Under the pieces are notes generated by a model. It worked only from the letters and a program-made list of their open reading frames with translations. It searched no databases and was not told where the DNA came from. Positions 1-64,000 of a stretch of DNA of 64,000 bases are shown here, one piece after another. Both the position numbers and the translations under genes were made by a program. Position 1 is the stretch's first letter. Every line of letters begins with the position of its first letter. The stretch lies in contig JAKBJF010000001.1 in the NCBI GenBank assembly GCA_021836125.1, forward strand, positions 62,001-126,000, in the 5' to 3' direction. Source of the stretch: Nanobdellota archaeon. Its GTDB lineage: Archaea > Nanobdellota > Nanobdellia > Parvarchaeales > Parvarchaeaceae.

Positions 1-277
1 CTTTTCCAGGCATTATAAGATAGGAATCTCCTTTCTTGACTTCTATGCTCTCTCCGTCCACTACCATTATGCCTTTGCCCCTCGTTATCAGATAGCTCTC
101 CTCAGATACTTTATGGTAGTGCGCTGCGGACGATTTTTTCGGCGGCAGGCGAACATAAGCAACACTTTGCTTTGAGGTGCCACCAAGTTCAACGTTTCTT
201 CCGAATATCTCATATATCACTTCGCCAAGCGGGTTCACGATGGGATTCGTTATGTCTTCCAGCCTTTTGCCTTTCAT
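1..277 (-). CDS. Cupin-fold protein, 3' part cut by window edge
   Basis: Reading from an ATG at 277, 92 codons run to the left edge without a stop, so the C-terminus lies outside the window. The protein carries a cupin motif 1, AHYHKVSEESYLITRG, with the spacing H-x-H-x3-E-x6-G. The two histidines and the glutamate are the usual metal ligands of small single-domain cupins of the mannose-6-phosphate isomerase/sugar-binding type. The following stretch (GIMVVDGESIEVKKGDSYLI) fits the rest of the beta barrel. Substrate cannot be told. The gene is leftward and separated by about 90 bp from the next leftward fragment. Confidence 0.75.
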   Translation of the reverse strand, partial: MKGKRLEDITNPIVNPLGEVIYEIFGRNVELGGTSKQSVAYVRLPPKKSSAAHYHKVSEESYLITRGKGIMVVDGESIEVKKGDSYLIMPGK

Positions 278-366
278 GTTCAGCTATCACTTTTTTGTTA
301 TTAATAGATTCTAGTAAATTGCAAGTAATTGATTAAAGCGAGTGCTGTGGTTTTCATCGGTAGATG

Positions 367-654
367 TCACAATTTCTCCAGTTCCTTTTCTATTTCATTT
401 AGCATAATGTCGATTGGCGGTTGATACTGCACGTCTATCGTCTCTTTTTTGTAATATGCTAGGTTTTTACGCATGAACGCTACCTGAGTTGGTATGTATG
501 AAAAAACATCTATGTCCTGTCTCTCGCCCGCAATCTCTAAATAAGTCTTGTATTTTTTGGGCTCTTTCATTGTTTTAAACCCGCGCCATAGATCATATAT
601 GTCTTTAAGCATGTTTCTGTCTGCCATGGCAATTGTTTTTTCGGCGATAAGCAT
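367..654 (-). pseudogene. Remnant of an AbiEii-type nucleotidyltransferase (C-terminal part)
   Basis: This 95-residue frame has EKTIAMADRNMLKDIYDLWR near its start. That resembles the conserved C-terminal segment of AbiEii-like toxins (E-K-x-x-A-x-x-R-x-x-x-K-D-x-Y-D-L). The catalytic N-terminal part, with the GG[ST] and DxD motifs, is absent, since the frame begins only a few residues before the KD-x-YDL motif. It is therefore probably the stump of a decayed toxin gene, although the frame itself is open. It diverges from the operon starting at 744, with an AT-rich spacer between. A complete relative is at 4866-5645. A short standalone protein cannot be excluded. Confidence 0.5.
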
Positions 655-743
655 GATAAAATCATTTTACTAGATTTTATAGATAAAACAACTACTTTAT
701 AGTGATAGAAAAGTATTTATACTAGTCTATCTCATATAAGCCT
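655..743. promoter_or_regulatory. AT-rich divergent promoter region
   Basis: An 89-bp spacer lies between the leftward remnant (start 654) and the rightward operon (start 744). A TATA-like element, AAGTATTTATACTAG, sits at about 711-725, some 25 bp before the ATG at 744. That is the spacing for a leaderless archaeal transcript. Confidence 0.5.
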
Positions 744-1643
744 ATGGAAAACTATTCAGAAGAAAAGGAAGGGAAAGACGTATTTCAATCTCCGTATTCA
801 GCGGATTTAGAAGCTATTTTAGCGGCTGATTTGGAAAATATAGAAGCTGGACTTAAAAAGATCTCTGCAACTAATAATAGGCAGGCTGTGAACGGTTCGG
901 CAAATCGTGCTCCTGCAAGGCGTTACTCGGCACCTACAAGCGTGTTTGATGCTATCTATCAGGATCTAGAACGCGCTAGTGAAGGTGCTTATAACGCGTT
1001 AAGCAATGTTGGCGGCTCTCTAAAAGAGAAAACTGGAGATGTTTATGAAAATTATTTTGTAGAGCGTAAGCCTGTTGCGTCCTTTTATCAAACGCTGAAA
1101 AATAAAGGAAATAGTTTATACGGCAGCGTAAAAAGGTTGGGAAAACAGACAAAAACCCGAGCAGCAAACAGAATGTACAAATTATTTGGAAAGGAAGCAC
1201 CTTCAGCGAAGGTAGCTGACGAAAACGTTGCTGTTTCTGCTGAAGAGCCAGAAGGTCTGGATATAATTAGACAAGGGAGTTATAATCAAAACGAAAACTC
1301 CGACGGTGCGCCGCGCGGTGTTAACTTGTTGGAAGATGATGAACTTTTAGGGGCTAATTTTGATGCTTTAAACGAAAAGGATATAAATAACAACAAACGA
1401 AACACGGAAAAGTATAAAGGACTTTCACCTATAAAGCGTGTAAGACTCCCTAACAAACGGATGGGCTATTTCATACAGAACGGAAATCGGGCTGCTCCTT
1501 ACAGTTCACAGGTACGCGGTCCGCTGCCAAACTCTGTATCTTATTCCTTTACGATGTCTTACGGCAATAGAGGATTTAACATGTCGTATACTGTCTCAGC
1601 AGGATTCGGCATATCATCAGGATATGCATACACGTCTAACTAG
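744..1643 (+). CDS. Unknown protein, first gene of the J-domain/PRTase operon
   Basis: The 299-residue protein matches no family I recognise. The N-terminal third is acidic (residues about 1-45). The middle (about 75-150) is charged and probably helical, with repeated Lys/Gly-rich segments such as SLKEKTGDVYENYF and YGSVKRLGKQTKTRAANRMY. The C-terminal ~45 residues are rich in Ser, Tyr and Gly (SYSFTMSYGNRGFNMSY, then AGFGISSGYAYTSN), a low-complexity tail. There is no signal peptide or membrane segment. The start is supported by a TATA box about 25 bp upstream. Only 12 bp separate its stop from the J-domain gene, so the two are probably co-transcribed. Confidence 0.7.
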   Translation: MENYSEEKEGKDVFQSPYSADLEAILAADLENIEAGLKKISATNNRQAVNGSANRAPARRYSAPTSVFDAIYQDLERASEGAYNALSNVGGSLKEKTGDVYENYFVERKPVASFYQTLKNKGNSLYGSVKRLGKQTKTRAANRMYKLFGKEAPSAKVADENVAVSAEEPEGLDIIRQGSYNQNENSDGAPRGVNLLEDDELLGANFDALNEKDINNNKRNTEKYKGLSPIKRVRLPNKRMGYFIQNGNRAAPYSSQVRGPLPNSVSYSFTMSYGNRGFNMSYTVSAGFGISSGYAYTSN

Positions 1644-1655
1644 ACGGACCGCAGC

Positions 1656-2093
1656 ATGGATAAATTAGTTTATTCGATTAAAACTGGTAAGCCTTATGAA
1701 GAGGACTATAAAACCATTAAAATCGATTATAAAGAATTGTTGGACCTGGATAATATTATTAGCGACATGCTAAAGAAAGAGGCAGAAGCCAGAGCAAGAG
1801 AAGAAGAAACTAAAAGAAAACTAGAAGAAGAAAGAAAAAATAGAGCAGAAGCCGCAAGAAATAGAAGAGTCGAGGAAGCGAGAGTCAAAGATCCTTATTC
1901 TATACTTGGCGTAAGCCGCAACGCATCAATTTCAGATGTACAAAGGGCATACTTCAGCTTAGCCAGAAGATATCATCCTGACTTGTTCCAAGATCCTCGT
2001 GAAAAGTCAGCGGCTGAAGAAAGGATGAAAACAATAAATGTAGCAAGGGACAGTTTGTTTGCTTTGCTTGGAGGGAAAAATGTCAGCGCTTGA
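1656..2093 (+). CDS. Small J-domain (DnaJ-like) co-chaperone
   Basis: A 145-residue protein with a C-terminal J domain. Residues 79-140 begin DPYSILGVSRNASISDVQRA and contain the Hsp70-activating HPD tripeptide at 107-109 (RYHPDL). It is preceded by a highly charged Glu/Arg/Lys helix (about 40-76), probably a coiled coil. The Gly/Phe and zinc-finger regions of full DnaJ are missing, so this is a type III-like J protein that probably brings DnaK to a specific client. Neighbours suggest the client may be the membrane protein or the phosphoribosyltransferase of the same operon; that is inference. The 3' end overlaps the next gene by 14 bases. Confidence 0.85.
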   Translation: MDKLVYSIKTGKPYEEDYKTIKIDYKELLDLDNIISDMLKKEAEARAREEETKRKLEEERKNRAEAARNRRVEEARVKDPYSILGVSRNASISDVQRAYFSLARRYHPDLFQDPREKSAAEERMKTINVARDSLFALLGGKNVSA

Positions 2094-2415
2094 AGATAAA
2101 CTAAAAGATATCGGCGGAACCATAAAAAGCGCCGCGAAATCTTATCTCAATTATAGTTATAATTGGGGTTATAAAACGGGAAAAACTTCGGGTTTTTCAT
2201 CCAATTTGATTATCGCAAGCTTTGCTGAATCGCTTTTTTATGGTTTTACTCTAGGTGTAAGCTCTACACCAATACTCGGTCCGGTTAATAATGGTTTTGT
2301 GTGGGTTGGTGCTGGCATGTCGGTCTTAGTCACAAGGTTCATACAGTATGGTTTAGGTGTTGTTGACAGGACACTTAAAGATGAATATCGAGCAAAAAAT
2401 GGCGTCCATATTTGA
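2080..2415 (+). CDS. Small membrane protein, unknown function
   Basis: 111 residues from the ATG at 2080. A strong Shine-Dalgarno sequence (GGAGG, 2070-2074) stands just before this ATG, inside the end of the J-domain gene, which favours it over the in-frame codon at 2059. Two hydrophobic segments, about residues 43-62 and 70-92, suggest an integral membrane hairpin with a positively charged C-terminus. No family recognised. It overlaps both neighbours, a sign of translational coupling in the operon. Confidence 0.7.
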   Translation: MSALEDKLKDIGGTIKSAAKSYLNYSYNWGYKTGKTSGFSSNLIIASFAESLFYGFTLGVSSTPILGPVNNGFVWVGAGMSVLVTRFIQYGLGVVDRTLKDEYRAKNGVHI

Positions 2416-3208
2416 AATATTTGAGCGTTTGAAACAAACACAAGGCCGTTCTAATTATTTAGTCATGGAAGACGGCCTAAACCTATTAAGGCAATATTAT
2501 GATGGGCTATGTAAAAAGAGATTATTTCATTCAGCTAGTCAATCCAGATGGGAAAACCAGCGTTCCACGTTAGAAAAATTACTTTTGGGATGCGAAGATC
2601 TTGTAAATTGCAACTACACTGGTGATAAAAATTCGAAGGGCGCCGAACTTATACTCTCAGTGCGCAGCGATATCAAAAAGTACGCTAAAGGCGAAGAAGA
2701 AGCAAGACATCTTAGAGAAAATGATAGCATAAAAGAACTTGTAGAGTCACTTGAAAAATTACAAAACGAGGATGGAAAATTCGACAGCGTTTTCTACGTC
2801 GCTTCTGGCGGCGCAGAACCGGCATTACTTTATTGTGCAAGAAACGGCGGTATTCCGACACCAATACGCTTCTCAATGTACAGCAAAGAAGACACGCACG
2901 TTCGCCTGCCGATTGATATGCCAAAAGAATATTTGAGAGAAAAAGTGGAAGGAAAAAGGATACTCGTTGTGGAGGACATTGTAATCAGCGGTAAGAGCGT
3001 CGTTAAGACCATGGACTATCTCGCGAAGTTCGACCCAAAAGCAATCTATGGATGCGCAGTACGCATGGAAGATTTTTCGACTAGGTTAAAGGCGAGGATA
3101 TCCGAAAATCACGGTTCTTGGTACAATGATAGGATTTGGAGATACAAAATGTCTGCAAAAGAAGAAAGCGAGACAAGGGATAGACCGACGATTGATGTTT
3201 TTTTCTAG
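2381..3208 (+). CDS. Phosphoribosyltransferase-fold protein (paralogue of 29645-30484)
   Basis: 275 residues from the ATG at 2381, which lies within the end of the membrane gene. The C-terminal part is a type I phosphoribosyltransferase fold: beta strand and P-loop-like FYVASGGAEPALL, then the PRPP-binding motif ILVVEDIVISGKSV (about residues 194-207). The N-terminal ~120 residues are not a known domain but are shared with the protein at 29645: both have Y-[YF]-x2-LC followed by R-x-W and TLEKLL. Together they form a small paralogous family with a private N-terminal domain. The nucleobase substrate is unknown. Last gene of the 744-3208 operon. Confidence 0.7.
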   Translation: MNIEQKMASIFEIFERLKQTQGRSNYLVMEDGLNLLRQYYDGLCKKRLFHSASQSRWENQRSTLEKLLLGCEDLVNCNYTGDKNSKGAELILSVRSDIKKYAKGEEEARHLRENDSIKELVESLEKLQNEDGKFDSVFYVASGGAEPALLYCARNGGIPTPIRFSMYSKEDTHVRLPIDMPKEYLREKVEGKRILVVEDIVISGKSVVKTMDYLAKFDPKAIYGCAVRMEDFSTRLKARISENHGSWYNDRIWRYKMSAKEESETRDRPTIDVFF

Positions 3209-3274
3209 TTTACGGATGAAGCTTAGCTGGTATCTATCTACATATATTTAAACAACGGCTTTCTAAGGAAGTAT

Positions 3275-3778
3275 ATGCCGGATCTTAGAAGTGTAATAGA
3301 TACGTTTGCCTGCTGGAAACATACAAAAGTCCCAAACGGACTGACAAAACTGGTCGAAGATCTAGAGACCAGAACAAGAATGAAAGAAGTGAACGATGAA
3401 ACCTTCCAGTCTGAAAATTTATACGCAGTCAGGTATTCTTGTGAAATAAGAAAACGAAACGCCTCCTTGGTCCAATATTCTATAGGTTATTTTGTTGAAA
3501 GGCCTTACTTTGGAAAGGATGGACATCCAAAATCGAAATCGAAAAGGTTTGAACCACAATTGCTGCTTTCGTACAGCTATGAAAACGGGTCGCTAAAAAA
3601 CTGCGGGCTTGTTATAGTCTCTTTACTGGACCGAAAGGAAGATGGCTCACACCTTAGCTGCCTTAATCGCTACCTAAAGAAAAAACCGTACAGTATCGTC
3701 AAGATGAACGATGAGGATGTAAAGACTATATATACGACTGCAAAGCGCCAGCATTTTTTGGATTTGACAGGCAAATAA
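3275..3778 (+). CDS. Hypothetical protein
   Basis: 167 residues, soluble, basic (frequent Lys/Arg), with no signal peptide, membrane segment or motif I recognise. A TATA-like ATATATTTAAAC at about 3242-3253 lies about 25 bp before the ATG, supporting an independent leaderless promoter although the PRTase operon ends only 66 bp earlier. Codon use looks like that of its neighbours. No function proposed. Confidence 0.6.
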   Translation: MPDLRSVIDTFACWKHTKVPNGLTKLVEDLETRTRMKEVNDETFQSENLYAVRYSCEIRKRNASLVQYSIGYFVERPYFGKDGHPKSKSKRFEPQLLLSYSYENGSLKNCGLVIVSLLDRKEDGSHLSCLNRYLKKKPYSIVKMNDEDVKTIYTTAKRQHFLDLTGK

Positions 3779-4066
3779 AATCCTGCAGAAAAACGTAGGC
3801 GGATTATCAATCGTGACTAAGCTGCATAACGATAATTTAAGCTAAACGCGTTTTAATCTCTTGTCTATTAGAAATCGTGCGGCTTCGGGATGAACAGGAT
3901 TTTTATCGTTTGCTATCGAGTATAACCTTGGAAGATAAATTGTTGGAGTTTGGGGCAAGATGTGCGGAACTTAGTCTGTTTAAAGAGTGTCACTGTTTAT
4001 TGTAAAAATTACAAAATATAACATTAAAATTAATTATTTATACAATTTTATTTCACAATATTAAAT
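3779..4066. other. Intergenic stretch, nothing recognised
   Basis: 288 bp without a credible gene. The last 60 bp are very AT-rich and contain TTATTTATACAAT (about 4030-4042), a TATA-like element for the gene starting at 4067. I see no RNA gene or repeat in it. Confidence 0.4.
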
Positions 4067-4747
4067 ATGAAAGCTAAAAGTTTAGGAAACCTATTATACG
4101 AACCAGAACCGGTTATAGGAAACGGTCTTACGCTGGTCCAAACCATGGAAAGCTACTGCTGGAGCAATGGCCTCGGTTCATACATAAACACAGTTTCTAA
4201 TAAAGACACAAAGATAGACCACGCGACGTTTAACTGTAATTTTGGTATCACCATGGCAGATCCAATAGAGCTTGGCAAGCATGTGTACACGTACGAGACC
4301 GTAGGAGAATTGGAATATATGCACGGCCGTCAGGAAGAGGAACTGTGCGAAAGCAATGTCGAAAATTTCTTGAAACTCAAGGATGATATGAGAATCGTTA
4401 TGGACTCCTCGGACATTAGGCTTGGCGGTTATTCTCTTATGCAATCCGATAGGATAGTCTCCTTCGGGCTTATTGATGAGCCAAACGCAAGCAAGAGGAG
4501 TATACGCGCTGTCCTGCATTCTTACGAAAAAAATGATTATGTATCCCTGGTTTATACGGAAAGACCCGCACAGAAAAACGGCGAAGAACGGCTTTTCCTC
4601 GCTTATAACAAAGGATTGTATCCTCTGGATCTTGAAAAGAACCGTGACCTGGTCTTAATGATGCAGACTATAAATTTTATCCACGAGAACATGTTAAAGG
4701 AAACGAGCGTGCAGGTAATAGATTATACTGAAACGGCTAGGGTGTAG
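4067..4747 (+). CDS. Hypothetical protein
   Basis: 226 residues, no recognised family. The composition is that of a soluble globular protein; no membrane segments and no signal peptide. Segment GITMADPIELGKHVYTYETV and the beta-rich C-terminal half give no motif. A TATA-like element about 25-30 bp upstream supports this ATG. It stands alone, followed by a convergent toxin-antitoxin pair. Confidence 0.6.
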   Translation: MKAKSLGNLLYEPEPVIGNGLTLVQTMESYCWSNGLGSYINTVSNKDTKIDHATFNCNFGITMADPIELGKHVYTYETVGELEYMHGRQEEELCESNVENFLKLKDDMRIVMDSSDIRLGGYSLMQSDRIVSFGLIDEPNASKRSIRAVLHSYEKNDYVSLVYTERPAQKNGEERLFLAYNKGLYPLDLEKNRDLVLMMQTINFIHENMLKETSVQVIDYTETARV

Positions 4748-4865
4748 GCGAAATCTGGATTACTGGATTTGGGATAATGAAGCGTCTGGCTTTTCTTATT
4801 TAACTTCTACACATATGTATGCTTCTGTCTTTTGTATTATGGCATAATTTACAGAGATTTTCTAT

Positions 4866-5645
4866 CTATCCGCCAATAGTGTTCAAATAATCGGCTATCG
4901 AATTTGAAACAATGTTCCAATTTGAAGGCCTTAGCGCCAGGGGTATATAGCCGTTTGTCTTGGCCGATATGTATTTGCTGTCGACATGTCGAAGTTTTTT
5001 CGATAACTCCAGAATAAAACTATCGAAATCTATCCCTTTTTTACTAATAAACCGTTTTAATGAGTCATGAAATTTTGTTTTGTCTGCCAGCTCTAGACTA
5101 TAAAAAATATCGTATATGTCTTTTCCCTCGGTCCTCCTATACAAAGCATACATTTTTCTTGCCAGTAACTCCTCAAGCCTGTAAACGGCCAATCTGTGAG
5201 CTTTTTCCTGACTAAAGGAGGAGATTATCTCGTCCACTATCTCGAATGAATTTTTGTCCGCCAGCTCATTGAATGCGACATCCAGCCTTACTGAATCAGT
5301 AAACTCATTCGAGGTACGATACGAGAAATCTACCTGACAGTAGATTTTCAAGAGTCTTTTCTCTTTTTTAAGGAATTCCCTCGCATTTTCTGCTATCCCG
5401 TCTATAGATGTTATTATCGTGTTCAAAGAGGGTTTGTTTATCAGCTCAAAATCGGCATCCTCAGAAAACCTTGCATTTTCCTTTAAATAAACTTTATTAA
5501 TTGCTGTCCCGCCTGTCAAAACGAATCTTTGTTCTCCGTATAAAGATACATACTGTAACAACCTCATTAAGTAATAATCTTTTATAATAAAATTTGAAGA
5601 CAAACCGTATTTTTTGGCTAAATCTTTGTATATTATTTCTTCCAT
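4866..5645 (-). CDS. abiEii: AbiEii-type nucleotidyltransferase toxin
   Basis: 259 residues from the ATG at 5645. Motif 1 of the nucleotidyltransferase fold is at residues 44-48 (TGGTAI), followed by the metal-binding acidic pair in FSEDADFEL (D63, D65). A third conserved block, RKMYALYRRTEGKDIYDIFY, matches the KD-x-YD motif of AbiEii. In studied type IV systems AbiEii blocks growth by nucleotidyl transfer and defends against phage; activity here is inferred. The ATG overlaps the stop of the upstream antitoxin gene by one base (TAATG), so translation is coupled and the longer frame reaching 5696 is unlikely. Confidence 0.85.
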   Translation of the reverse strand: MEEIIYKDLAKKYGLSSNFIIKDYYLMRLLQYVSLYGEQRFVLTGGTAINKVYLKENARFSEDADFELINKPSLNTIITSIDGIAENAREFLKKEKRLLKIYCQVDFSYRTSNEFTDSVRLDVAFNELADKNSFEIVDEIISSFSQEKAHRLAVYRLEELLARKMYALYRRTEGKDIYDIFYSLELADKTKFHDSLKRFISKKGIDFDSFILELSKKLRHVDSKYISAKTNGYIPLALRPSNWNIVSNSIADYLNTIGG

Positions 5646-6415
5646 TACAGTTTCCCCAGTAGATCTCCTTCGTCGATATAATTTACCACCCTCCATTTTT
5701 TATTAAACTTCCCTACATTGCCTTTTCCTATTTTTGCGATTTGTTTTCCCACATTTAACTCGTTTAGTATTTTTTTGGGTATCTCGACAGTGGTTTTTTC
5801 GGACAGCGTTTCAAGCAAAAAACCGATCTTTCTAGAAAAGGCTGGATTGCCAAATCTTTTTACGTAAAAAACGAATATGTCCCATTCCAATTCGGTAAGG
5901 GCGAGCCTTTTTACTGCGGCTAAGATATTTGAATATCCACCTGAGAATTTTGGCATATAAAAACAATCATACATTGTTTTTGCTCTTGAGGATATAAAAT
6001 ACTTTTTGAAATAGGTCATTCCGGTTGCTCTTTTTCCCAAAGATACGGCTTTTATTTCTATGCTTTGCAAGATTTTAGCAGCTGTTGTCTTCTCAGTGCA
6101 AACGTAAATCGTAGAAGGTAGTTCATCCATCGCATTATAGACGTATAAAGCAGACGAAAAACCCAAGTAGCCATTAAATATATTTAGTGCGATGGTAAAA
6201 TAGTCTTCTATTTCCATGCCTCCTGCAGCATTAACAAGATATTTTCCTCTTTTTAATCTCGTTATCCAACCGTTTTTTTGCATTCTTGACAACAGTACAA
6301 GAAGGGTTTCTCTTTTTATTTTTTCTTGTGCCGCAATGAAAGCGATGTCGTATATATGATTTGGCTGTAGACTGAAATACACTTTTTGTTCGTATTTTGA
6401 TAAGTTGTTTTTCAT
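5645..6415 (-). CDS. abiEi: AbiEi-type antitoxin / transcriptional regulator
   Basis: 256 residues with an N-terminal winged helix. The segment LLSRMQKNGWITRLKRGKYL (about 42-61) is the typical AbiEi wing, a DNA-binding turn followed by a basic hairpin. The remainder resembles the AbiEi C-terminal antitoxin domain. It is the first gene of a two-gene operon with the toxin. AbiEi antitoxins usually repress their own promoter through inverted repeats and neutralise the toxin without stable binding. The upstream region (6416-6460) is nearly pure A/T and contains TATATTTAATATAT just before the ATG, which may serve as TATA or operator. Confidence 0.8.
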   Translation of the reverse strand: MKNNLSKYEQKVYFSLQPNHIYDIAFIAAQEKIKRETLLVLLSRMQKNGWITRLKRGKYLVNAAGGMEIEDYFTIALNIFNGYLGFSSALYVYNAMDELPSTIYVCTEKTTAAKILQSIEIKAVSLGKRATGMTYFKKYFISSRAKTMYDCFYMPKFSGGYSNILAAVKRLALTELEWDIFVFYVKRFGNPAFSRKIGFLLETLSEKTTVEIPKKILNELNVGKQIAKIGKGNVGKFNKKWRVVNYIDEGDLLGKL

Positions 6416-6552
6416 ATATATTAAATATATGTTTTGTTAAGTATTTATATTTATATAACAATACTATAGAGACGAAATACGGACGTAATTAAAAGATCCT
6501 GTATTAGTTTATTTGCGGACCTTTACACTAGTTAGAATCGTATAAGCAATGT

Positions 6553-7866
6553 TTACTCGGAAAGATCCTGTTTTAACATTTCTTCTATCCTGTTTATTAT
6601 GACCGGTGAAAATGCTATATTCAGCTCTCTCATCCTTCCGCCCCTGCCTTTGCTGGTTATCCGCGACATTATCAGAGAACTGTAATCCATGTCCGCTATA
6701 AGATCAGATATCCTTCGAAAGGTCAGTTTTTCCAGGCCGAATTTTGAAGAAAGACGAACATAACTATCATATACTTCTGCGCTGTATACCTTTCCCAACC
6801 TCTTGCTTTTTGAGGTCATTATTATCGAGAGCATAACGCACTTACTCTGCTTTGTCATGTTTTTTATGGAGGTTTCGGTTATGTCCTGTTCTAGTATATC
6901 AGTAGCCTTATCCAAGTCCATTTCCATTATCTCAGATGAACCGCGTTGCTGGGCCTGTTCTCCTGCCACTCTTAGCATGTTTATCGCTTTCCTAACGTCG
7001 CCGTGCTCCCTGGCAGCCAAGGCCGCTGTCTTGTTCACTATGGCCTCATTTATCGCATTTTGGTAGAACGCCTCATTTGCCCTCATGTTGAGTATATCCG
7101 CTATTTGTATCGCGTTATAAGGCTTGAATATAAACTCCACTGGAGATAGTGAACTTCTTACCCTTTGGTCTAAAGAAGCCTTAAGGTCCGTATTGTTTGA
7201 TATCCCTATCACGGATATCTTTGCGTTCCTCATCGATTCGTTTAACCTGAGAAGGCTGTAAAGCACGCCGTCCCCTGCTTTTTGGATCAGCTTTTCTATT
7301 TCGTCCAAAATGAGTATTATGGATTTTTCCCTGTCGTCGATTGCGCTCACAAGTTTCTTGTATAGATCGTTCGCGGACAAACCGCTCGTAGGTACTTTTA
7401 CCCCTAGAATCCTGCAAAGATTGGATAGAAGTCTGTACTCGGTATTGTTATTTTCAAGCCTGCAGTTAACATATATTGGTAAAACATTGACATTCTTCTC
7501 CTGTGCTAGCTCAGCCAGGTGCTGGCAAACGTATCTTGTAACCAATGACTTTCCAGTACCGGAAAAACCGTAAATAAGGATGTTCGATACTCTCTCAAGC
7601 AGTAGACTAGGCGCGAGGGAATTGGATATGAACTCTATTTCTATGTCCCTGTGCAATATCGCGCTTGGTACAAAGGCCGATGAGAGCATCTCTTTGTTCT
7701 TAAATATCTTCTTTTTTTCTAAAAACTGGTTAAATATCGACTTGGGATCGACGTTATGTTTATTCTCCTCATTAACCTGGTGCAATAAAGAGTCAGATTT
7801 TAAATCAGTGTTTCTCTTTATGTTAAGAACCATAAATTCTCTAAAGATTTGGTTGTATTTAAGCAT
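6553..7866 (-). CDS. cdc6: Orc1/Cdc6 replication initiator
   Basis: 437 residues, a normal length for archaeal Orc1/Cdc6. Walker A is at 100-107 (GFSGTGKS), Walker B at 183-190 (IILILDEI), sensor 1 about 217-224 (VIGISNNTD), and the sensor 2 region contains GDVRKAINMLRVAGEQA. The C-terminal ~100 residues form the winged helix that binds origin boxes. The protein recognises ORB repeats and recruits MCM. A TATA-like GTTATATAAC at 7880-7889 supports the ATG at 7866. The gene reads away from the repeat-rich origin immediately upstream, the common archaeal arrangement. Confidence 0.95.
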   Translation of the reverse strand: MLKYNQIFREFMVLNIKRNTDLKSDSLLHQVNEENKHNVDPKSIFNQFLEKKKIFKNKEMLSSAFVPSAILHRDIEIEFISNSLAPSLLLERVSNILIYGFSGTGKSLVTRYVCQHLAELAQEKNVNVLPIYVNCRLENNNTEYRLLSNLCRILGVKVPTSGLSANDLYKKLVSAIDDREKSIILILDEIEKLIQKAGDGVLYSLLRLNESMRNAKISVIGISNNTDLKASLDQRVRSSLSPVEFIFKPYNAIQIADILNMRANEAFYQNAINEAIVNKTAALAAREHGDVRKAINMLRVAGEQAQQRGSSEIMEMDLDKATDILEQDITETSIKNMTKQSKCVMLSIIMTSKSKRLGKVYSAEVYDSYVRLSSKFGLEKLTFRRISDLIADMDYSSLIMSRITSKGRGGRMRELNIAFSPVIINRIEEMLKQDLSE

Positions 7867-8358
7867 TTTAGTAAAAAGGAGTTATATAACAACACTTCAC
7901 TATAGCAACAGAGAGACCCACGTTTCCAATGGAACTCTCGAAATGAAAAATGAAAGTATTTACTGATAGCTTATATTATATATTATTCTATATAGAATAA
8001 TAACTATAATAATATAACCCCTTCCATAGGAAATGTAGGTGTGTTCCAAAGGAAATTTTATAAAAGAAAGTCTCTTAAATTTTCTTTCAAACGTTTCCTC
8101 TGGAAAATTATTCATAAATCTCTTCACAACGATCCGTATTTCAGAAAAAGCCAGTGGTTTTTGCTGTGCATAGTTAGTATTACTTAAAAAAATCGATTTG
8201 TGATAATTCTATAAATTTTATATAAATTTTTGTAAAATACACAATACTGTTTTTCTAAAAGAGTAAGTTTTATAAAGCGATAACTCCTTCCTATTCCAAA
8301 CATTTTAGCCCTCGTGCGTTAAGTCGCACAGGATAAAAAAGACAAAACAGGAAAAGTT
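7867..8358. other. Probable chromosomal replication origin (oriC) with ORB-like boxes
   Basis: Non-coding and AT-rich, next to cdc6. It contains repeated TTCCANNGGAAA boxes resembling the archaeal ORB core (TTCCAGTGGAAAC then G-rich). They are: box 1, reverse orientation, 7913-7935 (core GTTTCCAATGGAAC); box 2, forward, 8020-8040 (TTCCATAGGAAATGTAGG); box 3, forward, 8043-8056 (GTTCCAAAGGAAAT); box 4, reverse, 8088-8107 (GTTTCCTCTGGAAA). A fifth, TTTTCCATAGGAAGCGATGG at 8431-8450, lies in the next reading frame. Between boxes 1 and 2 is a ~60-bp almost pure A/T stretch (about 7955-8017), a good candidate unwinding element. A second AT-rich block is at 8180-8240. Confidence 0.85.
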
Positions 8359-8610
8359 ATGAACAAAAAAAGTATCTTAAAGAAAAAGAACCCTTCCCGG
8401 ATCAATTCGTTAATGATAACGAAGAAATCATTTTCCATAGGAAGCGATGGTGTCACTGGGTATAAACTTTTAGTAATATCATTATTTTTATTACCTATTT
8501 TAAATGCGGCCCCAGGAAATTTCAGTATAAATAATAATGTTTTTGTTAGCATAATCTTTGTGTCTTCTTTAGCAGCATTACTAGTTACAAGAGGCTTTCA
8601 TGGAAAATAA
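8359..8610 (+). CDS. Small membrane protein beside the origin
   Basis: 83 residues: a basic N-terminus (MNKKSILKKKNPSR) followed by two hydrophobic segments, about 36-52 and 59-77. Its last codons overlap the start of the secreted-protein gene at 8600, consistent with translational coupling. A TATA-like TTTTATAAAG lies far upstream (about 8268-8277), and one ORB-like box falls inside the frame, so the reading could be fortuitous. No family recognised. Confidence 0.45.
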   Translation: MNKKSILKKKNPSRINSLMITKKSFSIGSDGVTGYKLLVISLFLLPILNAAPGNFSINNNVFVSIIFVSSLAALLVTRGFHGK

Positions 8611-10798
8611 ACTTTTTTTGCTTTTTGCCGTTGTTCTATTTTTATTACCTCTATCTTTTGGACAGACGATGTCTTCCTTTAATGTAACTACAAATATGAG
8701 TCTTTCGGCACCGCTAAACGTTACCAATAACCTAAACATTGCTAAGGGAGTCTATATTCTCACCAACGATTACCCGATTAACGCCAACAAAACGACAGTA
8801 AACGGGAGACTGATATTTTCCAGAGGTTCTTCCTTAACTTCAAAATACCTGGAAGTTGCGCCGACAGGCTCCATAATAAATTATGATTATCCAGGCGGTT
8901 TTGTAGGTTTGAATACTCTTATAAATAACGGATCAATAATCGGTTATTCTTCTACATGGCTTAATGCATCTTCCTGGTTAATAAATTACGGTAACTTAAC
9001 GGCGTCCTTAGTAGGAAATGGAGGTTCTGTCTTTGCCTCTAATGGAGGAAACGCTAACATGTCCTCAGGAGGTTCCGGAGGAGGAGCTTCGACTGAAGGA
9101 GACACTTGCCAACAAGGTTACGGCGGCTTTACTTCCGTTCCAGGCGGCTCAATAAACGGTAATGGAGCAGGATATTCAGGTATGTCCGTGTCCCTATTAA
9201 AGACGCCAGACTTCAATACGAATCTGACAAAAGGGGCTGGAGGCGGAGGCGCCGGCTCCGATGACGGATATGTTACATGTTCTAACGGCAACGCAGGAGG
9301 CAGCGGCTCAGACGGTTTTATAATCCTATCCGCGAACATTCTTAATTACGGAAACATAATTGCAAAGGGGCAAAATGGATCCAGTTGGCAAAGTTCTCCG
9401 TACATGTTCAATTACGAAGGAGGCGGCGGTGGAGGTGGCGGAACAGTAGAATTCCTGTACACCGAAAACTTTACAGACAAAGGAACGGTAAACGTAAGCG
9501 GAGGCCTCGGCGGTATAGGAAGAAGTCCCAGTTATTCGGGAGGCGATGGTGGCAATGGCCAAATCGCAGCATTCAAAGTGGGAGATTCGCTGATAACACA
9601 GGATAATGTTTTTACTATGAATATAATTCCTCTTCTGTCTTATTCGGGCTGCAGAATTCCAGTATACCCAGACGTTTTCATAGAGCAAAATTATTCAAAA
9701 GGCACAAAATCTTATCTTTATCAATCGCAGGACTATATTAACGGCAGCCTTAACGTTACCCTTATAAACCGGCCGTCAACCTTGTATATCTCCCTTTCTT
9801 CTCTCGTAGGTTTCAGCGTAAAAAACGACATGTTTAACGCGACATATAATATGTCCTCTTTTTTGTCTGATTATCTGGTGAACGGTTCTCTGCGTTATTT
9901 TTTGGTGCCTTCTATGTATCTCCTTAACAATAGCGAAATAAATCTGTCATTGGACAGCGGATACCCCGCAGGCATATTTAATATAACGCTCTACAATGAT
10001 ACCAGCACGGTTTCTTCTTTCCTTAACTTTGCGTCAAAAAGGCAGTTCTCGTATGAGCTTCCAAACGGAAAATATACGGTCGAAACCCGCAATGAAATCG
10101 ACGGAGCTGTGCAAAATTATACAATATATAATGCGTTTAATTGTTTCTCGCCTAACGATTTCGTTTTGTATCCCGGTTCTACAACATATAGCGAGTACGA
10201 TCCCATGACTTCGAGTATGGTTAATATGTCATCACAGACAGACACTCAGGCTAACGTTTCAGCGGCTTATGGTTATTCCAAGATAGAGAACCAGCTTAAC
10301 GGCGTGCTTGAGTACATTAACCACACAAATTCATCGTGCGATAATGCAGGATACGGGAACTCCGTGTCATATTCAGACGTATTTTTAAGTTCAAACATGT
10401 CGCGCATTACGTCGCTCTTCGCGGACGTTTCAAAGATCCTAAACCGAAGCGCAAACGCCTCTGTCCTGCCGCAGGGTGTCAAGACGTTTTCAATCCGCAT
10501 GCACGGGCCGCCGAACGTAAGCATATCTTCGTTGTCAGGTTACTACGCACTGAAGAACTCATACAGCAGCGGAAACACGTCCTCATATACAATGTATGTA
10601 CAACCGGATTCAAACACGTCAATAACGGTAAACTATGAGAATCACACATTTTATCTGAACGTTTTCTCCAACGGTTCAGCCAGAGTTTCCAAATCTAGCG
10701 GCGGATTCAATGTGGTCTCGGCCCTGGAAGCCGTACCTTCGGAGATAGCTGGCGCGGTGGCTTCACTGTCAGGGTTGGTCGCATCTGTTTTTGTTTGA
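8600..10798 (+). CDS. Large secreted glycine-rich surface protein
   Basis: 732 residues. The N-terminus is a classical signal peptide (hydrophobic residues 5-20, cleavage probably after the Gly-Gln of LPLSFGQT). Residues about 140-330 are strongly glycine-rich with blocks such as GGSGGGAST and YEGGGGGGGGTVEF, likely a repetitive beta structure. Many N-x-S/T sequons suggest heavy N-glycosylation. The last ~25 residues (EIAGAVASLSGLVASVFV) form a hydrophobic C-terminal anchor. It is probably an adhesin or envelope protein. It heads an operon with a zinc-ribbon protein and an ATPase, so it may be the substrate or surface part of that machine; this link is inference. Confidence 0.7.
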   Translation: MENKLFLLFAVVLFLLPLSFGQTMSSFNVTTNMSLSAPLNVTNNLNIAKGVYILTNDYPINANKTTVNGRLIFSRGSSLTSKYLEVAPTGSIINYDYPGGFVGLNTLINNGSIIGYSSTWLNASSWLINYGNLTASLVGNGGSVFASNGGNANMSSGGSGGGASTEGDTCQQGYGGFTSVPGGSINGNGAGYSGMSVSLLKTPDFNTNLTKGAGGGGAGSDDGYVTCSNGNAGGSGSDGFIILSANILNYGNIIAKGQNGSSWQSSPYMFNYEGGGGGGGGTVEFLYTENFTDKGTVNVSGGLGGIGRSPSYSGGDGGNGQIAAFKVGDSLITQDNVFTMNIIPLLSYSGCRIPVYPDVFIEQNYSKGTKSYLYQSQDYINGSLNVTLINRPSTLYISLSSLVGFSVKNDMFNATYNMSSFLSDYLVNGSLRYFLVPSMYLLNNSEINLSLDSGYPAGIFNITLYNDTSTVSSFLNFASKRQFSYELPNGKYTVETRNEIDGAVQNYTIYNAFNCFSPNDFVLYPGSTTYSEYDPMTSSMVNMSSQTDTQANVSAAYGYSKIENQLNGVLEYINHTNSSCDNAGYGNSVSYSDVFLSSNMSRITSLFADVSKILNRSANASVLPQGVKTFSIRMHGPPNVSISSLSGYYALKNSYSSGNTSSYTMYVQPDSNTSITVNYENHTFYLNVFSNGSARVSKSSGGFNVVSALEAVPSEIAGAVASLSGLVASVFV

Positions 10799-10799
10799 T

Positions 10800-11432
10800 A
10801 TGGAAAACGATTTTGACAAGATATACGATGCGATATTTAAGATGAACAAGAAACTGTCCGAGATAGATCTGAAAAACGTGGAACTTTCAAAGATACTCTC
10901 TTCTTTGCCAGTCTTCAAACCGGCAGCAGCAATACCCCAAGCGGACGAGATAGTAGAACAGGAGGACACGGTGGCAGATCCTTATTCAGTAGGGGGGTAC
11001 AGGAACGTATCACTGCCGAACGGAGGCCTTATAAGAATAAAATCAAAACCACTCTGTTCGAGCGGAAGGCACATAGTTTTTGATATAGACGGCATTATAT
11101 TCTGCTCGCACTGCAACTCGATAATCTGCAAAGACCATAAGCCGGCACTCGATGAGCCCTTGTGTAAGCCATGCATTTCCGAGGTTTTAAAGGGTTTTGA
11201 TGTGGCGGATTTGTACGTCTTATTTGCAGTCGTCAAAGGGGTACAGCTGAATAAATTGAAGAAAGTACTGGGCCTGTCGAGAAGAGACTTGTCTACTGCC
11301 TTATCCAAACTCATAAACAAAGGGTGCGCTAGGCAAAATATTATGTTTGCGATAAATCCGACGATGTACGGAATAAGCATCTCTGGTCTAGCTTCATGCC
11401 TTTACGACATGGATTTTATCCTTAAACTATGA
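10800..11432 (+). CDS. Zinc-ribbon / winged-helix protein
   Basis: 210 residues from the ATG at 10800, one base after the preceding stop; the in-frame TTG at 10791 is less likely. The middle has a Cys/His cluster, CSSGRH, then FCSHCNSIICKDH, then LCKPC, enough ligands for two zinc sites of a B-box-like or treble-clef type. The C-terminal ~75 residues contain a helix-turn-helix (LNKLKKVLGLSRRDLSTALS). The N-terminus is helical. It could be a regulator or an adaptor of the ATPase encoded next. Its stop overlaps the next start as ATGA. Confidence 0.65.
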   Translation: MENDFDKIYDAIFKMNKKLSEIDLKNVELSKILSSLPVFKPAAAIPQADEIVEQEDTVADPYSVGGYRNVSLPNGGLIRIKSKPLCSSGRHIVFDIDGIIFCSHCNSIICKDHKPALDEPLCKPCISEVLKGFDVADLYVLFAVVKGVQLNKLKKVLGLSRRDLSTALSKLINKGCARQNIMFAINPTMYGISISGLASCLYDMDFILKL

Positions 11433-13339
11433 ACCGCCAAAACCCGGAAGAGTCGTTCATGGCGCTTGCATTGGATAGCATAAGAAGATATGACCGATTG
11501 ACCGATATCAGTGCAATGAAAAAGCTTCTTGAAAGATATACGCTTACCCGCGACGAAAACACGAGGAGATTCATCAGAAGCAGAGTAATAAACATCTTAT
11601 TCGGGTTAAGGCAGAGGTTCCCTGGGCAGGAACTAGTGGAGGTCGCTGCGGACTTTGTAGATTCCACAGAAGGAATAGAGATAGGAGACCTTGCTCTCGG
11701 CGGGAATTCTAACGTCAGATTAAAGCTGAAAAAGGACGACTTTAACAAGAACATTCTTGTGATAGGTTCCGTCGGGCACGGAAAAACCTCGCTAATATTC
11801 AACATGCTAAAGAGACTGCACGAAACGGGAACGAATTTTATAGTTTTTGACTCAAAACGCGACTACCCATCTCTTGCGCTGTGCGACGACACAATGTACC
11901 TTAATCGCGAAAATCTTAGATTAAATCCGCTTGATCCGCCAGAAGGAGTGCCCTTCGAGGAATGGGCGGTGCACTTCGCCGATCTTTTCTCGCACTCGTT
12001 TTCTTTATTGATCGGAAGCCGCGATTTTCTGCTGGACAGCCTCCTGAAGTTTTACAGGCGCGCCGGTATTGAAAGGCCTTCATTGCAGGATTATCTGCGC
12101 TATCTCGAAAGCTGTACGGAAAGGAACGATTACGTTAAGGTGGTGCGCGGAAGAATAAGCGCCCTGCTTTCTTCCTCAAAAGTGTTCAGCAGCAATAAGG
12201 GCCTTGATCTTTCGGCTTTGGATGCATACAGTCTCGTAATATCAATAGAGCGTCTGGGAATCGCGGAACAAAGTTTCATAGTCTCTTTCTTCTTATACTA
12301 TTATTTCTTCATGAATTTAGGATCTCCCTCAAGACGCGGAAAGCTAAATAAAGTAATAGCCATAGACGACGCCCACCGCATACTTGATGTCAACAAAGAG
12401 CGCGATTCTGCGATGGGGCTGCCGCTTCTGCACAGTATGATCGCGAAGATGCGTGAACTAGGGATAGGGTTCATATTTTCCGACCAGCAGTTGTCATCCG
12501 TTCTTTCGAGTGCGATACAAAATACAAATACAAAGTTCATAGGCAGGATAAATCTTCTTTCCGATCTTCACATGATTTTTGGCAAGAATTACAGCGCACA
12601 GACGGAGTCAGCGGTAACTTCGTTGAAACCGAAGGAGTTCCTTATGATATCGGACAGAGTAATGCCTTATGGGATACTAAGGGCCGATGAGGTAATCATA
12701 GACAAGGACATTGACGAAGCGACCCTGCTCGCGGCGAATATGCGTTTCGGTTCTATTGCATCTGTAAACGAGCAGGAAGATAATTTATTGGAGAAGAAAT
12801 TCCTCTCTGAGCTGTCAAAGGAACCATTTGTCAATATTTCACTCCATTCAAAAAACCTAAGCTCGTTCCTTAGCGTAGAAGAATTCGACTCGGTGCGCAG
12901 GAAACTCGCTGATGAAGGCATAATAGGCGAGTTTAAATTGACCATATCAAAGGGAAAACAATCGAAGTTTCTGTACATAAAGAAGAGCGCAAAGCTGGAA
13001 GAATACGGTGCCGACTATAAATCATTTGGTTATAATGAATTCGCAAAGGACGTTCTTCGTTCGCTCGTGATAAAGAAACTCAAAGCTTCAGGTTCAAATT
13101 TCGAGGAGGACGATTGCGGGGTGCTTGTAAGGGATAAAATGACATACATATTTTTCATGGACGACGGCTCCGGAATAGCCAGGATAACCGAATCGCCTTT
13201 CAAATCGGTAATCAATGTGATAGATGATGATACAGACCCTTCTTCAGTAACTTTGAACGTGATGAGATACAGCGAAAAAGGCGCAAACATAAATTTCAGT
13301 ATAATAAAGATATGCAGGTTCTGCGAGTTCAGCTGCTGA
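11429..13339 (+). CDS. HerA/VirB4/TraG-like AAA+ ATPase
   Basis: 636 residues. Walker A is at 113-121 (GSVGHGKTS), followed by the FIVFDSKRDYP strand typical of HerA-TraG DNA or protein translocases (DUF87-like). Walker B is about 309-316 (VIAIDDAHRIL), with a following sensor-like stretch GIGFIFSDQQLSS. A helical N-terminal domain (1-85) and a C-terminal winged-helix-like domain frame the motor. The family pumps DNA or secreted protein through membranes. There is no transmembrane segment, so an anchor must come from a partner such as the small membrane protein of the operon. The gene is the last of the origin-proximal operon. Confidence 0.8.
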   Translation: MNRQNPEESFMALALDSIRRYDRLTDISAMKKLLERYTLTRDENTRRFIRSRVINILFGLRQRFPGQELVEVAADFVDSTEGIEIGDLALGGNSNVRLKLKKDDFNKNILVIGSVGHGKTSLIFNMLKRLHETGTNFIVFDSKRDYPSLALCDDTMYLNRENLRLNPLDPPEGVPFEEWAVHFADLFSHSFSLLIGSRDFLLDSLLKFYRRAGIERPSLQDYLRYLESCTERNDYVKVVRGRISALLSSSKVFSSNKGLDLSALDAYSLVISIERLGIAEQSFIVSFFLYYYFFMNLGSPSRRGKLNKVIAIDDAHRILDVNKERDSAMGLPLLHSMIAKMRELGIGFIFSDQQLSSVLSSAIQNTNTKFIGRINLLSDLHMIFGKNYSAQTESAVTSLKPKEFLMISDRVMPYGILRADEVIIDKDIDEATLLAANMRFGSIASVNEQEDNLLEKKFLSELSKEPFVNISLHSKNLSSFLSVEEFDSVRRKLADEGIIGEFKLTISKGKQSKFLYIKKSAKLEEYGADYKSFGYNEFAKDVLRSLVIKKLKASGSNFEEDDCGVLVRDKMTYIFFMDDGSGIARITESPFKSVINVIDDDTDPSSVTLNVMRYSEKGANINFSIIKICRFCEFSC

Positions 13340-13543
13340 GTATTTAGAATGTAGTCAGTTTATGAATATGAGAATCGCGCATTAATCTTCACAAAAGGGA
13401 GAAGCCAATATATGAGCAATAAGGTACTGGTTATTGGCAACTAAAAAGCCATATTACATACGGTTAAAAATTCCCTCTTAATGTTTAAATATTATATATA
13501 TTCTTACTAATTTTTAGTACACTTAAAATTTAAGAGGTTTACA

Positions 13544-14254
13544 ATGGGAATGAATGGATCGGAAAACGAACTGGAAGGATTATTGTCCCAGTACAAGGAA
13601 AAGACAAGGATGCCTAAGATAAGGTCGTTAAACAGACAATTAGGCTATCTGGAAGCAAGAAAGGTAGCAGGGCCGTACGGAGGACTGCCGACGATAGCAT
13701 CTCACCAGAGGGCATTGGTAGATACGGACGAATGGCAAAGCTCGGAATTGAAAGGTTATTATCCAGCATGGGCTAAGGAAATGCTGATACATCCAAAATC
13801 CGGTGAAAACATGAAGAAAAGGGAGGATGTGATAGACCCATACACAGACGACAAAGGAAGAAGGTGGGTATACCCGTCTTTCCTTATTCCTGACGAGGCC
13901 GTCGGGCGGGCTAATAAAGCTCTTTTTGTAAATCCAAGGAAGATCATAGAAGAGGAAAAAGAGGTAACAGTGATAGCTGATCCTGACAGAGACGTAACTG
14001 TCCTTTCCGGTTTCCCGCAAAGCTCTGACTGGACACGCGTATTCGGCGCGTACAATTTCGTCTTTCGCTTGGGAACTGCAGGTGTGCGGCCTTTGGTGCG
14101 CTATTACTACGGCTACGGCGACAGGCGTTACATCGTTGCCAATGACGGGCACGGTGACAGTTTCGGGGTGGGCTACGAAAGCTTAGAGGAGACCCCGCAA
14201 GATCTGGAGTCACTTACCATGGGACAATTACGGTCTGCACTCAAAAAAGGATAA
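13544..14254 (+). CDS. Hypothetical protein
   Basis: 236 residues, no family recognised. The N-terminus is charged and likely helical; the centre has a Pro/Tyr-rich stretch (KGYYPAWAKEMLIHP); the C-terminal part is beta-rich with LVRYYYGYGDRRYIVAND. No signal peptide or membrane helix. A TATA-like TTTAAATATTATATATA at about 13482-13498 and a weak Shine-Dalgarno (AAGAGG) before the ATG support the start. Monocistronic. Confidence 0.6.
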   Translation: MGMNGSENELEGLLSQYKEKTRMPKIRSLNRQLGYLEARKVAGPYGGLPTIASHQRALVDTDEWQSSELKGYYPAWAKEMLIHPKSGENMKKREDVIDPYTDDKGRRWVYPSFLIPDEAVGRANKALFVNPRKIIEEEKEVTVIADPDRDVTVLSGFPQSSDWTRVFGAYNFVFRLGTAGVRPLVRYYYGYGDRRYIVANDGHGDSFGVGYESLEETPQDLESLTMGQLRSALKKG

Positions 14255-14383
14255 GACATCCTCCTCGGTTCGCATCTTGCTCTGGGTTTACATGGAAAAT
14301 CCAGTAAATAATCGATTTAGTCATTAAACGTCAAAAAAGCGTCAAACTTTGATTTGCTAGAAAAATCGGCTTTAAGGTAAACT

Positions 14384-15691
14384 TCAAAGTTTTCTTTGTC
14401 TATGCGTTTGTGCTGTGCCACCAAGCTCATGTGACCTTTCAGATACTCCGGTCAGCAGCTTCCATTCTGGTATTATATCTATAGCCAAGCCGCCGACTTT
14501 ATACCTACCGCTGTCGCCACGATAGACGAGAACAGGGACGTTAGTTTTGAATTTATTAGCAAAATATACTAAGTGTCGCATGTCTTCTCTGTTTACGCGC
14601 AGTCCTTCTTTTATCTCTATAGGGGTCATCTTTTTTTTCTCGTCTATAATTAAGACATCTATCTCCTTGTCCAGATGTCTCCAATAATATTTTGCGTCGA
14701 GAAAGCTGGTTACCTCTGTTTCTAGATTCATGGTGCCTGTCCAGCCAAACATAAGGGAAAAATGATAAGGATATACCCTCTGCAATTTCTTAGATATGTT
14801 CATTGTTCCAGGCCTGAAATTCTTTATGATTCGTATTATATAGGAGCTTTCAAGATACAACACATGTTTTATGAGCGTTTTTTTGGAGACCTTGAAATCG
14901 CTTGACATCGAATCATAATTTAGGTATATCCCGGGCGAGCCGTAAAACGTATCCACTAACGTTTCCAAGAGGTCTCTGCTCACATCCTTGAATCTTTCTA
15001 TATCATCTTTCAGTATTCTGTCTATCACCGTTTCCTTTATGTACTTTTTTATAAGAGACATATCCTGGTAACCGATTATTTCAGGGTATACGTGGAGTAA
15101 GTAGTTTTTGAACTCGTTCTTTATATCCTCCTTCCACAGCTCTGGTCTGCCAAGATCTATCTTACTGCCCTTCATCTCAAGATATTCGTCGAAGTCAAGC
15201 GGCTTAATAAATAGGTCGAAATATCTGCCGGCCAGGTTTTTCATCGCCTCATTCTCTAATTTAAAGCTGCTGGACCCTGTGACTATAAATTTCATATTAG
15301 GTTTGGAATCATACAGTAGTTTCAATTTATTGCTCCAATCTTTGAGTTTTTGTATTTCATCCAGAAAAACGAAACATTTGTCGCGCTCCCAGTCTACTCC
15401 TGTGTTATCCTTATAAACAGATAAGATATCGGTTATCTCATCGACTTTTTCATCGAACGAAAAATAGAGTATCTTTTTGGCGTCTACGCCCTCTCTCAGC
15501 AAGTGCTCTATCATCTGATACAAGAGAGTGCTCTTGCCGACTCTTCGAAGACCAGAAATCATCGTTATTGGTCTGAGTTTTGACAGTTCGGCCAGCTCCT
15601 TGAATGCTCTTCTCTTAAAAGAGGGCGAGAGCTCTCTGCTTATAGCTTCGTCACGCCACCATGGATTTGATATGTTCATGCTGTTTATCAT
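14384..15691 (-). CDS. Archaeal AAA ATPase with DUF4143 C-terminal domain
   Basis: 435 residues from the ATG at 15691. It is chosen because a TATA-like TTTAAATATT (15711-15720, read leftward) lies about 24 bp upstream; the frame extends six codons further to 15709. Walker A is at 47-55 (GLRRVGKST), Walker B in KCFVFLDEIQKL (about 105-116), and a sensor stretch is MKFIVTGSSSFKL. The C-terminal domain, ending in a PD-(D/E)xK-like DVLIID...TPIEIKE segment, is the DUF4143 fold. These ATPases are abundant in archaea and their role is unknown; links to mobile elements and defence have been proposed. Confidence 0.85.
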   Translation of the reverse strand: MINSMNISNPWWRDEAISRELSPSFKRRAFKELAELSKLRPITMISGLRRVGKSTLLYQMIEHLLREGVDAKKILYFSFDEKVDEITDILSVYKDNTGVDWERDKCFVFLDEIQKLKDWSNKLKLLYDSKPNMKFIVTGSSSFKLENEAMKNLAGRYFDLFIKPLDFDEYLEMKGSKIDLGRPELWKEDIKNEFKNYLLHVYPEIIGYQDMSLIKKYIKETVIDRILKDDIERFKDVSRDLLETLVDTFYGSPGIYLNYDSMSSDFKVSKKTLIKHVLYLESSYIIRIIKNFRPGTMNISKKLQRVYPYHFSLMFGWTGTMNLETEVTSFLDAKYYWRHLDKEIDVLIIDEKKKMTPIEIKEGLRVNREDMRHLVYFANKFKTNVPVLVYRGDSGRYKVGGLAIDIIPEWKLLTGVSERSHELGGTAQTHRQRKL

Positions 15692-16033
15692 GATAGATAA
15701 TAGTTGCACTAATATTTAAAGTTTTAGTTCTAAAAAGGAAACTAATAATTCAAATTAAAGTTAAGAAAAAACGGAGAGATTTAATAAGCGTTCTCGTCGG
15801 CCCCGTTCATAAAAATGGAAGAATCGTTCAAGCTAGCGTCACGAAAGTTGCCAAAAATAGAATAGCAATAGACGGAAAAGAAGAATACATGAAAAGGTTC
15901 GTTTCTGCTTTTGAGAAGTGCTATTCAGCAAATTACTGAGCAAGTACAAATTATAAACAAAAAGCACATACTGCGAATTTTTTTCAAACCCCACGTAAAA
16001 ACGATATAGTTTCAAACATAAGTCCTTATCTAA
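15692..16033. other. Intergenic region with a coding-like frame lacking a start
   Basis: 342 bp between two leftward genes. A rightward frame at 15781-15939 is open for 52 codons before TGA and reads like protein (LVGPVHKNGRIVQASVTKVA, then EEYMKRFVSAFEKCY). Upstream codons are low-complexity and no ATG, GTG or TTG is suitably placed before it; the only nearby ATG in another frame soon stops. It may be a gene remnant or use an unusual start. Nothing else is recognised here. Confidence 0.3.
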
Positions 16034-18097
16034 CTACGTCTGTGACGGATCAGGATATTCCATGCCTAATATGTCAAAGATAAACGCCATCTCATCCGCA
16101 GTCCTTTGTATTCGAGTATCTATACTGCCGTTTCCATGACCGGATTTACTATAAGATCTAAATAGCACACTGTTAGGGCTGCCAGAATCTTGCAGCATCG
16201 CGGCCATTTTTCTTGCGTTTGAAGGACTCACTCTGTCATCGCTGTCCGATGTGATAAAAAAAGTAGCAGGATACGACACGCCCTTCTTTACGTTATGGTA
16301 AGGAGAATACTTCAAAAGATTATTGAACTGTTCTGGATTGTCCGTGCTACCGTATTCTTTAGGGTATTCATTGCCAAATTTTCCGTACCTCAACATATCT
16401 AAAATAGCATGTTCACACAGCACAGCTTTATACAAATCCGGTCTTTGGACAGAGCATGCTGCTACTAAAAGCCCGCCGTTGCTTTCTCCGCGTATAGCCA
16501 GTCTATTTGGGTTTGTGTAGCGTTCTTTTATTAAATATTCCGACGCAGCTATAAAATCATCAAAAGAGTTCTGTTTTTTGTCTAACATCCCTTCTCTATG
16601 CCATTTTTCGCCGTATTCTCCTCCGCCCCTTATATTTGCAACTGCGTACAAGCCACCAGCTTCCAAGAATGGCACCATTAGAACAGAAAATTCTGGCAGC
16701 AGTGATTTGCTGAACCCACCATACCCATAGAGAATTACGGGATTGTTTCCGTCTAGTTTAAGCCCGTTTTTATGTACGATAAACATCGGAACCTTCGTGC
16801 CGTCCTTTGAAGTATAAAAAATCTGTTCCACGGAAAATTGCGATTGATCAAATCCAGGCGGCTCATATCCGGATATTTTTTTTATTGATTTTGTGTCCAC
16901 ATCGTACCTTACGTATACTATTGGCGTACTAAACGACCAAAAAGAGAAAAATACTTCCTTCTTTAACTTTGAAAGTGCGCTCCAGTTTACGGATATTCCC
17001 TTGGGCAGTTCAACATTGTGATCTAACTTGCCGTCTAGCGTATAAACTTTCAAGCCCGATACAGCGTCTTTAATGCTGCCGACTACCAATTTGTTTTCGA
17101 CTATTTCAAAGAAATCGATTACATTGCTGCTTTCAGCTATAATTGTCTCCAAGCTTCTTTCAGGATTTTTTCTTTTTATGTCAGTTTTTACTATCTTGCC
17201 GTTAGGCGAATCTTCTTTAACCAAAGCGTATAATTCAGACCCGCGCAACTCAACTTTCGAACTCTTCCATTTATCGCCTGCAAAGATCTTTCTAAGTTTT
17301 GATAAAGGTTTAATGTCTCTTTTGTACCATGCGGGCGACCATTTCTTTGATGCATAATCAAATTCTGCACCGTGCATTAGGAGTGACTTATGATCTTCTG
17401 ATGCACATATCTTGTGCACGGTAAAATTTTTACTTTTCACAAAAGCCGAGTCATTCTTATAATCAGCCCCTATTTTGTGAAATGCGACTTCCACTCCATT
17501 TCTTTTTTTAGGTATATAAAAAAACCCATCATCGGCCCATACAAGCTTAAACTCAAAGAAGTTTTCCAATTCTGGTATTACATCGTCAAGAGTTTTCATC
17601 CTGTCTATATCCATTATTTTTACAATCATTTTATCGCTACCGTTTAGTCTTAGCGTATAAGCCAAAAATCGCCCATCATAAGACGGGAACAAATCTGATA
17701 TTTGAAGATTTCCCCCTTCGCTTATTTTATCACCGTCTATCAGCAGTGAAGGTTCCTTATCAAGGTCATAGCTGTAATAAACATCGTGAAATTTCCTCTT
17801 GCCAGAGCGTTGCCATTGTATGAACATAGGTTTTCGTTTAGCCTTACATGATACTGGCAAAGGCGTGGAAAAAATTTTAGCGTCTAACAAGTCGCTTAAT
17901 CTTCTTTGTATTTGTTTTCTTGTTTTTATTTTTCGCAGATACATCTCCGCAAAATCATTTTGTAGAGTATCCCAGTCGTTTACTTCTTTATTTTTTGAAT
18001 CTTCAAGCCATCTGTACGGATCGACTACTTTTGTATCATGAAGAACGTCGACCACGTCGATTTTTTTCGTCTTGGGATATCCTGGCTCGATGTCCAT
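16034..18097 (-). CDS. Prolyl oligopeptidase (S9A family)
   Basis: 687 residues, the usual length of the family. The N-terminus has VVDPYRWLEDSKNKEVNDW, the signature opening of prolyl oligopeptidases. A seven-bladed propeller follows, then the alpha/beta hydrolase domain with the nucleophile elbow IRGESNGGLL (Ser539), an Asp in TSDSDDRVSP and His in SGHGNGS. It cleaves short peptides after proline in the cytoplasm; there is no signal peptide. In a small-genome peptide-scavenging organism it would recycle amino acids. The AT-rich upstream region contains a perfect inverted repeat at 18164-18181. Confidence 0.95.
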   Translation of the reverse strand: MDIEPGYPKTKKIDVVDVLHDTKVVDPYRWLEDSKNKEVNDWDTLQNDFAEMYLRKIKTRKQIQRRLSDLLDAKIFSTPLPVSCKAKRKPMFIQWQRSGKRKFHDVYYSYDLDKEPSLLIDGDKISEGGNLQISDLFPSYDGRFLAYTLRLNGSDKMIVKIMDIDRMKTLDDVIPELENFFEFKLVWADDGFFYIPKKRNGVEVAFHKIGADYKNDSAFVKSKNFTVHKICASEDHKSLLMHGAEFDYASKKWSPAWYKRDIKPLSKLRKIFAGDKWKSSKVELRGSELYALVKEDSPNGKIVKTDIKRKNPERSLETIIAESSNVIDFFEIVENKLVVGSIKDAVSGLKVYTLDGKLDHNVELPKGISVNWSALSKLKKEVFFSFWSFSTPIVYVRYDVDTKSIKKISGYEPPGFDQSQFSVEQIFYTSKDGTKVPMFIVHKNGLKLDGNNPVILYGYGGFSKSLLPEFSVLMVPFLEAGGLYAVANIRGGGEYGEKWHREGMLDKKQNSFDDFIAASEYLIKERYTNPNRLAIRGESNGGLLVAACSVQRPDLYKAVLCEHAILDMLRYGKFGNEYPKEYGSTDNPEQFNNLLKYSPYHNVKKGVSYPATFFITSDSDDRVSPSNARKMAAMLQDSGSPNSVLFRSYSKSGHGNGSIDTRIQRTADEMAFIFDILGMEYPDPSQT

Positions 18098-18163
18098 AGT
18101 GTTTAGTATAGATGTAAATTGTGTATAGTTAGCTATGGAACAATTTTGTATATAAATCTAAAA

Positions 18164-18181
18164 ATGTAGGAAAATCTACAT
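18164..18181. promoter_or_regulatory. Inverted repeat upstream of prolyl oligopeptidase
   Basis: ATGTAG-GAAAAT-CTACAT: perfect 6-bp arms around a 6-base spacer, 67 bp upstream of the start at 18097. It could be an operator. The rest of the 18098-18414 gap (317 bp) is AT-rich with nothing else recognised. Confidence 0.3.
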
Positions 18182-18414
18182 ATTATATTGCCCGATTTTA
18201 TTTAAGTATGTTGTGCTAGTGCAATTTCTGGAGTTTAATCAAGCGGCAAAGAGATTCAATTTAATCGCCTAGCCGCTATCCTTTTTTAAATTCTTTGTTT
18301 ACATCTGTAATCAACTGAAATAAAGTACTTTTAATTCTTATCTAACACCTATTTGTGTTGGCATACTCTTTTAACCGTAAACTATCATTTTTTGACGGTT
18401 ATTTTATTCCTTCT

Positions 18415-18885
18415 TTATTCACACCCTGTGTATATTACCTGGTTTTCTGCTTTTTTTAGCAGATCAGTTAAATGATCTATGTAAGTAGATTCTCCAAGCT
18501 CTTCCAAAACGTCTGAAAATGGGTTCCCCGGTATAGGTGTTTTTGGCATTTGTTGTGCCCAATTTTCTTCTGCGGTTTGCAAAGCTGACTTTGTGGTTTC
18601 ACCTCTTCCTGCGTATATTAGGGTCGGCGGGCTGGTCGCATACGTCCTAAAAGAAGCAAGATATTTTCCAGTCCTTCTAGATTGATGCACATCGACATGC
18701 CCGAACACATCTATTTTGTCGTTTTCGATCGCAATGTCAGGATTTGACATGCCAAACCCGGTCCTTGCAATGCGGTATGGTACGTTAAGGTCCCTTGGAT
18801 CAGTTAATATATACCTTAAGGTGTGTGTTTCGGAAAGTTTCCATTCCGGCATAATTCTATTTAATAAACTTATTAGCTTGTTCAT
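18415..18885 (-). CDS. Hypothetical protein
   Basis: 156 residues, soluble, no recognised family. The segment SALQTAEENWAQQMPKTPIP and the preceding ATSPPTLIYAGRGETTKS give no known motif. It follows the 18895-19446 gene by 9 bp in the same direction and both are probably one transcript. No obvious Shine-Dalgarno sequence precedes its ATG. Confidence 0.55.
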   Translation of the reverse strand: MNKLISLLNRIMPEWKLSETHTLRYILTDPRDLNVPYRIARTGFGMSNPDIAIENDKIDVFGHVDVHQSRRTGKYLASFRTYATSPPTLIYAGRGETTKSALQTAEENWAQQMPKTPIPGNPFSDVLEELGESTYIDHLTDLLKKAENQVIYTGCE

Positions 18886-18894
18886 ATTTTACAT

Positions 18895-19446
18895 TCAAAA
18901 CTTGTATACTTCAGTTGTTTCGCCATTAAGTCTAGTTACCACTGGTGACAATTGCCGACTAACGCCGGAATAATCCTTGTAGAATATGCGTTTGTTTTTG
19001 TCTATGTATTCTTTATCAAATTCAATATTTTTATACAACGTAATGTCATTTGATTCGCTGTTATTAATAGCAGCGCTGTAGACTAGATCAACGATACGAT
19101 AGATTTGCAGATTGTCTGGCACACCATAAGTTCTACATTGCATTCTGTGACCACATAATATACCATCACTATTATCGTGCCCTTCTGTAAGTTCAAGGAC
19201 TTTTTCAACTGTGTACCCACGAAGCCTTTCTGTTAGCGCAGTGTACAACGCACCTCTAAAAAGTTTTTGTGCTTCGGGTAATCCATCTGCTTCCTTCCCT
19301 TTAAGAGACTTTACGGCGTCTTGGACAGCAAGTTCTAATCTGCTATCAAAAAAAGCTGCCTCTTTCCTGCGTACTTGTTGCCCAGTGCCATTACTTAGTG
19401 CTTTTTTGCTTCCTCCTAAATTCAATAACTCTCTAAGTCTTCTCAT
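18895..19446 (-). CDS. Hypothetical protein
   Basis: 183 residues. The N-terminal ~100 residues are charged and helical; the C-terminal half is more polar and contains the short pair CGHRMQC, which is too little for a confident zinc site. A GAGGG Shine-Dalgarno-like sequence lies 7-8 bases upstream of the ATG. First of a probable two-gene operon with 18415-18885. No function proposed. Confidence 0.55.
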   Translation of the reverse strand: MRRLRELLNLGGSKKALSNGTGQQVRRKEAAFFDSRLELAVQDAVKSLKGKEADGLPEAQKLFRGALYTALTERLRGYTVEKVLELTEGHDNSDGILCGHRMQCRTYGVPDNLQIYRIVDLVYSAAINNSESNDITLYKNIEFDKEYIDKNKRIFYKDYSGVSRQLSPVVTRLNGETTEVYKF

Positions 19447-19763
19447 GTTTTTACCCTCATTAAAGTGTTTTATTATTGTTTATTAGAGTTTATTTCATAT
19501 ATAAAGCTTTTCTCACTTCAAAGTAGTGTAATAAATAGTCATTTGTGATTCATATGCATTACGCTATAATTTTCGTTGGACTGAGCCGCATTAAAACTAT
19601 AATGTTTATTCTGATCTGCAACACTTTGTTTGACTGATAGAAGCTTTCCACGCTTAGTGGTTCCCACCATACGCTCAAATAGTCTCTGGCTACCAGAAGC
19701 ATATTTTATAGTTTTTGAAATAAGTTTTAAGAATCATCCGTTTTCGGTCTTAAAATTGTGACT
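19447..19763. other. Intergenic stretch, nothing recognised
   Basis: 317 bp between the leftward gene starting at 19446 and the end of glnA. It is AT-rich with no open frame that looks coding and no RNA gene that I can fold with confidence. Confidence 0.35.
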
Positions 19764-21164
19764 TCAAAGGTCAAAATACGTTGAAAGTTCTATAGGGTGC
19801 GGATAACTGTTTATTCTTTCGGCTTCTTTCTGCTTCAAATCTATATACGCATCAAGAAGTCTCGCATCGAATACAGGTTTGAGGAATTCAGAATCCGACT
19901 TCAGCGCGCTTAACGCATCTATAAGACTGCCAGGTAGCTGCGGGATTTTTAGTTCCTGTTTTCTTTTTTCTGTCATGTGATAAACGTTTTCATCTACTGG
20001 GTCGCCCGGCTCTATCTTCCTCTTTACACCGTCAAGCGCAGCCATTAATACCGCCGAAAACGCGAGATATGGGTTGGCACTCGGGTCTGGCGGCCGGTAT
20101 TCTATTCTTTTTGTGCTCGGTATTCCTTTGTGGTAAGTCGGTATTCTGGCTGCTATGCTTCTGTTAGATCTGCTCCAAGCGATATAAGTGGGCGCTTCGT
20201 AACCTGGAACAAGTCTTCGGTAGCTGTTGGTGGTCGGAGAAACTATTGCAGAGAGCGCTCTTGCGTGTTCAAGCAGACCGCCGACAGCATAGCGTCCCAG
20301 TTGGCTTAGCTCGCAGTATTTGTCTTTTTGGTCGTACATAAGATTCTTATTCTTTGATTTGTTCCATAAGCTGATATTTGTGTGCATTCCGCTGCCATTG
20401 TCACCAAACATAGGCTTTGGCATGAACGTTGCTATCTTCTGGTGCGCAGCAGAAACGTTTCTTGCCACGTATTTGAACATTTGTACCTTATCCGAAGTGT
20501 CCAGTAAAGTCGAATACCTGAAGTTTATCTCAGCCTGTCCTGCAGTCGCGACCTCATGATGCACGGCCTCTATTTGCATTCCAAACGAATCGGAAAGTAT
20601 TTCCGCTATCGATCTTCTTACTTCTGCAGTTTTATCCATCGGCGTTACAGGATAGTAACCTTTTTTGTAGTTTATTGCCTGTGCAGAATTGGACCACGGC
20701 GCCTCCTCGGAATATAATTTGTAACCGATGCCCGCCTGTGGCAGAGCTGCGTCTATATCAACTTTATCAAATATAAAAAATTCTATTTCCGGCGCGATAA
20801 ATGCAGAGAAACCGTTTTTTGCCAGTTCTTCCTCAGTCCTTTCAGCAACGAGCCGAGGGTCTTTTTCAAATCTCCCTTCTCCAGATTTTTTATATAACTT
20901 ATTTATCACAAGCATGGATTTTTCGTCCCATGGGACTCTACGAAGAGTCTTAGTTACGGGGGATAAGACCATGTCGCTTTCGTGTATCTCTGCAAAACCA
21001 TCTATGCTGCTACCATCAAGTTTTGGAAACCCTTTTTCTATTCCGTCTGGATTGAATTCTGGTGCGGATATGGATACTTCCCTCAATCGCCCGTTTATGT
21101 CTGTGAATTGCAGCGAAACCCACTTTATTCCTTTCGGAACTGCAGATTTTGCTGTAGAAACCAT
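19764..21164 (-). CDS. glnA: Glutamine synthetase, type I
   Basis: 466 residues from the second in-frame ATG (MVSTAKSAVPKG); the frame reaches 21170. All GSI blocks are present: beta-grasp with FTDINGRLREVS, the loop DGSSIDGFAEIHESDM, metal-ligand blocks APEIEFFIFD and HHEVATAGQAEINFRY, ATP/NH4 region GDNGSGMHTNISLW, the NSYRRLVPGYEAP glutamate loop, and RIEYRPPDPSANPYLAFSA. It makes glutamine from glutamate, ammonia and ATP and is the central nitrogen-assimilation enzyme. Monocistronic. No PII or transporter gene is nearby. Confidence 0.97.
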   Translation of the reverse strand: MVSTAKSAVPKGIKWVSLQFTDINGRLREVSISAPEFNPDGIEKGFPKLDGSSIDGFAEIHESDMVLSPVTKTLRRVPWDEKSMLVINKLYKKSGEGRFEKDPRLVAERTEEELAKNGFSAFIAPEIEFFIFDKVDIDAALPQAGIGYKLYSEEAPWSNSAQAINYKKGYYPVTPMDKTAEVRRSIAEILSDSFGMQIEAVHHEVATAGQAEINFRYSTLLDTSDKVQMFKYVARNVSAAHQKIATFMPKPMFGDNGSGMHTNISLWNKSKNKNLMYDQKDKYCELSQLGRYAVGGLLEHARALSAIVSPTTNSYRRLVPGYEAPTYIAWSRSNRSIAARIPTYHKGIPSTKRIEYRPPDPSANPYLAFSAVLMAALDGVKRKIEPGDPVDENVYHMTEKRKQELKIPQLPGSLIDALSALKSDSEFLKPVFDARLLDAYIDLKQKEAERINSYPHPIELSTYFDL

Positions 21165-21350
21165 ACTCACGATAAAGAAAGGTCATGGTATATAAATATA
21201 AGAAGCATTTCTTTTAACTACAACTGAGTTGCTACACAGACGTTTAACTTTTATTTCTAACAGAGTTTATATAACTTGGACTATGCTCTTAATTAAAAAT
21301 AAACTGCAGCTAACTTATAATTTTCTTTACGGAGACGAAGAATAATAGTC

Positions 21351-21641
21351 TTATTTGCGGTAGACGTCTTCCCATGCGCCAAATTCCTGGAACTCAACAG
21401 TCTTTTCACGGTAATTTATAGTGTAGGTAAGCACTTTGCTAGTGCCGACATGCGCGCGCCTTAGGCCCGCCATAACGCCGCATAGCGGCTTGTAATGTTC
21501 GGGAAACTGCGTTATCTCCTCCATTTTACTAGTTAAAAGCCCATGCAATCTAGGGTCCTTCTTTTTGAGAGTATCAAGTATACCATCGAGCCTGCTGCTG
21601 TCTTTCTCGTATCTTTCCGATCCAAGCGCAAAACTTGCCAT
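21351..21641 (-). CDS. RelE/ParE-superfamily toxin-like protein, solitary
   Basis: 96 residues. The pattern EEITQFPEHYKPLCG, then LRRAHVGTSKVLTYTI, and a C-terminal GAWEDVYRK follows RelE mRNA interferases (nP-x-x-yk-L-x-G, R-x-H-V-G, yxI, H/W-x-x-VY). RelE toxins cleave mRNA in the ribosomal A site. No antitoxin gene is adjacent: upstream is glnA's end and downstream an unrelated protein, so it may be an orphan or a domesticated nuclease. A TATA-like GTTTAAATATC about 25 bp upstream supports the start. Confidence 0.65.
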   Translation of the reverse strand: MASFALGSERYEKDSSRLDGILDTLKKKDPRLHGLLTSKMEEITQFPEHYKPLCGVMAGLRRAHVGTSKVLTYTINYREKTVEFQEFGAWEDVYRK

Positions 21642-21736
21642 AATTTATTACGTTTAGATAAACAATGATATTTAAACATTGCTGTTATAGACAAGTTAAA
21701 ATAATTACAGAGATTCCTAAGTCGCCTTTAGAAGGC

Positions 21737-23146
21737 TTATTCCTCGGCTTCGCTACTGTTTTTGTTCTTATTTGAAGGTCGCTTATATAATGGGTCCAAT
21801 ATCATGGCATAATTCTTATCAGAACTAAAAAAGTAAGACTTTACCTTTACATCGTCTTCTTCTGGCTCTTCAGAAGCTTGGAAACCGATTTTTTTGTTTC
21901 TTCCATTTACAGCAGTGTGTATTTTTGTAAACCTCATGTAGCTGAAAATTTCCTCCACGGGCTCATCTCCCCCACTTAAGTAATCCACACCTATCAGCTT
22001 AGCGAGGTAGATGTTCGTCAGTATGGCTAACTTCAGCGCACCAGGTTGCTCTGCAGACCATTTTGTGAGAGTGTGGTGACTTACGCCATCGCATTTTCCT
22101 TCAACAGTATCTATATGCAGGTAAGTCTTTTTTGATGCGTCAACCCCGATAAAACTTCTTACTACAGCGACATACCTTTCATCCTTTGTTATAGAAAACA
22201 TGATAGTGCCGCCGCTTATTCGCATGTCTTCTTCCAGTTGCCGGCTAAGGTATTTGGCTTCCTCATTAGACCAACACATACCAACTTTCTTTGCCATACT
22301 TTTTAGTTTAGAGCTTTTGTCTTTATTAGGCACGAAAAAATCAATCTTGTATTTAGATAAGTCATTTGATGATACTATTTCTTTACTGGCCGCTTCAGTA
22401 GAATCATTGCATTCGTTTTTTCCAGCGATTATTTCCTCTAATTTTTTGGCTTTTTCCTTGCGTTCATCTTGTATTGATGGCCCAACATCATTCTTATCTA
22501 ACTTATACAGTAGAAATTTTGGATACTCTCTTAACATTCCGTCCAGTCTTGAAAGTTCTTCTGCGCTTATACCTTTGTTAAGCAATCGTATTGCTGAATG
22601 TACCCGCCTGCGCAGTTTTTCATCGTCATCTTCGCCCTTATTGTAATAGTCCTTCTTTTCTAATTCAGTCAAGCTTTTTTTGATTGATGCTGAGACAGCC
22701 TCATAGTCTTCTACTCGAAGATTTTTAACAGACACGCGCATGAAATGGCCACGATCATCTCCGCCTACCAATTCAGTTTTGATAGCTAGCTCAGGGTATT
22801 GTACTTGTATTGAATTATTGAACTCCTGAGCATCAAACCACCCATCACCAAAAAACGAGTAAGCCTCATAGTCTAACATTTTTATCGAATGATTGAGATT
22901 TGGCGTATATCTCGTTTTATCTGGCTTGGATTGTCCTTTGCTCTTGTAAGTCGGCTCATCTGGCTCTTTAGAAATTTGTTTTGGAGAAGGTGAAAAAATA
23001 GGTGGCTCGGTAGATGATTTCAGTCCTTGTTTCTCAGTGGAAGGCAAGCTATCACCAGCTTTTGAGAGTTTAGCGTTATATAAGTCGTCGCGATTTAGGA
23101 TTTTTCCCTTTACAGTACTAAGAAGCTCCTGCAGTCTGCTGAACAT
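21737..23146 (-). CDS. Hypothetical protein with low-complexity N-terminal region
   Basis: 469 residues, no family recognised. Residues about 20-85 are Ser/Pro/Lys-rich and probably disordered. The rest is globular, with a long charged helical stretch around 130-245 and a mixed region (MFSITKDERYVAVVRSFIGV) that may hold a beta sheet. No membrane segment. A TATA-like GTATATATATT lies about 30 bp upstream of the ATG. Function unknown. Confidence 0.6.
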   Translation of the reverse strand: MFSRLQELLSTVKGKILNRDDLYNAKLSKAGDSLPSTEKQGLKSSTEPPIFSPSPKQISKEPDEPTYKSKGQSKPDKTRYTPNLNHSIKMLDYEAYSFFGDGWFDAQEFNNSIQVQYPELAIKTELVGGDDRGHFMRVSVKNLRVEDYEAVSASIKKSLTELEKKDYYNKGEDDDEKLRRRVHSAIRLLNKGISAEELSRLDGMLREYPKFLLYKLDKNDVGPSIQDERKEKAKKLEEIIAGKNECNDSTEAASKEIVSSNDLSKYKIDFFVPNKDKSSKLKSMAKKVGMCWSNEEAKYLSRQLEEDMRISGGTIMFSITKDERYVAVVRSFIGVDASKKTYLHIDTVEGKCDGVSHHTLTKWSAEQPGALKLAILTNIYLAKLIGVDYLSGGDEPVEEIFSYMRFTKIHTAVNGRNKKIGFQASEEPEEDDVKVKSYFFSSDKNYAMILDPLYKRPSNKNKNSSEAEE

Positions 23147-23213
23147 AAATAATGACTTGAATTTAATTAATATATATACATTAATTTTTGTTGGAATTCA
23201 TTTATTTTATTGA

Positions 23214-23460
23214 TTAATAGCTCCAGCAGATGTAAAAGCTATATGTCAAGTAACCCGAACATTCTGTTTTCGGGCAATAAGTCCGACTAAGTGATAATAT
23301 TACCATGTAACTATTTGTTATTCCAACTGGAAAATTTGTCGAAATCGGAAATCGCACCGCGTACGCTTCAGCTAATTGATTAGTGGTAAGATTCAAAGTT
23401 ATTGATTCTGGCCGATCTATGTATATTTTGGTTTGTATCTTACTATAAGATTTAAGGGAT
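23214..23460 (-). pseudogene. Decayed duplicate of the beta-propeller protein's C-terminus
   Basis: Directly downstream of the 1087-residue gene, the leftward frame reads LNLTTNQLAEAYAV and later FPVGITNS. The intact neighbour has ILNLTTNQLIRIYTG and then EPWGITNT close to its own C-terminus. The similarity shows a leftover of a tandem paralogue whose body has been deleted. No start codon or upstream domain remains. Apart from it the 23147-23462 gap holds only AT-rich sequence and the promoter of the 23146 gene. Confidence 0.6.
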
Positions 23461-23462
23461 AT

Positions 23463-26400
23463 TCAGCTACTTTCAGGAGGGTTATTTGTATTTGTTATTC
23501 CCCAAGGCTCTCCAGTTAAAGAAAGCGGACCGGTATATATCCTGATTAATTGGTTTGTAGTCAGATTTAATATGCCTATATCATATGGTGTAGCCGCGCC
23601 AGCTCCTGAAGCCTCTGAAGTAACCAATGCTGTTTTGTCGTTCGGCAACAAAGCTATTCCAAAGCCAGCAAATCCAAGACTTATGTTTGCGATATAAGTA
23701 TATGTTACTGGGTTTATCACATATACGTCATTGCCATGAGCGACATACAAGTTTCCGTTTGTGCCCAAGGTCATGTAAGAAACAAATTGGCCCGGACTTA
23801 CAGGTAGCCCAATCGTATGTATCACCGAATTTGTGGACGTGTTTATAACATCTACGCCGGAACCGCCGCCAACATATAGTCGGCTTGCGCTGCCGTTTAT
23901 TGCTACACCAGACGGGTATCCTACTACAGATATGCTCCCCGTTACAGAATTAGAAGAGGTGTTTATTATCTCAGTGGTATTAGCATTGTAACAATCGACA
24001 TAGCCCGTGTTCGTCGGTAGGTATACCGCAATGCTAGATAGCCTGGGTTTTGCGGACGGGCATATGCTATTAATATAACCACTTACGGCATTTGTAGTAG
24101 TGTTAATCTCCAGTAAGTTATTTCCAGTACTAAGGTGGTTACCTGAAACGTTTAAAACATATGCCGTCCCTCCGTTCGAGGATATGGCTATTCCCTCCGG
24201 TGTCGGGTTGCCAGAAAATTGGTCAAATGTCGATGGCGTTATACCTACGCGTATCGTTGTTTGCAAGAGTTTGTCGTTTGAGGTATTTAGTACATAAATT
24301 GTGTCCATGCCAGAGCTTAAATTATCGGCATAAACGTATGCAAATTTTCCATTTGGAGTCAACTGAACGCTGTCCCCAGATTCTAAAGCAGAAGTCGGCA
24401 TCCCGGAGAATGGAATGAATTTTTCCGGCTGTGAGATATTCGTGGCGTTAACTCGTATGAGGGAGTTTGAGCCCGCTTGTGTTATGTACCCAAAGCCATT
24501 AGCTCCTATAGCTATGCCGCCGACATAGTATGGATCGCTTATATAACCAGTGAGAGACAAAGACGAAGTGTTCGAGACGTTTATGGCCGCAATCGCCGGC
24601 GCATATGGAAGCGTAAGATAAAGTACATTGTTTGACAATATTTCGCCTAATGGCTCATATAAGTTCTGAAAACGCGTTAATGCGGTATTAGAAGTTGCAT
24701 TTATCACTACAAAGGTTGTAAGGGAACTGCCGAAGGCGTTTGTAAAATAGGCAAATTTACCGTTAGGATTTACTAGAATGTTGCTTCCCCCCTCTAATCC
24801 AGTGAACGGCGTAGAAACGTTCTGGGCTATAAAAGCGAAGCTTGTCGCGTTCACAACCGAGAAAGATACGTTATATTTACTTGAAGAGGAGTAGGATTGC
24901 GCTACATATATCTTTTTAGAATCCGGTGACCACGCTATGCCATTCGCTGAATTAACGGATATATTTATTATACTTTTTATATCCGACATATTAGAGACGT
25001 TTATTATTGTAACCCCTTTGCCGGCACCAGCAGCTAATAACTTCCCATTATAACTTGGATATACTCCTCCCGCATTAAAACTGCCCAAAGGTATTGAGAT
25101 ATTCTTTATTGAAATATCTGTAGAACTGTTGAATACCTGAAGTGATGTGACGTTTCTTGTAAGGGCATATAATAATTTGCCGTTAGGAGAGAGCGCAACA
25201 CCGAATACGCTCTGTATACCAGGGATGGTATCTATAACGCCCGCCAAAGAGTAATTAGAAGTTCTTATTTTTGATATTGAGTTATTGTAAACGTTCGCAA
25301 CATAAATGTAGCGGCCGTTCGGCGACAGTGCGATTCCAGCCGGACTTCCCAAGTTCTCTCCGAAGACGGTTTTGATTATAGTGTTGGTGCTCGGATCTAA
25401 GACATAAACTGAATTGTTTGCATCGTCTGTAACAAAAAGGTATAGAGATTTTGTCTTGTTGGAAAAATCAACGTACTTGCTCGTTCCTGCAGCAAAGGAC
25501 CCAGTAGTTGAATTTCCAGTATACGTCGTGGTAAATCCCGGGGACGGCGTATTTGCGCTAGACTGATTATATACATCAAATGAAAAGCTGCCACTTATGG
25601 TCTTTATTATTATAGACGAGGAAGTAGAACTGTTCGTCTGCCCATCATAGGTAACGTTCCATGAATAACCCGAAGGCAGGCCCGATTCTATAAAGGTGGT
25701 TACGATGTTACTTCCGCTGCATGTGGTGCTCGGAGTGAAAGCGATCGGGAGCGAATTTCCTGCTGTTTCTGTACCGCTGTTAGGCGACGGCGTATAAGTC
25801 GTGTTGCAGTTTCCGCTGGAGTTGGACGGAGATGGAACAGTGTAAGAAAACGTCCCCGAGAGAGTGATTATGTCTATAGCAGATGATGTAGATGAATTTG
25901 TAACGCCATCATAGGTAACGTTCCATTTGTAACTAGGCGGAAGTCCAGTTTCTGAAAAAGAGGTAAGACATACCGTGCCGCTTGTGCCTGTGAATGTCTC
26001 CGTTACGTTGTTACCTGCTATAAGCGAACCAGATTTAATCGAAGGATAATAATATGTTGTCGATGAGCAGCCGACACTCGTTTGACCAGATGAGAAATTA
26101 TAGACCTCGTAGGAGAAATCGCCCGCTTGAGTTAAAAAAGAAATGTTTGTCGTCGTAGAAGAATTCAACCTGTCGTTATATAACGTCACCCACTTAGAAT
26201 TCGCCGGTAATCCAGACTCCTTGAATAAGCTGACAAAAAATTGTTGTGGCGGAAAAAGAGGCCCAGATTGTTTGCCTAACCGTATGGTCCCGCCAGTCGA
26301 ATAATTCTCTCCGTTGCTTATTACCGTATAGTGTATCGTCCCAAGAACCGAAACCGGACTTCCCGTGAACGTTCCCTTTACGTAACAGCCTATATACTGC

Positions 26401-26726
26401 CCTTGGAAAAGAATTATATTTGTACAATTGCTCACCGTGAACAACTGACTACCATCCAGCAGGGTTACGTTGTTTATTCTTATCGTTTGTCCATACTGGT
26501 CGGTTATGGTTACCTTAAAGAAGCTACTGTTAACCGCCGCACTTGTTACCGGAACGTCGGAGAATCCCGTTATCAGCGGGGCGCTTGTCACATTTGAGGA
26601 GGGATTGAATATCCCAAAGGAGTATAGTACGGCGGCGACTATGACGATGATGAGTATCGCCCAACCATAGGTCATCATGTACTCTAAAGCCGACTGTGCT
26701 CGTTTGTCGCCCGATCTGCGCAGCAT
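23463..26726 (-). CDS. Giant surface protein: pilin-like leader, ESGLP repeats, YVTN beta-propellers
   Basis: 1087 residues. The N-terminus RRSGDKRAQSALEYMMTYGW followed by a hydrophobic helix (about 18-40) is the class III (prepilin-like) leader common in DPANN; cleavage is likely before QSALEY. Then come three repeats of about 85 residues, each opening F-x-E-[ST]-GLP (for example FSETGLPPSYKWNVTYDG), known from thermopsin-like and surface proteins of acidophilic archaea. From about residue 400 to the end are YVTN-type propeller repeats (LSPNGRYIYVANVYNNSI and similar). Sequons are very frequent. It is exported by the pilus-type path and probably builds or decorates the cell surface. TATA about 25 bp upstream. 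Confidence 0.8.
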   Translation of the reverse strand: MLRRSGDKRAQSALEYMMTYGWAILIIVIVAAVLYSFGIFNPSSNVTSAPLITGFSDVPVTSAAVNSSFFKVTITDQYGQTIRINNVTLLDGSQLFTVSNCTNIILFQGQYIGCYVKGTFTGSPVSVLGTIHYTVISNGENYSTGGTIRLGKQSGPLFPPQQFFVSLFKESGLPANSKWVTLYNDRLNSSTTTNISFLTQAGDFSYEVYNFSSGQTSVGCSSTTYYYPSIKSGSLIAGNNVTETFTGTSGTVCLTSFSETGLPPSYKWNVTYDGVTNSSTSSAIDIITLSGTFSYTVPSPSNSSGNCNTTYTPSPNSGTETAGNSLPIAFTPSTTCSGSNIVTTFIESGLPSGYSWNVTYDGQTNSSTSSSIIIKTISGSFSFDVYNQSSANTPSPGFTTTYTGNSTTGSFAAGTSKYVDFSNKTKSLYLFVTDDANNSVYVLDPSTNTIIKTVFGENLGSPAGIALSPNGRYIYVANVYNNSISKIRTSNYSLAGVIDTIPGIQSVFGVALSPNGKLLYALTRNVTSLQVFNSSTDISIKNISIPLGSFNAGGVYPSYNGKLLAAGAGKGVTIINVSNMSDIKSIINISVNSANGIAWSPDSKKIYVAQSYSSSSKYNVSFSVVNATSFAFIAQNVSTPFTGLEGGSNILVNPNGKFAYFTNAFGSSLTTFVVINATSNTALTRFQNLYEPLGEILSNNVLYLTLPYAPAIAAINVSNTSSLSLTGYISDPYYVGGIAIGANGFGYITQAGSNSLIRVNATNISQPEKFIPFSGMPTSALESGDSVQLTPNGKFAYVYADNLSSGMDTIYVLNTSNDKLLQTTIRVGITPSTFDQFSGNPTPEGIAISSNGGTAYVLNVSGNHLSTGNNLLEINTTTNAVSGYINSICPSAKPRLSSIAVYLPTNTGYVDCYNANTTEIINTSSNSVTGSISVVGYPSGVAINGSASRLYVGGGSGVDVINTSTNSVIHTIGLPVSPGQFVSYMTLGTNGNLYVAHGNDVYVINPVTYTYIANISLGFAGFGIALLPNDKTALVTSEASGAGAATPYDIGILNLTTNQLIRIYTGPLSLTGEPWGITNTNNPPESS

Positions 26727-26884
26727 GCATACTTTGTGTATTCTAAGGTATATATAGTAATGAACGCTAATTTCCTTTCAAATAACACAATTTTTAACTT
26801 TTTGACCGATTACGCGCAATTCGTTCTTGTCGTAAAGACTAAAGAAAGTGATTTCGTAATATATTACGATTTTTTAAAATTTAC

Positions 26885-26945
26885 GTTCTAGTCGCGCGAG
26901 TCTAAGAAGAACTGCGTTATCGCGCACAATGAAAAATGGATTTAG
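26885..26945 (-). pseudogene. Fragment duplicated from the zinc-ribbon membrane gene
   Basis: Reading leftward, a short frame gives HFSLCAITQFFLDSRD then stop. The neighbouring membrane protein contains VFSLCAITQFFLDLDT. The DNA is also alike: the block GCGATAACGCAGTTCTTCTT occurs in both. It is a remnant of a duplicated copy. The rest of the 26727-26980 gap is AT-rich with the promoter of the surface gene at its right... left side and nothing else seen. Confidence 0.5.
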
Positions 26946-26980
26946 AAACGAGCCTATTAACTTATAATTTTAACTCAGTA

Positions 26981-28033
26981 TCATAGAAGAGCTCTTTTTC
27001 TAAGCTTAAATTCTATAGTTTCTTTTGGAGCTTTAAAGCCAGACCAGTTACTCCAGCCATACTTATGTTTTAATTCATTTTGATTTTTTGGTCGGGTATA
27101 ATAACTGCATCTTGTACAAATATAAGCGACATGTGCATCCCCTAGTATCGTATAACTAATTGCCCCCAATAATAACCAAGTCCACTTCTTTGCGAGAAAA
27201 TAGACAACCCAATGGTTAGTTTCTTTTTTACAGTATTCGCAGAATTTTTTCTCTTTTCCAATTATCTGTCCGCTGCGCCTTATGATATGTGTAGTTTCAC
27301 CACCTTTGTGTGTAGCGGAGATCTGCGCAGGAAAAATAGGAGTTATCGCACCGGTATCTAAATCCAAGAAGAACTGCGTTATCGCACATAGAGAAAATAC
27401 GGATAAGAAAGCAGACGTGAGGCTTAAAATAATATTTGAGACAGCCGTGCCTATGTTTGGTTGAGGGATAAGATAAGTGGTCAGTGATATCGCCCAGATA
27501 AAAAAGTAGATTACTACTGAGATTATTAATATCACAAGCAAGAATCCAAAAATCTCCCAGAATCTGCCGTCGGTAATTGCCCATGATCTCCTCAGGGCGT
27601 CCATCGGCTTTAGGCGGTTTATTACGACCTCCTGTTGCGTAAAAAGCAGTTTTATTGCAACATATATTCCAGGTATTATCAGCGCGAAGAAGCCGAGCAC
27701 CACGAAAACGATAAGCAGTATAGAAGCTATAACAAAGTTTACATACTTTTTTGCAGCCAATACGGCGGCTTTCTTTATACTTAGCTTATTTCCTTGAGGG
27801 TAGAGGATTATGATCAGACAGGTAAGATATAAGGAGATGAGGCCGATAACTATCGAGACGCCCAGCAAGTAAGCAAAATTAAGCAAAAACGTGCCATTTA
27901 ACGAAGGAGTAGGAATCTGCAACGGCAATAATGTATACACTAGAGACACTGCAAACATCAGCAGGAACGGTATCAATAGGTTACGGTTACTGAAAAACAC
28001 GAGACCTTTGTATATGCTCGTACCGATGTCTGC
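26981..28033 (-). CDS. Polytopic membrane protein with C-terminal zinc ribbon
   Basis: About 350 residues from the ATG at 28033 (the frame reaches 28051; the TATA-like ATTATTTTTAAA upstream fits either). About six hydrophobic segments occupy residues 15-230. One includes PLKPMDALRRSW-like sequence (RLKPMDALRRSWAITDGRFW), typical of archaeal membrane proteins related to the glycerophosphoryl diester phosphodiesterase membrane domain. The cytoplasmic C-terminus carries two CxxC pairs (CEYCKK and CTRCSYY) forming a zinc ribbon. Function unknown; a sensor or scaffold is possible. A decayed copy of part of it lies just downstream. Confidence 0.65.
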   Translation of the reverse strand, partial: ADIGTSIYKGLVFFSNRNLLIPFLLMFAVSLVYTLLPLQIPTPSLNGTFLLNFAYLLGVSIVIGLISLYLTCLIIILYPQGNKLSIKKAAVLAAKKYVNFVIASILLIVFVVLGFFALIIPGIYVAIKLLFTQQEVVINRLKPMDALRRSWAITDGRFWEIFGFLLVILIISVVIYFFIWAISLTTYLIPQPNIGTAVSNIILSLTSAFLSVFSLCAITQFFLDLDTGAITPIFPAQISATHKGGETTHIIRRSGQIIGKEKKFCEYCKKETNHWVVYFLAKKWTWLLLGAISYTILGDAHVAYICTRCSYYTRPKNQNELKHKYGWSNWSGFKAPKETIEFKLRKRALL

Positions 28034-28170
28034 CATAATTTTACAATACATGACTGGTTTAAAAATAATTATAATAATCCAAGATGGACAATTTAGTGTG
28101 TTTTGACTTTATTTTGCTGCTTTTTGCCTATAAAGCAATTTAAAAAGGGAAGCTATCATCAATAAATTAT

Positions 28171-29490
28171 ATGGAGAAAAGATACGACGTTACAATAGTC
28201 GGCGGCGGCGTAACGGGAACGGCGTTATTGTATACGCTTGCAAAATACAGCAACCTAGAGCGCGTGCTGCTTCTTGAGAAATATTCGCAGTTCTCGCCTT
28301 TAAACTCAAACAGCAATAATAACAGTCAGACTTTGCACTTTGGCGATATAGAGAGTAATTACACACCCGAAAAAGCGAGAAAAGTCAAGACTGCGGCAGA
28401 AATGATACTGAAGTATCTAAATGGGTTATCAGGAGCGGAAAGGAGACAGATATCCCGAAGATGCAATAAAATGCTTCTAGCCGTCGGAGAGCCGGAGATA
28501 ACTCATTTGGAACGGATGCACGAGATGACAACAAAGGAGCTTTTTCCTAGTATGGAAGTTTTGGATTCCGAAAGCATAGGAAGATACGAACCTAATATAA
28601 TGAAAGGCAGAAAATGCAACGAAAACGTATCGGCACTGTACTCCCCAGAAGGTTTGATGGTCGACTTCGGGAAGCTTTCAACCTCGCTGGCAGACAGCGC
28701 TAAGAAAACCGGCAAGACCATAGACACTCTTCTTTCCACCGAGGTGCGCTCGACGAAAAGTAACGGCAGGGATTTTATTGTAAAAACAAATAATGGGGAC
28801 TTTCATTCATCGTTCGTAGTTTTTGCGGCCGGCGGATATAGCCTTCACTATGCAAAAGCAATGGGCTTTGGGAAGGACGTAGCGATTCTTTCCATAGGCG
28901 GTAATTTTTATCGCGCCCCGAAAGTACTAAACGGCAAAGTATACCGAGTGGAAATGACGAACGTTCCATTCGCTGCGGTGCATGGAGATCCCGACATGAA
29001 TTTTCCAGACACTACGCGTTTCGGACCAACAGTAACGATTAAGCCGTTCCTTGAGAAGAATAACATGCACACATTCACGGATTTTATGGGGGATATATCA
29101 AGACTGGATACAGTAAGAAGCATAATCAACGTTTTGAGAAACAAGGATATACGCGATGTATTCGCGCGCAACGTCTCCTATGAGCTGCCAGTTTACGGGA
29201 AAAAGCTTTTTCTTGATAGGGAAGTACGGAAAATAGTCCCGTCTTTGGGCTACAACGACATCATGCGTGCGAAGGGAGTCGGAGGTATAAGGCCTCAAAT
29301 ATTGGATTTGAAAGAACATAAACTCCTAATGGGCGAATTCAAGCTGAAGGAGGAAGGACTCCTATTCAATACTACACCGTCTCCCGGCGCAAGTTCGTGT
29401 CTTTACAGTGCCCTTGAAGATACAAGGTACATATCAAGTAGCTTGGGCGCAAGTATAGACGAAGACAAAGTAAGAAGGGACTTTGACTAA
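28171..29490 (+). CDS. mqo: Malate:quinone oxidoreductase (FAD)
   Basis: 439 residues. The FAD-binding Rossmann motif is at the N-terminus (VTIVGGGVTGTALLYTLAKY). The next block NSNNNSQTLHFGDIESNYTP, followed by EKARKVKTAAE, is characteristic of MQO and separates it from generic FAD dehydrogenases. A second nucleotide-contact stretch is SFVVFAAGGYSLHYAK. MQO oxidises malate to oxaloacetate and passes electrons to membrane quinone; it is peripheral, and no membrane segment is seen. L-2-hydroxyglutarate oxidase is the nearest alternative. Monocistronic with a TATA-like element in the AT-rich upstream. Confidence 0.75.
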   Translation: MEKRYDVTIVGGGVTGTALLYTLAKYSNLERVLLLEKYSQFSPLNSNSNNNSQTLHFGDIESNYTPEKARKVKTAAEMILKYLNGLSGAERRQISRRCNKMLLAVGEPEITHLERMHEMTTKELFPSMEVLDSESIGRYEPNIMKGRKCNENVSALYSPEGLMVDFGKLSTSLADSAKKTGKTIDTLLSTEVRSTKSNGRDFIVKTNNGDFHSSFVVFAAGGYSLHYAKAMGFGKDVAILSIGGNFYRAPKVLNGKVYRVEMTNVPFAAVHGDPDMNFPDTTRFGPTVTIKPFLEKNNMHTFTDFMGDISRLDTVRSIINVLRNKDIRDVFARNVSYELPVYGKKLFLDREVRKIVPSLGYNDIMRAKGVGGIRPQILDLKEHKLLMGEFKLKEEGLLFNTTPSPGASSCLYSALEDTRYISSSLGASIDEDKVRRDFD

Positions 29491-29644
29491 GGATAACGTC
29501 AATAAATTACGCAAAGACACAGAAAAGTCTTCTTTAACTTTCTTCATGAATAAAATTAAAATAGAGTTTTTACAGGATTTCTTTTAATGTTTCCATCGTT
29601 AAATCCATCTAAACCTTATATACAGAATGCATTCTCAGAATTAG

Positions 29645-30484
29645 ATGTCCGAACAAGGATACATCAAGAAAGATAGGAATATAGAAGGCATATTGGACCA
29701 ACTTTACGCTTCTGAAGACAGCCTAGAGATATTAGACAATATAAATGAGATAACACAGACTTATTTCAACAACCTTTGTACATCTCCAAGAAAGAGCCGC
29801 AGGGAAGTAAGAGAACGCGCGTGGTCGACTGAAGAGTATACTTTAGAAAAATTGCTCAGTGCTTCTCGATACGCTGCAGGAGGCTTTGCATGCGGCGATG
29901 AGGGTATGCTGAGGTTTTCTAAATGGCTTGTTGCGCACACGGAACCGAGTTTTAAGCCCGCAATAGGGGAGAACCCCACAAGGCTAAGCTCCCGCACGCA
30001 GCTCAACAATTGTTCGCGTTACATAAACACGATCAATAAACTGATAGTCTCGCGTAGGATAGACATCATTGTTTTTATCGCTTCCGGAGGCCAGCCAGTC
30101 GCATCGCTAATATCCTTTTACTCAGGAACTCCTATCGTCGGCCTTAGATATTCTCATTTTACGCGCGATGATAAAAAAGTATTATACCCCAAGAATTCAG
30201 GATTTGAACACTACGAAAAACTTTTTAGAGATAAAAATGTGCTTGTAGTAGACGATGTCATAGACACGGGAGAAACTATGGAAAAAGTAGCAAATTTCCT
30301 AAAAAAGACGGGAGCAAACGAAATTTATCTTTCAGCGGCTGACAGTTCGTATACACTCGGCAAAAAAGAGTATGAAAACCTGAGCCGAAGCGGAACTTAC
30401 GCTGTTTTAAAACTGAGAAAATATACCAAAGCCGTCAAGAAAAAAGAAAGAGAACCTTTCTTTCATCAAGATTGGGAGCCTTAG
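29645..30484 (+). CDS. Phosphoribosyltransferase-fold protein (paralogue of 2381-3208)
   Basis: 279 residues. The PRPP-binding motif is LVVDDVIDTGETM (about 199-211), a better match to classical PRTases than that of its paralogue. The phosphate-binding strand is VFIASGGQPVASL. The ~130-residue N-terminal domain shares Y-F-x2-LC, R-x-W and TLEKLL with the protein at 2381 and matches no domain I know. A TATA-like CCTTATATAC (29613-29622) lies about 25 bp before the ATG. Solitary here, while the paralogue is in an operon with a J-domain protein. Substrate unknown. Confidence 0.75.
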   Translation: MSEQGYIKKDRNIEGILDQLYASEDSLEILDNINEITQTYFNNLCTSPRKSRREVRERAWSTEEYTLEKLLSASRYAAGGFACGDEGMLRFSKWLVAHTEPSFKPAIGENPTRLSSRTQLNNCSRYINTINKLIVSRRIDIIVFIASGGQPVASLISFYSGTPIVGLRYSHFTRDDKKVLYPKNSGFEHYEKLFRDKNVLVVDDVIDTGETMEKVANFLKKTGANEIYLSAADSSYTLGKKEYENLSRSGTYAVLKLRKYTKAVKKKEREPFFHQDWEP

Positions 30485-30682
30485 AACGATTTTTTTAATT
30501 TAGGTGCACGTAGTATAAACTGCAGCACCTTTAACTTCGTAGCGATCTTCTTTGAAGTTTTTTATTAGCGTTTTCGTAAATCTTATAATTTTATGCTCCT
30601 TACACAGAAAGTAATATAAAATATTACCTACAATATGTTTATTAAAGCAGATTGATAAAAATAATTATAAGGAGAAAGTGAT

Positions 30683-31186
30683 ATGCAAGAACTACATAAG
30701 AACCTTTATAACGTCGCCGTAAAACTTTCTATATATTCCTCTATACTCGATTTTGGTTTAGCGATGTCAACAGCATTGCTTGGCCAGGGATATCTACCAG
30801 GTAAAACCAGCGCGTTTCTAATCACCGGATTCGATTATGCGATAACATACGTTACCTTTGCGATATTGGGTCTTTTTGCCGTAGCTCTGTTTTTAAAACA
30901 TAAATCTACAATAATAAACATACCTGTGGTCGAGATTCTGCAGGCGAAAAAGAAGAGTGTAAAAACGCCAATTATAAGGGTTTTGGAACAACCGCAGGAA
31001 AAGAAGGCTGAAGTGAAGATATACATAAAATCCCCAGAAAACTTCGTCAAAAGAACGCCAGAGTCGGAAGAACAGCTTCTTAGCATAAAAAACTCCAAGA
31101 ACGAGTCCTTTCTCAAAATAAACGGAGTATGGTACAAGGCTGGAAGTTCCAGGTTCGAAAGGGTCCCGTTACCGGACTACGATTAA
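30683..31186 (+). CDS. Membrane-anchored hypothetical protein
   Basis: 167 residues. Two hydrophobic segments (about 16-33 and 48-72) are followed by a basic, Pro-containing cytoplasmic or external tail (VEILQAKKKSVKTP...). A Shine-Dalgarno sequence (AAGGAGA) stands 7-8 bases before the ATG, which is unusual among the leaderless genes here. No family recognised. Confidence 0.6.
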   Translation: MQELHKNLYNVAVKLSIYSSILDFGLAMSTALLGQGYLPGKTSAFLITGFDYAITYVTFAILGLFAVALFLKHKSTIINIPVVEILQAKKKSVKTPIIRVLEQPQEKKAEVKIYIKSPENFVKRTPESEEQLLSIKNSKNESFLKINGVWYKAGSSRFERVPLPDYD

Positions 31187-31387
31187 ATATTTTCTCTTAG
31201 TTTTTGTTTTAATGTGCGGAAATTAAATTAATCCTTTTTTATAGTCAAATATAAAAACGAAGCGGGTGGCAGAATCAACCGCAAGGCCGTGGACATCGAT
31301 ATTTGCTGCAGCATTTAAACTCAAAATGGTACTTCGTAAAAGTTACAGCTTTTAACGCTTTTATAACACATCTTATCTAGTATAATA

Positions 31388-32644
31388 ATGGAATTAACCC
31401 CTCCAAAGAAGTTAAATAATGGGCTTAGTGTACTAATAAACCCCGCAAGGCACTTGCATTCCGTAGGCGTCGCAATCGGTATAGATTATGGTTCTATATA
31501 TGAAGGCAGGGATGTAAGCGGCTCTGCGCACATATTGGAACATATGCCATTTGAGGGAACTAGCAAAAGAAGTGTAAGCGACATAAGGCGCGAGTTCCTT
31601 TGGAATAAAGACGGCTTCAGTGCCGGGACTGGCCGTGAATCTACAATATTTTACTTTCAGAGCGAACCGGGCCACGCAAAAACAGCGGTAAGCATGCTCG
31701 CGGACATGGTACAGAATGCAGTAGTAGACAAAAAAGAGCTTGACGAAGAACGCGGGCCAATATTAAACGAACTTTTAAAAGCTAAAGATGATCCCGAGGA
31801 GTACACCGGAGACAAGATATATTCGCTTGTTTTTCGTAATCAGCCAGCCGGAAGATTAGTCATAGGCACAAAGCAGGTAATAAAAAATATAAGCCGCGAG
31901 CGCGTGCTCGATATCTATCATAAATACTACACGCCGCGTGCGATGACCGTTTCGATATACGGCAACATTAGCAAAGAGGCAGCAATGAATCTGGTCCGTG
32001 ATAATTTTGAGGAGTTCGATAGACCTTATACGCAACTCGCCGACGATGATTCTCCAGGTCCGTCAAAACACATGGAGTTCATTGAAGAACGACCCAAAAT
32101 CGATTTCCTACGGTCGCTAACGGCCTTTGGTTTTTCAGGTAGTCGGACAATGCTCCGAAATCACCCTAAAGACATAGCTACCATTCCGCTGCTTGAGACC
32201 ATTCTAGGAGAGAGAGTTAAAAACACAATCAGAGAAAAACTGTCTCTTCCGGATTGCACTGATGCACAATATGATCTTGGAAGAACCTACGGAATGATTG
32301 CTATCGGTTACGGAGGATTGCCCAGCAAATACCGCAACGCGAAAAAATGCATAGCACGAGTTGTAGACGACCTATCGAACGGCGAGATAACGAATGAGGA
32401 ACTGGAACAGGCAAAATGCATCTATCTTTCGGACTGGGAAGGGGCTTTGGATGATCCGCTGTTCATGTCATTTTCGTTAGCCGACATGTACACAATAAAC
32501 TCGTTTCAACCGGATAAACTATGCGAAATAATGTCAAAAGAACTTTCTTTGGATGATATGCGCAGTGCTGCAAACAGATACTTAAATAATGATAAGTCAA
32601 CGGTATTCACTTTAAAACCAAAAGGAGAAAAATATGGAGTCTAA
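31388..32644 (+). CDS. M16 family zinc peptidase, catalytic subunit
   Basis: 418 residues. The inverted zinc motif HxxEH is at 48-52 (HILEH) and the third ligand is Glu128 in GPILNELLK, with the expected spacing. The C-terminal half is the second M16 domain, but its substrate-binding Arg-Tyr pair is degenerate (TIREKLSLPDC lacks the Tyr). It would degrade unfolded peptides as a two-subunit clamp with the next gene, which supplies that pair. Cytoplasmic, no signal peptide. The 3' end overlaps the partner by 11 bases. Confidence 0.9.
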   Translation: MELTPPKKLNNGLSVLINPARHLHSVGVAIGIDYGSIYEGRDVSGSAHILEHMPFEGTSKRSVSDIRREFLWNKDGFSAGTGRESTIFYFQSEPGHAKTAVSMLADMVQNAVVDKKELDEERGPILNELLKAKDDPEEYTGDKIYSLVFRNQPAGRLVIGTKQVIKNISRERVLDIYHKYYTPRAMTVSIYGNISKEAAMNLVRDNFEEFDRPYTQLADDDSPGPSKHMEFIEERPKIDFLRSLTAFGFSGSRTMLRNHPKDIATIPLLETILGERVKNTIREKLSLPDCTDAQYDLGRTYGMIAIGYGGLPSKYRNAKKCIARVVDDLSNGEITNEELEQAKCIYLSDWEGALDDPLFMSFSLADMYTINSFQPDKLCEIMSKELSLDDMRSAANRYLNNDKSTVFTLKPKGEKYGV

Positions 32645-33860
32645 GAAACCAATTTACCTAAATAACGGGATAGAAGTGCTTTTGCGGCCAGCCATGGGAT
32701 TGCATAGAGTCGGTATCTCCGTGGGTTTAAGATATGGCGCTTTGTACGAAAGAAAAATAGGCTCAGCAAGCCTGATGCAAGATGTTATGTACAGTCCAAG
32801 ATCGGATATACAGGACGTATTAAAATCAAATGGAATCGAGTACGACGCATTTGTAGGTTATGATGAGGTCATAAATAGCGTTTCATGTACGCCAAATAAG
32901 GTAAACATGGCGCTCGACAATCTCCATGAAATAATTTTTAGGCCAAAATTCTCCAAAAAAGACACAGAAACAGAAAAGATGGGTATTATACTGGAAAATA
33001 TAAAAGAAATGGAAACGCCAGGGGATGGCGTATTATTGAGACTTGACGATATAATGTTCGACGGCAGCAGGTTGGCTACCCAAGTGAACGGAGATAATAT
33101 CTCTATATCCAAACTTAGTTCAAGAGACCTCGAACGGGAACACAATGAAGCTTATACCGGCAAAAGAATATCTGTTGCTGTATATGGTGCGATTAACTCC
33201 CACGATGCTTACGATATCGTAAAATCTAAGTTTTCCGATGTCCCTGCTGGCAGAAAATGCAGCACGGCAGTATTAAGCCTAAAAAATAATCAACCAGGCG
33301 AACTGATCGGGGAGGCGCCACTGGTTGAGCAAACAAAGTTTGCGATAGGGCTTTTAGGACCTGGAACAGGGGTAAATCGCAATTGGAAATCATATTATTC
33401 TGTGTGCATGGACTGTGCAGTCGACATTTTGGAAAAACGCTTATTCGAAGAGTTAAGGGACAAGAAGAGCCTCGTGTATTCGACGCGCGCAGAATATCTG
33501 TCCGGCGTCGGTTACGGAAAGACGATAATCCGCGGCGGTACTACAAGAGAAAGGACTAATGATACAAAGGAAGCTATAATGGCAGAACTCAGGAAAATGG
33601 CGGACGGAGAAATAAGCAAATACGAAATAGCACGTTCGATAGGGATGGAAAGATTCGAAGCGCAGAAAAGGAGGGACGATGCCGTAGATTCTTCTAAATC
33701 ATTGGTAGAAGATTGTATAATGCAGCTTCCTGCCGACTTCTCGGAGGCTCAGTTGAGCTATGCTAACTTAGATACTATAAGGGAAGTAGCTGCTAAGTAT
33801 CTGGATCCAGAAAGGTCTTACACAGTCATGCTAAAACCAAAAGGGCGTTCTTGCAAATAA
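32634..33860 (+). CDS. M16 family peptidase, non-catalytic subunit
   Basis: 408 residues, homologous to the upstream gene but without HxxEH: the equivalent region is GSASLMQDVMYSP, so zinc cannot be bound. It keeps the Arg-Tyr motif in the C-terminal half (ELRDKKSLVYSTRAEY) that contacts substrate in heterodimeric M16 enzymes. The pair thus divides labour like the alpha and beta subunits of mitochondrial processing peptidase. An AAAGGAG Shine-Dalgarno sequence inside the upstream gene precedes the ATG; translation is coupled. Confidence 0.9.
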   Translation: MESKKPIYLNNGIEVLLRPAMGLHRVGISVGLRYGALYERKIGSASLMQDVMYSPRSDIQDVLKSNGIEYDAFVGYDEVINSVSCTPNKVNMALDNLHEIIFRPKFSKKDTETEKMGIILENIKEMETPGDGVLLRLDDIMFDGSRLATQVNGDNISISKLSSRDLEREHNEAYTGKRISVAVYGAINSHDAYDIVKSKFSDVPAGRKCSTAVLSLKNNQPGELIGEAPLVEQTKFAIGLLGPGTGVNRNWKSYYSVCMDCAVDILEKRLFEELRDKKSLVYSTRAEYLSGVGYGKTIIRGGTTRERTNDTKEAIMAELRKMADGEISKYEIARSIGMERFEAQKRRDDAVDSSKSLVEDCIMQLPADFSEAQLSYANLDTIREVAAKYLDPERSYTVMLKPKGRSCK

Positions 33861-33946
33861 AAGTTCGCTGCGGGCTACTAAAGTTAGCGGCGCATATCTT
33901 AGTACAAAATTGTTTTAACGCCCATTAAAACTTCGTGTTTCTAATC

Positions 33947-34669
33947 TTATTTATGGAAGCGCAAAATTTCTTTTCTTTCTGCGCTTTTCAAATTTCGAAT
34001 CGCATATAGAATTATCATAGAATTAACACCTCTTTTTCTTAAATTTTTTATGTATTCATAAACCTTTTTTCTATTACCTACTATAGCGTCCTTAAGGCAC
34101 CACCCAACTCCTTTTTGAACCAAGTTCTCTTTATCCCATATTAGATTTTCGCAAAGCTCTAACGCTTCTTTGGTAAATTTTCCGCTTTCACCAATTTTGC
34201 GGGTAAAAACAACAACACTAGCACGGCGTTTCCACATATTTGTTGTGTTGTTCCATTTTTTGATGATTTTGAGGCATTTATCCGGAGATTTCAACAGAAG
34301 TGGTTGCAAAACGCCTAAACAAAAATCATCAGTCTGTGACCAGCTGGTAAAGTGATTAATGGCATTGTCTAGAAAATTAAATTTAGTTTTATTGATACAA
34401 TCGCTTTTTATTTTGAGTACAAAATTTCCAGCTAAGGTCGTCTCCTCCATTTCATTTTTGTATAAAATCTTGGCTAACCTCATCGCCTCTTTACAAGAAA
34501 GCATATCTATTTCTGCTTTGTAAGCTTTCAAGAGTTTACCGAGGACCGGCGCTTTTATTCCGAAGGAACGCCACCCCTTGTTTTTATAGTACTTTTTGTT
34601 TGTTTCAGTCGTTTTTTTATTCTCATGTTTTATGATTTCATCGTAGATTTCTTCATATACTTTTTTCAT
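33947..34669 (-). CDS. AlkD-like DNA glycosylase (HEAT repeat)
   Basis: 240 residues, all helical. Blocks characteristic of the DNA alkylation repair (AlkD) family are seen: NKGWRSFGIKAPVLGKL near the N-terminus, SWSQTDDFC (the Trp-Asp patch that faces the lesion), MWKRRASVVVF, and LVQKGVGWCLKDA. The family excises bulky or cationic N-alkyl bases without base flipping. The gene is solitary and reads leftward, converging with the M16 pair. Upstream spacing is AT-rich. Confidence 0.85.
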   Translation of the reverse strand: MKKVYEEIYDEIIKHENKKTTETNKKYYKNKGWRSFGIKAPVLGKLLKAYKAEIDMLSCKEAMRLAKILYKNEMEETTLAGNFVLKIKSDCINKTKFNFLDNAINHFTSWSQTDDFCLGVLQPLLLKSPDKCLKIIKKWNNTTNMWKRRASVVVFTRKIGESGKFTKEALELCENLIWDKENLVQKGVGWCLKDAIVGNRKKVYEYIKNLRKRGVNSMIILYAIRNLKSAERKEILRFHK

Positions 34670-34769
34670 AATTCGACTATTGCACTTTTAGTCATAAACA
34701 ATATCTAAGTTTTTGTATTTTTTATAACGTGCGATGTTCACTTTATAGTTTTGATTATCGTCGTATTTT

Positions 34770-35690
34770 CTATATTGATACATTTATGTTATTCGGGCTT
34801 AGCAGAGCGTATATGCCTGCATACTGGAGTTCTGAATTACTGTACTGACTACTTAGCGAATAGAAACCTTCTCCAAATTGGTCGTAATTTACAAAAGACA
34901 ATGACGATAGCCCAGTAATATTTTCCAGCAGGCTTCTAACCGTTGGCGCATCTCCGATATAGTCAACCAATCCAAGACTTTTTGCCTGGTAGCCCAGAAA
35001 TATAGTCGCATTCGTCCCTCTGACGAAAGAGGTTGAAAGATTCCTGTTTGCTGCAACTTCTGATACAAATTCGCTGTAGACAAGATTTGTCATGTTTTGC
35101 AGCCGTTGAAATTCCGCTTGCGTCAGGTTAACGTATGGCGAACCGATCTCTTTCTGTGAGCCAGCCACTATTTGATAATAAGTTATGTTTTTGCTTTTTA
35201 GATAGTTAGCATAATCGAGATAGCTCGACGTTACGCCTATAGAACCTACGGTAGAATAATTGTCTGCTACTATCTTGTTTGCGTAGCTTGCGACCCAATA
35301 GGCTCCGCTAGCTCCAAGAGTTTGTATCCACGCGACAACAGGTTTGTTGTTATTTTTTAGAGCGGCAGTTATTATATTGACCGCCACAACGTTCCCTCCC
35401 GGGGAATCTATTTCCAAGACTATGGCTTTTATGTTAGGATTTGCATCCGCACTTTTTATTTCTGAAGCTATTAAATTAGCATTTGCATATCCTGAAGCGG
35501 GGTTTCCATTCGCACTTAGAATACCTTCAATAGGCACAACGGCGATGTTTCCTGGGCTTATTAGCGGCGATATAACTTCGTAGAGTAGTAAACCGACTAT
35601 GGACACAACCACGACAAGCAGTATTATGAACACAAGGTAGATGTTTAATTTTTTAATCAGTTCTATTCCTTTTGAGTGCTCTTTTTTCAT
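34770..35690 (-). CDS. sppA: Signal peptide peptidase SppA (S49)
   Basis: 306 residues. An N-terminal transmembrane helix (about 17-38) anchors the protease. The core has VLEIDSPGGNVVAV, the nucleophile Ser128 in TLGASGAYWVAS, and Lys180 in AGSQKEIGSP exactly 52 residues later, the Ser-Lys spacing of single-domain archaeal SppA. It degrades cleaved signal peptides and membrane remnants. Its start overlaps the end of the 165-residue gene upstream by four bases, placing it in an operon with that gene and cysS. Confidence 0.95.
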   Translation of the reverse strand: MKKEHSKGIELIKKLNIYLVFIILLVVVVSIVGLLLYEVISPLISPGNIAVVPIEGILSANGNPASGYANANLIASEIKSADANPNIKAIVLEIDSPGGNVVAVNIITAALKNNNKPVVAWIQTLGASGAYWVASYANKIVADNYSTVGSIGVTSSYLDYANYLKSKNITYYQIVAGSQKEIGSPYVNLTQAEFQRLQNMTNLVYSEFVSEVAANRNLSTSFVRGTNATIFLGYQAKSLGLVDYIGDAPTVRSLLENITGLSSLSFVNYDQFGEGFYSLSSQYSNSELQYAGIYALLSPNNINVSI

Positions 35691-36184
35691 CCTATATATC
35701 CACCCGCTTTATTCTTATCCTTTGTTTTAGGACCTTCTATACCGCGCATTACGTCATCTATTTTCTCGCTTAGTTCTGTAAGGGTGTGCACGTTCTCGTT
35801 AAACAGATCTATAAGAACCGCCTTGTCATACTTATTTTTAAGCATCAAAGCAAGGTAAGTTCTGGAAACAAGTTCTCTGAGTTTATTCGCCATCTCGTTT
35901 ATAACTCCCAACTTGTCTTTGTCCTTTAGGAACTGATACACGTTCATGAATTCGTACTGTCCAGAATTAACGCCGACTGCTATAAGCCACTCGAGTCTGC
36001 CGCCGGAAGCCTCTGCACAGAGGTTTAAAATGTTGAGCAGGAACGTTTCTTCATCATAGAATTCACCTTCTCTGTCTATCGGTTGTCTGGTAAGCCAATA
36101 AAAATATTTCCGGTCTATTAGCTTGCTAGACAGTAAGTCATAATAATAGTCGAAATTTTTGATTATTTTTGAGTCATTCTCCAT
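35687..36184 (-). CDS. Hypothetical helical protein between cysS and sppA
   Basis: 165 residues, predicted mostly helical, no signal or membrane segment, no family recognised. It overlaps cysS by 11 bases at its start and sppA by four bases at its end, so all three are translated from one leftward mRNA. The segment KSKLIDRKYFYWLTRQPIDR-like opening (DYYYDLLSSKLIDRKYFYW) gives no motif. Confidence 0.65.
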   Translation of the reverse strand: MENDSKIIKNFDYYYDLLSSKLIDRKYFYWLTRQPIDREGEFYDEETFLLNILNLCAEASGGRLEWLIAVGVNSGQYEFMNVYQFLKDKDKLGVINEMANKLRELVSRTYLALMLKNKYDKAVLIDLFNENVHTLTELSEKIDDVMRGIEGPKTKDKNKAGGYIG

Positions 36185-37568
36185 AAGCCCTTCTTTTTAC
36201 CAATGCATAACGTCCTTCGTCTATGTCTATTACATTATATCCTGCCTGCTTTATGAATTCTCTTTTTTTGTCTGCGCCGGGCCAGTCCTTTTTCGATCTA
36301 AGTTTTTTCCTTTCCTCTGAGGCGGCTACGACTTCGTTTGGCACATCATAGCGCGGCACTATTCCAAGTACGGAATCCATATTATCAATGGCATCAAGAA
36401 TCTGTTTTTTCTCCTGTTTGCTTATCGCTCCTTCTTTTATGCGCTTATTTGCCAGAGACACCGCCTCAAAAAAATATTTTATCGCTAGAGGCGTGTTTAA
36501 GTCCTCGTCCGTAGCTTCTTTAAAGTTTCTCAATACATCTTCAGTGTCGTTATTGAAAATTGCACCATCTAGTTCTGCCAGGGCTTGCAGCGCTTTTATG
36601 CTGCTGTCTATATCTTGAAGAGTCTTTTCGTATTTTTTTAGTTCTTCTATAGTAAAATTCATCCTGCTGCGATAGTGCGTCGATACACACATCAGCCTGA
36701 AAGAGAGGGGGTCAAAACCGATTTTTTCCAAATCTCTTAGCGTGTAAAAGTTTTTAAGGCTTTTTGACATTTTTGTGCCGTTAACTAGAAGATGTTCCGG
36801 ATGGATCCAGTAATTTACGAATTTCTCCCCCGTATAAGCTTCGCTTTGGGCTATTTCGTTTTCATGGTGCGGAAATATCAAGTCTACAGCACCAGTGTGT
36901 ATATCAATGTGCCTTCCGAGGTACCGTATCGACATGGCCGAGCACTCAATGTGCCAACCGGGTCTTCCTTTTGCGAGTTTGCCCTCCCAAAAAACATTTC
37001 CATCATCTTCATCCCAGAATTTCCATAAGGCAAAGTCTGCAGCCGTCTCTTTTTCATATTCATCTTTTTTTACCCGCCACGCACTGTTTTTGTCGAGTTT
37101 TACGCCAGAAAGCCTTCCATAGTCCTTAAACTTCTTGATATCATAGTATATTCCATCTTCGCTTTCGTATGCGAACCCCTTTTTTATCAGGTATTCTATT
37201 ATCTCCTGCATCTTGTCTATGTTATCAGTGGCTTTGGTGTATATCTCGATGTCTTCTATGTTAAGTTTCTTGCAATCCTCAAAAAAATAGTCAGTGTATT
37301 TTTCCGTGTACTGCAGGAGGGGCAGATTCTCCTTTTTTATGTTTTTTATTATCTTATCCTCAACATCAGTAAGGTTCATAACCTCCTTTACCGGGAAACC
37401 ATTGTATAGCAGAATTCGTCGCAATATGTCGTTGAATATATATGTTCTCAAATTACCTATGTGCGCAAAATTGTATACTGTCGGACCGCAGCAGTATATC
37501 AACACCTTATCTTTATTTAATGGAACAAAGGGTTCTGTCTTCTTTCCTAACGTATTATACAATTTCAT
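36174..37568 (-). CDS. cysS: Cysteinyl-tRNA synthetase
   Basis: 464 residues, the normal length. The class I signature HIGH appears as HIGN (residues 36-39, FAHIGNLRTY) and KMSKS as GTKMSKSLKNFYT. Cys27 in YCCGPT is the first zinc ligand, and the WHIECSAMS and HHENEIAQSEA blocks supply the others, so the cysteine-discriminating zinc site is complete. It charges tRNA-Cys. First gene of the cysS-165aa-sppA operon. Confidence 0.97.
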   Translation of the reverse strand: MKLYNTLGKKTEPFVPLNKDKVLIYCCGPTVYNFAHIGNLRTYIFNDILRRILLYNGFPVKEVMNLTDVEDKIIKNIKKENLPLLQYTEKYTDYFFEDCKKLNIEDIEIYTKATDNIDKMQEIIEYLIKKGFAYESEDGIYYDIKKFKDYGRLSGVKLDKNSAWRVKKDEYEKETAADFALWKFWDEDDGNVFWEGKLAKGRPGWHIECSAMSIRYLGRHIDIHTGAVDLIFPHHENEIAQSEAYTGEKFVNYWIHPEHLLVNGTKMSKSLKNFYTLRDLEKIGFDPLSFRLMCVSTHYRSRMNFTIEELKKYEKTLQDIDSSIKALQALAELDGAIFNNDTEDVLRNFKEATDEDLNTPLAIKYFFEAVSLANKRIKEGAISKQEKKQILDAIDNMDSVLGIVPRYDVPNEVVAASEERKKLRSKKDWPGADKKREFIKQAGYNVIDIDEGRYALVKRRAYGE

Positions 37569-38214
37569 TGTAAGTTTACACAGCGTTTTGTTTTAAATAT
37601 TTAAGAAAATCAGTTTATAGATATACTTGCAAGTCGGTTGTTTCGTAAAATTATAACCAGCAATATTGCAAGATAAAATACAATTATTCCTGCCAATATC
37701 ATGCTTGACATAACAACAGCACGTTAAACCTAGATTTAAAACGTTTCTAGAAACCGTTAGCAACAGTTTCCAGCGCGATTGGCTTTAAGCCCGTTTTATA
37801 AAATAGTCACACATAAAATCTATTCGATTTCTTTTTGTAAGTTTTAAGAGGCAGATTTGACAAAAGTTACATTAGGATGTATTGACCCATAATAGTTGAC
37901 AAAGTACCCAATTTTCTGTTAAAAACACACACATTACCGTCTTTCTAGAAACGAAATCTTAATCTGGATTGAGGACGCCCGTGATCTAACCACAGAAATT
38001 AGAGAATATTATTAGTTTGTAGCTTTTCTTTCGTAAGCGTGGCTAACAGTCTTACTGAAAAAGGCTTCGCTTAAATCATGTTATATCGAATATACTTATC
38101 AGAACTGTCCTGAATATGACATAATACTTCCCAGAGTCTCTCATCCCACAGCTTACTCGTTGGATATATTGCCTTGTTATTAAAAGTTATTAAATTCTCT
38201 AAAACTTAGATGAT
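37569..38214. other. Intergenic region containing a mobile-element end copy
   Basis: 646 bp without a credible gene. At 37851-37889 lies a third copy of the conserved end sequence described at 41294-41332 and 48992-49030 (GCAGATTTGACAAAAGTTAC and on to ATTGACCCA); the flanks differ from the other copies. A TATA-like ATTAAAAGTTATTAAA precedes the gene at 38215. Nothing else recognised. Confidence 0.5.
37851..37889 (-). repeat. Element-end repeat, copy C (39 bp, degenerate)
   Basis: Shares about 32 of 39 positions by eye with copies A (41294-41332) and B (48992-49030). Only this terminal core is present here; no HTH gene follows. It looks like the scar of an element that has been lost. Confidence 0.55.
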
Positions 38215-38868
38215 ATGAGAAAAACCTTAACAGACGATTCCAAATTCCGTAAATTTATAGCATATTTTTGGATTGTTTTGATTGGTCTTGTACTGTTTTT
38301 GCCGAATTATCTATCAATCCCGTATCTGAACTTGAATAAAAGTTGCCCCCTTTATCCATTTTGTAGTTCTATTTCTACTCCGTGGGGTGCATTTACCTCA
38401 TTGTTTGTATTTGATGGTTGGACAAACTTGTATGCGTTTATACTGTGGTTTATGTTCTTGTTACTGATAACCGTTTCCATGTCGGCAGACCTAGTAGAAA
38501 AGTATACAAAATTTATAGTTATGGCTCTTTTTCCGCTATCTATATTTAGTAATGCGGTGGGGTGGGTTATCCTCGCAGTACAAGGCCTCGCGACACCTTA
38601 TGCAGGGGCATCAACATTCACATATGTCTTTCTTGGATTGCTATTCGGATTGTCAACCCCGGTTTTGATACAGAATTTTAGAAAAATGGGCCTAAAAAAT
38701 TTAGTAACAAACCCTGTTTTCTTAATAAACTTAGTTTTCGTGATAACTGCAGTATATTATATTGCTAGTACGCTTTTAACATCGTTTTCCATCCCACATA
38801 CAGATTATGTGCATGAGGTTAGTTTCTTAATAGGGGTGGTGTCAATTATAGCATACGTCAGAAATTAA
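38215..38868 (+). CDS. Six-helix membrane protein, probably rhomboid-like protease
   Basis: 217 residues with six hydrophobic segments. The block PWGAFTSLFVFDGWTNLYAF (56-75) resembles the rhomboid L1-TM2 region (W-x-x-x-T-S-x-F-x-H-x-x-W-x-H-L). GAST at 131-134 puts a serine where rhomboids have GxSG, at the start of a helix rich in Gly, and His200 lies in the last helix (VHEVSFLIGVVS). If real, the Ser133/His200 dyad would cut membrane proteins. The G after the Ser is replaced by Thr and the usual HxxxN is weak, so inactivity is possible. Family assignment is tentative. Confidence 0.5.
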   Translation: MRKTLTDDSKFRKFIAYFWIVLIGLVLFLPNYLSIPYLNLNKSCPLYPFCSSISTPWGAFTSLFVFDGWTNLYAFILWFMFLLLITVSMSADLVEKYTKFIVMALFPLSIFSNAVGWVILAVQGLATPYAGASTFTYVFLGLLFGLSTPVLIQNFRKMGLKNLVTNPVFLINLVFVITAVYYIASTLLTSFSIPHTDYVHEVSFLIGVVSIIAYVRN

Positions 38869-38907
38869 GTATAATTTCATACACACTAATAAATTTCTGC
38901 GCTTATA

Positions 38908-40185
38908 CTATAGTCTTGCTGCCAGTTCGGCAACAGCGGGTTCTGAGCATACTGGCGGTCTATTTGAAATACTGTTGCAGAGTGCGCTTATGTACAAATC
39001 CGCACCTGCATACTCCGTCCATGCAAAGGTATTATTTGGGGCTCTAAGACTCGATATAATTTGAGCTTGTGTGACATTGTTGATAAGACTTGTACCATCA
39101 TAAAAATCAACAGAACTTACGCCTGGAAAATAAAATCTGCCCCAGATAGTCTGTGGTGTGCCAAACACATAATTTGCGCGCTGAATAGTTGAGAGATTTG
39201 CTAAGTTTACCGTTGCAGGACCGTTCTGAGTCTGATAAGTATAAACGCCATTTTGCGAGCTTTTAACTACATAAGCACTCATCGTATCGACAAGGAAGCC
39301 AAATGCAGAGGAATAAACTGCATTATTTATTTCCCCGCCTATTGTAGGGAGTGGTTGCACATTAAAGCCTTGCAATATAGGATCTGTATCTTCCATACTT
39401 ATGAAATTTATATAGCTACTATTGTAATAGTTCCCAATATCCAGCGACGAGGAATACAATTCATTTTGAGACCAGTAGATCGTAGATACGTGGTTGTCTC
39501 CGAGCGATGAATACCCTACAAACAGACCATTAAATCTACCAAATGTCGCTAACGCTAGTGCCATAGCCCATCTGTTTTCGCCACAGTAAATGCATGTAGT
39601 GCTTCCGAGATATATGACAGAAGTCTTATTATCGGAGGTGAAAAGCGCAGAGTTATTTACTGGTGCTTCCAGACATGCGCCAGTTGACTGACTTGAGCAG
39701 AAAGAGATCGTACCGTTTAATACCATCTCCGCAGCGATGTTATAGTAATTTAAATCCGGATTCTGAAAGGTCTGCATCTCCTGCAGTGAAAGGGGCTCAT
39801 TTATAAGATTGAACGAAGGGTTGTTCGCGATAGTTTCATTGACTAGTGCGGGCGTAGGCAGAGCCCCTTCTACAGACATACTTTGCACTGTTGCATTGAG
39901 CGTTATTTTGGGCGTATTCTGCGAATGTGCTCCAACCAATAAATACACGAGAAGCATGACCACAACAATGCCAAGAATAACGGCTAATACCTTGTTTTGC
40001 TGCCAAAGAAAGTGATTTCCGCGGGCTAAAAACCCGTTGTCTGCCTCTTTCTCAATGGCAGATTTTTTCTCCAGTTTTGTTTCATTCTCCTTTGTTTTAA
40101 GTACTAATTCAAGTTTCTGGTTCTTCAAAGAGAGTTCGTGTATCTCTTCCTCTAAGTGCTTTATCCTATCATCTTGGTTTTCCAT
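38908..40185 (-). CDS. DUF929-type membrane-anchored protein with CxxC
   Basis: 425 residues. An N-terminal coiled coil (residues 1-50, KHLEEEIHELSLKNQKLELV) is followed by one transmembrane helix (about 68-88). The extracellular part has YLGSTTCIYCGENRWAMALA, a thioredoxin-like CxxC at the start of a helix, the hallmark of the archaeal DUF929 family. Later blocks (TEYAGADLYISALCNS) hold two more Cys. It may act as a surface thiol-disulfide protein. It is transcribed divergently from the CcdA-like/ATPase gene across a 67-bp promoter region with a palindrome. Confidence 0.75.
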   Translation of the reverse strand: MENQDDRIKHLEEEIHELSLKNQKLELVLKTKENETKLEKKSAIEKEADNGFLARGNHFLWQQNKVLAVILGIVVVMLLVYLLVGAHSQNTPKITLNATVQSMSVEGALPTPALVNETIANNPSFNLINEPLSLQEMQTFQNPDLNYYNIAAEMVLNGTISFCSSQSTGACLEAPVNNSALFTSDNKTSVIYLGSTTCIYCGENRWAMALALATFGRFNGLFVGYSSLGDNHVSTIYWSQNELYSSSLDIGNYYNSSYINFISMEDTDPILQGFNVQPLPTIGGEINNAVYSSAFGFLVDTMSAYVVKSSQNGVYTYQTQNGPATVNLANLSTIQRANYVFGTPQTIWGRFYFPGVSSVDFYDGTSLINNVTQAQIISSLRAPNNTFAWTEYAGADLYISALCNSISNRPPVCSEPAVAELAARL

Positions 40186-40252
40186 TTTACTTAGCCAATG
40201 TTAATTAATTATACACTCCATATTTATATATACATATGTCCATATGTAAACT
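40186..40252. promoter_or_regulatory. Divergent promoter with perfect operator-like palindrome
   Basis: TATA-like TATTTATATA at 40221-40230, immediately followed by TACATATG-TC-CATATGTA (40231-40248), a perfect 8+8 bp inverted repeat, then the ATG at 40253. A repressor bound there would cover the transcription start of the rightward gene. The product of that gene starts with a CcdA-like DNA-binding segment, so autoregulation is likely. Confidence 0.65.
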
Positions 40253-40912
40253 ATGCAGAACGATGGAATCAGTTTAATAAGTAAGACTATTTACACAAAG
40301 CCCACATATTTAGATATGACAAACAAGCGGAACACACTGCTCTATCTAGACAAAGACCTTGTAACTGCCTCAAAAAAGGCAGGACTTAACCTTTCGTTGG
40401 TTGCCGAGGAGGCATTGAGATCTAGACTGCCTTATTATGGGGAGTTTAGACCAGAAACTCATCTTATGCAGGCACTTGAGCAAGGGTCTGCAGCAATCTT
40501 GCCGCTTCGCATAGAAGAACTGCACATAATAGACAAAATGGTAAATAAAACTATAGAGTTAAAGGGCTTAAACTTGATTGTAGGGGGAAACAACACGGGA
40601 AAGAGCACTATTTTTAGACTCATATGTGGGGCGTTTAAGATAAGCCAATTGAATAGATTGTCGTATCACCTGTCCAGTAAAATAGAAGTGACTATTGCAC
40701 CGACAAGGAGGATTGACTATGGAGAAGCAGAGTCCGATTCGAGAATTCCTTTGAACACGCAATGCCTTGTCACAGATACATTATTTACGCAACTTGATGG
40801 GGAGTCACGATCAAAGATGCTGAAGTATCTCATCAAAACCGGTGCACAGCTTGTTCTAATGGAGTTGGAAGTACTGAAAGGCGCAGAAAAATTCAATGTT
40901 ATAAAACTGTAA
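40253..40912 (+). CDS. CcdA-like (RHH) domain fused to a compact ABC/SMC-like ATPase
   Basis: 219 residues. Residues 22-60 (RNTLLYLDKDLVTASKKAGL, then SLVAEEALRSRL) match the ribbon-helix-helix N-terminus of CcdA-type antitoxins. Residues about 90-219 are an ATPase reduced to the minimum: strand KGLNLIVGGNNTGKSTIFRL with Walker A (GGNNTGKST), and a Walker-B/D-loop-like CLVTDTLFTQLDGESRSKML where the usual D-E is T-D-T-L. The ABC signature is not visible. The TATA spacing supports the first ATG. It may be a truncated regulatory ATPase or an antitoxin-like sensor; no toxin gene is adjacent. Confidence 0.65.
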   Translation: MQNDGISLISKTIYTKPTYLDMTNKRNTLLYLDKDLVTASKKAGLNLSLVAEEALRSRLPYYGEFRPETHLMQALEQGSAAILPLRIEELHIIDKMVNKTIELKGLNLIVGGNNTGKSTIFRLICGAFKISQLNRLSYHLSSKIEVTIAPTRRIDYGEAESDSRIPLNTQCLVTDTLFTQLDGESRSKMLKYLIKTGAQLVLMELEVLKGAEKFNVIKL

Positions 40913-40975
40913 AAATGATATGGCGCCCCTCATAAACATTGTACCTTTGAATAAAGATATTAGAGATTTGTTTAA

Positions 40976-41200
40976 TTAGATGACTTGTTGCCTAATTTCC
41001 AGCGGATAGACTTTGTTCTTGAATGTAGATGGAATGCTCCAACGCCATATCGTGCTAGGGGCGATGCCAAGGATTTGGGCAGCTTTTATCTTGCTTAATC
41101 CATATTGGACCATGGCTGCGACCTTGATTTTTTCCTGGTTTGTGTAATGCCGCCCCGTCATATCTATTTTAGAAAAGAGACTACTTAAATGACCTTCCAT
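40976..41200 (-). pseudogene. Truncated copy of the multi-HTH gene at 48161-48901
   Basis: 74 residues, nearly identical to the first third of the 246-residue protein (DMTGRHYTNQEKIKVAAMVQ, then AAQILGIAPSTIWRWSIPST). It ends in a stop where the long copy continues with KLHKSGVSRLK. Upstream sequence is conserved with the long copy for ~130 bp. It retains one helix-turn-helix and could still bind DNA. Left of the stop the sequence is unrelated, marking the truncation point. Confidence 0.75.
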
Positions 41201-41332
41201 CGCTTGCCAAAGTTGGCTAAATTTAGAGCGTCATTTTGGAAGAAGCTATGCGCGTAAACATCGACTGGTAAGCCACTACAAGCATTCTAAGGGGCAGATT
41301 TGCCAAAATTTACATTCGGATGTACTGACTCA
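41201..41332 (-). repeat. Element-end repeat, copy A
   Basis: Sequence upstream of the truncated HTH gene, alignable with 48902-49030 along its whole length (for example CATTTTGGAAGAAGC and CAAAATTTACATTCGGA in both). The right border ends TACTGACTCA as in copy B, after which the copies diverge. Confidence 0.75.
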
Positions 41333-41389
41333 CAGTACCTCCGAAAGTAGACAGATAGCGCTTAAATAAAAGTTCTACAATATTATTTT

Positions 41390-41608
41390 ATGACACGTCT
41401 TATTAAGTTTAGAGTACGTTTTAGGCCACAGAATGCAATCGATTATCCAGAATTATCAATGATTGTAGAAATAGATGAAGTGCACTTAACTCCAAAAAGC
41501 CTCATTGATGCAATAGACAAAAGCAGGCAAGAAATGCTTGCCGCAACTAACTATATTAAAAAAAGACTTCCTAATAATGATATTATTGGTATAAAGAGAC
41601 TTAACTAG
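41390..41608 (+). CDS. Small hypothetical protein
   Basis: 72 residues: beta-rich start (LIKFRVRFRPQNAIDYPELS) followed by a helix (SLIDAIDKSRQEMLAATNYI). A TATA-like CTTAAATAAA at about 41362-41371 supports the ATG. Its stop overlaps the 3' end of the convergent transposase gene by four bases. It sits just outside the element-end repeat. No family recognised. Confidence 0.5.
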   Translation: MTRLIKFRVRFRPQNAIDYPELSMIVEIDEVHLTPKSLIDAIDKSRQEMLAATNYIKKRLPNNDIIGIKRLN

Positions 41609-43176
41609 CCATTCGGATCCTTTCCTTTTGTAAGCAAAGCTATAGCGAACTTCTTTGCAGTTATTTGCGTTTCCTTGAGAGATAAACCTAAGAACATCGC
41701 CAACCCCAAGTCAACGAGTAGCCAGCAGTTGTACAGAACAACAGATAGCATAAAGTAAAGATAGCGGATTGTGTAATTTACAGATGTAGTTTTGCCTCGA
41801 AAAGTATACTTCTTGACACGGTAACCAGTTTCAATCTGCCAACGAGAACGGTACATTTCGCCTATTCTAAACGCCAGAATCAAGTCCTCTGAACTCAGAT
41901 GGATGTTCGTCGCAAAATAATGTTTATTGCCATCTCTTTCCAGCACTACTAAATTGAATCTGCTGTCTTTCATTGCACAGTTTGGATATATTCTGGGAGC
42001 ACTTAACCTACTGACCCGCTTTACTACAAGTGCATTGGTCTTAGCGGGCATTATGTACTGCAGACTAAGTTTTTTGAATAGATTTATCACAGGCGAACTG
42101 AAGAAGCCCCTATCCAAGAAGACTTTTCCTATGTTTACTCTTGTCTTGGCGTAAGTAAGTAGTTTTTCGACCAGTTCCGTCTGATCGTCCTCAGCAAGGA
42201 TTGGCAGTGCAAACAACGTGAACCTTTGACCGTGGTTCACTATGTCCAGAGTTATGAATTTGTAAGCCCAGGATGTTCCCTGCTCTGGCTTTGTCCCCAT
42301 TACGCCATAGTTTTCTATGTCGCCGTAAAACAGCCAGGAAGTCGCATCTATCGCCACATCAACCTTTCTCGTCCCTATCAGTCTCATCTGCTTAGCCGTT
42401 CTGAACGTAAGTTCGAATATCTCAAGGAAAATTTCCCTTAGCTCAGCCATGCCAAACTTCTTTATGTGATATAATAATGTGTCGGCGTTAGGAGACCTTC
42501 TTTTTAGAAGATCAGAGAATATGGCAGCGCCGCTTTCGGCAAAGTTCTGCTCGTAAGCAATCCAGATTAGCGTGTCCAGAAGCTCCTCATTCTTGAATAC
42601 GGCATTGTGCCTAAGCTTGAACTTAAGCTTCTTCTTCAGGCGGTTCTTCACGAAGGAAATTAATTCTGCTGCCTTTGCGCCCTTATGGTTGCAGATAGTC
42701 TTTTCGGATGAATTTTCTTTGGGTTTTTTCTCTCGGCTATCAATGTCTAAAATGATGTTAAACCTCTCGGCAGCTTCTCTTGTCGTGGTGATAACAAAGT
42801 CCACAAGCGCAAGGTCTTCTTTATCTAAAGTCTTTGTAAAGTGCCAGATGTCCTGTTGTGTTGGGATAATCACGCCGTTTTCGTTCTTGTCGAAGCCGAG
42901 CAACAGCGCTTCTTCTGGTCTGTTCCGCAGATAATTAACCAACGCTCTGAAGGACTTGATATTCTTAAGTCTGAGCAAAAGATATGCTTTTGTCATAGTG
43001 TCTCTGGAGAAAGTCCTACGGGTGCTTATGCCAGGTGCAAGTTGCAACTTAGAAATAAGAAGTGAAACTGAAATTTCATTTTTACTGTTAATAAGATCAG
43101 TATAAGTAGCGAATATATCATTCGCTAAATACTTATATTCTCCGTCTATCTTTCTTATATCTGTAGAGTTTTCCAT
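41605..43176 (-). CDS. DDE transposase (IS4-like superfamily)
   Basis: 523 residues. The DDE catalytic blocks are visible: first Asp in KVDVAIDATSW, second in GKVFLDRGFFS, and Glu in SRWQIETGYRVKK, which is the YREK-type signature of IS4-related families (R-x-x-I-E-x-x-[FY]-x-x-x-K). The N-terminal ~190 residues contain a helical DNA-binding region (FSRDTMTKAYLLLRLKNIKS). The frame is intact. I could not find terminal inverted repeats at the borders, so the element limits are unknown; a 10-bp hairpin lies just upstream at 43193-43225. Confidence 0.85.
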   Translation of the reverse strand: MENSTDIRKIDGEYKYLANDIFATYTDLINSKNEISVSLLISKLQLAPGISTRRTFSRDTMTKAYLLLRLKNIKSFRALVNYLRNRPEEALLLGFDKNENGVIIPTQQDIWHFTKTLDKEDLALVDFVITTTREAAERFNIILDIDSREKKPKENSSEKTICNHKGAKAAELISFVKNRLKKKLKFKLRHNAVFKNEELLDTLIWIAYEQNFAESGAAIFSDLLKRRSPNADTLLYHIKKFGMAELREIFLEIFELTFRTAKQMRLIGTRKVDVAIDATSWLFYGDIENYGVMGTKPEQGTSWAYKFITLDIVNHGQRFTLFALPILAEDDQTELVEKLLTYAKTRVNIGKVFLDRGFFSSPVINLFKKLSLQYIMPAKTNALVVKRVSRLSAPRIYPNCAMKDSRFNLVVLERDGNKHYFATNIHLSSEDLILAFRIGEMYRSRWQIETGYRVKKYTFRGKTTSVNYTIRYLYFMLSVVLYNCWLLVDLGLAMFLGLSLKETQITAKKFAIALLTKGKDPNG

Positions 43177-43192
43177 AACTGGGAATTCTATG

Positions 43193-43225
43193 CAAGGGGT
43201 TACGCTGTCAAGGTTTAACCCCTTG
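43193..43225. repeat. Perfect 10-bp stem-loop upstream of transposase
   Basis: CAAGGGGTTA at 43193-43202 and TAACCCCTTG at 43216-43225, 13-base loop, in the 61-bp gap between the small membrane gene and the transposase. On the + strand a T-rich run follows, as in a terminator, but both flanking genes read leftward. It could be an element end or a 5' leader structure that limits transposase expression. Confidence 0.5.
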
Positions 43226-43237
43226 GTTTTGTCTTTT

Positions 43238-43417
43238 TTATCCTAGAAGACTAACTAGTCCTACCACGCCTAATAAGGCGGACAGAAGTAGCCCAAAACC
43301 AAGGGCTATTGTGCCAGCCATGGCAGTCAAACTTGATTGCATAAGGGCGTAGCCCATAGCAGTCAATCCTCCTGCTCCAGAAAGGGCAGTAAGGATATTT
43401 TTTATTTCTTTGGCCAT
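43238..43417 (-). CDS. Small two-helix membrane protein with strong ribosome binding site
   Basis: 59 residues: MAKEIKNILTALSGAGG, then two Gly/Ala/Leu-rich hydrophobic segments (about 18-34 and 36-58). GGGAGG lies six bases before the ATG, one of the best Shine-Dalgarno sequences in the window, so I take this start and not the longer frame. Such small glycine-rich membrane proteins occur in archaeal viruses and as holin- or bacteriocin-like peptides; no specific match. Lies between a transposase and a tRNA-like element. Confidence 0.55.
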   Translation of the reverse strand: MAKEIKNILTALSGAGGLTAMGYALMQSSLTAMAGTIALGFGLLLSALLGVVGLVSLLG

Positions 43418-43555
43418 AAGGCCTCCCTTAAAAGACAAGGCGGAGGCTATGCTCGAGCACCAGGCAATAAAGTTTAATAATAGAACCAGTCTATCATTAA
43501 ATGTGGTTGTGGTGCTGCACTGCAGTGCCTTGCATTTTAAGTATAAAATTATCTT

Positions 43556-43637
43556 TGCCCCAATCGGGAATCGAACCCAATAGGTGCAGTGTAGTCGATG
43601 TATGCTGTGATACACTGCACCCGCGCCGCGCTGGGGC
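43556..43637 (-). tRNA. tRNA-like element with intact acceptor/T arm and an 11-bp hairpin in place of normal D/anticodon arms
   Basis: Read leftward from 43637: a 7-bp acceptor stem (GCCCCAG with TTGGGGC, discriminator A) and a canonical T arm (TTGGG-TTCGATT-CCCGA). Between them, a 10-nt GC-rich segment CGCGGCGCGG replaces the 18-nt D arm. Then GGTGCAGTGTA pairs perfectly with TACACTGCACC around a 17-nt loop (TCACAGCATACATCGAC). Position 8 is C and not U, and no anticodon loop with U33 can be assigned. It may be a decayed tRNA, an intron-bearing tRNA with unusual processing, or a tRNA mimic. The rest of the 43418-43883 gap shows only AT-rich promoter-like sequence. Confidence 0.4.
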
Positions 43638-43883
43638 GTTTTTGTTTTCTTGCTGTATATACCTAAGTCATTACTTCGGCAAGAAGTTGAAACGTTTAAA
43701 AAGAAGAGTTGTGATATTATCATATCGGGATTAATACGGTGTTTTGTTTAAGCGCGAAGCACCGCATTGATCTTATTTAAGATTCTTTATCATTCGCCTC
43801 CGCATAAATTATATTTCATATATCTTATTGGAGATACCACTATTTATAGTTTCTTAAAGTGCTGAGAGAACTTGAAAATACAT

Positions 43884-44930
43884 TTATTTCTTGATTGTCC
43901 GCATACTCTGAAGGTTATCCAATAAGGATTTGGCCTCCTTTACTAATACCCTTAGAATCTCCATCTTTGCATCATTTTTGGCAGCGCTGACGCGTTCTTC
44001 TGGCGGTAACGAACGACATGTTTCTATTGCGGTATAAATTTTTTTAAAATAGCGATCCGTCCTAGCTGGGTTCTTTTGATCCAATTCTTCTCTGGCAGCT
44101 TTTCCACCACGTACATCAAATGTTCTGGTTAATGTTTTGTCTTTCAATATTTCATCCAAAATCCTGACATCTCTTACATCTTTAAACCTCTTTGCATTAA
44201 CCCACTGCGTAAATAAATCTACATTACTTGAATCTTTTCGCCACTCAGCCAAATTTTTATTTTTGTAGAGCTCTTCAAAATATGTATACTTTTCCCAACG
44301 TAGGTTATCATTAGGATATCTCTTGGCGTATCTTTCGGTGGCATCATAAGCATCTATTGCTCTAGCAATTGTTGCTCTGCTCATCCTCAAAATTCCTGCA
44401 ATATTTTCGTATATAAGTTTATATTTTGTATTAAGTTCCTTAATGAACTTTGCTTTGTTGATTGGCTTCCATGTCTGCTTTCCAGCTATGTGTTCAAGGA
44501 TTAAAAGTAAAGCTATCGTGCTTTGAGACGTCTTAGGGGGGATAATTTTGCACGGTACTTTATCAAATGCTTCTGCTTTAACACCTTCCAACTTACCGCC
44601 ACGAGCCTCTTCTTTCAATTTTTTTAAACACGCCAAACGTCGATTGCCTTCCTTTACTATAAAAGTTTTATCGATTTTTTCCACTAAAAGTGGCTCATAA
44701 ATACCTTTTACCGCGAAGATTTGATTATACAGGTCCCTAGTTTCTGTGTCTTCCCAAATTTCCTTTTCTATTGTCTCTGGAGTCAAAGTTTTTACAAGTG
44801 CGATGTGGTAGAACCTTGGGTTGGATAAATCATAGGATAAGTCGGTTATATCTATTGTTTTTGTTTCGGAGTCTTGTAAGACTCTTTTTAGCTCGTCTTG
44901 ATAAATTCGTGCTACCCTCTTTCGTCCCAT
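43884..44930 (-). CDS. ParB/sulfiredoxin-fold domain protein
   Basis: 348 residues. Residues about 65-115 form a ParB-like nuclease/CTPase fold: GIYEPLLVEKI and then IVKEGNRRLACLKKL, where EGNRR matches the ParB E-R-R-x motif. A predicted helix-turn-helix follows (IAGILRMSRATIARAIDAYD). The C-terminal half is helical and charged. No ParA is adjacent, so chromosome partition is unlikely. Such solitary ParB-like proteins are common beside restriction-modification and phage genes, as here. Own promoter: TATA-like ATAAAATTATA upstream. Confidence 0.75.
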   Translation of the reverse strand: MGRKRVARIYQDELKRVLQDSETKTIDITDLSYDLSNPRFYHIALVKTLTPETIEKEIWEDTETRDLYNQIFAVKGIYEPLLVEKIDKTFIVKEGNRRLACLKKLKEEARGGKLEGVKAEAFDKVPCKIIPPKTSQSTIALLLILEHIAGKQTWKPINKAKFIKELNTKYKLIYENIAGILRMSRATIARAIDAYDATERYAKRYPNDNLRWEKYTYFEELYKNKNLAEWRKDSSNVDLFTQWVNAKRFKDVRDVRILDEILKDKTLTRTFDVRGGKAAREELDQKNPARTDRYFKKIYTAIETCRSLPPEERVSAAKNDAKMEILRVLVKEAKSLLDNLQSMRTIKK

Positions 44931-45021
44931 TTTACAGTTAGTAGCGCGTAATATTAATAGTTTTCTATAATTTTATGAGAACTAAAAAGAACCCATTTTT
45001 ACTTTGAATCAATTAGATCAT

Positions 45022-45915
45022 TTAATTTAGATTGTAGTTCCTTATAAGCAGTTCATTACCTACCTTTGCAGTTTTTTTGCTTGAATTATTTGTGCCGTAT
45101 CTTAATCTCCATGTAAGCTTGACCCATTTTTCTGAATGATTCTCACAAAATAATTTTTGTATTTTAGAGCAATTATCATATGTGACCAACCAATTATGCT
45201 TACAAATAACTAGCTTTCTAAAAAAGATATCATGATTAAATTTAATATGCAACTGCCCATGCTTGCCATAAAGTTTAGACTTTGAGTTAGAATAGTATGG
45301 TGGATCCAAAAAAATGAAAACATTGTTTCCGTCATTCTTCAATAGTTTTGAATAATCCCAGTTTGTTATCTTAACCCCTTGCAAAAGGGTTGAGGCAGCA
45401 ATAATCCTATCTATAGAGGACTGTGTAAACCTTCCTTTGAAAGCCTGCTCTGAATACCCTCCAGATTCCGTCAACCCAGAGAAAGTTACTCTATTCAAGA
45501 TAAAAAACCTAGCTGCGATATCAATACTGTCTGTTAGTTTATTTGCTGTGTTAATTAACGAATCATATAATTTCCGTCCATTTTTATAATGTTCTTTTAA
45601 TAAGTTTATTGCCGCCACGAGTTCTTGCGGTGAATCCCTACACGCAGTCCAGAAGTTATACAGGTTATAATCTATATCATTTATCCAGTATTTTTTTTCT
45701 GGGAACCTTTGTTTAAGAGCAAAAAAGAGCGAGCCTCCTCCAATCATAGGTTCTCTGTATTCATTAAAATCTGGAACGAATGGTATAATATATTTTATTG
45801 CTTTTGATTTTCCTCCAGGAAATCTAAGAGGACTTTTTATGAGACACACGCCCGAGAGCTTAATAACTTCCTTCTTCCTGTTCTGCTCTTGCGTCGAGAA
45901 AACTCCAGTTTCCAT
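45022..45915 (-). CDS. D12-class (Dam-type) DNA adenine methyltransferase
   Basis: 297 residues. Motif X-like FPGGKSKA is at 32-39, motif I at 55-65 (EPMIGGGSLFF), and the catalytic motif IV DPPY at 204-207 (FLDPPYYSNSKSK). This is the alpha-type N6-adenine methyltransferase of the Dam/DpnM class. It directly follows a DUF2080 gene (stop TAA and ATG adjoining, TAAATG). Opposite lies a restriction endonuclease sharing the promoter region, so it most likely protects host DNA in a type II system. Target sequence cannot be read from the gene. Confidence 0.9.
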   Translation of the reverse strand: METGVFSTQEQNRKKEVIKLSGVCLIKSPLRFPGGKSKAIKYIIPFVPDFNEYREPMIGGGSLFFALKQRFPEKKYWINDIDYNLYNFWTACRDSPQELVAAINLLKEHYKNGRKLYDSLINTANKLTDSIDIAARFFILNRVTFSGLTESGGYSEQAFKGRFTQSSIDRIIAASTLLQGVKITNWDYSKLLKNDGNNVFIFLDPPYYSNSKSKLYGKHGQLHIKFNHDIFFRKLVICKHNWLVTYDNCSKIQKLFCENHSEKWVKLTWRLRYGTNNSSKKTAKVGNELLIRNYNLN

Positions 45916-46107
45916 TTATTTTGCATCGTCCGTTGTGTCATCGTCTATTATAACCAAATATACCTTTTTGCCAATGAATTCTTTTAAACAATCTACCTTT
46001 GCACCCGTACCAAAACTAGTTACCCTCCGCTCAAGCACGCTACACATACCAGTTATTTTAACCTCTTTTTTAATCTCTACATTTACTTTATGTCTACCTT
46101 TTCCCAT
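45916..46107 (-). CDS. DUF2080-like small protein, first gene of methylase operon
   Basis: 63 residues. The pattern VLERRVTSFGTGAKVDC then FIGKKVYLVIID matches the DUF2080 family (kkV-x-x-F-G-x-G-x-x-V-x-x-P-K-x-x-x-GK-x-V). That family is usually annotated as transposase-associated and has an AbrB-like beta fold. No transposase of its usual partner type is adjacent; instead it precedes the Dam gene with no gap. It may serve as controller of the divergent restriction and methylation promoters. ATG preceded by a strong TATA-like block. Confidence 0.6.
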   Translation of the reverse strand: MGKGRHKVNVEIKKEVKITGMCSVLERRVTSFGTGAKVDCLKEFIGKKVYLVIIDDDTTDDAK

Positions 46108-46139
46108 TTTATTTTATATATATTAAATATATATAAATT
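46108..46139. promoter_or_regulatory. Divergent promoter of the restriction-modification locus
   Basis: 32 bp of pure A/T apart from few bases (TTTTATATATATTAAATATA and on) between the leftward DUF2080-methylase operon and the rightward endonuclease. It can serve as TATA box in both directions and is nearly palindromic (TATATATTAAATATATATA), hence a possible binding site for a controller protein. Confidence 0.5.
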
Positions 46140-46943
46140 TTGACTATCTACACATCCGTAGTATTTAATCAGTCTTTGTCCATAGTTGATATGGATGATG
46201 ATAGTAAGTCAGAAATAAAAAACCTGTTACTTGAAAAATTAGATAAAAAATTGAATTCATACGAGTCAGAAACAGATTATATGCCTTTCTTCCAGGCCAT
46301 TTTTAACAAAAATCAGATAGCAACCGCTTCCATCCTTCAATCATTTTATACCTCTTTTGGAATGTCTATGTATGAACAGATAGGACAGATTGTAGCTATT
46401 AGTAACGGTTTTGAAGCAGAGCGCCAATACCTCCTTTTAGGGGACATTGATAATAATACAGAAAATTTAATAAATAAAATTAAAAGGGATTTGATAGATG
46501 GCAAAAGGACACCGGATCTAAAAGAGGAAGTTAACTTAATAAAGAATAGTATTCAGTCATCCAAGCCTAAACAGGACAATGACAGTACAATAGATCTATT
46601 TATAAAAAACAAGAAAGGAATGGAGTATTATTTTGATTTAAAAACTGTAAAACCAAACAAGGGCGATTTTGAGTCCTTTAAGGGAAGATTATTACGCTGG
46701 ATCGGTCTTAGATTGAGTCAATCGAAGTCTGCGGATGTTCACGTAGCTATAGCTTTACCATACAATCCGTATTATCCTAAAAGATACGTTCGTTTTGGAT
46801 CTGATAAATTATTTGATAGGTCTCAATTATTAGTGCAGGACGATTTTTGGAATTTAATTGGTGGGAAGGGCACATTTAAAGAAATTATAGATATATTCAA
46901 ACAAGTTGGCAAAGAACTTAGGACTAGAATAGATAAAATTTAA
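46140..46943 (+). CDS. Type II restriction endonuclease (MjaII/TdeIII-like)
   Basis: 267 residues if a TTG at 46140 is the start, 250 if the ATG at 46191 is used. The TATA block 20-25 bp before 46140 favours the former as a leaderless start, the latter has the better codon. A PD-(D/E)xK core is visible: TIDLFIKNKKGMEYYFDLKT, with D in the first strand and D-x-K in the second, followed by VKPNKGDFESFK. This block is typical of the MjaII/TdeIII group, whose known members cut GGNCC. The specificity here is unproven. It faces two methyltransferase genes. Confidence 0.7.
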   Translation: MTIYTSVVFNQSLSIVDMDDDSKSEIKNLLLEKLDKKLNSYESETDYMPFFQAIFNKNQIATASILQSFYTSFGMSMYEQIGQIVAISNGFEAERQYLLLGDIDNNTENLINKIKRDLIDGKRTPDLKEEVNLIKNSIQSSKPKQDNDSTIDLFIKNKKGMEYYFDLKTVKPNKGDFESFKGRLLRWIGLRLSQSKSADVHVAIALPYNPYYPKRYVRFGSDKLFDRSQLLVQDDFWNLIGGKGTFKEIIDIFKQVGKELRTRIDKI

Positions 46944-46958
46944 TAAAGTCGCCCGTCC

Positions 46959-48155
46959 TTATTTATTCCTAAAATAAAATATCGATTCAAAATAAGGTTT
47001 TCCTGTCCTTGTTGTTCTCATCAGCACCGGCCTGTTAAAAGTATCAATTAGCTCAAATCCGCAGGACTTCCCTATGTTTGTATAAAGATTAAACTTATCA
47101 TTTGCCACAATGAACACTTTTGCATTTGATTTCAAAAAGCGCTTTATATTATTAAAAACAGCAATAATGTCATTTGAGTAGTCTTCTCTAGATTGCCAAC
47201 CCTGCCCTTTTTTGGCAGGACCTATTTCTTTTGTATCTAGTCTAGGAAAACCAAATAGCTCATACGCATATTCGTGCTGTTCATGATAGTCTATTACACC
47301 GACATATGGCGGAGAAGTAAATATACCATCTACTTTTAGTGAAGGCGGTAAATCTACAAATCTAGAATCTCCTTGTATAATACTCATTTCGACATCGTTC
47401 CTTATCTCACTGAATTCTTCTATTCTATAATATGTGTCCCAAGCATAGCGCCAGATAAATTTAAATGCTTCATTTGTAGGTATACAATATCTTTTATGTT
47501 TTATGCACCAGTATCTTTCTTTAAGCGGAGCCTTTGGTCTTGCCAACTCATAGTGAGTAATAAGTCTTGCAGACCTAGCCGATCTTGATAAAATAATTTT
47601 AAATAAATCCTGATATTTGTAGTTCTGCAACTTGCTCCTAAAAAATAAGATTTCTTGCAGGGCGACGGGCGCAAACCAATCATTCAAATATTTGCTTTCT
47701 GTGGTAAATTTCTCTACACGCACACCCTTTCTTAAATTTTCGCTGAACTCTTTTGTTTTTTTAAGGATATCATTTAATTCGGAACGCAATTCATTTATAT
47801 CATATTTATCCGCCTTTGCCTTGCAAATTAGTGCATTGAACGGAGATAGTTCTATTCCTACAGATGGCATGCCTAAAACATTTGCTTCTATAGATGTAGT
47901 TCCAGAACCAACGAAAGGATCCAATATTATATCCCCTCTTTTAAAGAATTTTCTTAAAAATACTTCTACAAGCTGCGGTACAAATTTACCTAAGTAGGGA
48001 TGTAACCTATGAACGTGTTTTGTTCTTTCTGATTCTCTAACATTCAAAAAGGTCAGGTCATTTCCTAAAGTTTCTATATTTTTGGTTATATCAGATCGTT
48101 CTTTTACTTCATTAAAATCTATACCAAATTTATTAGCAATCTGTTCTAATTCCAT
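46959..48155 (-). CDS. DNA methyltransferase with DPFVGSGTT and SPPY motifs (N4-cytosine or N6-adenine)
   Basis: 398 residues. SAM-binding motif I is at 79-87 (DPFVGSGTT), after an N-terminal RLHPYLGKFVPQLVEVF stretch common in archaeal members. Catalytic motif IV is S281-PPY (FTSPPYVGVIDYHEQHEYAY). SPPY is most common in N4-cytosine enzymes. It is the probable cognate methylase of the endonuclease, with which it converges (16-bp gap). Its ATG is six bases after the stop of the HTH gene, so the two are likely one operon and the HTH protein may regulate it. Confidence 0.85.
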   Translation of the reverse strand: MELEQIANKFGIDFNEVKERSDITKNIETLGNDLTFLNVRESERTKHVHRLHPYLGKFVPQLVEVFLRKFFKRGDIILDPFVGSGTTSIEANVLGMPSVGIELSPFNALICKAKADKYDINELRSELNDILKKTKEFSENLRKGVRVEKFTTESKYLNDWFAPVALQEILFFRSKLQNYKYQDLFKIILSRSARSARLITHYELARPKAPLKERYWCIKHKRYCIPTNEAFKFIWRYAWDTYYRIEEFSEIRNDVEMSIIQGDSRFVDLPPSLKVDGIFTSPPYVGVIDYHEQHEYAYELFGFPRLDTKEIGPAKKGQGWQSREDYSNDIIAVFNNIKRFLKSNAKVFIVANDKFNLYTNIGKSCGFELIDTFNRPVLMRTTRTGKPYFESIFYFRNK

Positions 48156-48160
48156 TATAA

Positions 48161-48901
48161 CTATACAGTTCTTTTTCTCCCACTTAACACGTTCTTAATG
48201 ATATTTAATTTTCTTAGACTTATATTCTTTGAATTAGATAATAACAGCTTCTCAGCAGCCTTTTCTTTACCTTTTATGAAAACAACAGCTTTCTTTCCCA
48301 TAACAATAATGTTTATCTTAGCCTGCCTTTTCAGGACTCTAAATAACCTCAAATTCTTGGAAGATATTACGATTGCCTCATTATTGATAAGCTTGCATAG
48401 TGCCTGAAAATACCGCCCGCTGACCCTATCGCCGTTCTCTTTTATGTCTGAGGTCCAGCGTATCACCGTTGCATGGCAGACGTGCAAGATGTTTGCAATC
48501 TCGAACTTCGGCACGCCGCTTCTTGCCAGTTGCCGTGCCTTGAGTCGTATTGCAATCGGGTACATCTTGAATTCACGACCGTATTTATCCCGCCCCAGCC
48601 AGCGATTTACCGTCCGCAATCCGATTCCGAGTTTTATTGATATTTTCAGCCTTGAAACACCGGACTTGTGCAATTTTATGACTTCTTGCTTTATTTCAGG
48701 AGGATAGACTTTGTTCTTGAACGTCGCTGGAATGCTCCAACGCCATATCGTGTTAGGGGCGATGCCAAGGATTTGGGCAGCTTTTATCTTGCTTAATCCG
48801 TACTGGACCATGGCTGCTACCTTCACCTTTTCCTGTGGGGTATAATGTCTTCCAGTCATATCCACTCTAGAAAGAAAGTTACTTAAACAGCCTTCTATCA
48901 T
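48161..48901 (-). CDS. Protein with three helix-turn-helix domains, probably mobile-element encoded
   Basis: 246 residues. At least three HTH units are seen: VQYGLSKIKAAQILGIAPNT (about 33-52), HKSGVSRLKISIKLGIGLRT (about 78-97), and LARSGVPKFEIANILHVCHA (about 122-141). The C-terminal ~100 residues are basic and helix/strand mixed (RQAKINIIVMGKKAVVFIKG), with no DDE, serine or tyrosine recombinase signature. It resembles the DNA-binding half of transposases or resolvases. The ~130 bp upstream are repeated before the truncated copy at 40976-41200. It reads into the methyltransferase gene. Confidence 0.75.
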   Translation of the reverse strand: MIEGCLSNFLSRVDMTGRHYTPQEKVKVAAMVQYGLSKIKAAQILGIAPNTIWRWSIPATFKNKVYPPEIKQEVIKLHKSGVSRLKISIKLGIGLRTVNRWLGRDKYGREFKMYPIAIRLKARQLARSGVPKFEIANILHVCHATVIRWTSDIKENGDRVSGRYFQALCKLINNEAIVISSKNLRLFRVLKRQAKINIIVMGKKAVVFIKGKEKAAEKLLLSNSKNISLRKLNIIKNVLSGRKRTV

Positions 48902-49030
48902 TTGACAAAACGAGCTAAATTTATGGTGTCGTTTTGGAAGAAGCCATTTGCATAAACCTCAACTGGCAGCCTATTAGAAGCATTCCATGAAGCAGATTTG
49001 ACAAAATTTACATTCGGAACTACTGACTCA
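48902..49030 (-). repeat. Element-end repeat, copy B
   Basis: Conserved with copy A (41201-41332) from just upstream of the HTH start to TACTGACTCA at 49021-49030. The terminal 24 bases recur inverted behind tRNA-Val at 62526-62549 with one difference. Immediately to the right is the hairpin at 49038-49054. Confidence 0.75.
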
Positions 49031-49037
49031 GGTGAGT

Positions 49038-49054
49038 GGGGGAGACGATCCCCC
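49038..49054. repeat. G/C-rich hairpin at the element border
   Basis: GGGGGA-GACGA-TCCCCC, perfect 6-bp arms, only 7 bp outside the repeat border. Possible terminator or recombination structure. The rest of the gap to 49305 contains only the doubtful frame at 49063-49296. Confidence 0.45.
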
Positions 49055-49062
49055 CTAATTCG

Positions 49063-49296
49063 TTATCGGCTAAGTTTTGTATTACGCAACGGCGTAATTG
49101 CCATTTGCAGACGAACACATAGCCGCTCTGTCAACTCACCAAAAGTTATAATATGGTTAAGAAAGCCACCAGTACATCCGAAACTGCCAAATAAAGCATT
49201 TCTTTGTACTGTAATCTTCCTTATCCGACCTCCAGATTCAACGAAGTACTCCAATAACCTTATAGAAATCAACGAATTTAAAACCTTTAATCTCAC
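49063..49296 (-). other. Possible small gene or remnant, GTG start
   Basis: A 77-codon leftward frame beginning with GTG (MRLKVLNSLISIRLLEYFVE, then SGGRIRK and GGFLNHIITFGEL). The N-terminal part reads like the first helices of a winged-helix regulator (LEYFVESGGRIR). No ribosome binding site is seen, and the C-terminal part looks out of frame. I regard it as a degraded regulator gene or chance frame. Confidence 0.25.
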
Positions 49297-49305
49297 TTAA
49301 TATTA

Positions 49306-49830
49306 TCATTGATTATCGGTTATTGTTTTAAGGAAATCCAGACCGTATCTGGCCCTGTTCAATTCTGCTAATTTATCGAAGTTCTGGGGCGTGTTTTTAT
49401 AAGCGCTGGAAATTGCGGACTGCCACGCTTCTTTGCCCTGGCGGTTTACAAACAGATACAATTTTCTTCCAAATCTGCTTCTCTGCGCGCAGAAGACGGT
49501 TCCATCTTGCGATCCTATATTTACAGTTTCGAATATAGGTGTTCCGGGTTTGAATTGCTCCTCGCCCCCCGCCTCGCCGTCAGCTACATACGTTATTTCA
49601 AAGGCGCCCACTCGCGCTTTATAGCACTTGGCTAAATCTATATAATTGTACAGTTTTCCATAGTTTGTGCCAAGGCATATGGCGACTGTAACCGCCTCAT
49701 CGAATATCTTTTCTGCTGCACTCTTCTCATCATCTGAAATATCACCCAATTTTACTTCCAAATCACTTGGTGGTTGGATAAAAAGCGTCGCTCTTGTTCC
49801 AAGTATACTATCTTTTGTCATATTTTTCAT
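49306..49830 (-). CDS. Hypothetical protein
   Basis: 174 residues, soluble, alpha/beta, no recognised family (DDEKSAAEKIFDEAVTVAIC and FCAQRSRFGRKLYLFVNRQG give no motif). An in-frame ATG three codons in (MTKDSILG) is an alternative start. It lies at the right edge of the accessory region, upstream of the MFS gene's end. Confidence 0.55.
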   Translation of the reverse strand: MKNMTKDSILGTRATLFIQPPSDLEVKLGDISDDEKSAAEKIFDEAVTVAICLGTNYGKLYNYIDLAKCYKARVGAFEITYVADGEAGGEEQFKPGTPIFETVNIGSQDGTVFCAQRSRFGRKLYLFVNRQGKEAWQSAISSAYKNTPQNFDKLAELNRARYGLDFLKTITDNQ

Positions 49831-49942
49831 GTCCCTTATACTGTAATAACCGATACTAAGATTGTTGATAATATTTAAGCGTTAATTTGTACTTTTGCCT
49901 GCATAGTCAATTTATTTAATTCTGGTAAAACGCACCCAAATC

Positions 49943-51100
49943 CTATTGCACGTCCCGGCTTACGACAAAAAAGTACGCGAGGAACGCTACGGCCACCACT
50001 GAAAATACAACTGCAACAGTTGTTATGCTTGTAAGAATGACGGTAAACCCGCCGAGAAGTATGCCGAAAATCCCACCTGCGTCATAACTTACAGTTTCAA
50101 ATACGTAAAATTCAGCTATGTCCTTGCGGTCTTTCTCCAGCACATATCCTGATAGTGCAAGGTAGGCCACGGAGATAGAAAAACTGGTAAAAACCAACAA
50201 CACCAGGACATATGCGCTGGCCGCAAGCAATGATGAAGTCAAAAGCATCGCCGCAACGGATGCGAGTATAGAAACGAAAACAATCTTTCTTTTGTTGTGC
50301 CTTTTGTAAACGTGACTGGCGAGAAAACTGCCAAACCCGAATGGGAGGCAGATTAATCCATATATTATGCCGCCATAAAATATGTCTGCAGACCTTATAA
50401 TGATTATAAGGGGGATAAGAAGCCAGATTCCCCATTCGAAGAAACCGAAAAGGAAAGAGAATATAGATAAACTGGTTATAAAATGCCTGAATTTTCTGTA
50501 CAAGCCCCCTTCCTCTTTTATTATCTTATTGAAACGTTCCACTTTACTCGAATGTGCGGCTCTGATAGGCTCAAGATACTTGATAAATATGATCAGGGCG
50601 GCAAGCAGCAAGCCAGATAAAAATGCCAGGAGATACCAGAGACTATAATACTGGAATAGAAAACCCCCTGCCGACGCACCCAATAGCGCCCCGATTGCTG
50701 AAAGGCCAGAAACCGCGCCAATATATTTTATCTTTACGTTTTTAACTATGTTGAAAGTGTAGGCTTCCAATGATATTTCAGTTGTTATAGATCCTATCCC
50801 GAGGAGCACCATATCGATGAATCCGACGCCTGAAAAAACTACGAACACCACTGGCGTGAGGATCAAGAACATCGTACCAACTGCACCAATACTTTTTGCG
50901 GCACCGTTGTCAACGTAGAAACCTATCGGTATCGCGCCTATTATCTCTACAAATGGTATCGCAGCAAGTATGATGCTGACCAGCGCGTAATTATAATCGA
51001 GAAGATTCGAGAAGACAAGAGGTATAGTGTACCATAGCGCAGTTATTGCTGTGCTGACAAGGAATGCCACCGCCACAACCGCGATTTCACTATGTTTCAT
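49943..51100 (-). CDS. MFS-type transporter
   Basis: 385 residues with about 11-12 hydrophobic helices, two six-helix halves separated by a basic loop (about 185-215, RAAHSSKVERFNKIIKEEGG). The helix-2/3 loop has GFYVDNGAAKSIGAVG, a degenerate form of the MFS motif A (G-x-x-x-D-x-x-G-x-K). Substrate cannot be told; sugar or drug efflux are possible. Monocistronic. Confidence 0.8.
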   Translation of the reverse strand: MKHSEIAVVAVAFLVSTAITALWYTIPLVFSNLLDYNYALVSIILAAIPFVEIIGAIPIGFYVDNGAAKSIGAVGTMFLILTPVVFVVFSGVGFIDMVLLGIGSITTEISLEAYTFNIVKNVKIKYIGAVSGLSAIGALLGASAGGFLFQYYSLWYLLAFLSGLLLAALIIFIKYLEPIRAAHSSKVERFNKIIKEEGGLYRKFRHFITSLSIFSFLFGFFEWGIWLLIPLIIIIRSADIFYGGIIYGLICLPFGFGSFLASHVYKRHNKRKIVFVSILASVAAMLLTSSLLAASAYVLVLLVFTSFSISVAYLALSGYVLEKDRKDIAEFYVFETVSYDAGGIFGILLGGFTVILTSITTVAVVFSVVAVAFLAYFFVVSRDVQ

Positions 51101-51429
51101 AGAAAAGATTACCGGTTTAACTTTTTATAGTCAACACAATGCGCTAAAAATAATTGAAATTTAAAACCTCTGGACGAACAGACTATCAACGCAACAATCT
51201 TTTCAAAACCAACTGATTCGCGCGCCAGAAGAAGAATGTTCATGTAGCCATCATTCAAGAGCTTAATTTTGCGCCTACCATACCTACCTGTTTGAGTATT
51301 ATCTTCGAGATGCCTCCATGTTTTCAAGTATTTCCTTTCTGCGCGTTTTCCATTCTAGTCACATCCAAAAAACTAAAAATCCTTTAAATTATTAATATCC
51401 AAAAAGTCTCTTAAACTGGTGTAACAAGT
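51101..51429. other. Intergenic stretch, nothing convincing
   Basis: 329 bp between divergent genes. A 72-codon leftward frame at 51109-51327 starts with TTG, lacks a ribosome binding site and has poor composition; I do not call it. A TATA-like TTTAAATTATTAATA (about 51383-51397) precedes the gene at 51430. Confidence 0.35.
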
Positions 51430-52437
51430 ATGTTCAAGATACACGCAGAAGCGCGTTTGAACTTAGATGAGATACTCGAAGGCGACTCCGAGTTGTCCAT
51501 AAAGTTGCAAAGGGCGATGCGCGATTACAGGAATCTGACCGCTGTATTCGATGCGAATGGGATAATCTTTGGCGGTTGGTCCGTAAAATTCCTATGTCCC
51601 GAATCAGAAAGAGAACCACACGATTTAGACTTATTTCTCGATAAAAGGTCATACAGCAGCGTCACATCTCTGTATAAGATAGGGTACCGCCGCGGAGATG
51701 AGATTACAGTAACGAATCCTGAGAATGAGACGTTAGACTTGTTTTTTAATGGTAGTTTTAATAGTCTAGTCGTTGATAATTTTATCGACCCGGAACACTT
51801 TTCTGATTATTGTATCCCATTAACAATAGAAGCCATAAACGAACAACCTGCTGAAAGCGAAGAAAGTTCGTTTATTCAAAATGCAAGTTTATGTGGTTTT
51901 ACAGGCGAAATAGGCATACAGGAAAAAACGAAACTATACAACGAAGCAAAAAACTCGCTGGGAATCCCGCCGCAGGATATTCCTAGAAAATTGCGGATAA
52001 ACGTGCCGGATCCAAGACTAAACGTCCTTTTCAAATCCAGATCCTATGCTTCAAGGAAGGAAGGAAAGGATGCGTTAGATGTCCGCCACATGATAGACAG
52101 ATATTACCATAGCGACCCCGCCTATTTCATTAGTAGCGAGTACAGTTTTATAGTCAAAGCCAATACGCGCTTCAAAGCATGGCTTTTGGACCAGGGATAT
52201 AATGAAGACTGGTCTTTATGTAATAATCTGTATACTAGTAATGGTGTCGGGATACCGCGGTCAAAAAAGATTCGTGCGAAAGACGATGTGCTCCATTTGA
52301 AAGAAAGTCTGGGAAAAAGCAGGTTGCTAGAAGTAAAAGAATTGGCCGCCATGGTCATTAGTGCATATTATGGGACAGAACCCGGCTACGTTTATTGCAG
52401 GTTATTAAACAAATATTTGCGCTGGTGGCGTACGTAA
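51430..52437 (+). CDS. Nucleotidyltransferase-fold protein (AbiEii/MNT-like)
   Basis: 335 residues. GGWSVKF at 48-54 and HDLDLFLD (D65, D67) form the GG[ST/W]-x(9-13)-DxD motif of pol-beta-type nucleotidyltransferases. A later KEGKDALDVRHMIDRYY recalls the KD-x-x-D-x-x segment of AbiEii relatives. So it is a candidate stand-alone nucleotidyltransferase toxin or an aminoglycoside-type enzyme. No antitoxin partner is adjacent. TATA-like element 30-35 bp upstream. Confidence 0.6.
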   Translation: MFKIHAEARLNLDEILEGDSELSIKLQRAMRDYRNLTAVFDANGIIFGGWSVKFLCPESEREPHDLDLFLDKRSYSSVTSLYKIGYRRGDEITVTNPENETLDLFFNGSFNSLVVDNFIDPEHFSDYCIPLTIEAINEQPAESEESSFIQNASLCGFTGEIGIQEKTKLYNEAKNSLGIPPQDIPRKLRINVPDPRLNVLFKSRSYASRKEGKDALDVRHMIDRYYHSDPAYFISSEYSFIVKANTRFKAWLLDQGYNEDWSLCNNLYTSNGVGIPRSKKIRAKDDVLHLKESLGKSRLLEVKELAAMVISAYYGTEPGYVYCRLLNKYLRWWRT

Positions 52438-52521
52438 AAATCGGACGTGGGAAGGAAAAACCTCAAACCACTTTAGAGTTAATGAAGCTTTATATACTGG
52501 CCATTATCATATAAAAACAAT

Positions 52522-53064
52522 ATGGCAAAGCAATCAAACACAGAAAGCTTAGAAAAGTTAATGGCCCGGTTGGACGCAAAGTTTGCCGCTCAAAATAACC
52601 CCGATTTATCTGGTTTTTCAGGTGCCGACAGGGGTCGATTGGAATCAAGAATGATGGGGCTTGCTTTTTATAACAAGATACCAGAAAAAGCTTACGATGC
52701 AGTCACAGAATTAGGCGATTATTCCGGTCCTGCGGATCGAGAGGTGTTTAAGCCAAATTGGTTGATGTACATCCCCTTCATCGGACCACTCCTGTACATG
52801 AAGTCTAGTACTAGGAAATACGTGTTAAACAATGACAATATACGAATAGAGTGCAAGGAAACCTTCGCCGGCGAAAGAATAGTTGTCTGGGATAAGAATA
52901 GCAAAGACAGTAATGGCAGGGTAGTTTTCGCTTACACCGCGGCATTTGCACCCCAGTCAAATAATAACCCGAGCATATTCTATGATCCTGGAGACTGGGA
53001 GAAGAATCTAGACGGTCTTTTTGAGGATGAATCGGCGCAAGCCACAGAAGCAACAAAAAATTAG
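52522..53064 (+). CDS. Hypothetical protein
   Basis: 180 residues. The N-terminal ~60 residues are charged and helical, and a short hydrophobic patch (NWLMYIPFIGPLLYM, about 76-90) could dip into the membrane. The C-terminal part is beta-like (NIRIECKETFAGERIVVWDK). TATA-like AGCTTTATATACTG at about 52484-52497 is 25-30 bp upstream of the ATG. No family recognised. Confidence 0.55.
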   Translation: MAKQSNTESLEKLMARLDAKFAAQNNPDLSGFSGADRGRLESRMMGLAFYNKIPEKAYDAVTELGDYSGPADREVFKPNWLMYIPFIGPLLYMKSSTRKYVLNNDNIRIECKETFAGERIVVWDKNSKDSNGRVVFAYTAAFAPQSNNNPSIFYDPGDWEKNLDGLFEDESAQATEATKN

Positions 53065-53106
53065 TGCTATCTAAATTTCGTGGCTAATTCTTTGCAAGAC
53101 ATAACT

Positions 53107-54240
53107 TTAACCGCCATTCGCAGCGTCCTTGAGTATTTCTTTTAGCTTTTCCACTCTTTTTTCCATCGAGAACTTCCCGTTTTTTATCAGTGCAAAGTTT
53201 CTTTTTCCCATTTTTTCTCGTAACTTTTTGTCCTTTATCAATTTTTCTAGCCTGTTTTGTAGTGTAGCAGACACTTCCGGGTTCTCGTATTTGGAGAAAT
53301 CCGGCGGGTTACTCATCCGGCGGTTATCTTTGTCCCAGAATAGCGGCGGAACAGGCACTATAAATCCATTATACCCGTCGTTTATCTTTTCCCTGCCAGA
53401 GAACACATCAGCCATTACTATTGGAAGCCCGGCGCGCATAGCTTCGTATACCACGTTTGAATTGGTGTCTACAAACGATATGTTTACAAATATGTCCGAA
53501 CGCGAAAAAAGTGAGTTTATCTGGTCCTCATTGAAATTACCGGGCACAAGTTCGACACCGTATTTTTTTATGAACTGTTGGTCTTCTGTAGAAAGCAGCT
53601 GGTTTGTTTTTAATATCCAGTTAATCTTGTACTTCTTTTTAAGCGCGGGGTAAACGCTCTTAAGGAACGTGAATCCCCTGCTGTATATATCCGCATTCGA
53701 TATAGTAAGTATAGTTATGCCTTTGTGTGCTACACGGCGTATTTTCTTGCACTCAACGCTCGTATAAAGCACGGTTATTTTCTTGTTTATACTGGCATCC
53801 TTGAGCTCTTCCTCCATTATTTTTTTTGCGGCGTCCGTGACTACGACTATTCTCCTACAGAATTTGCTTCTAAGAAGGGTTCTTGTTATGAACTTCTGCC
53901 TCCAGCCCCAGCTTTTGAAATCCATGCCGACAAAACCGTATGGGTGTTCTGTTTCAACTATCCACGGTCTTCTGTTTAATGGCAGTATGCCTCTTGTAGA
54001 GTAGATAACGTCCGCATTGGTTTTGTAATATTTTATCCGCGGTAGACCAAGTATCCTGACGGCGCCGCCCGCAATCCCGCGTATCGACAATGTTCTTATG
54101 ACTCGTCCGCCGGTCCTGTCCCGATTGTAGTATTTATTTACGTCTGGTTCGCCGCGAATCTCATACTCAAAACCCTTAGGCAGGTTATCTATGAATCTCC
54201 TGAAGCGCGGATGCACTCCGATAGCTATCATTACTTTCAT
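53107..54240 (-). CDS. Glycosyltransferase, GT4-like (GT-B fold)
   Basis: 377 residues from the ATG at 54240 (MKVMIAIGVHPRF); the frame reaches 54309 but would overlap the divergent agl3 promoter. The GT-B second domain is clear: TILTISNADIYSRGFTFLKS, then the donor-binding E-x7-E region VVYEAMRAGLPIVMADV. Retaining enzyme transferring a nucleotide-activated sugar. It is divergent from the UDP-sulfoquinovose synthase gene (67 bp between starts), so its donor may be UDP-sulfoquinovose; this is inference. Confidence 0.8.
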   Translation of the reverse strand: MKVMIAIGVHPRFRRFIDNLPKGFEYEIRGEPDVNKYYNRDRTGGRVIRTLSIRGIAGGAVRILGLPRIKYYKTNADVIYSTRGILPLNRRPWIVETEHPYGFVGMDFKSWGWRQKFITRTLLRSKFCRRIVVVTDAAKKIMEEELKDASINKKITVLYTSVECKKIRRVAHKGITILTISNADIYSRGFTFLKSVYPALKKKYKINWILKTNQLLSTEDQQFIKKYGVELVPGNFNEDQINSLFSRSDIFVNISFVDTNSNVVYEAMRAGLPIVMADVFSGREKINDGYNGFIVPVPPLFWDKDNRRMSNPPDFSKYENPEVSATLQNRLEKLIKDKKLREKMGKRNFALIKNGKFSMEKRVEKLKEILKDAANGG

Positions 54241-54307
54241 AACGAAATAAAACACGCGCGATTTTAAAGGTTTGTATATTTTTATTCTTAGGATTAATAC
54301 CAATAAC

Positions 54308-55480
54308 ATGAAGGTAATGATTGGCGGAATAGACGGTTATATAGGTTGGGCTTTGGCTTTGCACCTTCTTGCAAAAGGACACGATGTTTCAGGCATAGAC
54401 AATTTCTACACCAGAAAACGCGTAAAAGAGGTTGGTTCGTGGTCTGCAACGCCAATTCTCCCCATGAGTAAGCGCATAAAGGCCGTGAATAACATTCTCG
54501 GAAAGAGAATATCCTTTTTCAAAGGCAATCTTACGAATTACGACGTAGTCAGAAACGCCCTAAAAAAAGTAAAACCCGACGTCTTCGTACATCTCGGCGA
54601 ACAGCGATCCGCACCTTATTCCATGATTGACGTGAAACACGCAGTAGAGACGCAGGTAACCAACCTTACGAGTTCAATAAACCTACTTTATGCGACTAAA
54701 GAGGTACTACCCGGCATGCACATAGTGAAACTTGGCACCATGGGAGAATATGGGACGCCAAACGTTGACATACCGGAAGGGTTTTTTGAGATAGAGTACA
54801 AAGGCAGAAAGGACACGCTGCCGTTTCCAAGAACGGCGGGCAGCTGGTATCACTGGAGCAAGATATACGATACCGGTGACATGATGTTCGCAAATAAGAT
54901 ATGGGGTTTGAGAATAACAGACGTAATGCAGGGCGTAGTTTACGGAACCCGCACGCCGGAGATAACAGACGAGCGACTTCTAACGCGTTTCGATATCGAT
55001 GAAATCTGGGGAACGGCTCTTAACCGTTTTTGTGCCCAGGCCGTAATAGGCTTACCGCTGACGGTGTACGGAAAGGGCGGCCAGACAAGGGGCTTCATAA
55101 GCTTAACGGACAGCGTGCAGTGTCTAAGACTAGCAATAGAAAATCCGCCTGCAGAAAAAGAATATCGCGTCTTTAATCAGTTTGATGAGCCGTATTCTGT
55201 ATTGGAATTAGCGGATAAAGTCAAAAAAGCAGCAGAGGGTTTTGCACTTAATTCTCAAATAAACCACACGGCGAATCCGCGCGTAGAATCGGAACAGCAC
55301 TACTATAATCCTGCACATGAAAAGCTTAAGCAATTTGGCTATACGCGAACAAAGATGCTTGAAGAAGAATTAAAAGACATAATGAAAGACCTTATAACTT
55401 ACAGATCAAGGATAGAGTCGAAGAAAGAAAAATTAATGCCGAAAACGGACTGGAGAAAATCTTCTAATCTGGCGGATTAG
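54308..55480 (+). CDS. agl3: UDP-sulfoquinovose synthase (Agl3/SQD1-like)
   Basis: 390 residues from the ATG at 54308 (MKVMIGGIDGYIGW); the frame reaches 54272. NAD-binding GGIDGYIG is at 6-13. Blocks specific to SQD1-type enzymes are HLGEQRSAPYSMID, KLGTMGEYGTPNVDIPEG, the catalytic SWYHWSKIYDTGD (Y-x-x-x-K), and DVMQGVVYGTRTPE. They convert UDP-glucose and sulfite to UDP-sulfoquinovose. In Sulfolobus, Agl3 feeds the N-glycan of the S-layer. The 3' end overlaps the convergent GalU gene by 17 bases. Together with the flanking glycosyltransferase it forms a surface-sugar locus. Confidence 0.92.
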   Translation: MKVMIGGIDGYIGWALALHLLAKGHDVSGIDNFYTRKRVKEVGSWSATPILPMSKRIKAVNNILGKRISFFKGNLTNYDVVRNALKKVKPDVFVHLGEQRSAPYSMIDVKHAVETQVTNLTSSINLLYATKEVLPGMHIVKLGTMGEYGTPNVDIPEGFFEIEYKGRKDTLPFPRTAGSWYHWSKIYDTGDMMFANKIWGLRITDVMQGVVYGTRTPEITDERLLTRFDIDEIWGTALNRFCAQAVIGLPLTVYGKGGQTRGFISLTDSVQCLRLAIENPPAEKEYRVFNQFDEPYSVLELADKVKKAAEGFALNSQINHTANPRVESEQHYYNPAHEKLKQFGYTRTKMLEEELKDIMKDLITYRSRIESKKEKLMPKTDWRKSSNLAD

Positions 55481-56321
55481 CGCGTAGTAAGTCGAAAGCC
55501 TTTAGATAGCCGTTTATGCTCCCGACGCTTAACCACTGGTATTTTTTTGTATCAAGCGTAAATGAATAAACTTTGCCACCGTTTAGCATATTTAGTATTC
55601 CATCGCTAAGCTCGATTTCTCCCGTGCGTTCGTTAGGTTTCGTATTTTTAAGCGAATCAAAAATTGCGCTGTTAAAAGAATATACCGCTATCAGTGCGTC
55701 GTTAGACGGAGGAGCACTTGATTTTTCTACTATATTTTCTACACGAATCAGGCCCTCCCCATAAGAATTGTCTGCTTTGCCGGATACAACCCCATAACGG
55801 GTTGCGTCTTCCACTTTACGAGATATTAGCACCGCCTTTGCGCCAAGTTTGGAATGCATGCCGATTAAATCCGGTATTAGAAATTTTCCGTTCACTATAT
55901 AACCGTCACCGGCATGAACTATGAAATCATTGTCCTTTACAAATTTCTTGGAGGCAAGAACCGCGTCTCCAAAGCCCCTCGGCGCGCCTTGGTAAGCGAA
56001 ACTTATCTGGGAATCCGATACGATGCTATGCAACCTTCTGATGTCTTCGGAATATTTGCCCTTGCTGACTAAGGTCTTTACATAACTTTCGTCAAGTGTA
56101 AGGTACTGCTTCCAAAGATTTTCCCCCTTTCTCAATACAAAACAGAAATTTCTTATTCCCGCACCATATAATTGCTCAAGAATCAGGTGCAACAAGGGCT
56201 TTAAGGTTAGTCCGCCATCCGCGCTCTTTGCGCATAGAGGCAGCATTTCTTTTCTCATGCCACGGGTCAGCGGCAGAAGTCTCGAACCTTCACCGGCGGC
56301 GGTTATTACCGCAGTTTCCAT
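55464..56321 (-). CDS. galU: UTP-glucose-1-phosphate uridylyltransferase-like nucleotidyltransferase
   Basis: 285 residues. Pyrophosphorylase signature AAGEGSRLLPLTRGMRKEML (G-x-G-[ST]-R-x-x-P-x-T-x-x-x-x-K) at 8-27, with the metal-binding FIVHAGDGYIVNG (about 130-142). The opening and the sugar-binding FAYQGAPRGFGDAVLASKKF are typical of GalU and not of the RmlA/GlmU types. It would make UDP-glucose, the substrate of the neighbouring Agl3. It overlaps the upstream DedA gene by 16 bases. Confidence 0.85.
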   Translation of the reverse strand: METAVITAAGEGSRLLPLTRGMRKEMLPLCAKSADGGLTLKPLLHLILEQLYGAGIRNFCFVLRKGENLWKQYLTLDESYVKTLVSKGKYSEDIRRLHSIVSDSQISFAYQGAPRGFGDAVLASKKFVKDNDFIVHAGDGYIVNGKFLIPDLIGMHSKLGAKAVLISRKVEDATRYGVVSGKADNSYGEGLIRVENIVEKSSAPPSNDALIAVYSFNSAIFDSLKNTKPNERTGEIELSDGILNMLNGGKVYSFTLDTKKYQWLSVGSINGYLKAFDLLRANPPD

Positions 56322-57004
56322 TGTTTTTTAACGATTTTGCGTAATTTATTCCTTGAAGCAGCAACTTTTTTGTGCCCGCGCCCTCTATGCACAACAGCAT
56401 ACACGGCAATCAAAATGAATAAAACGACCAGGATAGCGCTTATGTAGGTGAGATATGCGCTGACCACAGAATAAACCTGCTTCCAGTTTTCTGCGAGAGA
56501 ATACCCTGCATATATGAGAACGGCGCTCCACGTAGCTATACCGGCCGTAGTGTACAACGTGAATTTTTTTATGTCCATATTCAGCCCGCCGCAGATCACA
56601 CTTGCAGCGGACCTTACGACAGGGAGAAGTTTTGATATAAAAGCAAAGTATATTCCGTATTTTTTCATCCATTTTATGCCGAGAGCGTACGCATTCATTT
56701 TGAAACCCAATTTCTTACCGTATTTTAATACGACTTTAAGGCCGAGAAGGTAACCCAGCACGTAATTAATCAGACTTCCGGCCAATGCAGCGGTTACAGC
56801 ATCGGCAAAGCCAAAAACGGGGTTCATCGCGTTTATAGCCATCAGATATCCCGCGAACGGCAGCACCAACTCGCTCGGAATAGGTAAAAAGGTCGATTCT
56901 CCCAGCATCAGCAGAAAAATCGCAAGGTAATCATAATTAACGATCAGCTGGAGGATTTGTGTAACGGTTGCGCTCTGGAGTATCTGATCCAGGAACGGAA
57001 TCAT
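56306..57004 (-). CDS. DedA-family membrane protein (first of two)
   Basis: 232 residues. The DedA signature is present: LLMLGESTFLPIPSELVLPF-like opening (GESTFLPIPSELVLPFAGYL), a G-rich second segment with LINYVLGYLLG, and FISKLLPVVRSAASVICGGL with the conserved Arg. About five hydrophobic segments. DedA/VTT proteins act as lipid scramblases or transporters of polyprenyl or phospholipid carriers; in archaea the carrier would be dolichyl phosphate, which suits the sugar locus. A paralogue is at 57982. Confidence 0.85.
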   Translation of the reverse strand: MIPFLDQILQSATVTQILQLIVNYDYLAIFLLMLGESTFLPIPSELVLPFAGYLMAINAMNPVFGFADAVTAALAGSLINYVLGYLLGLKVVLKYGKKLGFKMNAYALGIKWMKKYGIYFAFISKLLPVVRSAASVICGGLNMDIKKFTLYTTAGIATWSAVLIYAGYSLAENWKQVYSVVSAYLTYISAILVVLFILIAVYAVVHRGRGHKKVAASRNKLRKIVKKQWKLR

Positions 57005-57007
57005 ATC

Positions 57008-57448
57008 TTATTTTTTGACTATGAATTCCTTAGGGTCCTTTCCGTCTATTTTAAGACCGATACTTACACATGCACCGACAGCTTCATTTATCAGCGCATC
57101 TTCGTTCTTTGCAAGCGAGTATTTTGAATGTTCCATAGCCACTTTTTTTACCGCATCAAAGGACAGCGAAGCGGTTTCTTTTCTGTCTCCAAATCCCTTT
57201 TCGAGTTTTGCTTCCTTTATTAGCAACTGTGAAATCGTTGGCATAAGCGCATTGATAGAGTACTCTTTCGTCTTTTTATCGATTTCTATCTCTACGGGAA
57301 CCTTCATGCCTTCGTATTGTTTCGTCTGGTCGTTTATCTTTTTTATGACCTCTGGCGGCTTAAGGCCTAACTGCGTTAACTGAGGGCCCAATGGCGGCGC
57401 AGGAGTCGCTTTTCCACCTTCGACCATAACCTTTACTTTCGTCTTCAT
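57008..57448 (-). CDS. rpl11: 50S ribosomal protein L11
   Basis: 146 residues. The conserved N-terminal block VEGGKATPAPPLGPQLTQLG and the rRNA-binding C-terminal domain (SFDAVKKVAMEHSKYSLAKN) are intact. L11 forms the GTPase-associated centre with 23S rRNA. Its ATG overlaps the spt5 stop (ATGA), the classic spt5-rpl11 pair, but rpl1 does not follow: a DedA gene starts 3 bp downstream. Confidence 0.97.
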   Translation of the reverse strand: MKTKVKVMVEGGKATPAPPLGPQLTQLGLKPPEVIKKINDQTKQYEGMKVPVEIEIDKKTKEYSINALMPTISQLLIKEAKLEKGFGDRKETASLSFDAVKKVAMEHSKYSLAKNEDALINEAVGACVSIGLKIDGKDPKEFIVKK

Positions 57449-57927
57449 TCTTTTTCACTCTCACTCTTTATTGTTGTAACATCGGATATCTTTATATTTA
57501 CGTTTATCGGAACCGCCGATTCAAGGAACATGACCGTTATTTCTCCCTTGTCCTTATCAACGCCCTTTACGGTTGCAGTCTCGCCTTTGAATGGGCCGGA
57601 TATCGCCTTTACCATATCTCCAATCGAGATGTCTATCTTCTGTTGTTTCTTTTCTATTGTGCGAAACGCTTCGTCCTTGCTTATCTCCTTTTTTATTATG
57701 CCGCGCACGTGCTTTATGTTGTATATTAGCTGGGATACGTTCTGTACGTCCAGCGCCTCTACTATTATGTATCCTTTCAGTGAATAGGGCTTTATCAGTG
57801 CATAAATTCCAGTTACACGCGGTATCTGAGATTCCAGCCTCTCGAGTACCTGGGCTTCCCTTCCTATAGTAACGCGTATTATGAAAAAATGCGGACCTTC
57901 CTGCATCTGTTGTTCAGTAGCTTCCAT
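57445..57927 (-). CDS. spt5: Transcription elongation factor Spt5 (NusG)
   Basis: 160 residues. NGN domain (HFFIIRVTIGREAQVLERLE, and KGYIIVEALD) followed by a KOW motif (DMVKAISGPFKGETATVKGV). It binds the RNA polymerase clamp with Spt4 and promotes processivity. The usual upstream neighbour secE is missing; instead a DedA gene lies 54 bp upstream. A TATA-like CTTTTATATAGC about 25 bp before the ATG gives it its own promoter. Confidence 0.95.
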   Translation of the reverse strand: MEATEQQMQEGPHFFIIRVTIGREAQVLERLESQIPRVTGIYALIKPYSLKGYIIVEALDVQNVSQLIYNIKHVRGIIKKEISKDEAFRTIEKKQQKIDISIGDMVKAISGPFKGETATVKGVDKDKGEITVMFLESAVPINVNIKISDVTTIKSESEKE

Positions 57928-57981
57928 TTTTAATAGATATTAAGACAGCTATATAAAAGCTTTTGCAAGCATCAATAGCCT

Positions 57982-58593
57982 TCAAATTACCTTTCTTAAT
58001 ATCTCCAGCAAATATTTTCTCGCTATCGCCGCAAAAGCGATGACAGCTATTATTGCTATATATATAGTAGAACCAGAGATATAATTCGCTATAACGGACC
58101 AGTTTCCTGCGAGCACAAAGCCAAAATACATCAGGACCGAAGACCATATAGCGAAACCGACTATCGTATAAACAAGAAACTTTTTGAAATTCATTTTGAA
58201 AGCGCCGCAGACGATGGAGGTCACGGACCTAACGACCGGTAAAAGCTCAGAAATAAAGGCAAAAGCAACGCCGTATTTTTTTACCCACCTTTCGGCGTCG
58301 ATATAACTTTCCATCTTAAAGCCGAACTTTTTGCCGTATTTCAGAATAACATCTATGCCTACGTAATACGACAGCCAAAAACCGGTTACGTTTCCGGCTA
58401 TGTTTCCAGCCCATACGTCGATCACCAAAAAGAAGGGATTGAGGGCGTTTATGGCAATGAGCGCACCCGCGAACGGCAGAACCACTTCGCTTGGCACCGG
58501 CACCAGGGTCGTTTCAAAAAACGCGAGCAAAAAGAACGCGATATAGCCGTATTGCTGGATAAAAACGATGAGTTGATCTACGCCAAAAATCAT
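57982..58593 (-). CDS. DedA-family membrane protein (second of two)
   Basis: 203 residues, about 45% alike by eye to the protein at 56306. It has the same blocks ETTLVPVPSEVVLPFAGALI, KKFGFKMESYIDAERWVKKY and FISELLPVVRSVTSIVCGAF, including the conserved Arg. About five hydrophobic segments; here the C-terminal basic tail is shorter. The two paralogues enclose spt5 and rpl11. A TATA-like GCATATAAACC about 25 bp upstream supports the start. Confidence 0.85.
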   Translation of the reverse strand: MIFGVDQLIVFIQQYGYIAFFLLAFFETTLVPVPSEVVLPFAGALIAINALNPFFLVIDVWAGNIAGNVTGFWLSYYVGIDVILKYGKKFGFKMESYIDAERWVKKYGVAFAFISELLPVVRSVTSIVCGAFKMNFKKFLVYTIVGFAIWSSVLMYFGFVLAGNWSVIANYISGSTIYIAIIAVIAFAAIARKYLLEILRKVI

Positions 58594-58724
58594 ATTATTA
58601 TATTAAATTGCGTCGGTTTATATGCTTGCAATTTTAGCCCATTATTTTTGCCCAGCCGGCACCTTAAAAACCTTTTAAATATTCGCTGTTTTCTTCTATA
58701 ATATCGTTATAAAAGCGCGTTATT

Positions 58725-58811
58725 GGGCTCGTAGCTCAACTCGGTAGAGCATCCGGCTTTTAAAATATTAAAGTAACCGGTTGGTTGGGGGTTCAAATCC
58801 CCTCGGGCCCA
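58725..58811 (+). tRNA. tRNA-Lys (anticodon TTT) with a ~13-nt intron
   Basis: 87 nt. Acceptor stem GGGCTCG/CGGGCCC with one G-U pair and discriminator A, D arm GCTC...GAGC, T arm GGGGG-TTCAAAT-CCCCT. The anticodon stem is CCGG/CCGG (the outermost pair is T-T). The anticodon TTT is at 58759-58761. The loop region has 20 nt (58757-58776) in place of 7, so about 13 nt (within 58763-58776) must be an archaeal intron at the canonical site after position 37. No CCA is encoded. Promoter TATA-like GTTATAAAAG at 58706-58715. The remaining gap to 58944 holds only the promoter of tadA. Confidence 0.9.
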
Positions 58812-58944
58812 TAAATAATCGGCGGTACGAACGCAAAAATCAGGCGACCTGCCCTGCAGACTGCCTTAGGGACCACTATTTTTTACAGTGATAATGCAAG
58901 CAAGGACACAGTTGGTTTTTAAATCATAAAAGTATAGTATTCTT

Positions 58945-60468
58945 ATGGCAGAGTCCGGTCAATTGGTAGACACCTACAAAGTAATATCGGACGGAATAAG
59001 CGCCGACGTCAAAATAATAAGGACACCGGCAGAATTCGTACTCATATACAATATAGCCCTGCCAAACATAGACGCAGCAACGGCGGCAATCCTGCGTGAA
59101 ATACGAATGGAGTTGATCAGGGAAGTTCCGGATAAGATTCAGCAGCTTTCTGAAAACCTTAATCAGTCGCTTAAGCTCCAATTCTTAGACATAGTTACAT
59201 CAAAGCTTAAACAACTTTTACCAAACATGGAAGACGTGGCATATATAAATCTGTCAGCAACTTTGTTGCATGAAATGTTCGGACTCGGTGAGCTCGAAGT
59301 ATTGGACGCCGATGTAAACCTGGAAGAGATAGTCGTCAACAATTCGAAGACCAACGTTTTTGTGTACCACAGGAAACATGGTTGGCTCCTGACTAACCTG
59401 CGCGTTGAGAGCGAAAATAAGATAGCCGCTTATTCAGAACAGATTGCAAGACGAGTGGGCAGGCAGATAAACAACCTTGCACCACTTTTGGACGCACAAT
59501 TGCCGAGCGGTGACCGTGTAAACGCTACGCTTTATCCCATTTCGATGCACGGCAATACTCTAGACTTAAGAAAGTTCAGGGCCGAGCCTTGGACAGTAGT
59601 TGACATGATGAACCTTGGCACATTAAGCATAGACTTGGTAGCGTATCTATGGCAGGCAATGCAGTACGAACTCTCCATAATAATGACCGGCGGCACGGCC
59701 TCGGGTAAAACAAGTCTTCTTAACGTAATGCTGCCATTCATCCCGCCTAACCAGAGGATAATAACTATAGAGGACACCAGCGAGCTCGTGTTGCCGAACT
59801 TCCTGCACTGGGTACCTATGATAACACGACAGCCAAACTCGGAAGGCAAAGGTAAAGTAGACATGCTTGACCTTCTGCTTAATTCGCTTAGGATGCGACC
59901 TGACCGTCTTGTCGTAGGTGAGATACGACACAAGGAGGAAGCAGAGACTCTTTTTGAAGCGCTGATGACTGGTCACTCGGTTTATGCTACACTTCACGCG
60001 GAAACCGCACAGCAGGTAATAAAGAGGCTTCTGTCGGAGCCTATAAATCTGCCTGAGATCGAAGTATCCGCAATGGACTTAATAGTTACTGCATTCAGGC
60101 AGAGAAGGCTCGGTATAAGAAGAGTCCTTGAGCTTGCAGAAGTAGCTGACACCATGGTTGCTGGTAAGGCCGAAGTCAAGACGGTCAACCTTTTCGAATG
60201 GAGACCGAGGACCGACAAACTTGAAAGGACGATAAACGCATCCATAAAGCTTAGGAATAAACTAGAACTTTATTCAGGTATGACATCCGAGGAGATAGAC
60301 CAGGACCTAATAGAAAAAGCTAAGGTACTCAAGTGGATGACCGAAAACAACGTATCAAACGTAAACAGGATAGGTTACATCGCAAGCCTTTATTACTCTT
60401 ACAAGGACGAACTAATGAACGTAGTAAACAAAAATGGAAGCACGGCAGAGTTGAATCTGCCACAATAA
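58945..60468 (+). CDS. Type IV pilus / secretion ATPase (TadA/FlaI-like)
   Basis: 507 residues. Walker A is about 248-257 (GGTASGKTS), the Asp box IITIEDTSELVLP, Walker B DRLVVGEIRHKEE and the His box YATLHAETAQQV follow in the GspE/TadA order. The N-terminal domain (1-230) is that of archaeal FlaI/PilB-like motors. It powers assembly of type IV pilin-like filaments. TATA-like TTTTAAATCATAAAAG (about 58915-58930) precedes it. Two TadC-like platform genes follow (9-bp and 1-bp gaps), making a minimal three-gene motor. Confidence 0.95.
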   Translation: MAESGQLVDTYKVISDGISADVKIIRTPAEFVLIYNIALPNIDAATAAILREIRMELIREVPDKIQQLSENLNQSLKLQFLDIVTSKLKQLLPNMEDVAYINLSATLLHEMFGLGELEVLDADVNLEEIVVNNSKTNVFVYHRKHGWLLTNLRVESENKIAAYSEQIARRVGRQINNLAPLLDAQLPSGDRVNATLYPISMHGNTLDLRKFRAEPWTVVDMMNLGTLSIDLVAYLWQAMQYELSIIMTGGTASGKTSLLNVMLPFIPPNQRIITIEDTSELVLPNFLHWVPMITRQPNSEGKGKVDMLDLLLNSLRMRPDRLVVGEIRHKEEAETLFEALMTGHSVYATLHAETAQQVIKRLLSEPINLPEIEVSAMDLIVTAFRQRRLGIRRVLELAEVADTMVAGKAEVKTVNLFEWRPRTDKLERTINASIKLRNKLELYSGMTSEEIDQDLIEKAKVLKWMTENNVSNVNRIGYIASLYYSYKDELMNVVNKNGSTAELNLPQ

Positions 60469-60477
60469 AATTTAGTT

Positions 60478-61377
60478 ATGGAAAAACTGAAGATACCCGT
60501 TTTGTTCTTTAACCAGGACAGGGCTTTGTTCTTCGGTCGCAAATTCAGGGCGCTCGGCGCGGTAGTCCTTAAAGGTTCGCCCGACATAAAGACAAGATTG
60601 GTAGAAGCCGCAATGGACATAGATCCTCTCGACTACGTTTCTACCGGCATATTCACCGCAATAATTCTGGCCATAATGATGTCGTCAATGGCAGGACTTC
60701 TTTTCGTTGCGGCGATAGTAAGGGGCGTGTTAAATCCTCCGTTGACGCTTATACTCTTATTCATGGCCGTAGGGCTGCCTTCGATTTTCCTCCTCTACTT
60801 CATAAACTACCCACAGCTGCAAATAACTAAACGAAAGCGACAGGCTGACGAGAAGCTGGTGTTTGCGATAAGAGAGCTGGTTATTAAGGTAGGCTCGGGT
60901 GTTCCGATATTCAATTCGCTTTTAGACATCTCGAACGGAGATTATGGCCTGTTGTCAGAAGAGTTCAGGCTTACCGTTGAAGAGATACAAGCCGGTGCAA
61001 ATCAGGAAACGGCGTTGAGAAATCTCTCGAAAAGAATGCCATCTCAGTCGTTCAGGCGTGCAATCGACATCCTTATAAACGCGATGCGCGCCGGCAGCGA
61101 CCTTAGTGGTACGCTTGCGCTTATCAACGACATGCTTGTAAAGAAACAGCAGGCAGACATGGCGGCTTATGCATCAGAGTTGACTCCATTATCCCTTGCG
61201 TATATGCTTATCTCGGTTGTACTTCCTAGCCTGGGTATGTCAGTTTTCCTTGTTCTCGGTTCAGTAGCCAAGTTCAACGTGCTTATCGTAGTATACCTTA
61301 TACCTATGTTTTTGATAATTTTCCAGATATTCTTTATGGGATTGGTAAGAAGCAGGAGGCCGGCAATATCCGCTTGA
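60478..61377 (+). CDS. TadC/FlaJ-like membrane platform protein I
   Basis: 299 residues. Two N-terminal hydrophobic segments (about 58-105) and two at the C-terminus (about 240-290) surround the cytoplasmic T2SSF domain (EKLVFAIRELVIKVGSGVPI, SFRRAIDILINAMRAGSDLS). It is the inner-membrane platform that the ATPase rotates or deforms to push pilin subunits. The stop is followed one base later by the start of a second such gene, so both are made in equal amounts. Confidence 0.9.
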   Translation: MEKLKIPVLFFNQDRALFFGRKFRALGAVVLKGSPDIKTRLVEAAMDIDPLDYVSTGIFTAIILAIMMSSMAGLLFVAAIVRGVLNPPLTLILLFMAVGLPSIFLLYFINYPQLQITKRKRQADEKLVFAIRELVIKVGSGVPIFNSLLDISNGDYGLLSEEFRLTVEEIQAGANQETALRNLSKRMPSQSFRRAIDILINAMRAGSDLSGTLALINDMLVKKQQADMAAYASELTPLSLAYMLISVVLPSLGMSVFLVLGSVAKFNVLIVVYLIPMFLIIFQIFFMGLVRSRRPAISA

Positions 61378-61378
61378 T

Positions 61379-62413
61379 ATGCAAACAAAAAAGAACACGC
61401 TAGCAAAAAAGTTTGCCTTGGCGATGCCGAGGCGTCTAAGATTCTCTCTGGAGAGGAGTCTTATAAACGCCCAGATACAGTCGCAGGATTTTGATGCGAC
61501 GGTGGGGCAGTTTTTCATTTTTCTCGTGGTGATAGCGCCGGTAGCGAGCGTCCTGACGCTGGTAATCTCCGGACAGCCGCTTTTTGCACTGATAGCGTTA
61601 CCGGCAGCATTTGGCGTTGGCTTGCTTGTTTTAAGGTCCATGCTGTTTCTTTTAGCAGACCGCGTCGCAAACCAGATAGAAGTCGTGCTTCCCGACATGC
61701 TTCTTTTGATGGCAGCCAATCTTAGGGCAGGTATGATACCTGAGAGCTCGTTTCTCGCGTCAATAAAGCCACAATTCGGTAAACTTAATCTTTTGCTTAA
61801 CGGCGCCGCTATCGAGGTACAGAGCGGTAAGAACTTTGGTGAGGCGCTGATCGAAATGTCACAAAGGACCAGTTCAAAATTCTTCAAGGATGCAATGCGT
61901 ATAGTAAGCGAAGGGCTTCGCGCAGGAGGTGAGCTCCACCTTATTCTTGAGAATTTGGCTACAAACATGCTTCAGAACGAGGCATTAAGGGACAATATGA
62001 GGTCTCAAGTAAGAAGTTACTCTCTGTTCATATTTCTTGCTTCTGCGATTGCTGCGCCGCTTTTGTACGGTGTTTCATCATTCCTTATAACTATTCTTGA
62101 CAGCATAGGCGCCGGCACAGGTGCATCTTCAGCGCAGATACCAACCGGTGTACTTGGTTTTGCTTCATCGTTTTCAGTTCCTAACGTTCCTGCAAACATT
62201 ATCTTCATGATTTCAATCATAAATGTCCTGATAATAACGATTGCAAGTTCTATACTGACCGGTATCCTAAACTACGGTGAACCGCGGGACGGGCTTCGTT
62301 ACATACCGGTATATGTACTCTTGGGGCTCACGATTTTCATCGGCGTAAGGTCTGGCGTATCGATTTTCTTCTCATCGACGCTCTCTGGCGGCGGTTCCGG
62401 CGCCGGGATATAA
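61379..62413 (+). CDS. TadC/FlaJ-like membrane platform protein II
   Basis: 344 residues, same family. The T2SSF core includes VLPDMLLLMAANLRAGMIPE and FKDAMRIVSEGLRAGGELHL. Hydrophobic pairs lie at about 40-85 and 215-335, with an additional Gly-rich loop (IGAGTGASSAQIPTG). The two platform proteins may form a heteromer as in Tad systems (TadB/TadC). Pilin genes are not in the cluster; QSALEY-leader proteins such as that at 23463 are candidates. Confidence 0.9.
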   Translation: MQTKKNTLAKKFALAMPRRLRFSLERSLINAQIQSQDFDATVGQFFIFLVVIAPVASVLTLVISGQPLFALIALPAAFGVGLLVLRSMLFLLADRVANQIEVVLPDMLLLMAANLRAGMIPESSFLASIKPQFGKLNLLLNGAAIEVQSGKNFGEALIEMSQRTSSKFFKDAMRIVSEGLRAGGELHLILENLATNMLQNEALRDNMRSQVRSYSLFIFLASAIAAPLLYGVSSFLITILDSIGAGTGASSAQIPTGVLGFASSFSVPNVPANIIFMISIINVLIITIASSILTGILNYGEPRDGLRYIPVYVLLGLTIFIGVRSGVSIFFSSTLSGGGSGAGI

Positions 62414-62447
62414 TTAATATAGGAATATAGTTAGTTATAATCTGTTA

Positions 62448-62520
62448 GGGCCCATGGTCTAGCGGCTATGACGTCGCATTCACATTGCGGAGATCGGGAG
62501 TTCAAATCTCCCTGGGCCCA
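62448..62520 (+). tRNA. tRNA-Val (anticodon CAC)
   Basis: 73 nt, no intron. Acceptor GGGCCCA/TGGGCCC with discriminator A, D arm with AGCGGCTAT loop, anticodon stem TCGCA/TGCGG, anticodon CAC at 62481-62483, T arm GGGAG-TTCAAAT-CTCCC. No CCA encoded. Six bases beyond its 3' end begins an inverted copy of the mobile-element end sequence. Confidence 0.95.
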
Positions 62521-62525
62521 CTTTT

Positions 62526-62549
62526 TCAGTTGTTCCGAATGTAAATTTT
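62526..62549 (+). repeat. Element-end repeat, copy D, abutting tRNA-Val
   Basis: TCAGTTGTTCCGAATGTAAA and TTTT: the reverse complement of the terminal 24 bp of copy B (49030 leftward) with a single difference. No HTH gene is attached. Position right behind a tRNA suggests that the element, or another using the same end, once inserted at the tRNA 3' flank. Confidence 0.6.
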
Positions 62550-62591
62550 TATAAAACTCAAGTAAAAATATCAGCAAAGAGTAAATACTCC

Positions 62592-63107
62592 ATGAACTCG
62601 ATCATAAGAAAGGCGAGGAAAGGGGATGCCAAAGGCGTCGTAGAGTCACGAAACGAAGGTATTGAGCGCGGTTTTTATATTTACACTGGAACAAACGAGC
62701 CATTGAATATTAAAGATATTCGGCGCTATGACAAAGGATACGCAAGAAAAAAGAAAAATCAATTCGTGTTTTTGGCTATAGACAAAGATACTAAAAAAGT
62801 AGCTGGAGTATGCAGTTTTAATGCAAGTGAGCACGGCAGAACCAGGCATGTAGGCATACTTGGATGGGGTGTTCACCCGGATTATCCACGAAGAGGGATT
62901 GCAACAAAACTGTTAAAGGCGGTTTTGAAAGAGGCAAAAAAACGCGGCTTCAAGAAAGTCGAAGCGGAAGTAGCTGTAGGCAACATTGCTAGCATAAAAT
63001 TGGCAAAGAAATGCGGCTTTGCATTGGAAGGCAGAAAACGCGCCGGTATACTTTTAGACGATGGGACATACATGGACACTTACATCTTCGGTAAAATCAT
63101 AAATTGA
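62592..63107 (+). CDS. GNAT-family N-acetyltransferase
   Basis: 171 residues. The acetyl-CoA loop is VHPDYPRRGIATKLLKAVLK (R-x-x-G-x-A), then VAVGNIASIKLAKKCGFALE, the C-terminal RimI/PhnO-like block that places it in the RimJ/RimL-like group. Acceptor unknown: protein N-termini, ribosomal proteins or a metabolite are possible. Monocistronic, downstream of tRNA-Val. Confidence 0.9.
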   Translation: MNSIIRKARKGDAKGVVESRNEGIERGFYIYTGTNEPLNIKDIRRYDKGYARKKKNQFVFLAIDKDTKKVAGVCSFNASEHGRTRHVGILGWGVHPDYPRRGIATKLLKAVLKEAKKRGFKKVEAEVAVGNIASIKLAKKCGFALEGRKRAGILLDDGTYMDTYIFGKIIN

Positions 63108-63276
63108 TGGGTAGCGACGTCTTTTTTTCAATAAAAACCGCGTGGAAGTCAAACGCACATTTAACATTAAATATTTTGACTGTGTAATAGTGAGCGGGAT
63201 GACTGATTTTCGGCTTTAGAATTTGCAATTGATATCGAGAGATCCATTGATTATTCGTTAAAAGAAAATACGGCGA

Positions 63277-64000
63277 TTATTTCCTGCTGACTATTAACAT
63301 GTGTTCGCTTGTTCCGACTATTTCTGGCAGCGTGCAACTGTCAATGTGGGCCTTTAACCATACGTTCCAACGTTTTTTATTTTTGTACAGCCTGCCGAGG
63401 TAGCTTTCAGAATGCGAGCCGAACCCTTCAAGCCCGGCAAGTTCTACGACATTAGCGCCCGCTTGCTCCAACAAGCCTAACAGCTCATCTCGCATGAAAC
63501 CATGAAAAGCAGTGAATCCGTATCCCCCAAAATAATCCCCGGTCTCCATGAATTTTTTGAAGTATGGAGCTTCCAATTCCGGCTGAAATTTCATAAGCAA
63601 CCCTTTCAGGAGCATCAGCCTCCCCATTACAGACACAAAAACCGGCGCCCCTTTTTTCGCTACGCGCAGCAATTCCTTTACGGCTTTAACTCTTAAAGAT
63701 TTATCCATTACATGCGACAGCGGCCCTCCCAAGCACAGTACTGCATCAAAACTGTTGTCAGGGAATTCTGACAGGTCCTCTATCCTGCCCTGCACTAATT
63801 TTTTTACCTTTTTCGTCAATCCTTCTTTTTTCGCTATTCTTGTTGCGAGGTCGACATTGGCCTTTGTAGCGTCCAGCAGAACTACTTCATAACCTTTTTT
63901 TGCCAGAAGCATAGTATACCTTCCAGGACCGGCCCCAGCATCCAGAACAAGGCCTTTCTTCGGCAAGTACTTGTCTAAGAAATGCAGCGTAGTGGTAAAC
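63277..64000 (-). CDS. SAM-dependent methyltransferase, 5' end beyond window
   Basis: The frame continues to the right edge without a stop: before the TTG at 63966 it still reads TTLHFLDKYLPKKG, as these enzymes do, so the true start is outside. Class I motif I VLDAGAGPGRYTML, motif II acid in EVVLLDATKAN, motif IV DAVLCLGGPLSHV. Over 240 residues are visible. Small-molecule methyltransferase of the UbiE/Tam kind by overall look; substrate unknown. Confidence 0.85.
   Translation of the reverse strand, partial: FTTTLHFLDKYLPKKGLVLDAGAGPGRYTMLLAKKGYEVVLLDATKANVDLATRIAKKEGLTKKVKKLVQGRIEDLSEFPDNSFDAVLCLGGPLSHVMDKSLRVKAVKELLRVAKKGAPVFVSVMGRLMLLKGLLMKFQPELEAPYFKKFMETGDYFGGYGFTAFHGFMRDELLGLLEQAGANVVELAGLEGFGSHSESYLGRLYKNKKRWNVWLKAHIDSCTLPEIVGTSEHMLIVSRK

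Follow-up and report, generated by a model that had tools for sequence, protein, structure and literature searches.

A candidate ribbon-helix-helix autorepressor with a reduced P-loop domain and a palindrome at its own promoter in a Nanobdellota archaeon

Ribbon-helix-helix (RHH) dimers of the repressor MetJ bind to tandem 8-bp met boxes, and tandem short self-palindromic boxes are found with MetJ/Arc-type repressors. The antitoxin CcdA (PF07362) carries an RHH DNA-binding half and a C-terminal toxin-binding half, and has its site at its own promoter. In the DndE-DndD system, RHH DNA recognition is paired with an ABC ATPase (PMC10853773), and multidomain and cis-fused toxin-antitoxin proteins are also known (PMC4826407). 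Here we describe a gene of a Nanobdellota archaeon that, like DndE-DndD, combines a predicted RHH DNA-recognition part with an ABC ATPase part, but does so in a single polypeptide. In DndE-DndD the ABC ATPase is full-size and separate, and DndE contains two RHH units; among the neighbours examined at this locus, none was seen to be a Dnd gene. The analysed stretch of DNA (the window) comprises 64 kb of a 157-kb contig, and the genome amounts to 800 kb on 35 contigs in an assembly that is 66% complete. An archaeal origin is indicated by the layout of gene starts (TATA near -30, start apparently leaderless) and by DUF929 matches across most of the order, which holds a single family of three genera and is probably a DPANN-type lineage of small genomes, perhaps Parvarchaeum-like. 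We propose, at a probability of roughly 40%, that the gene encodes a lineage-specific, stand-alone archaeal RHH autorepressor whose P-loop domain is reduced. The gene and its parts are as follows:

40253..40912, plus strand: RHH/P-loop fusion gene, 219 aa, open reading frame intact
40316..40429, plus strand: ribbon-helix-helix (CcdA-type) segment, residues 22-59, from PF07362 (model positions 1-34) and single-sequence AF2
40541..40636, plus strand: ABC/SMC-type Walker A region (GGNNTGKST), residues 97-128, PF13476
40747..40912, plus strand: C-terminal segment resembling Walker B/D-loop by eye (LVTDTLFTQLD), without statistical support

Coding bias of 0.135 nats per codon extends over the full length of the fusion gene in its own frame, and the other five frames score -0.01 or less. 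An internal ATG at 40316 would, if used, yield a product of 198 aa. The full-length protein gave no usable AF2 model (pLDDT 32.7). The reading frame is intact, and the CcdA-like N-terminus, the Walker A and a palindrome between TATA box and start codon, all reported in the first-pass annotation, are present.

The N-terminal part is a predicted RHH DNA-binding segment. Its strand-helix-helix pattern RNTLLYLDKDLVTASKKAGLNLSLVAEEALRSRL aligns with positions 1-34 of the 71 in the CcdA model, at 19.2 bits (E=0.0017, residues 25-58) for the whole protein and 22.1 bits (E=1.9e-4) for the isolated RHH piece, both slightly below the curated cut-off of 22.4. In the single-sequence AF2 model of this piece, two helices come after an extended stretch, the shape that an RHH monomer should have, and block pLDDT values at the core are 81-87. 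The alignment stops short of the toxin-binding C-terminal half of CcdA. A search for CcdB (PF01845) at E<=1 across the 66% complete assembly found no match, and up to the downstream insertion sequence (IS) elements no possible partner gene runs in the same direction; the nearest same-strand ORF downstream lies 480 bp off, within an IS. Because the match covers the DNA-binding half only and both CcdB and a partner gene are missing, the segment is taken as RHH and is not demonstrably an antitoxin: of the proposed CcdA-like antitoxin, the RHH half is matched slightly under the cut-off, and the antitoxin label is weak.

These observations also bear on the idea that the protein is a true antitoxin of the CcdA family, joined in cis to an ATPase partner that is toxic or regulated. 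CcdA is indeed Pfam's top family for the N-terminus and cis-fused arrangements are on record, but the truncated alignment, the missing CcdB and the distant downstream ORF make this reading very improbable. In addition, CcdA-type N-termini occur on various other proteins in genomes of the same taxonomic class: two of them (L021, ORF 1066-1659, and L022, ORF 1051-1704, both on the minus strand), each of ~200 aa, join such an N-terminus to a C-terminal domain of no recognised family and without a P-loop, so that fusion of a CcdA-type module is in itself not unusual. These 217-221-aa frames were rejected as relatives of the fusion gene, their C-termini being unrelated and non-P-loop.

The second part of the protein resembles ABC/SMC heads of the AAA_23 family (PF13476) in a strand-Walker A-helix unit (IELKGLNLIVGGNNTGKSTIFRLICGAF), which scores 27.6 bits (E=5.5e-6) against a curated cut-off of 27. 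In contrast to AAA_23 proteins, only 33 of the 201 model positions are matched (residues 97-128 to model positions 11-43), and it is to these residues, too, that nearly all other library matches (ABC transporters, OLD/Gabija-type heads) are confined. By inspection, neither an LSGG-like signature motif nor a Q-loop is visible in the fusion protein. By eye, LVTDTLFTQLD...QLVLM can be likened to a Walker B, D-loop and following strand, with Thr at the position of the catalytic Glu; however, the C-terminal segment has no match in Pfam or PDB, and no library detects the LVTDTLFTQLD region. Scored with a local ABC/Rad50 HMM, a weak one built from nine narrow sequences (the C-terminal lobes of relatives' ABC/Rad50-type proteins), the C-terminal region ranked 959/1877 among shuffled copies and is thus no better than shuffles. 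Since only ~45 residues separate the Walker A from this putative Walker B region, the domain lacks the helical arm and signature that are usually present. The P-loop domain is predicted to be reduced or truncated, with the Walker A portion alone statistically P-loop. From the earlier description of a minimal ATPase with a good Walker A, an altered Walker B and no signature, the first and last elements stand, but the Walker B is unsupported.

Because neither Pfam/PDB nor the local HMM finds a P-loop signal in the C-terminal 80 residues, nucleotide control is speculative; of a nucleotide-sensing ATPase, the Walker A is recognised and the remainder of the domain is undetectable. The boldest form of the proposal, a nucleotide-gated RHH repressor in one polypeptide, in which a miniaturised, hydrolysis-dead ABC-type P-loop would set the grip on tandem 8-bp boxes in an ultra-small-genome archaeon, is unlikely in our estimate.

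The region upstream of the fusion gene contains the following elements:

40223..40230, plus strand: TATA box TTTATATA, 8/8 match, position -30 relative to the fusion-gene start
40231..40248, no strand: 18-bp perfect inverted repeat TACATATG-TC-CATATGTA, which can also be read as two tandem 8-bp boxes, ACATATGT and CCATATGT
40304..40319, no strand: weak second copy ACATATTTAGATATGA with 3 mismatches over the internal ATG, noted post hoc
38908..40185, minus strand: divergent DUF929 gene, 425 aa, PF06053 at 1.1e-7
40206-40213: TATA-like TATAATTA of the DUF929 gene, at about -28

The palindrome spans -22 to -5 of the fusion gene, directly past TTTATATA, and the start appears to be leaderless. This would be a good place to block TFB or RNA polymerase, with which an occupied site would clash. 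ACATATGT is itself a self-palindromic octamer and the adjoining CCATATGT differs from it by one change; the spacing of the two octamers is that of MetJ boxes, although these are candidate sites and no sequence relation of the fusion protein to MetJ was found. Allowing up to two mismatches, the palindrome is unique in the genome and has no other copy in the window. Such confinement to one locus fits a local autoregulator. The weak copy ACATATTTAGATATGA, which like the paired octamers speaks for a function, lies 72 bp downstream of the palindrome. Near-matches of this kind number 8 in the window against 2.1 in shuffles, a post hoc count whose excess comes mostly from this one cluster.

As a sequence feature, however, the palindrome is ordinary. 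Perfect inverted repeats with 8-bp arms and a spacer of up to 6 occur 12 times in the 64 kb, compared with 7.4 in simulations, and the chance of such a repeat is P~0.064 per promoter-sized stretch with local composition, or ~0.026 per 70-bp upstream region. With a chance of ~3-6% per stretch and ~30 promoters in the window, one is expected. The palindrome is real and well placed, yet its existence alone is within chance, and the claim of self-repression through it keeps the position at the gene's own promoter but loses the argument from palindrome quality (0.026-0.064). The tandem-box appearance and the uniqueness in the genome suit RHH autorepression without proving it. Autorepression is plausible because the RHH-plus-Walker-A fusion is real and the site lies between TATA box and start. 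The divergent 46107/46140 promoter region, in a restriction-modification cluster of the window, also holds a perfect palindrome, TATATATTTAATATATA.

It had further been suggested that the protein may control the DUF929 gene. Relative to this gene the palindrome is located at -63 to -46, upstream of TATAATTA and outside the normal archaeal initiation footprint, so that control by occlusion is unlikely. Most genomes of the order have DUF929 matches, and related genes occur throughout the genus (nearest only 22-31% identity); the genus genomes with these distant homologues all lack the fusion gene, and nothing indicates that a regulatory link between the two is conserved. Given the position of the palindrome and these genomes, DUF929 control is doubtful, and we do not uphold the suggestion. 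The TATA boxes of the two genes are only ~9 bp apart, from which we infer that the promoters may compete; repressing one could even favour the other.

Single-sequence searches in the 32 genomes of the order did not find the fusion gene in the other 31. Across 371 genomes of the phylum it was likewise not found, the matches being Walker A cross-matches to ABC proteins; the sole longer one (L013, a 563-aa frame) is an ordinary ABC-F protein. GTDB and IMG/VR peptide scans, which detect close relatives only, gave no relative; the IMG/VR matches L052 and L053 were rejected, as their frames run antisense to a phage gene of 834 aa. Within the order, the small AAA_23 frames (~150-220 aa) turned out to be either ordinary ABC transporters or short P-loop proteins resembling kinases, and tblastn of the fusion protein against phages and plasmids returned weak partial matches only. 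As no relatives were found, there is no phylogenetic footprint for the palindrome.

The surroundings of the gene are rich in mobile and restriction genes:

37848-37889: end of the IS whose remnant lies at 40965..41332, on the other side of the fusion gene
40965..41332, minus strand: truncated IS remnant, 80% identical to window positions 48663-49030, with an HTH_Tnp fragment
41358-43755: transposon-like element of 2.4 kb with 14-bp inverted ends (13/14 complementary)
41390-41608: ORF of 72 aa inside this element, no recognised family
41605-43176: IS4-type DDE transposase inside this element
43884-48155: restriction-modification/defence cluster, 3-8 kb from the fusion gene

One IS end recurs at three places in the window, as copies or fragments (37848-37889, 40965-41332 and 48663-49030), and several more occur in genus members. 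The repeated IS ends mark the region as an IS hot spot. One genome labelled as the same species (G013) has no DNA match to window positions 32000-51900, whereas other genomes of the genus do match; either G013 has a gap here, or the region is strain-variable or misassigned.

This variable, IS-rich setting is in keeping with a gene that was acquired recently or put together locally as a chimera; the chimera is the close rival of the autorepressor. The gene would then be a decaying or recent chimera of an RHH antitoxin or regulator start and an ABC/SMC ATPase fragment, recombined in an IS-rich spot, with no selected switch and with a palindrome that arose by chance in an AT-rich promoter. In agreement with this possibility, which ranks close behind our preferred reading, IS remnants flank the gene (37848-37889 and 40965-41332), 0/31 other order genomes contain it, the palindrome stays within chance expectation, and nothing beyond the Walker A is recognisable in the ATPase part. 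Against it stand the intact reading frame, the full-length coding signal and the canonical promoter; moreover, the IS remnant begins ~53 bp past the stop codon, so the IS did not cut the gene.

The cluster at 43884-48155 contains a ParB/PDC-M38A-like gene, a D12 adenine methyltransferase, a DUF2080 protein, a TdeIII-type endonuclease and an N6/N4 methylase. With an endonuclease, two DNA methyltransferases and the ParB/PDC-M38A-like gene so near, the fusion protein might belong to defence or a mobile element, its RHH targeting DNA and its ABC/SMC-like head serving as motor or scaffold, by a logic like that of OLD, Gabija or DndD-DndE. The best PADLOC matches of the Walker A are the heads of LmuB, NsnB, Old and GajA, and the pairing of RHH DndE with an ABC ATPase is a precedent (PMC10853773). 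However, the PADLOC matches span ~40 residues around the Walker A that are common to all such ATPases, the protein has no nuclease domain and falls short of the size of an SMC-like protein with a coiled coil, and an IS stands between it and the restriction genes, all of which renders a defence role distinctly unlikely.

For the preferred reading, a stand-alone autorepressor, we envisage that the CcdA-type RHH part, as a dimer, would occupy the palindrome, read as two adjacent 8-bp boxes, between the TATA box and its own leaderless start, and thereby block initiation of its own gene. The appended reduced P-loop domain may bind nucleotide, add a dimer contact, or both, and so tune DNA binding; efficient hydrolysis is not expected. 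The reading frame with its coding bias, the RHH-type segment, the Walker A and the positions of TATA box and palindrome are what the sequence shows, whereas binding to DNA or nucleotide, a coupling of the two and autorepression are deduced from it. Of the switch suggested in the first-pass annotation, this retains the RHH-plus-Walker-A architecture and the site between TATA box and start; DUF929 control is doubtful, and the tested features support neither nucleotide sensing nor the name of antitoxin. If the proposal is wrong, the gene is another orphan chimera from a variable region rich in IS and restriction genes. If it is right, a reduced archaeal genome would have built a compact energy- or nucleotide-responsive repressor from a toxin-antitoxin-type DNA-binding module and a minimal P-loop.
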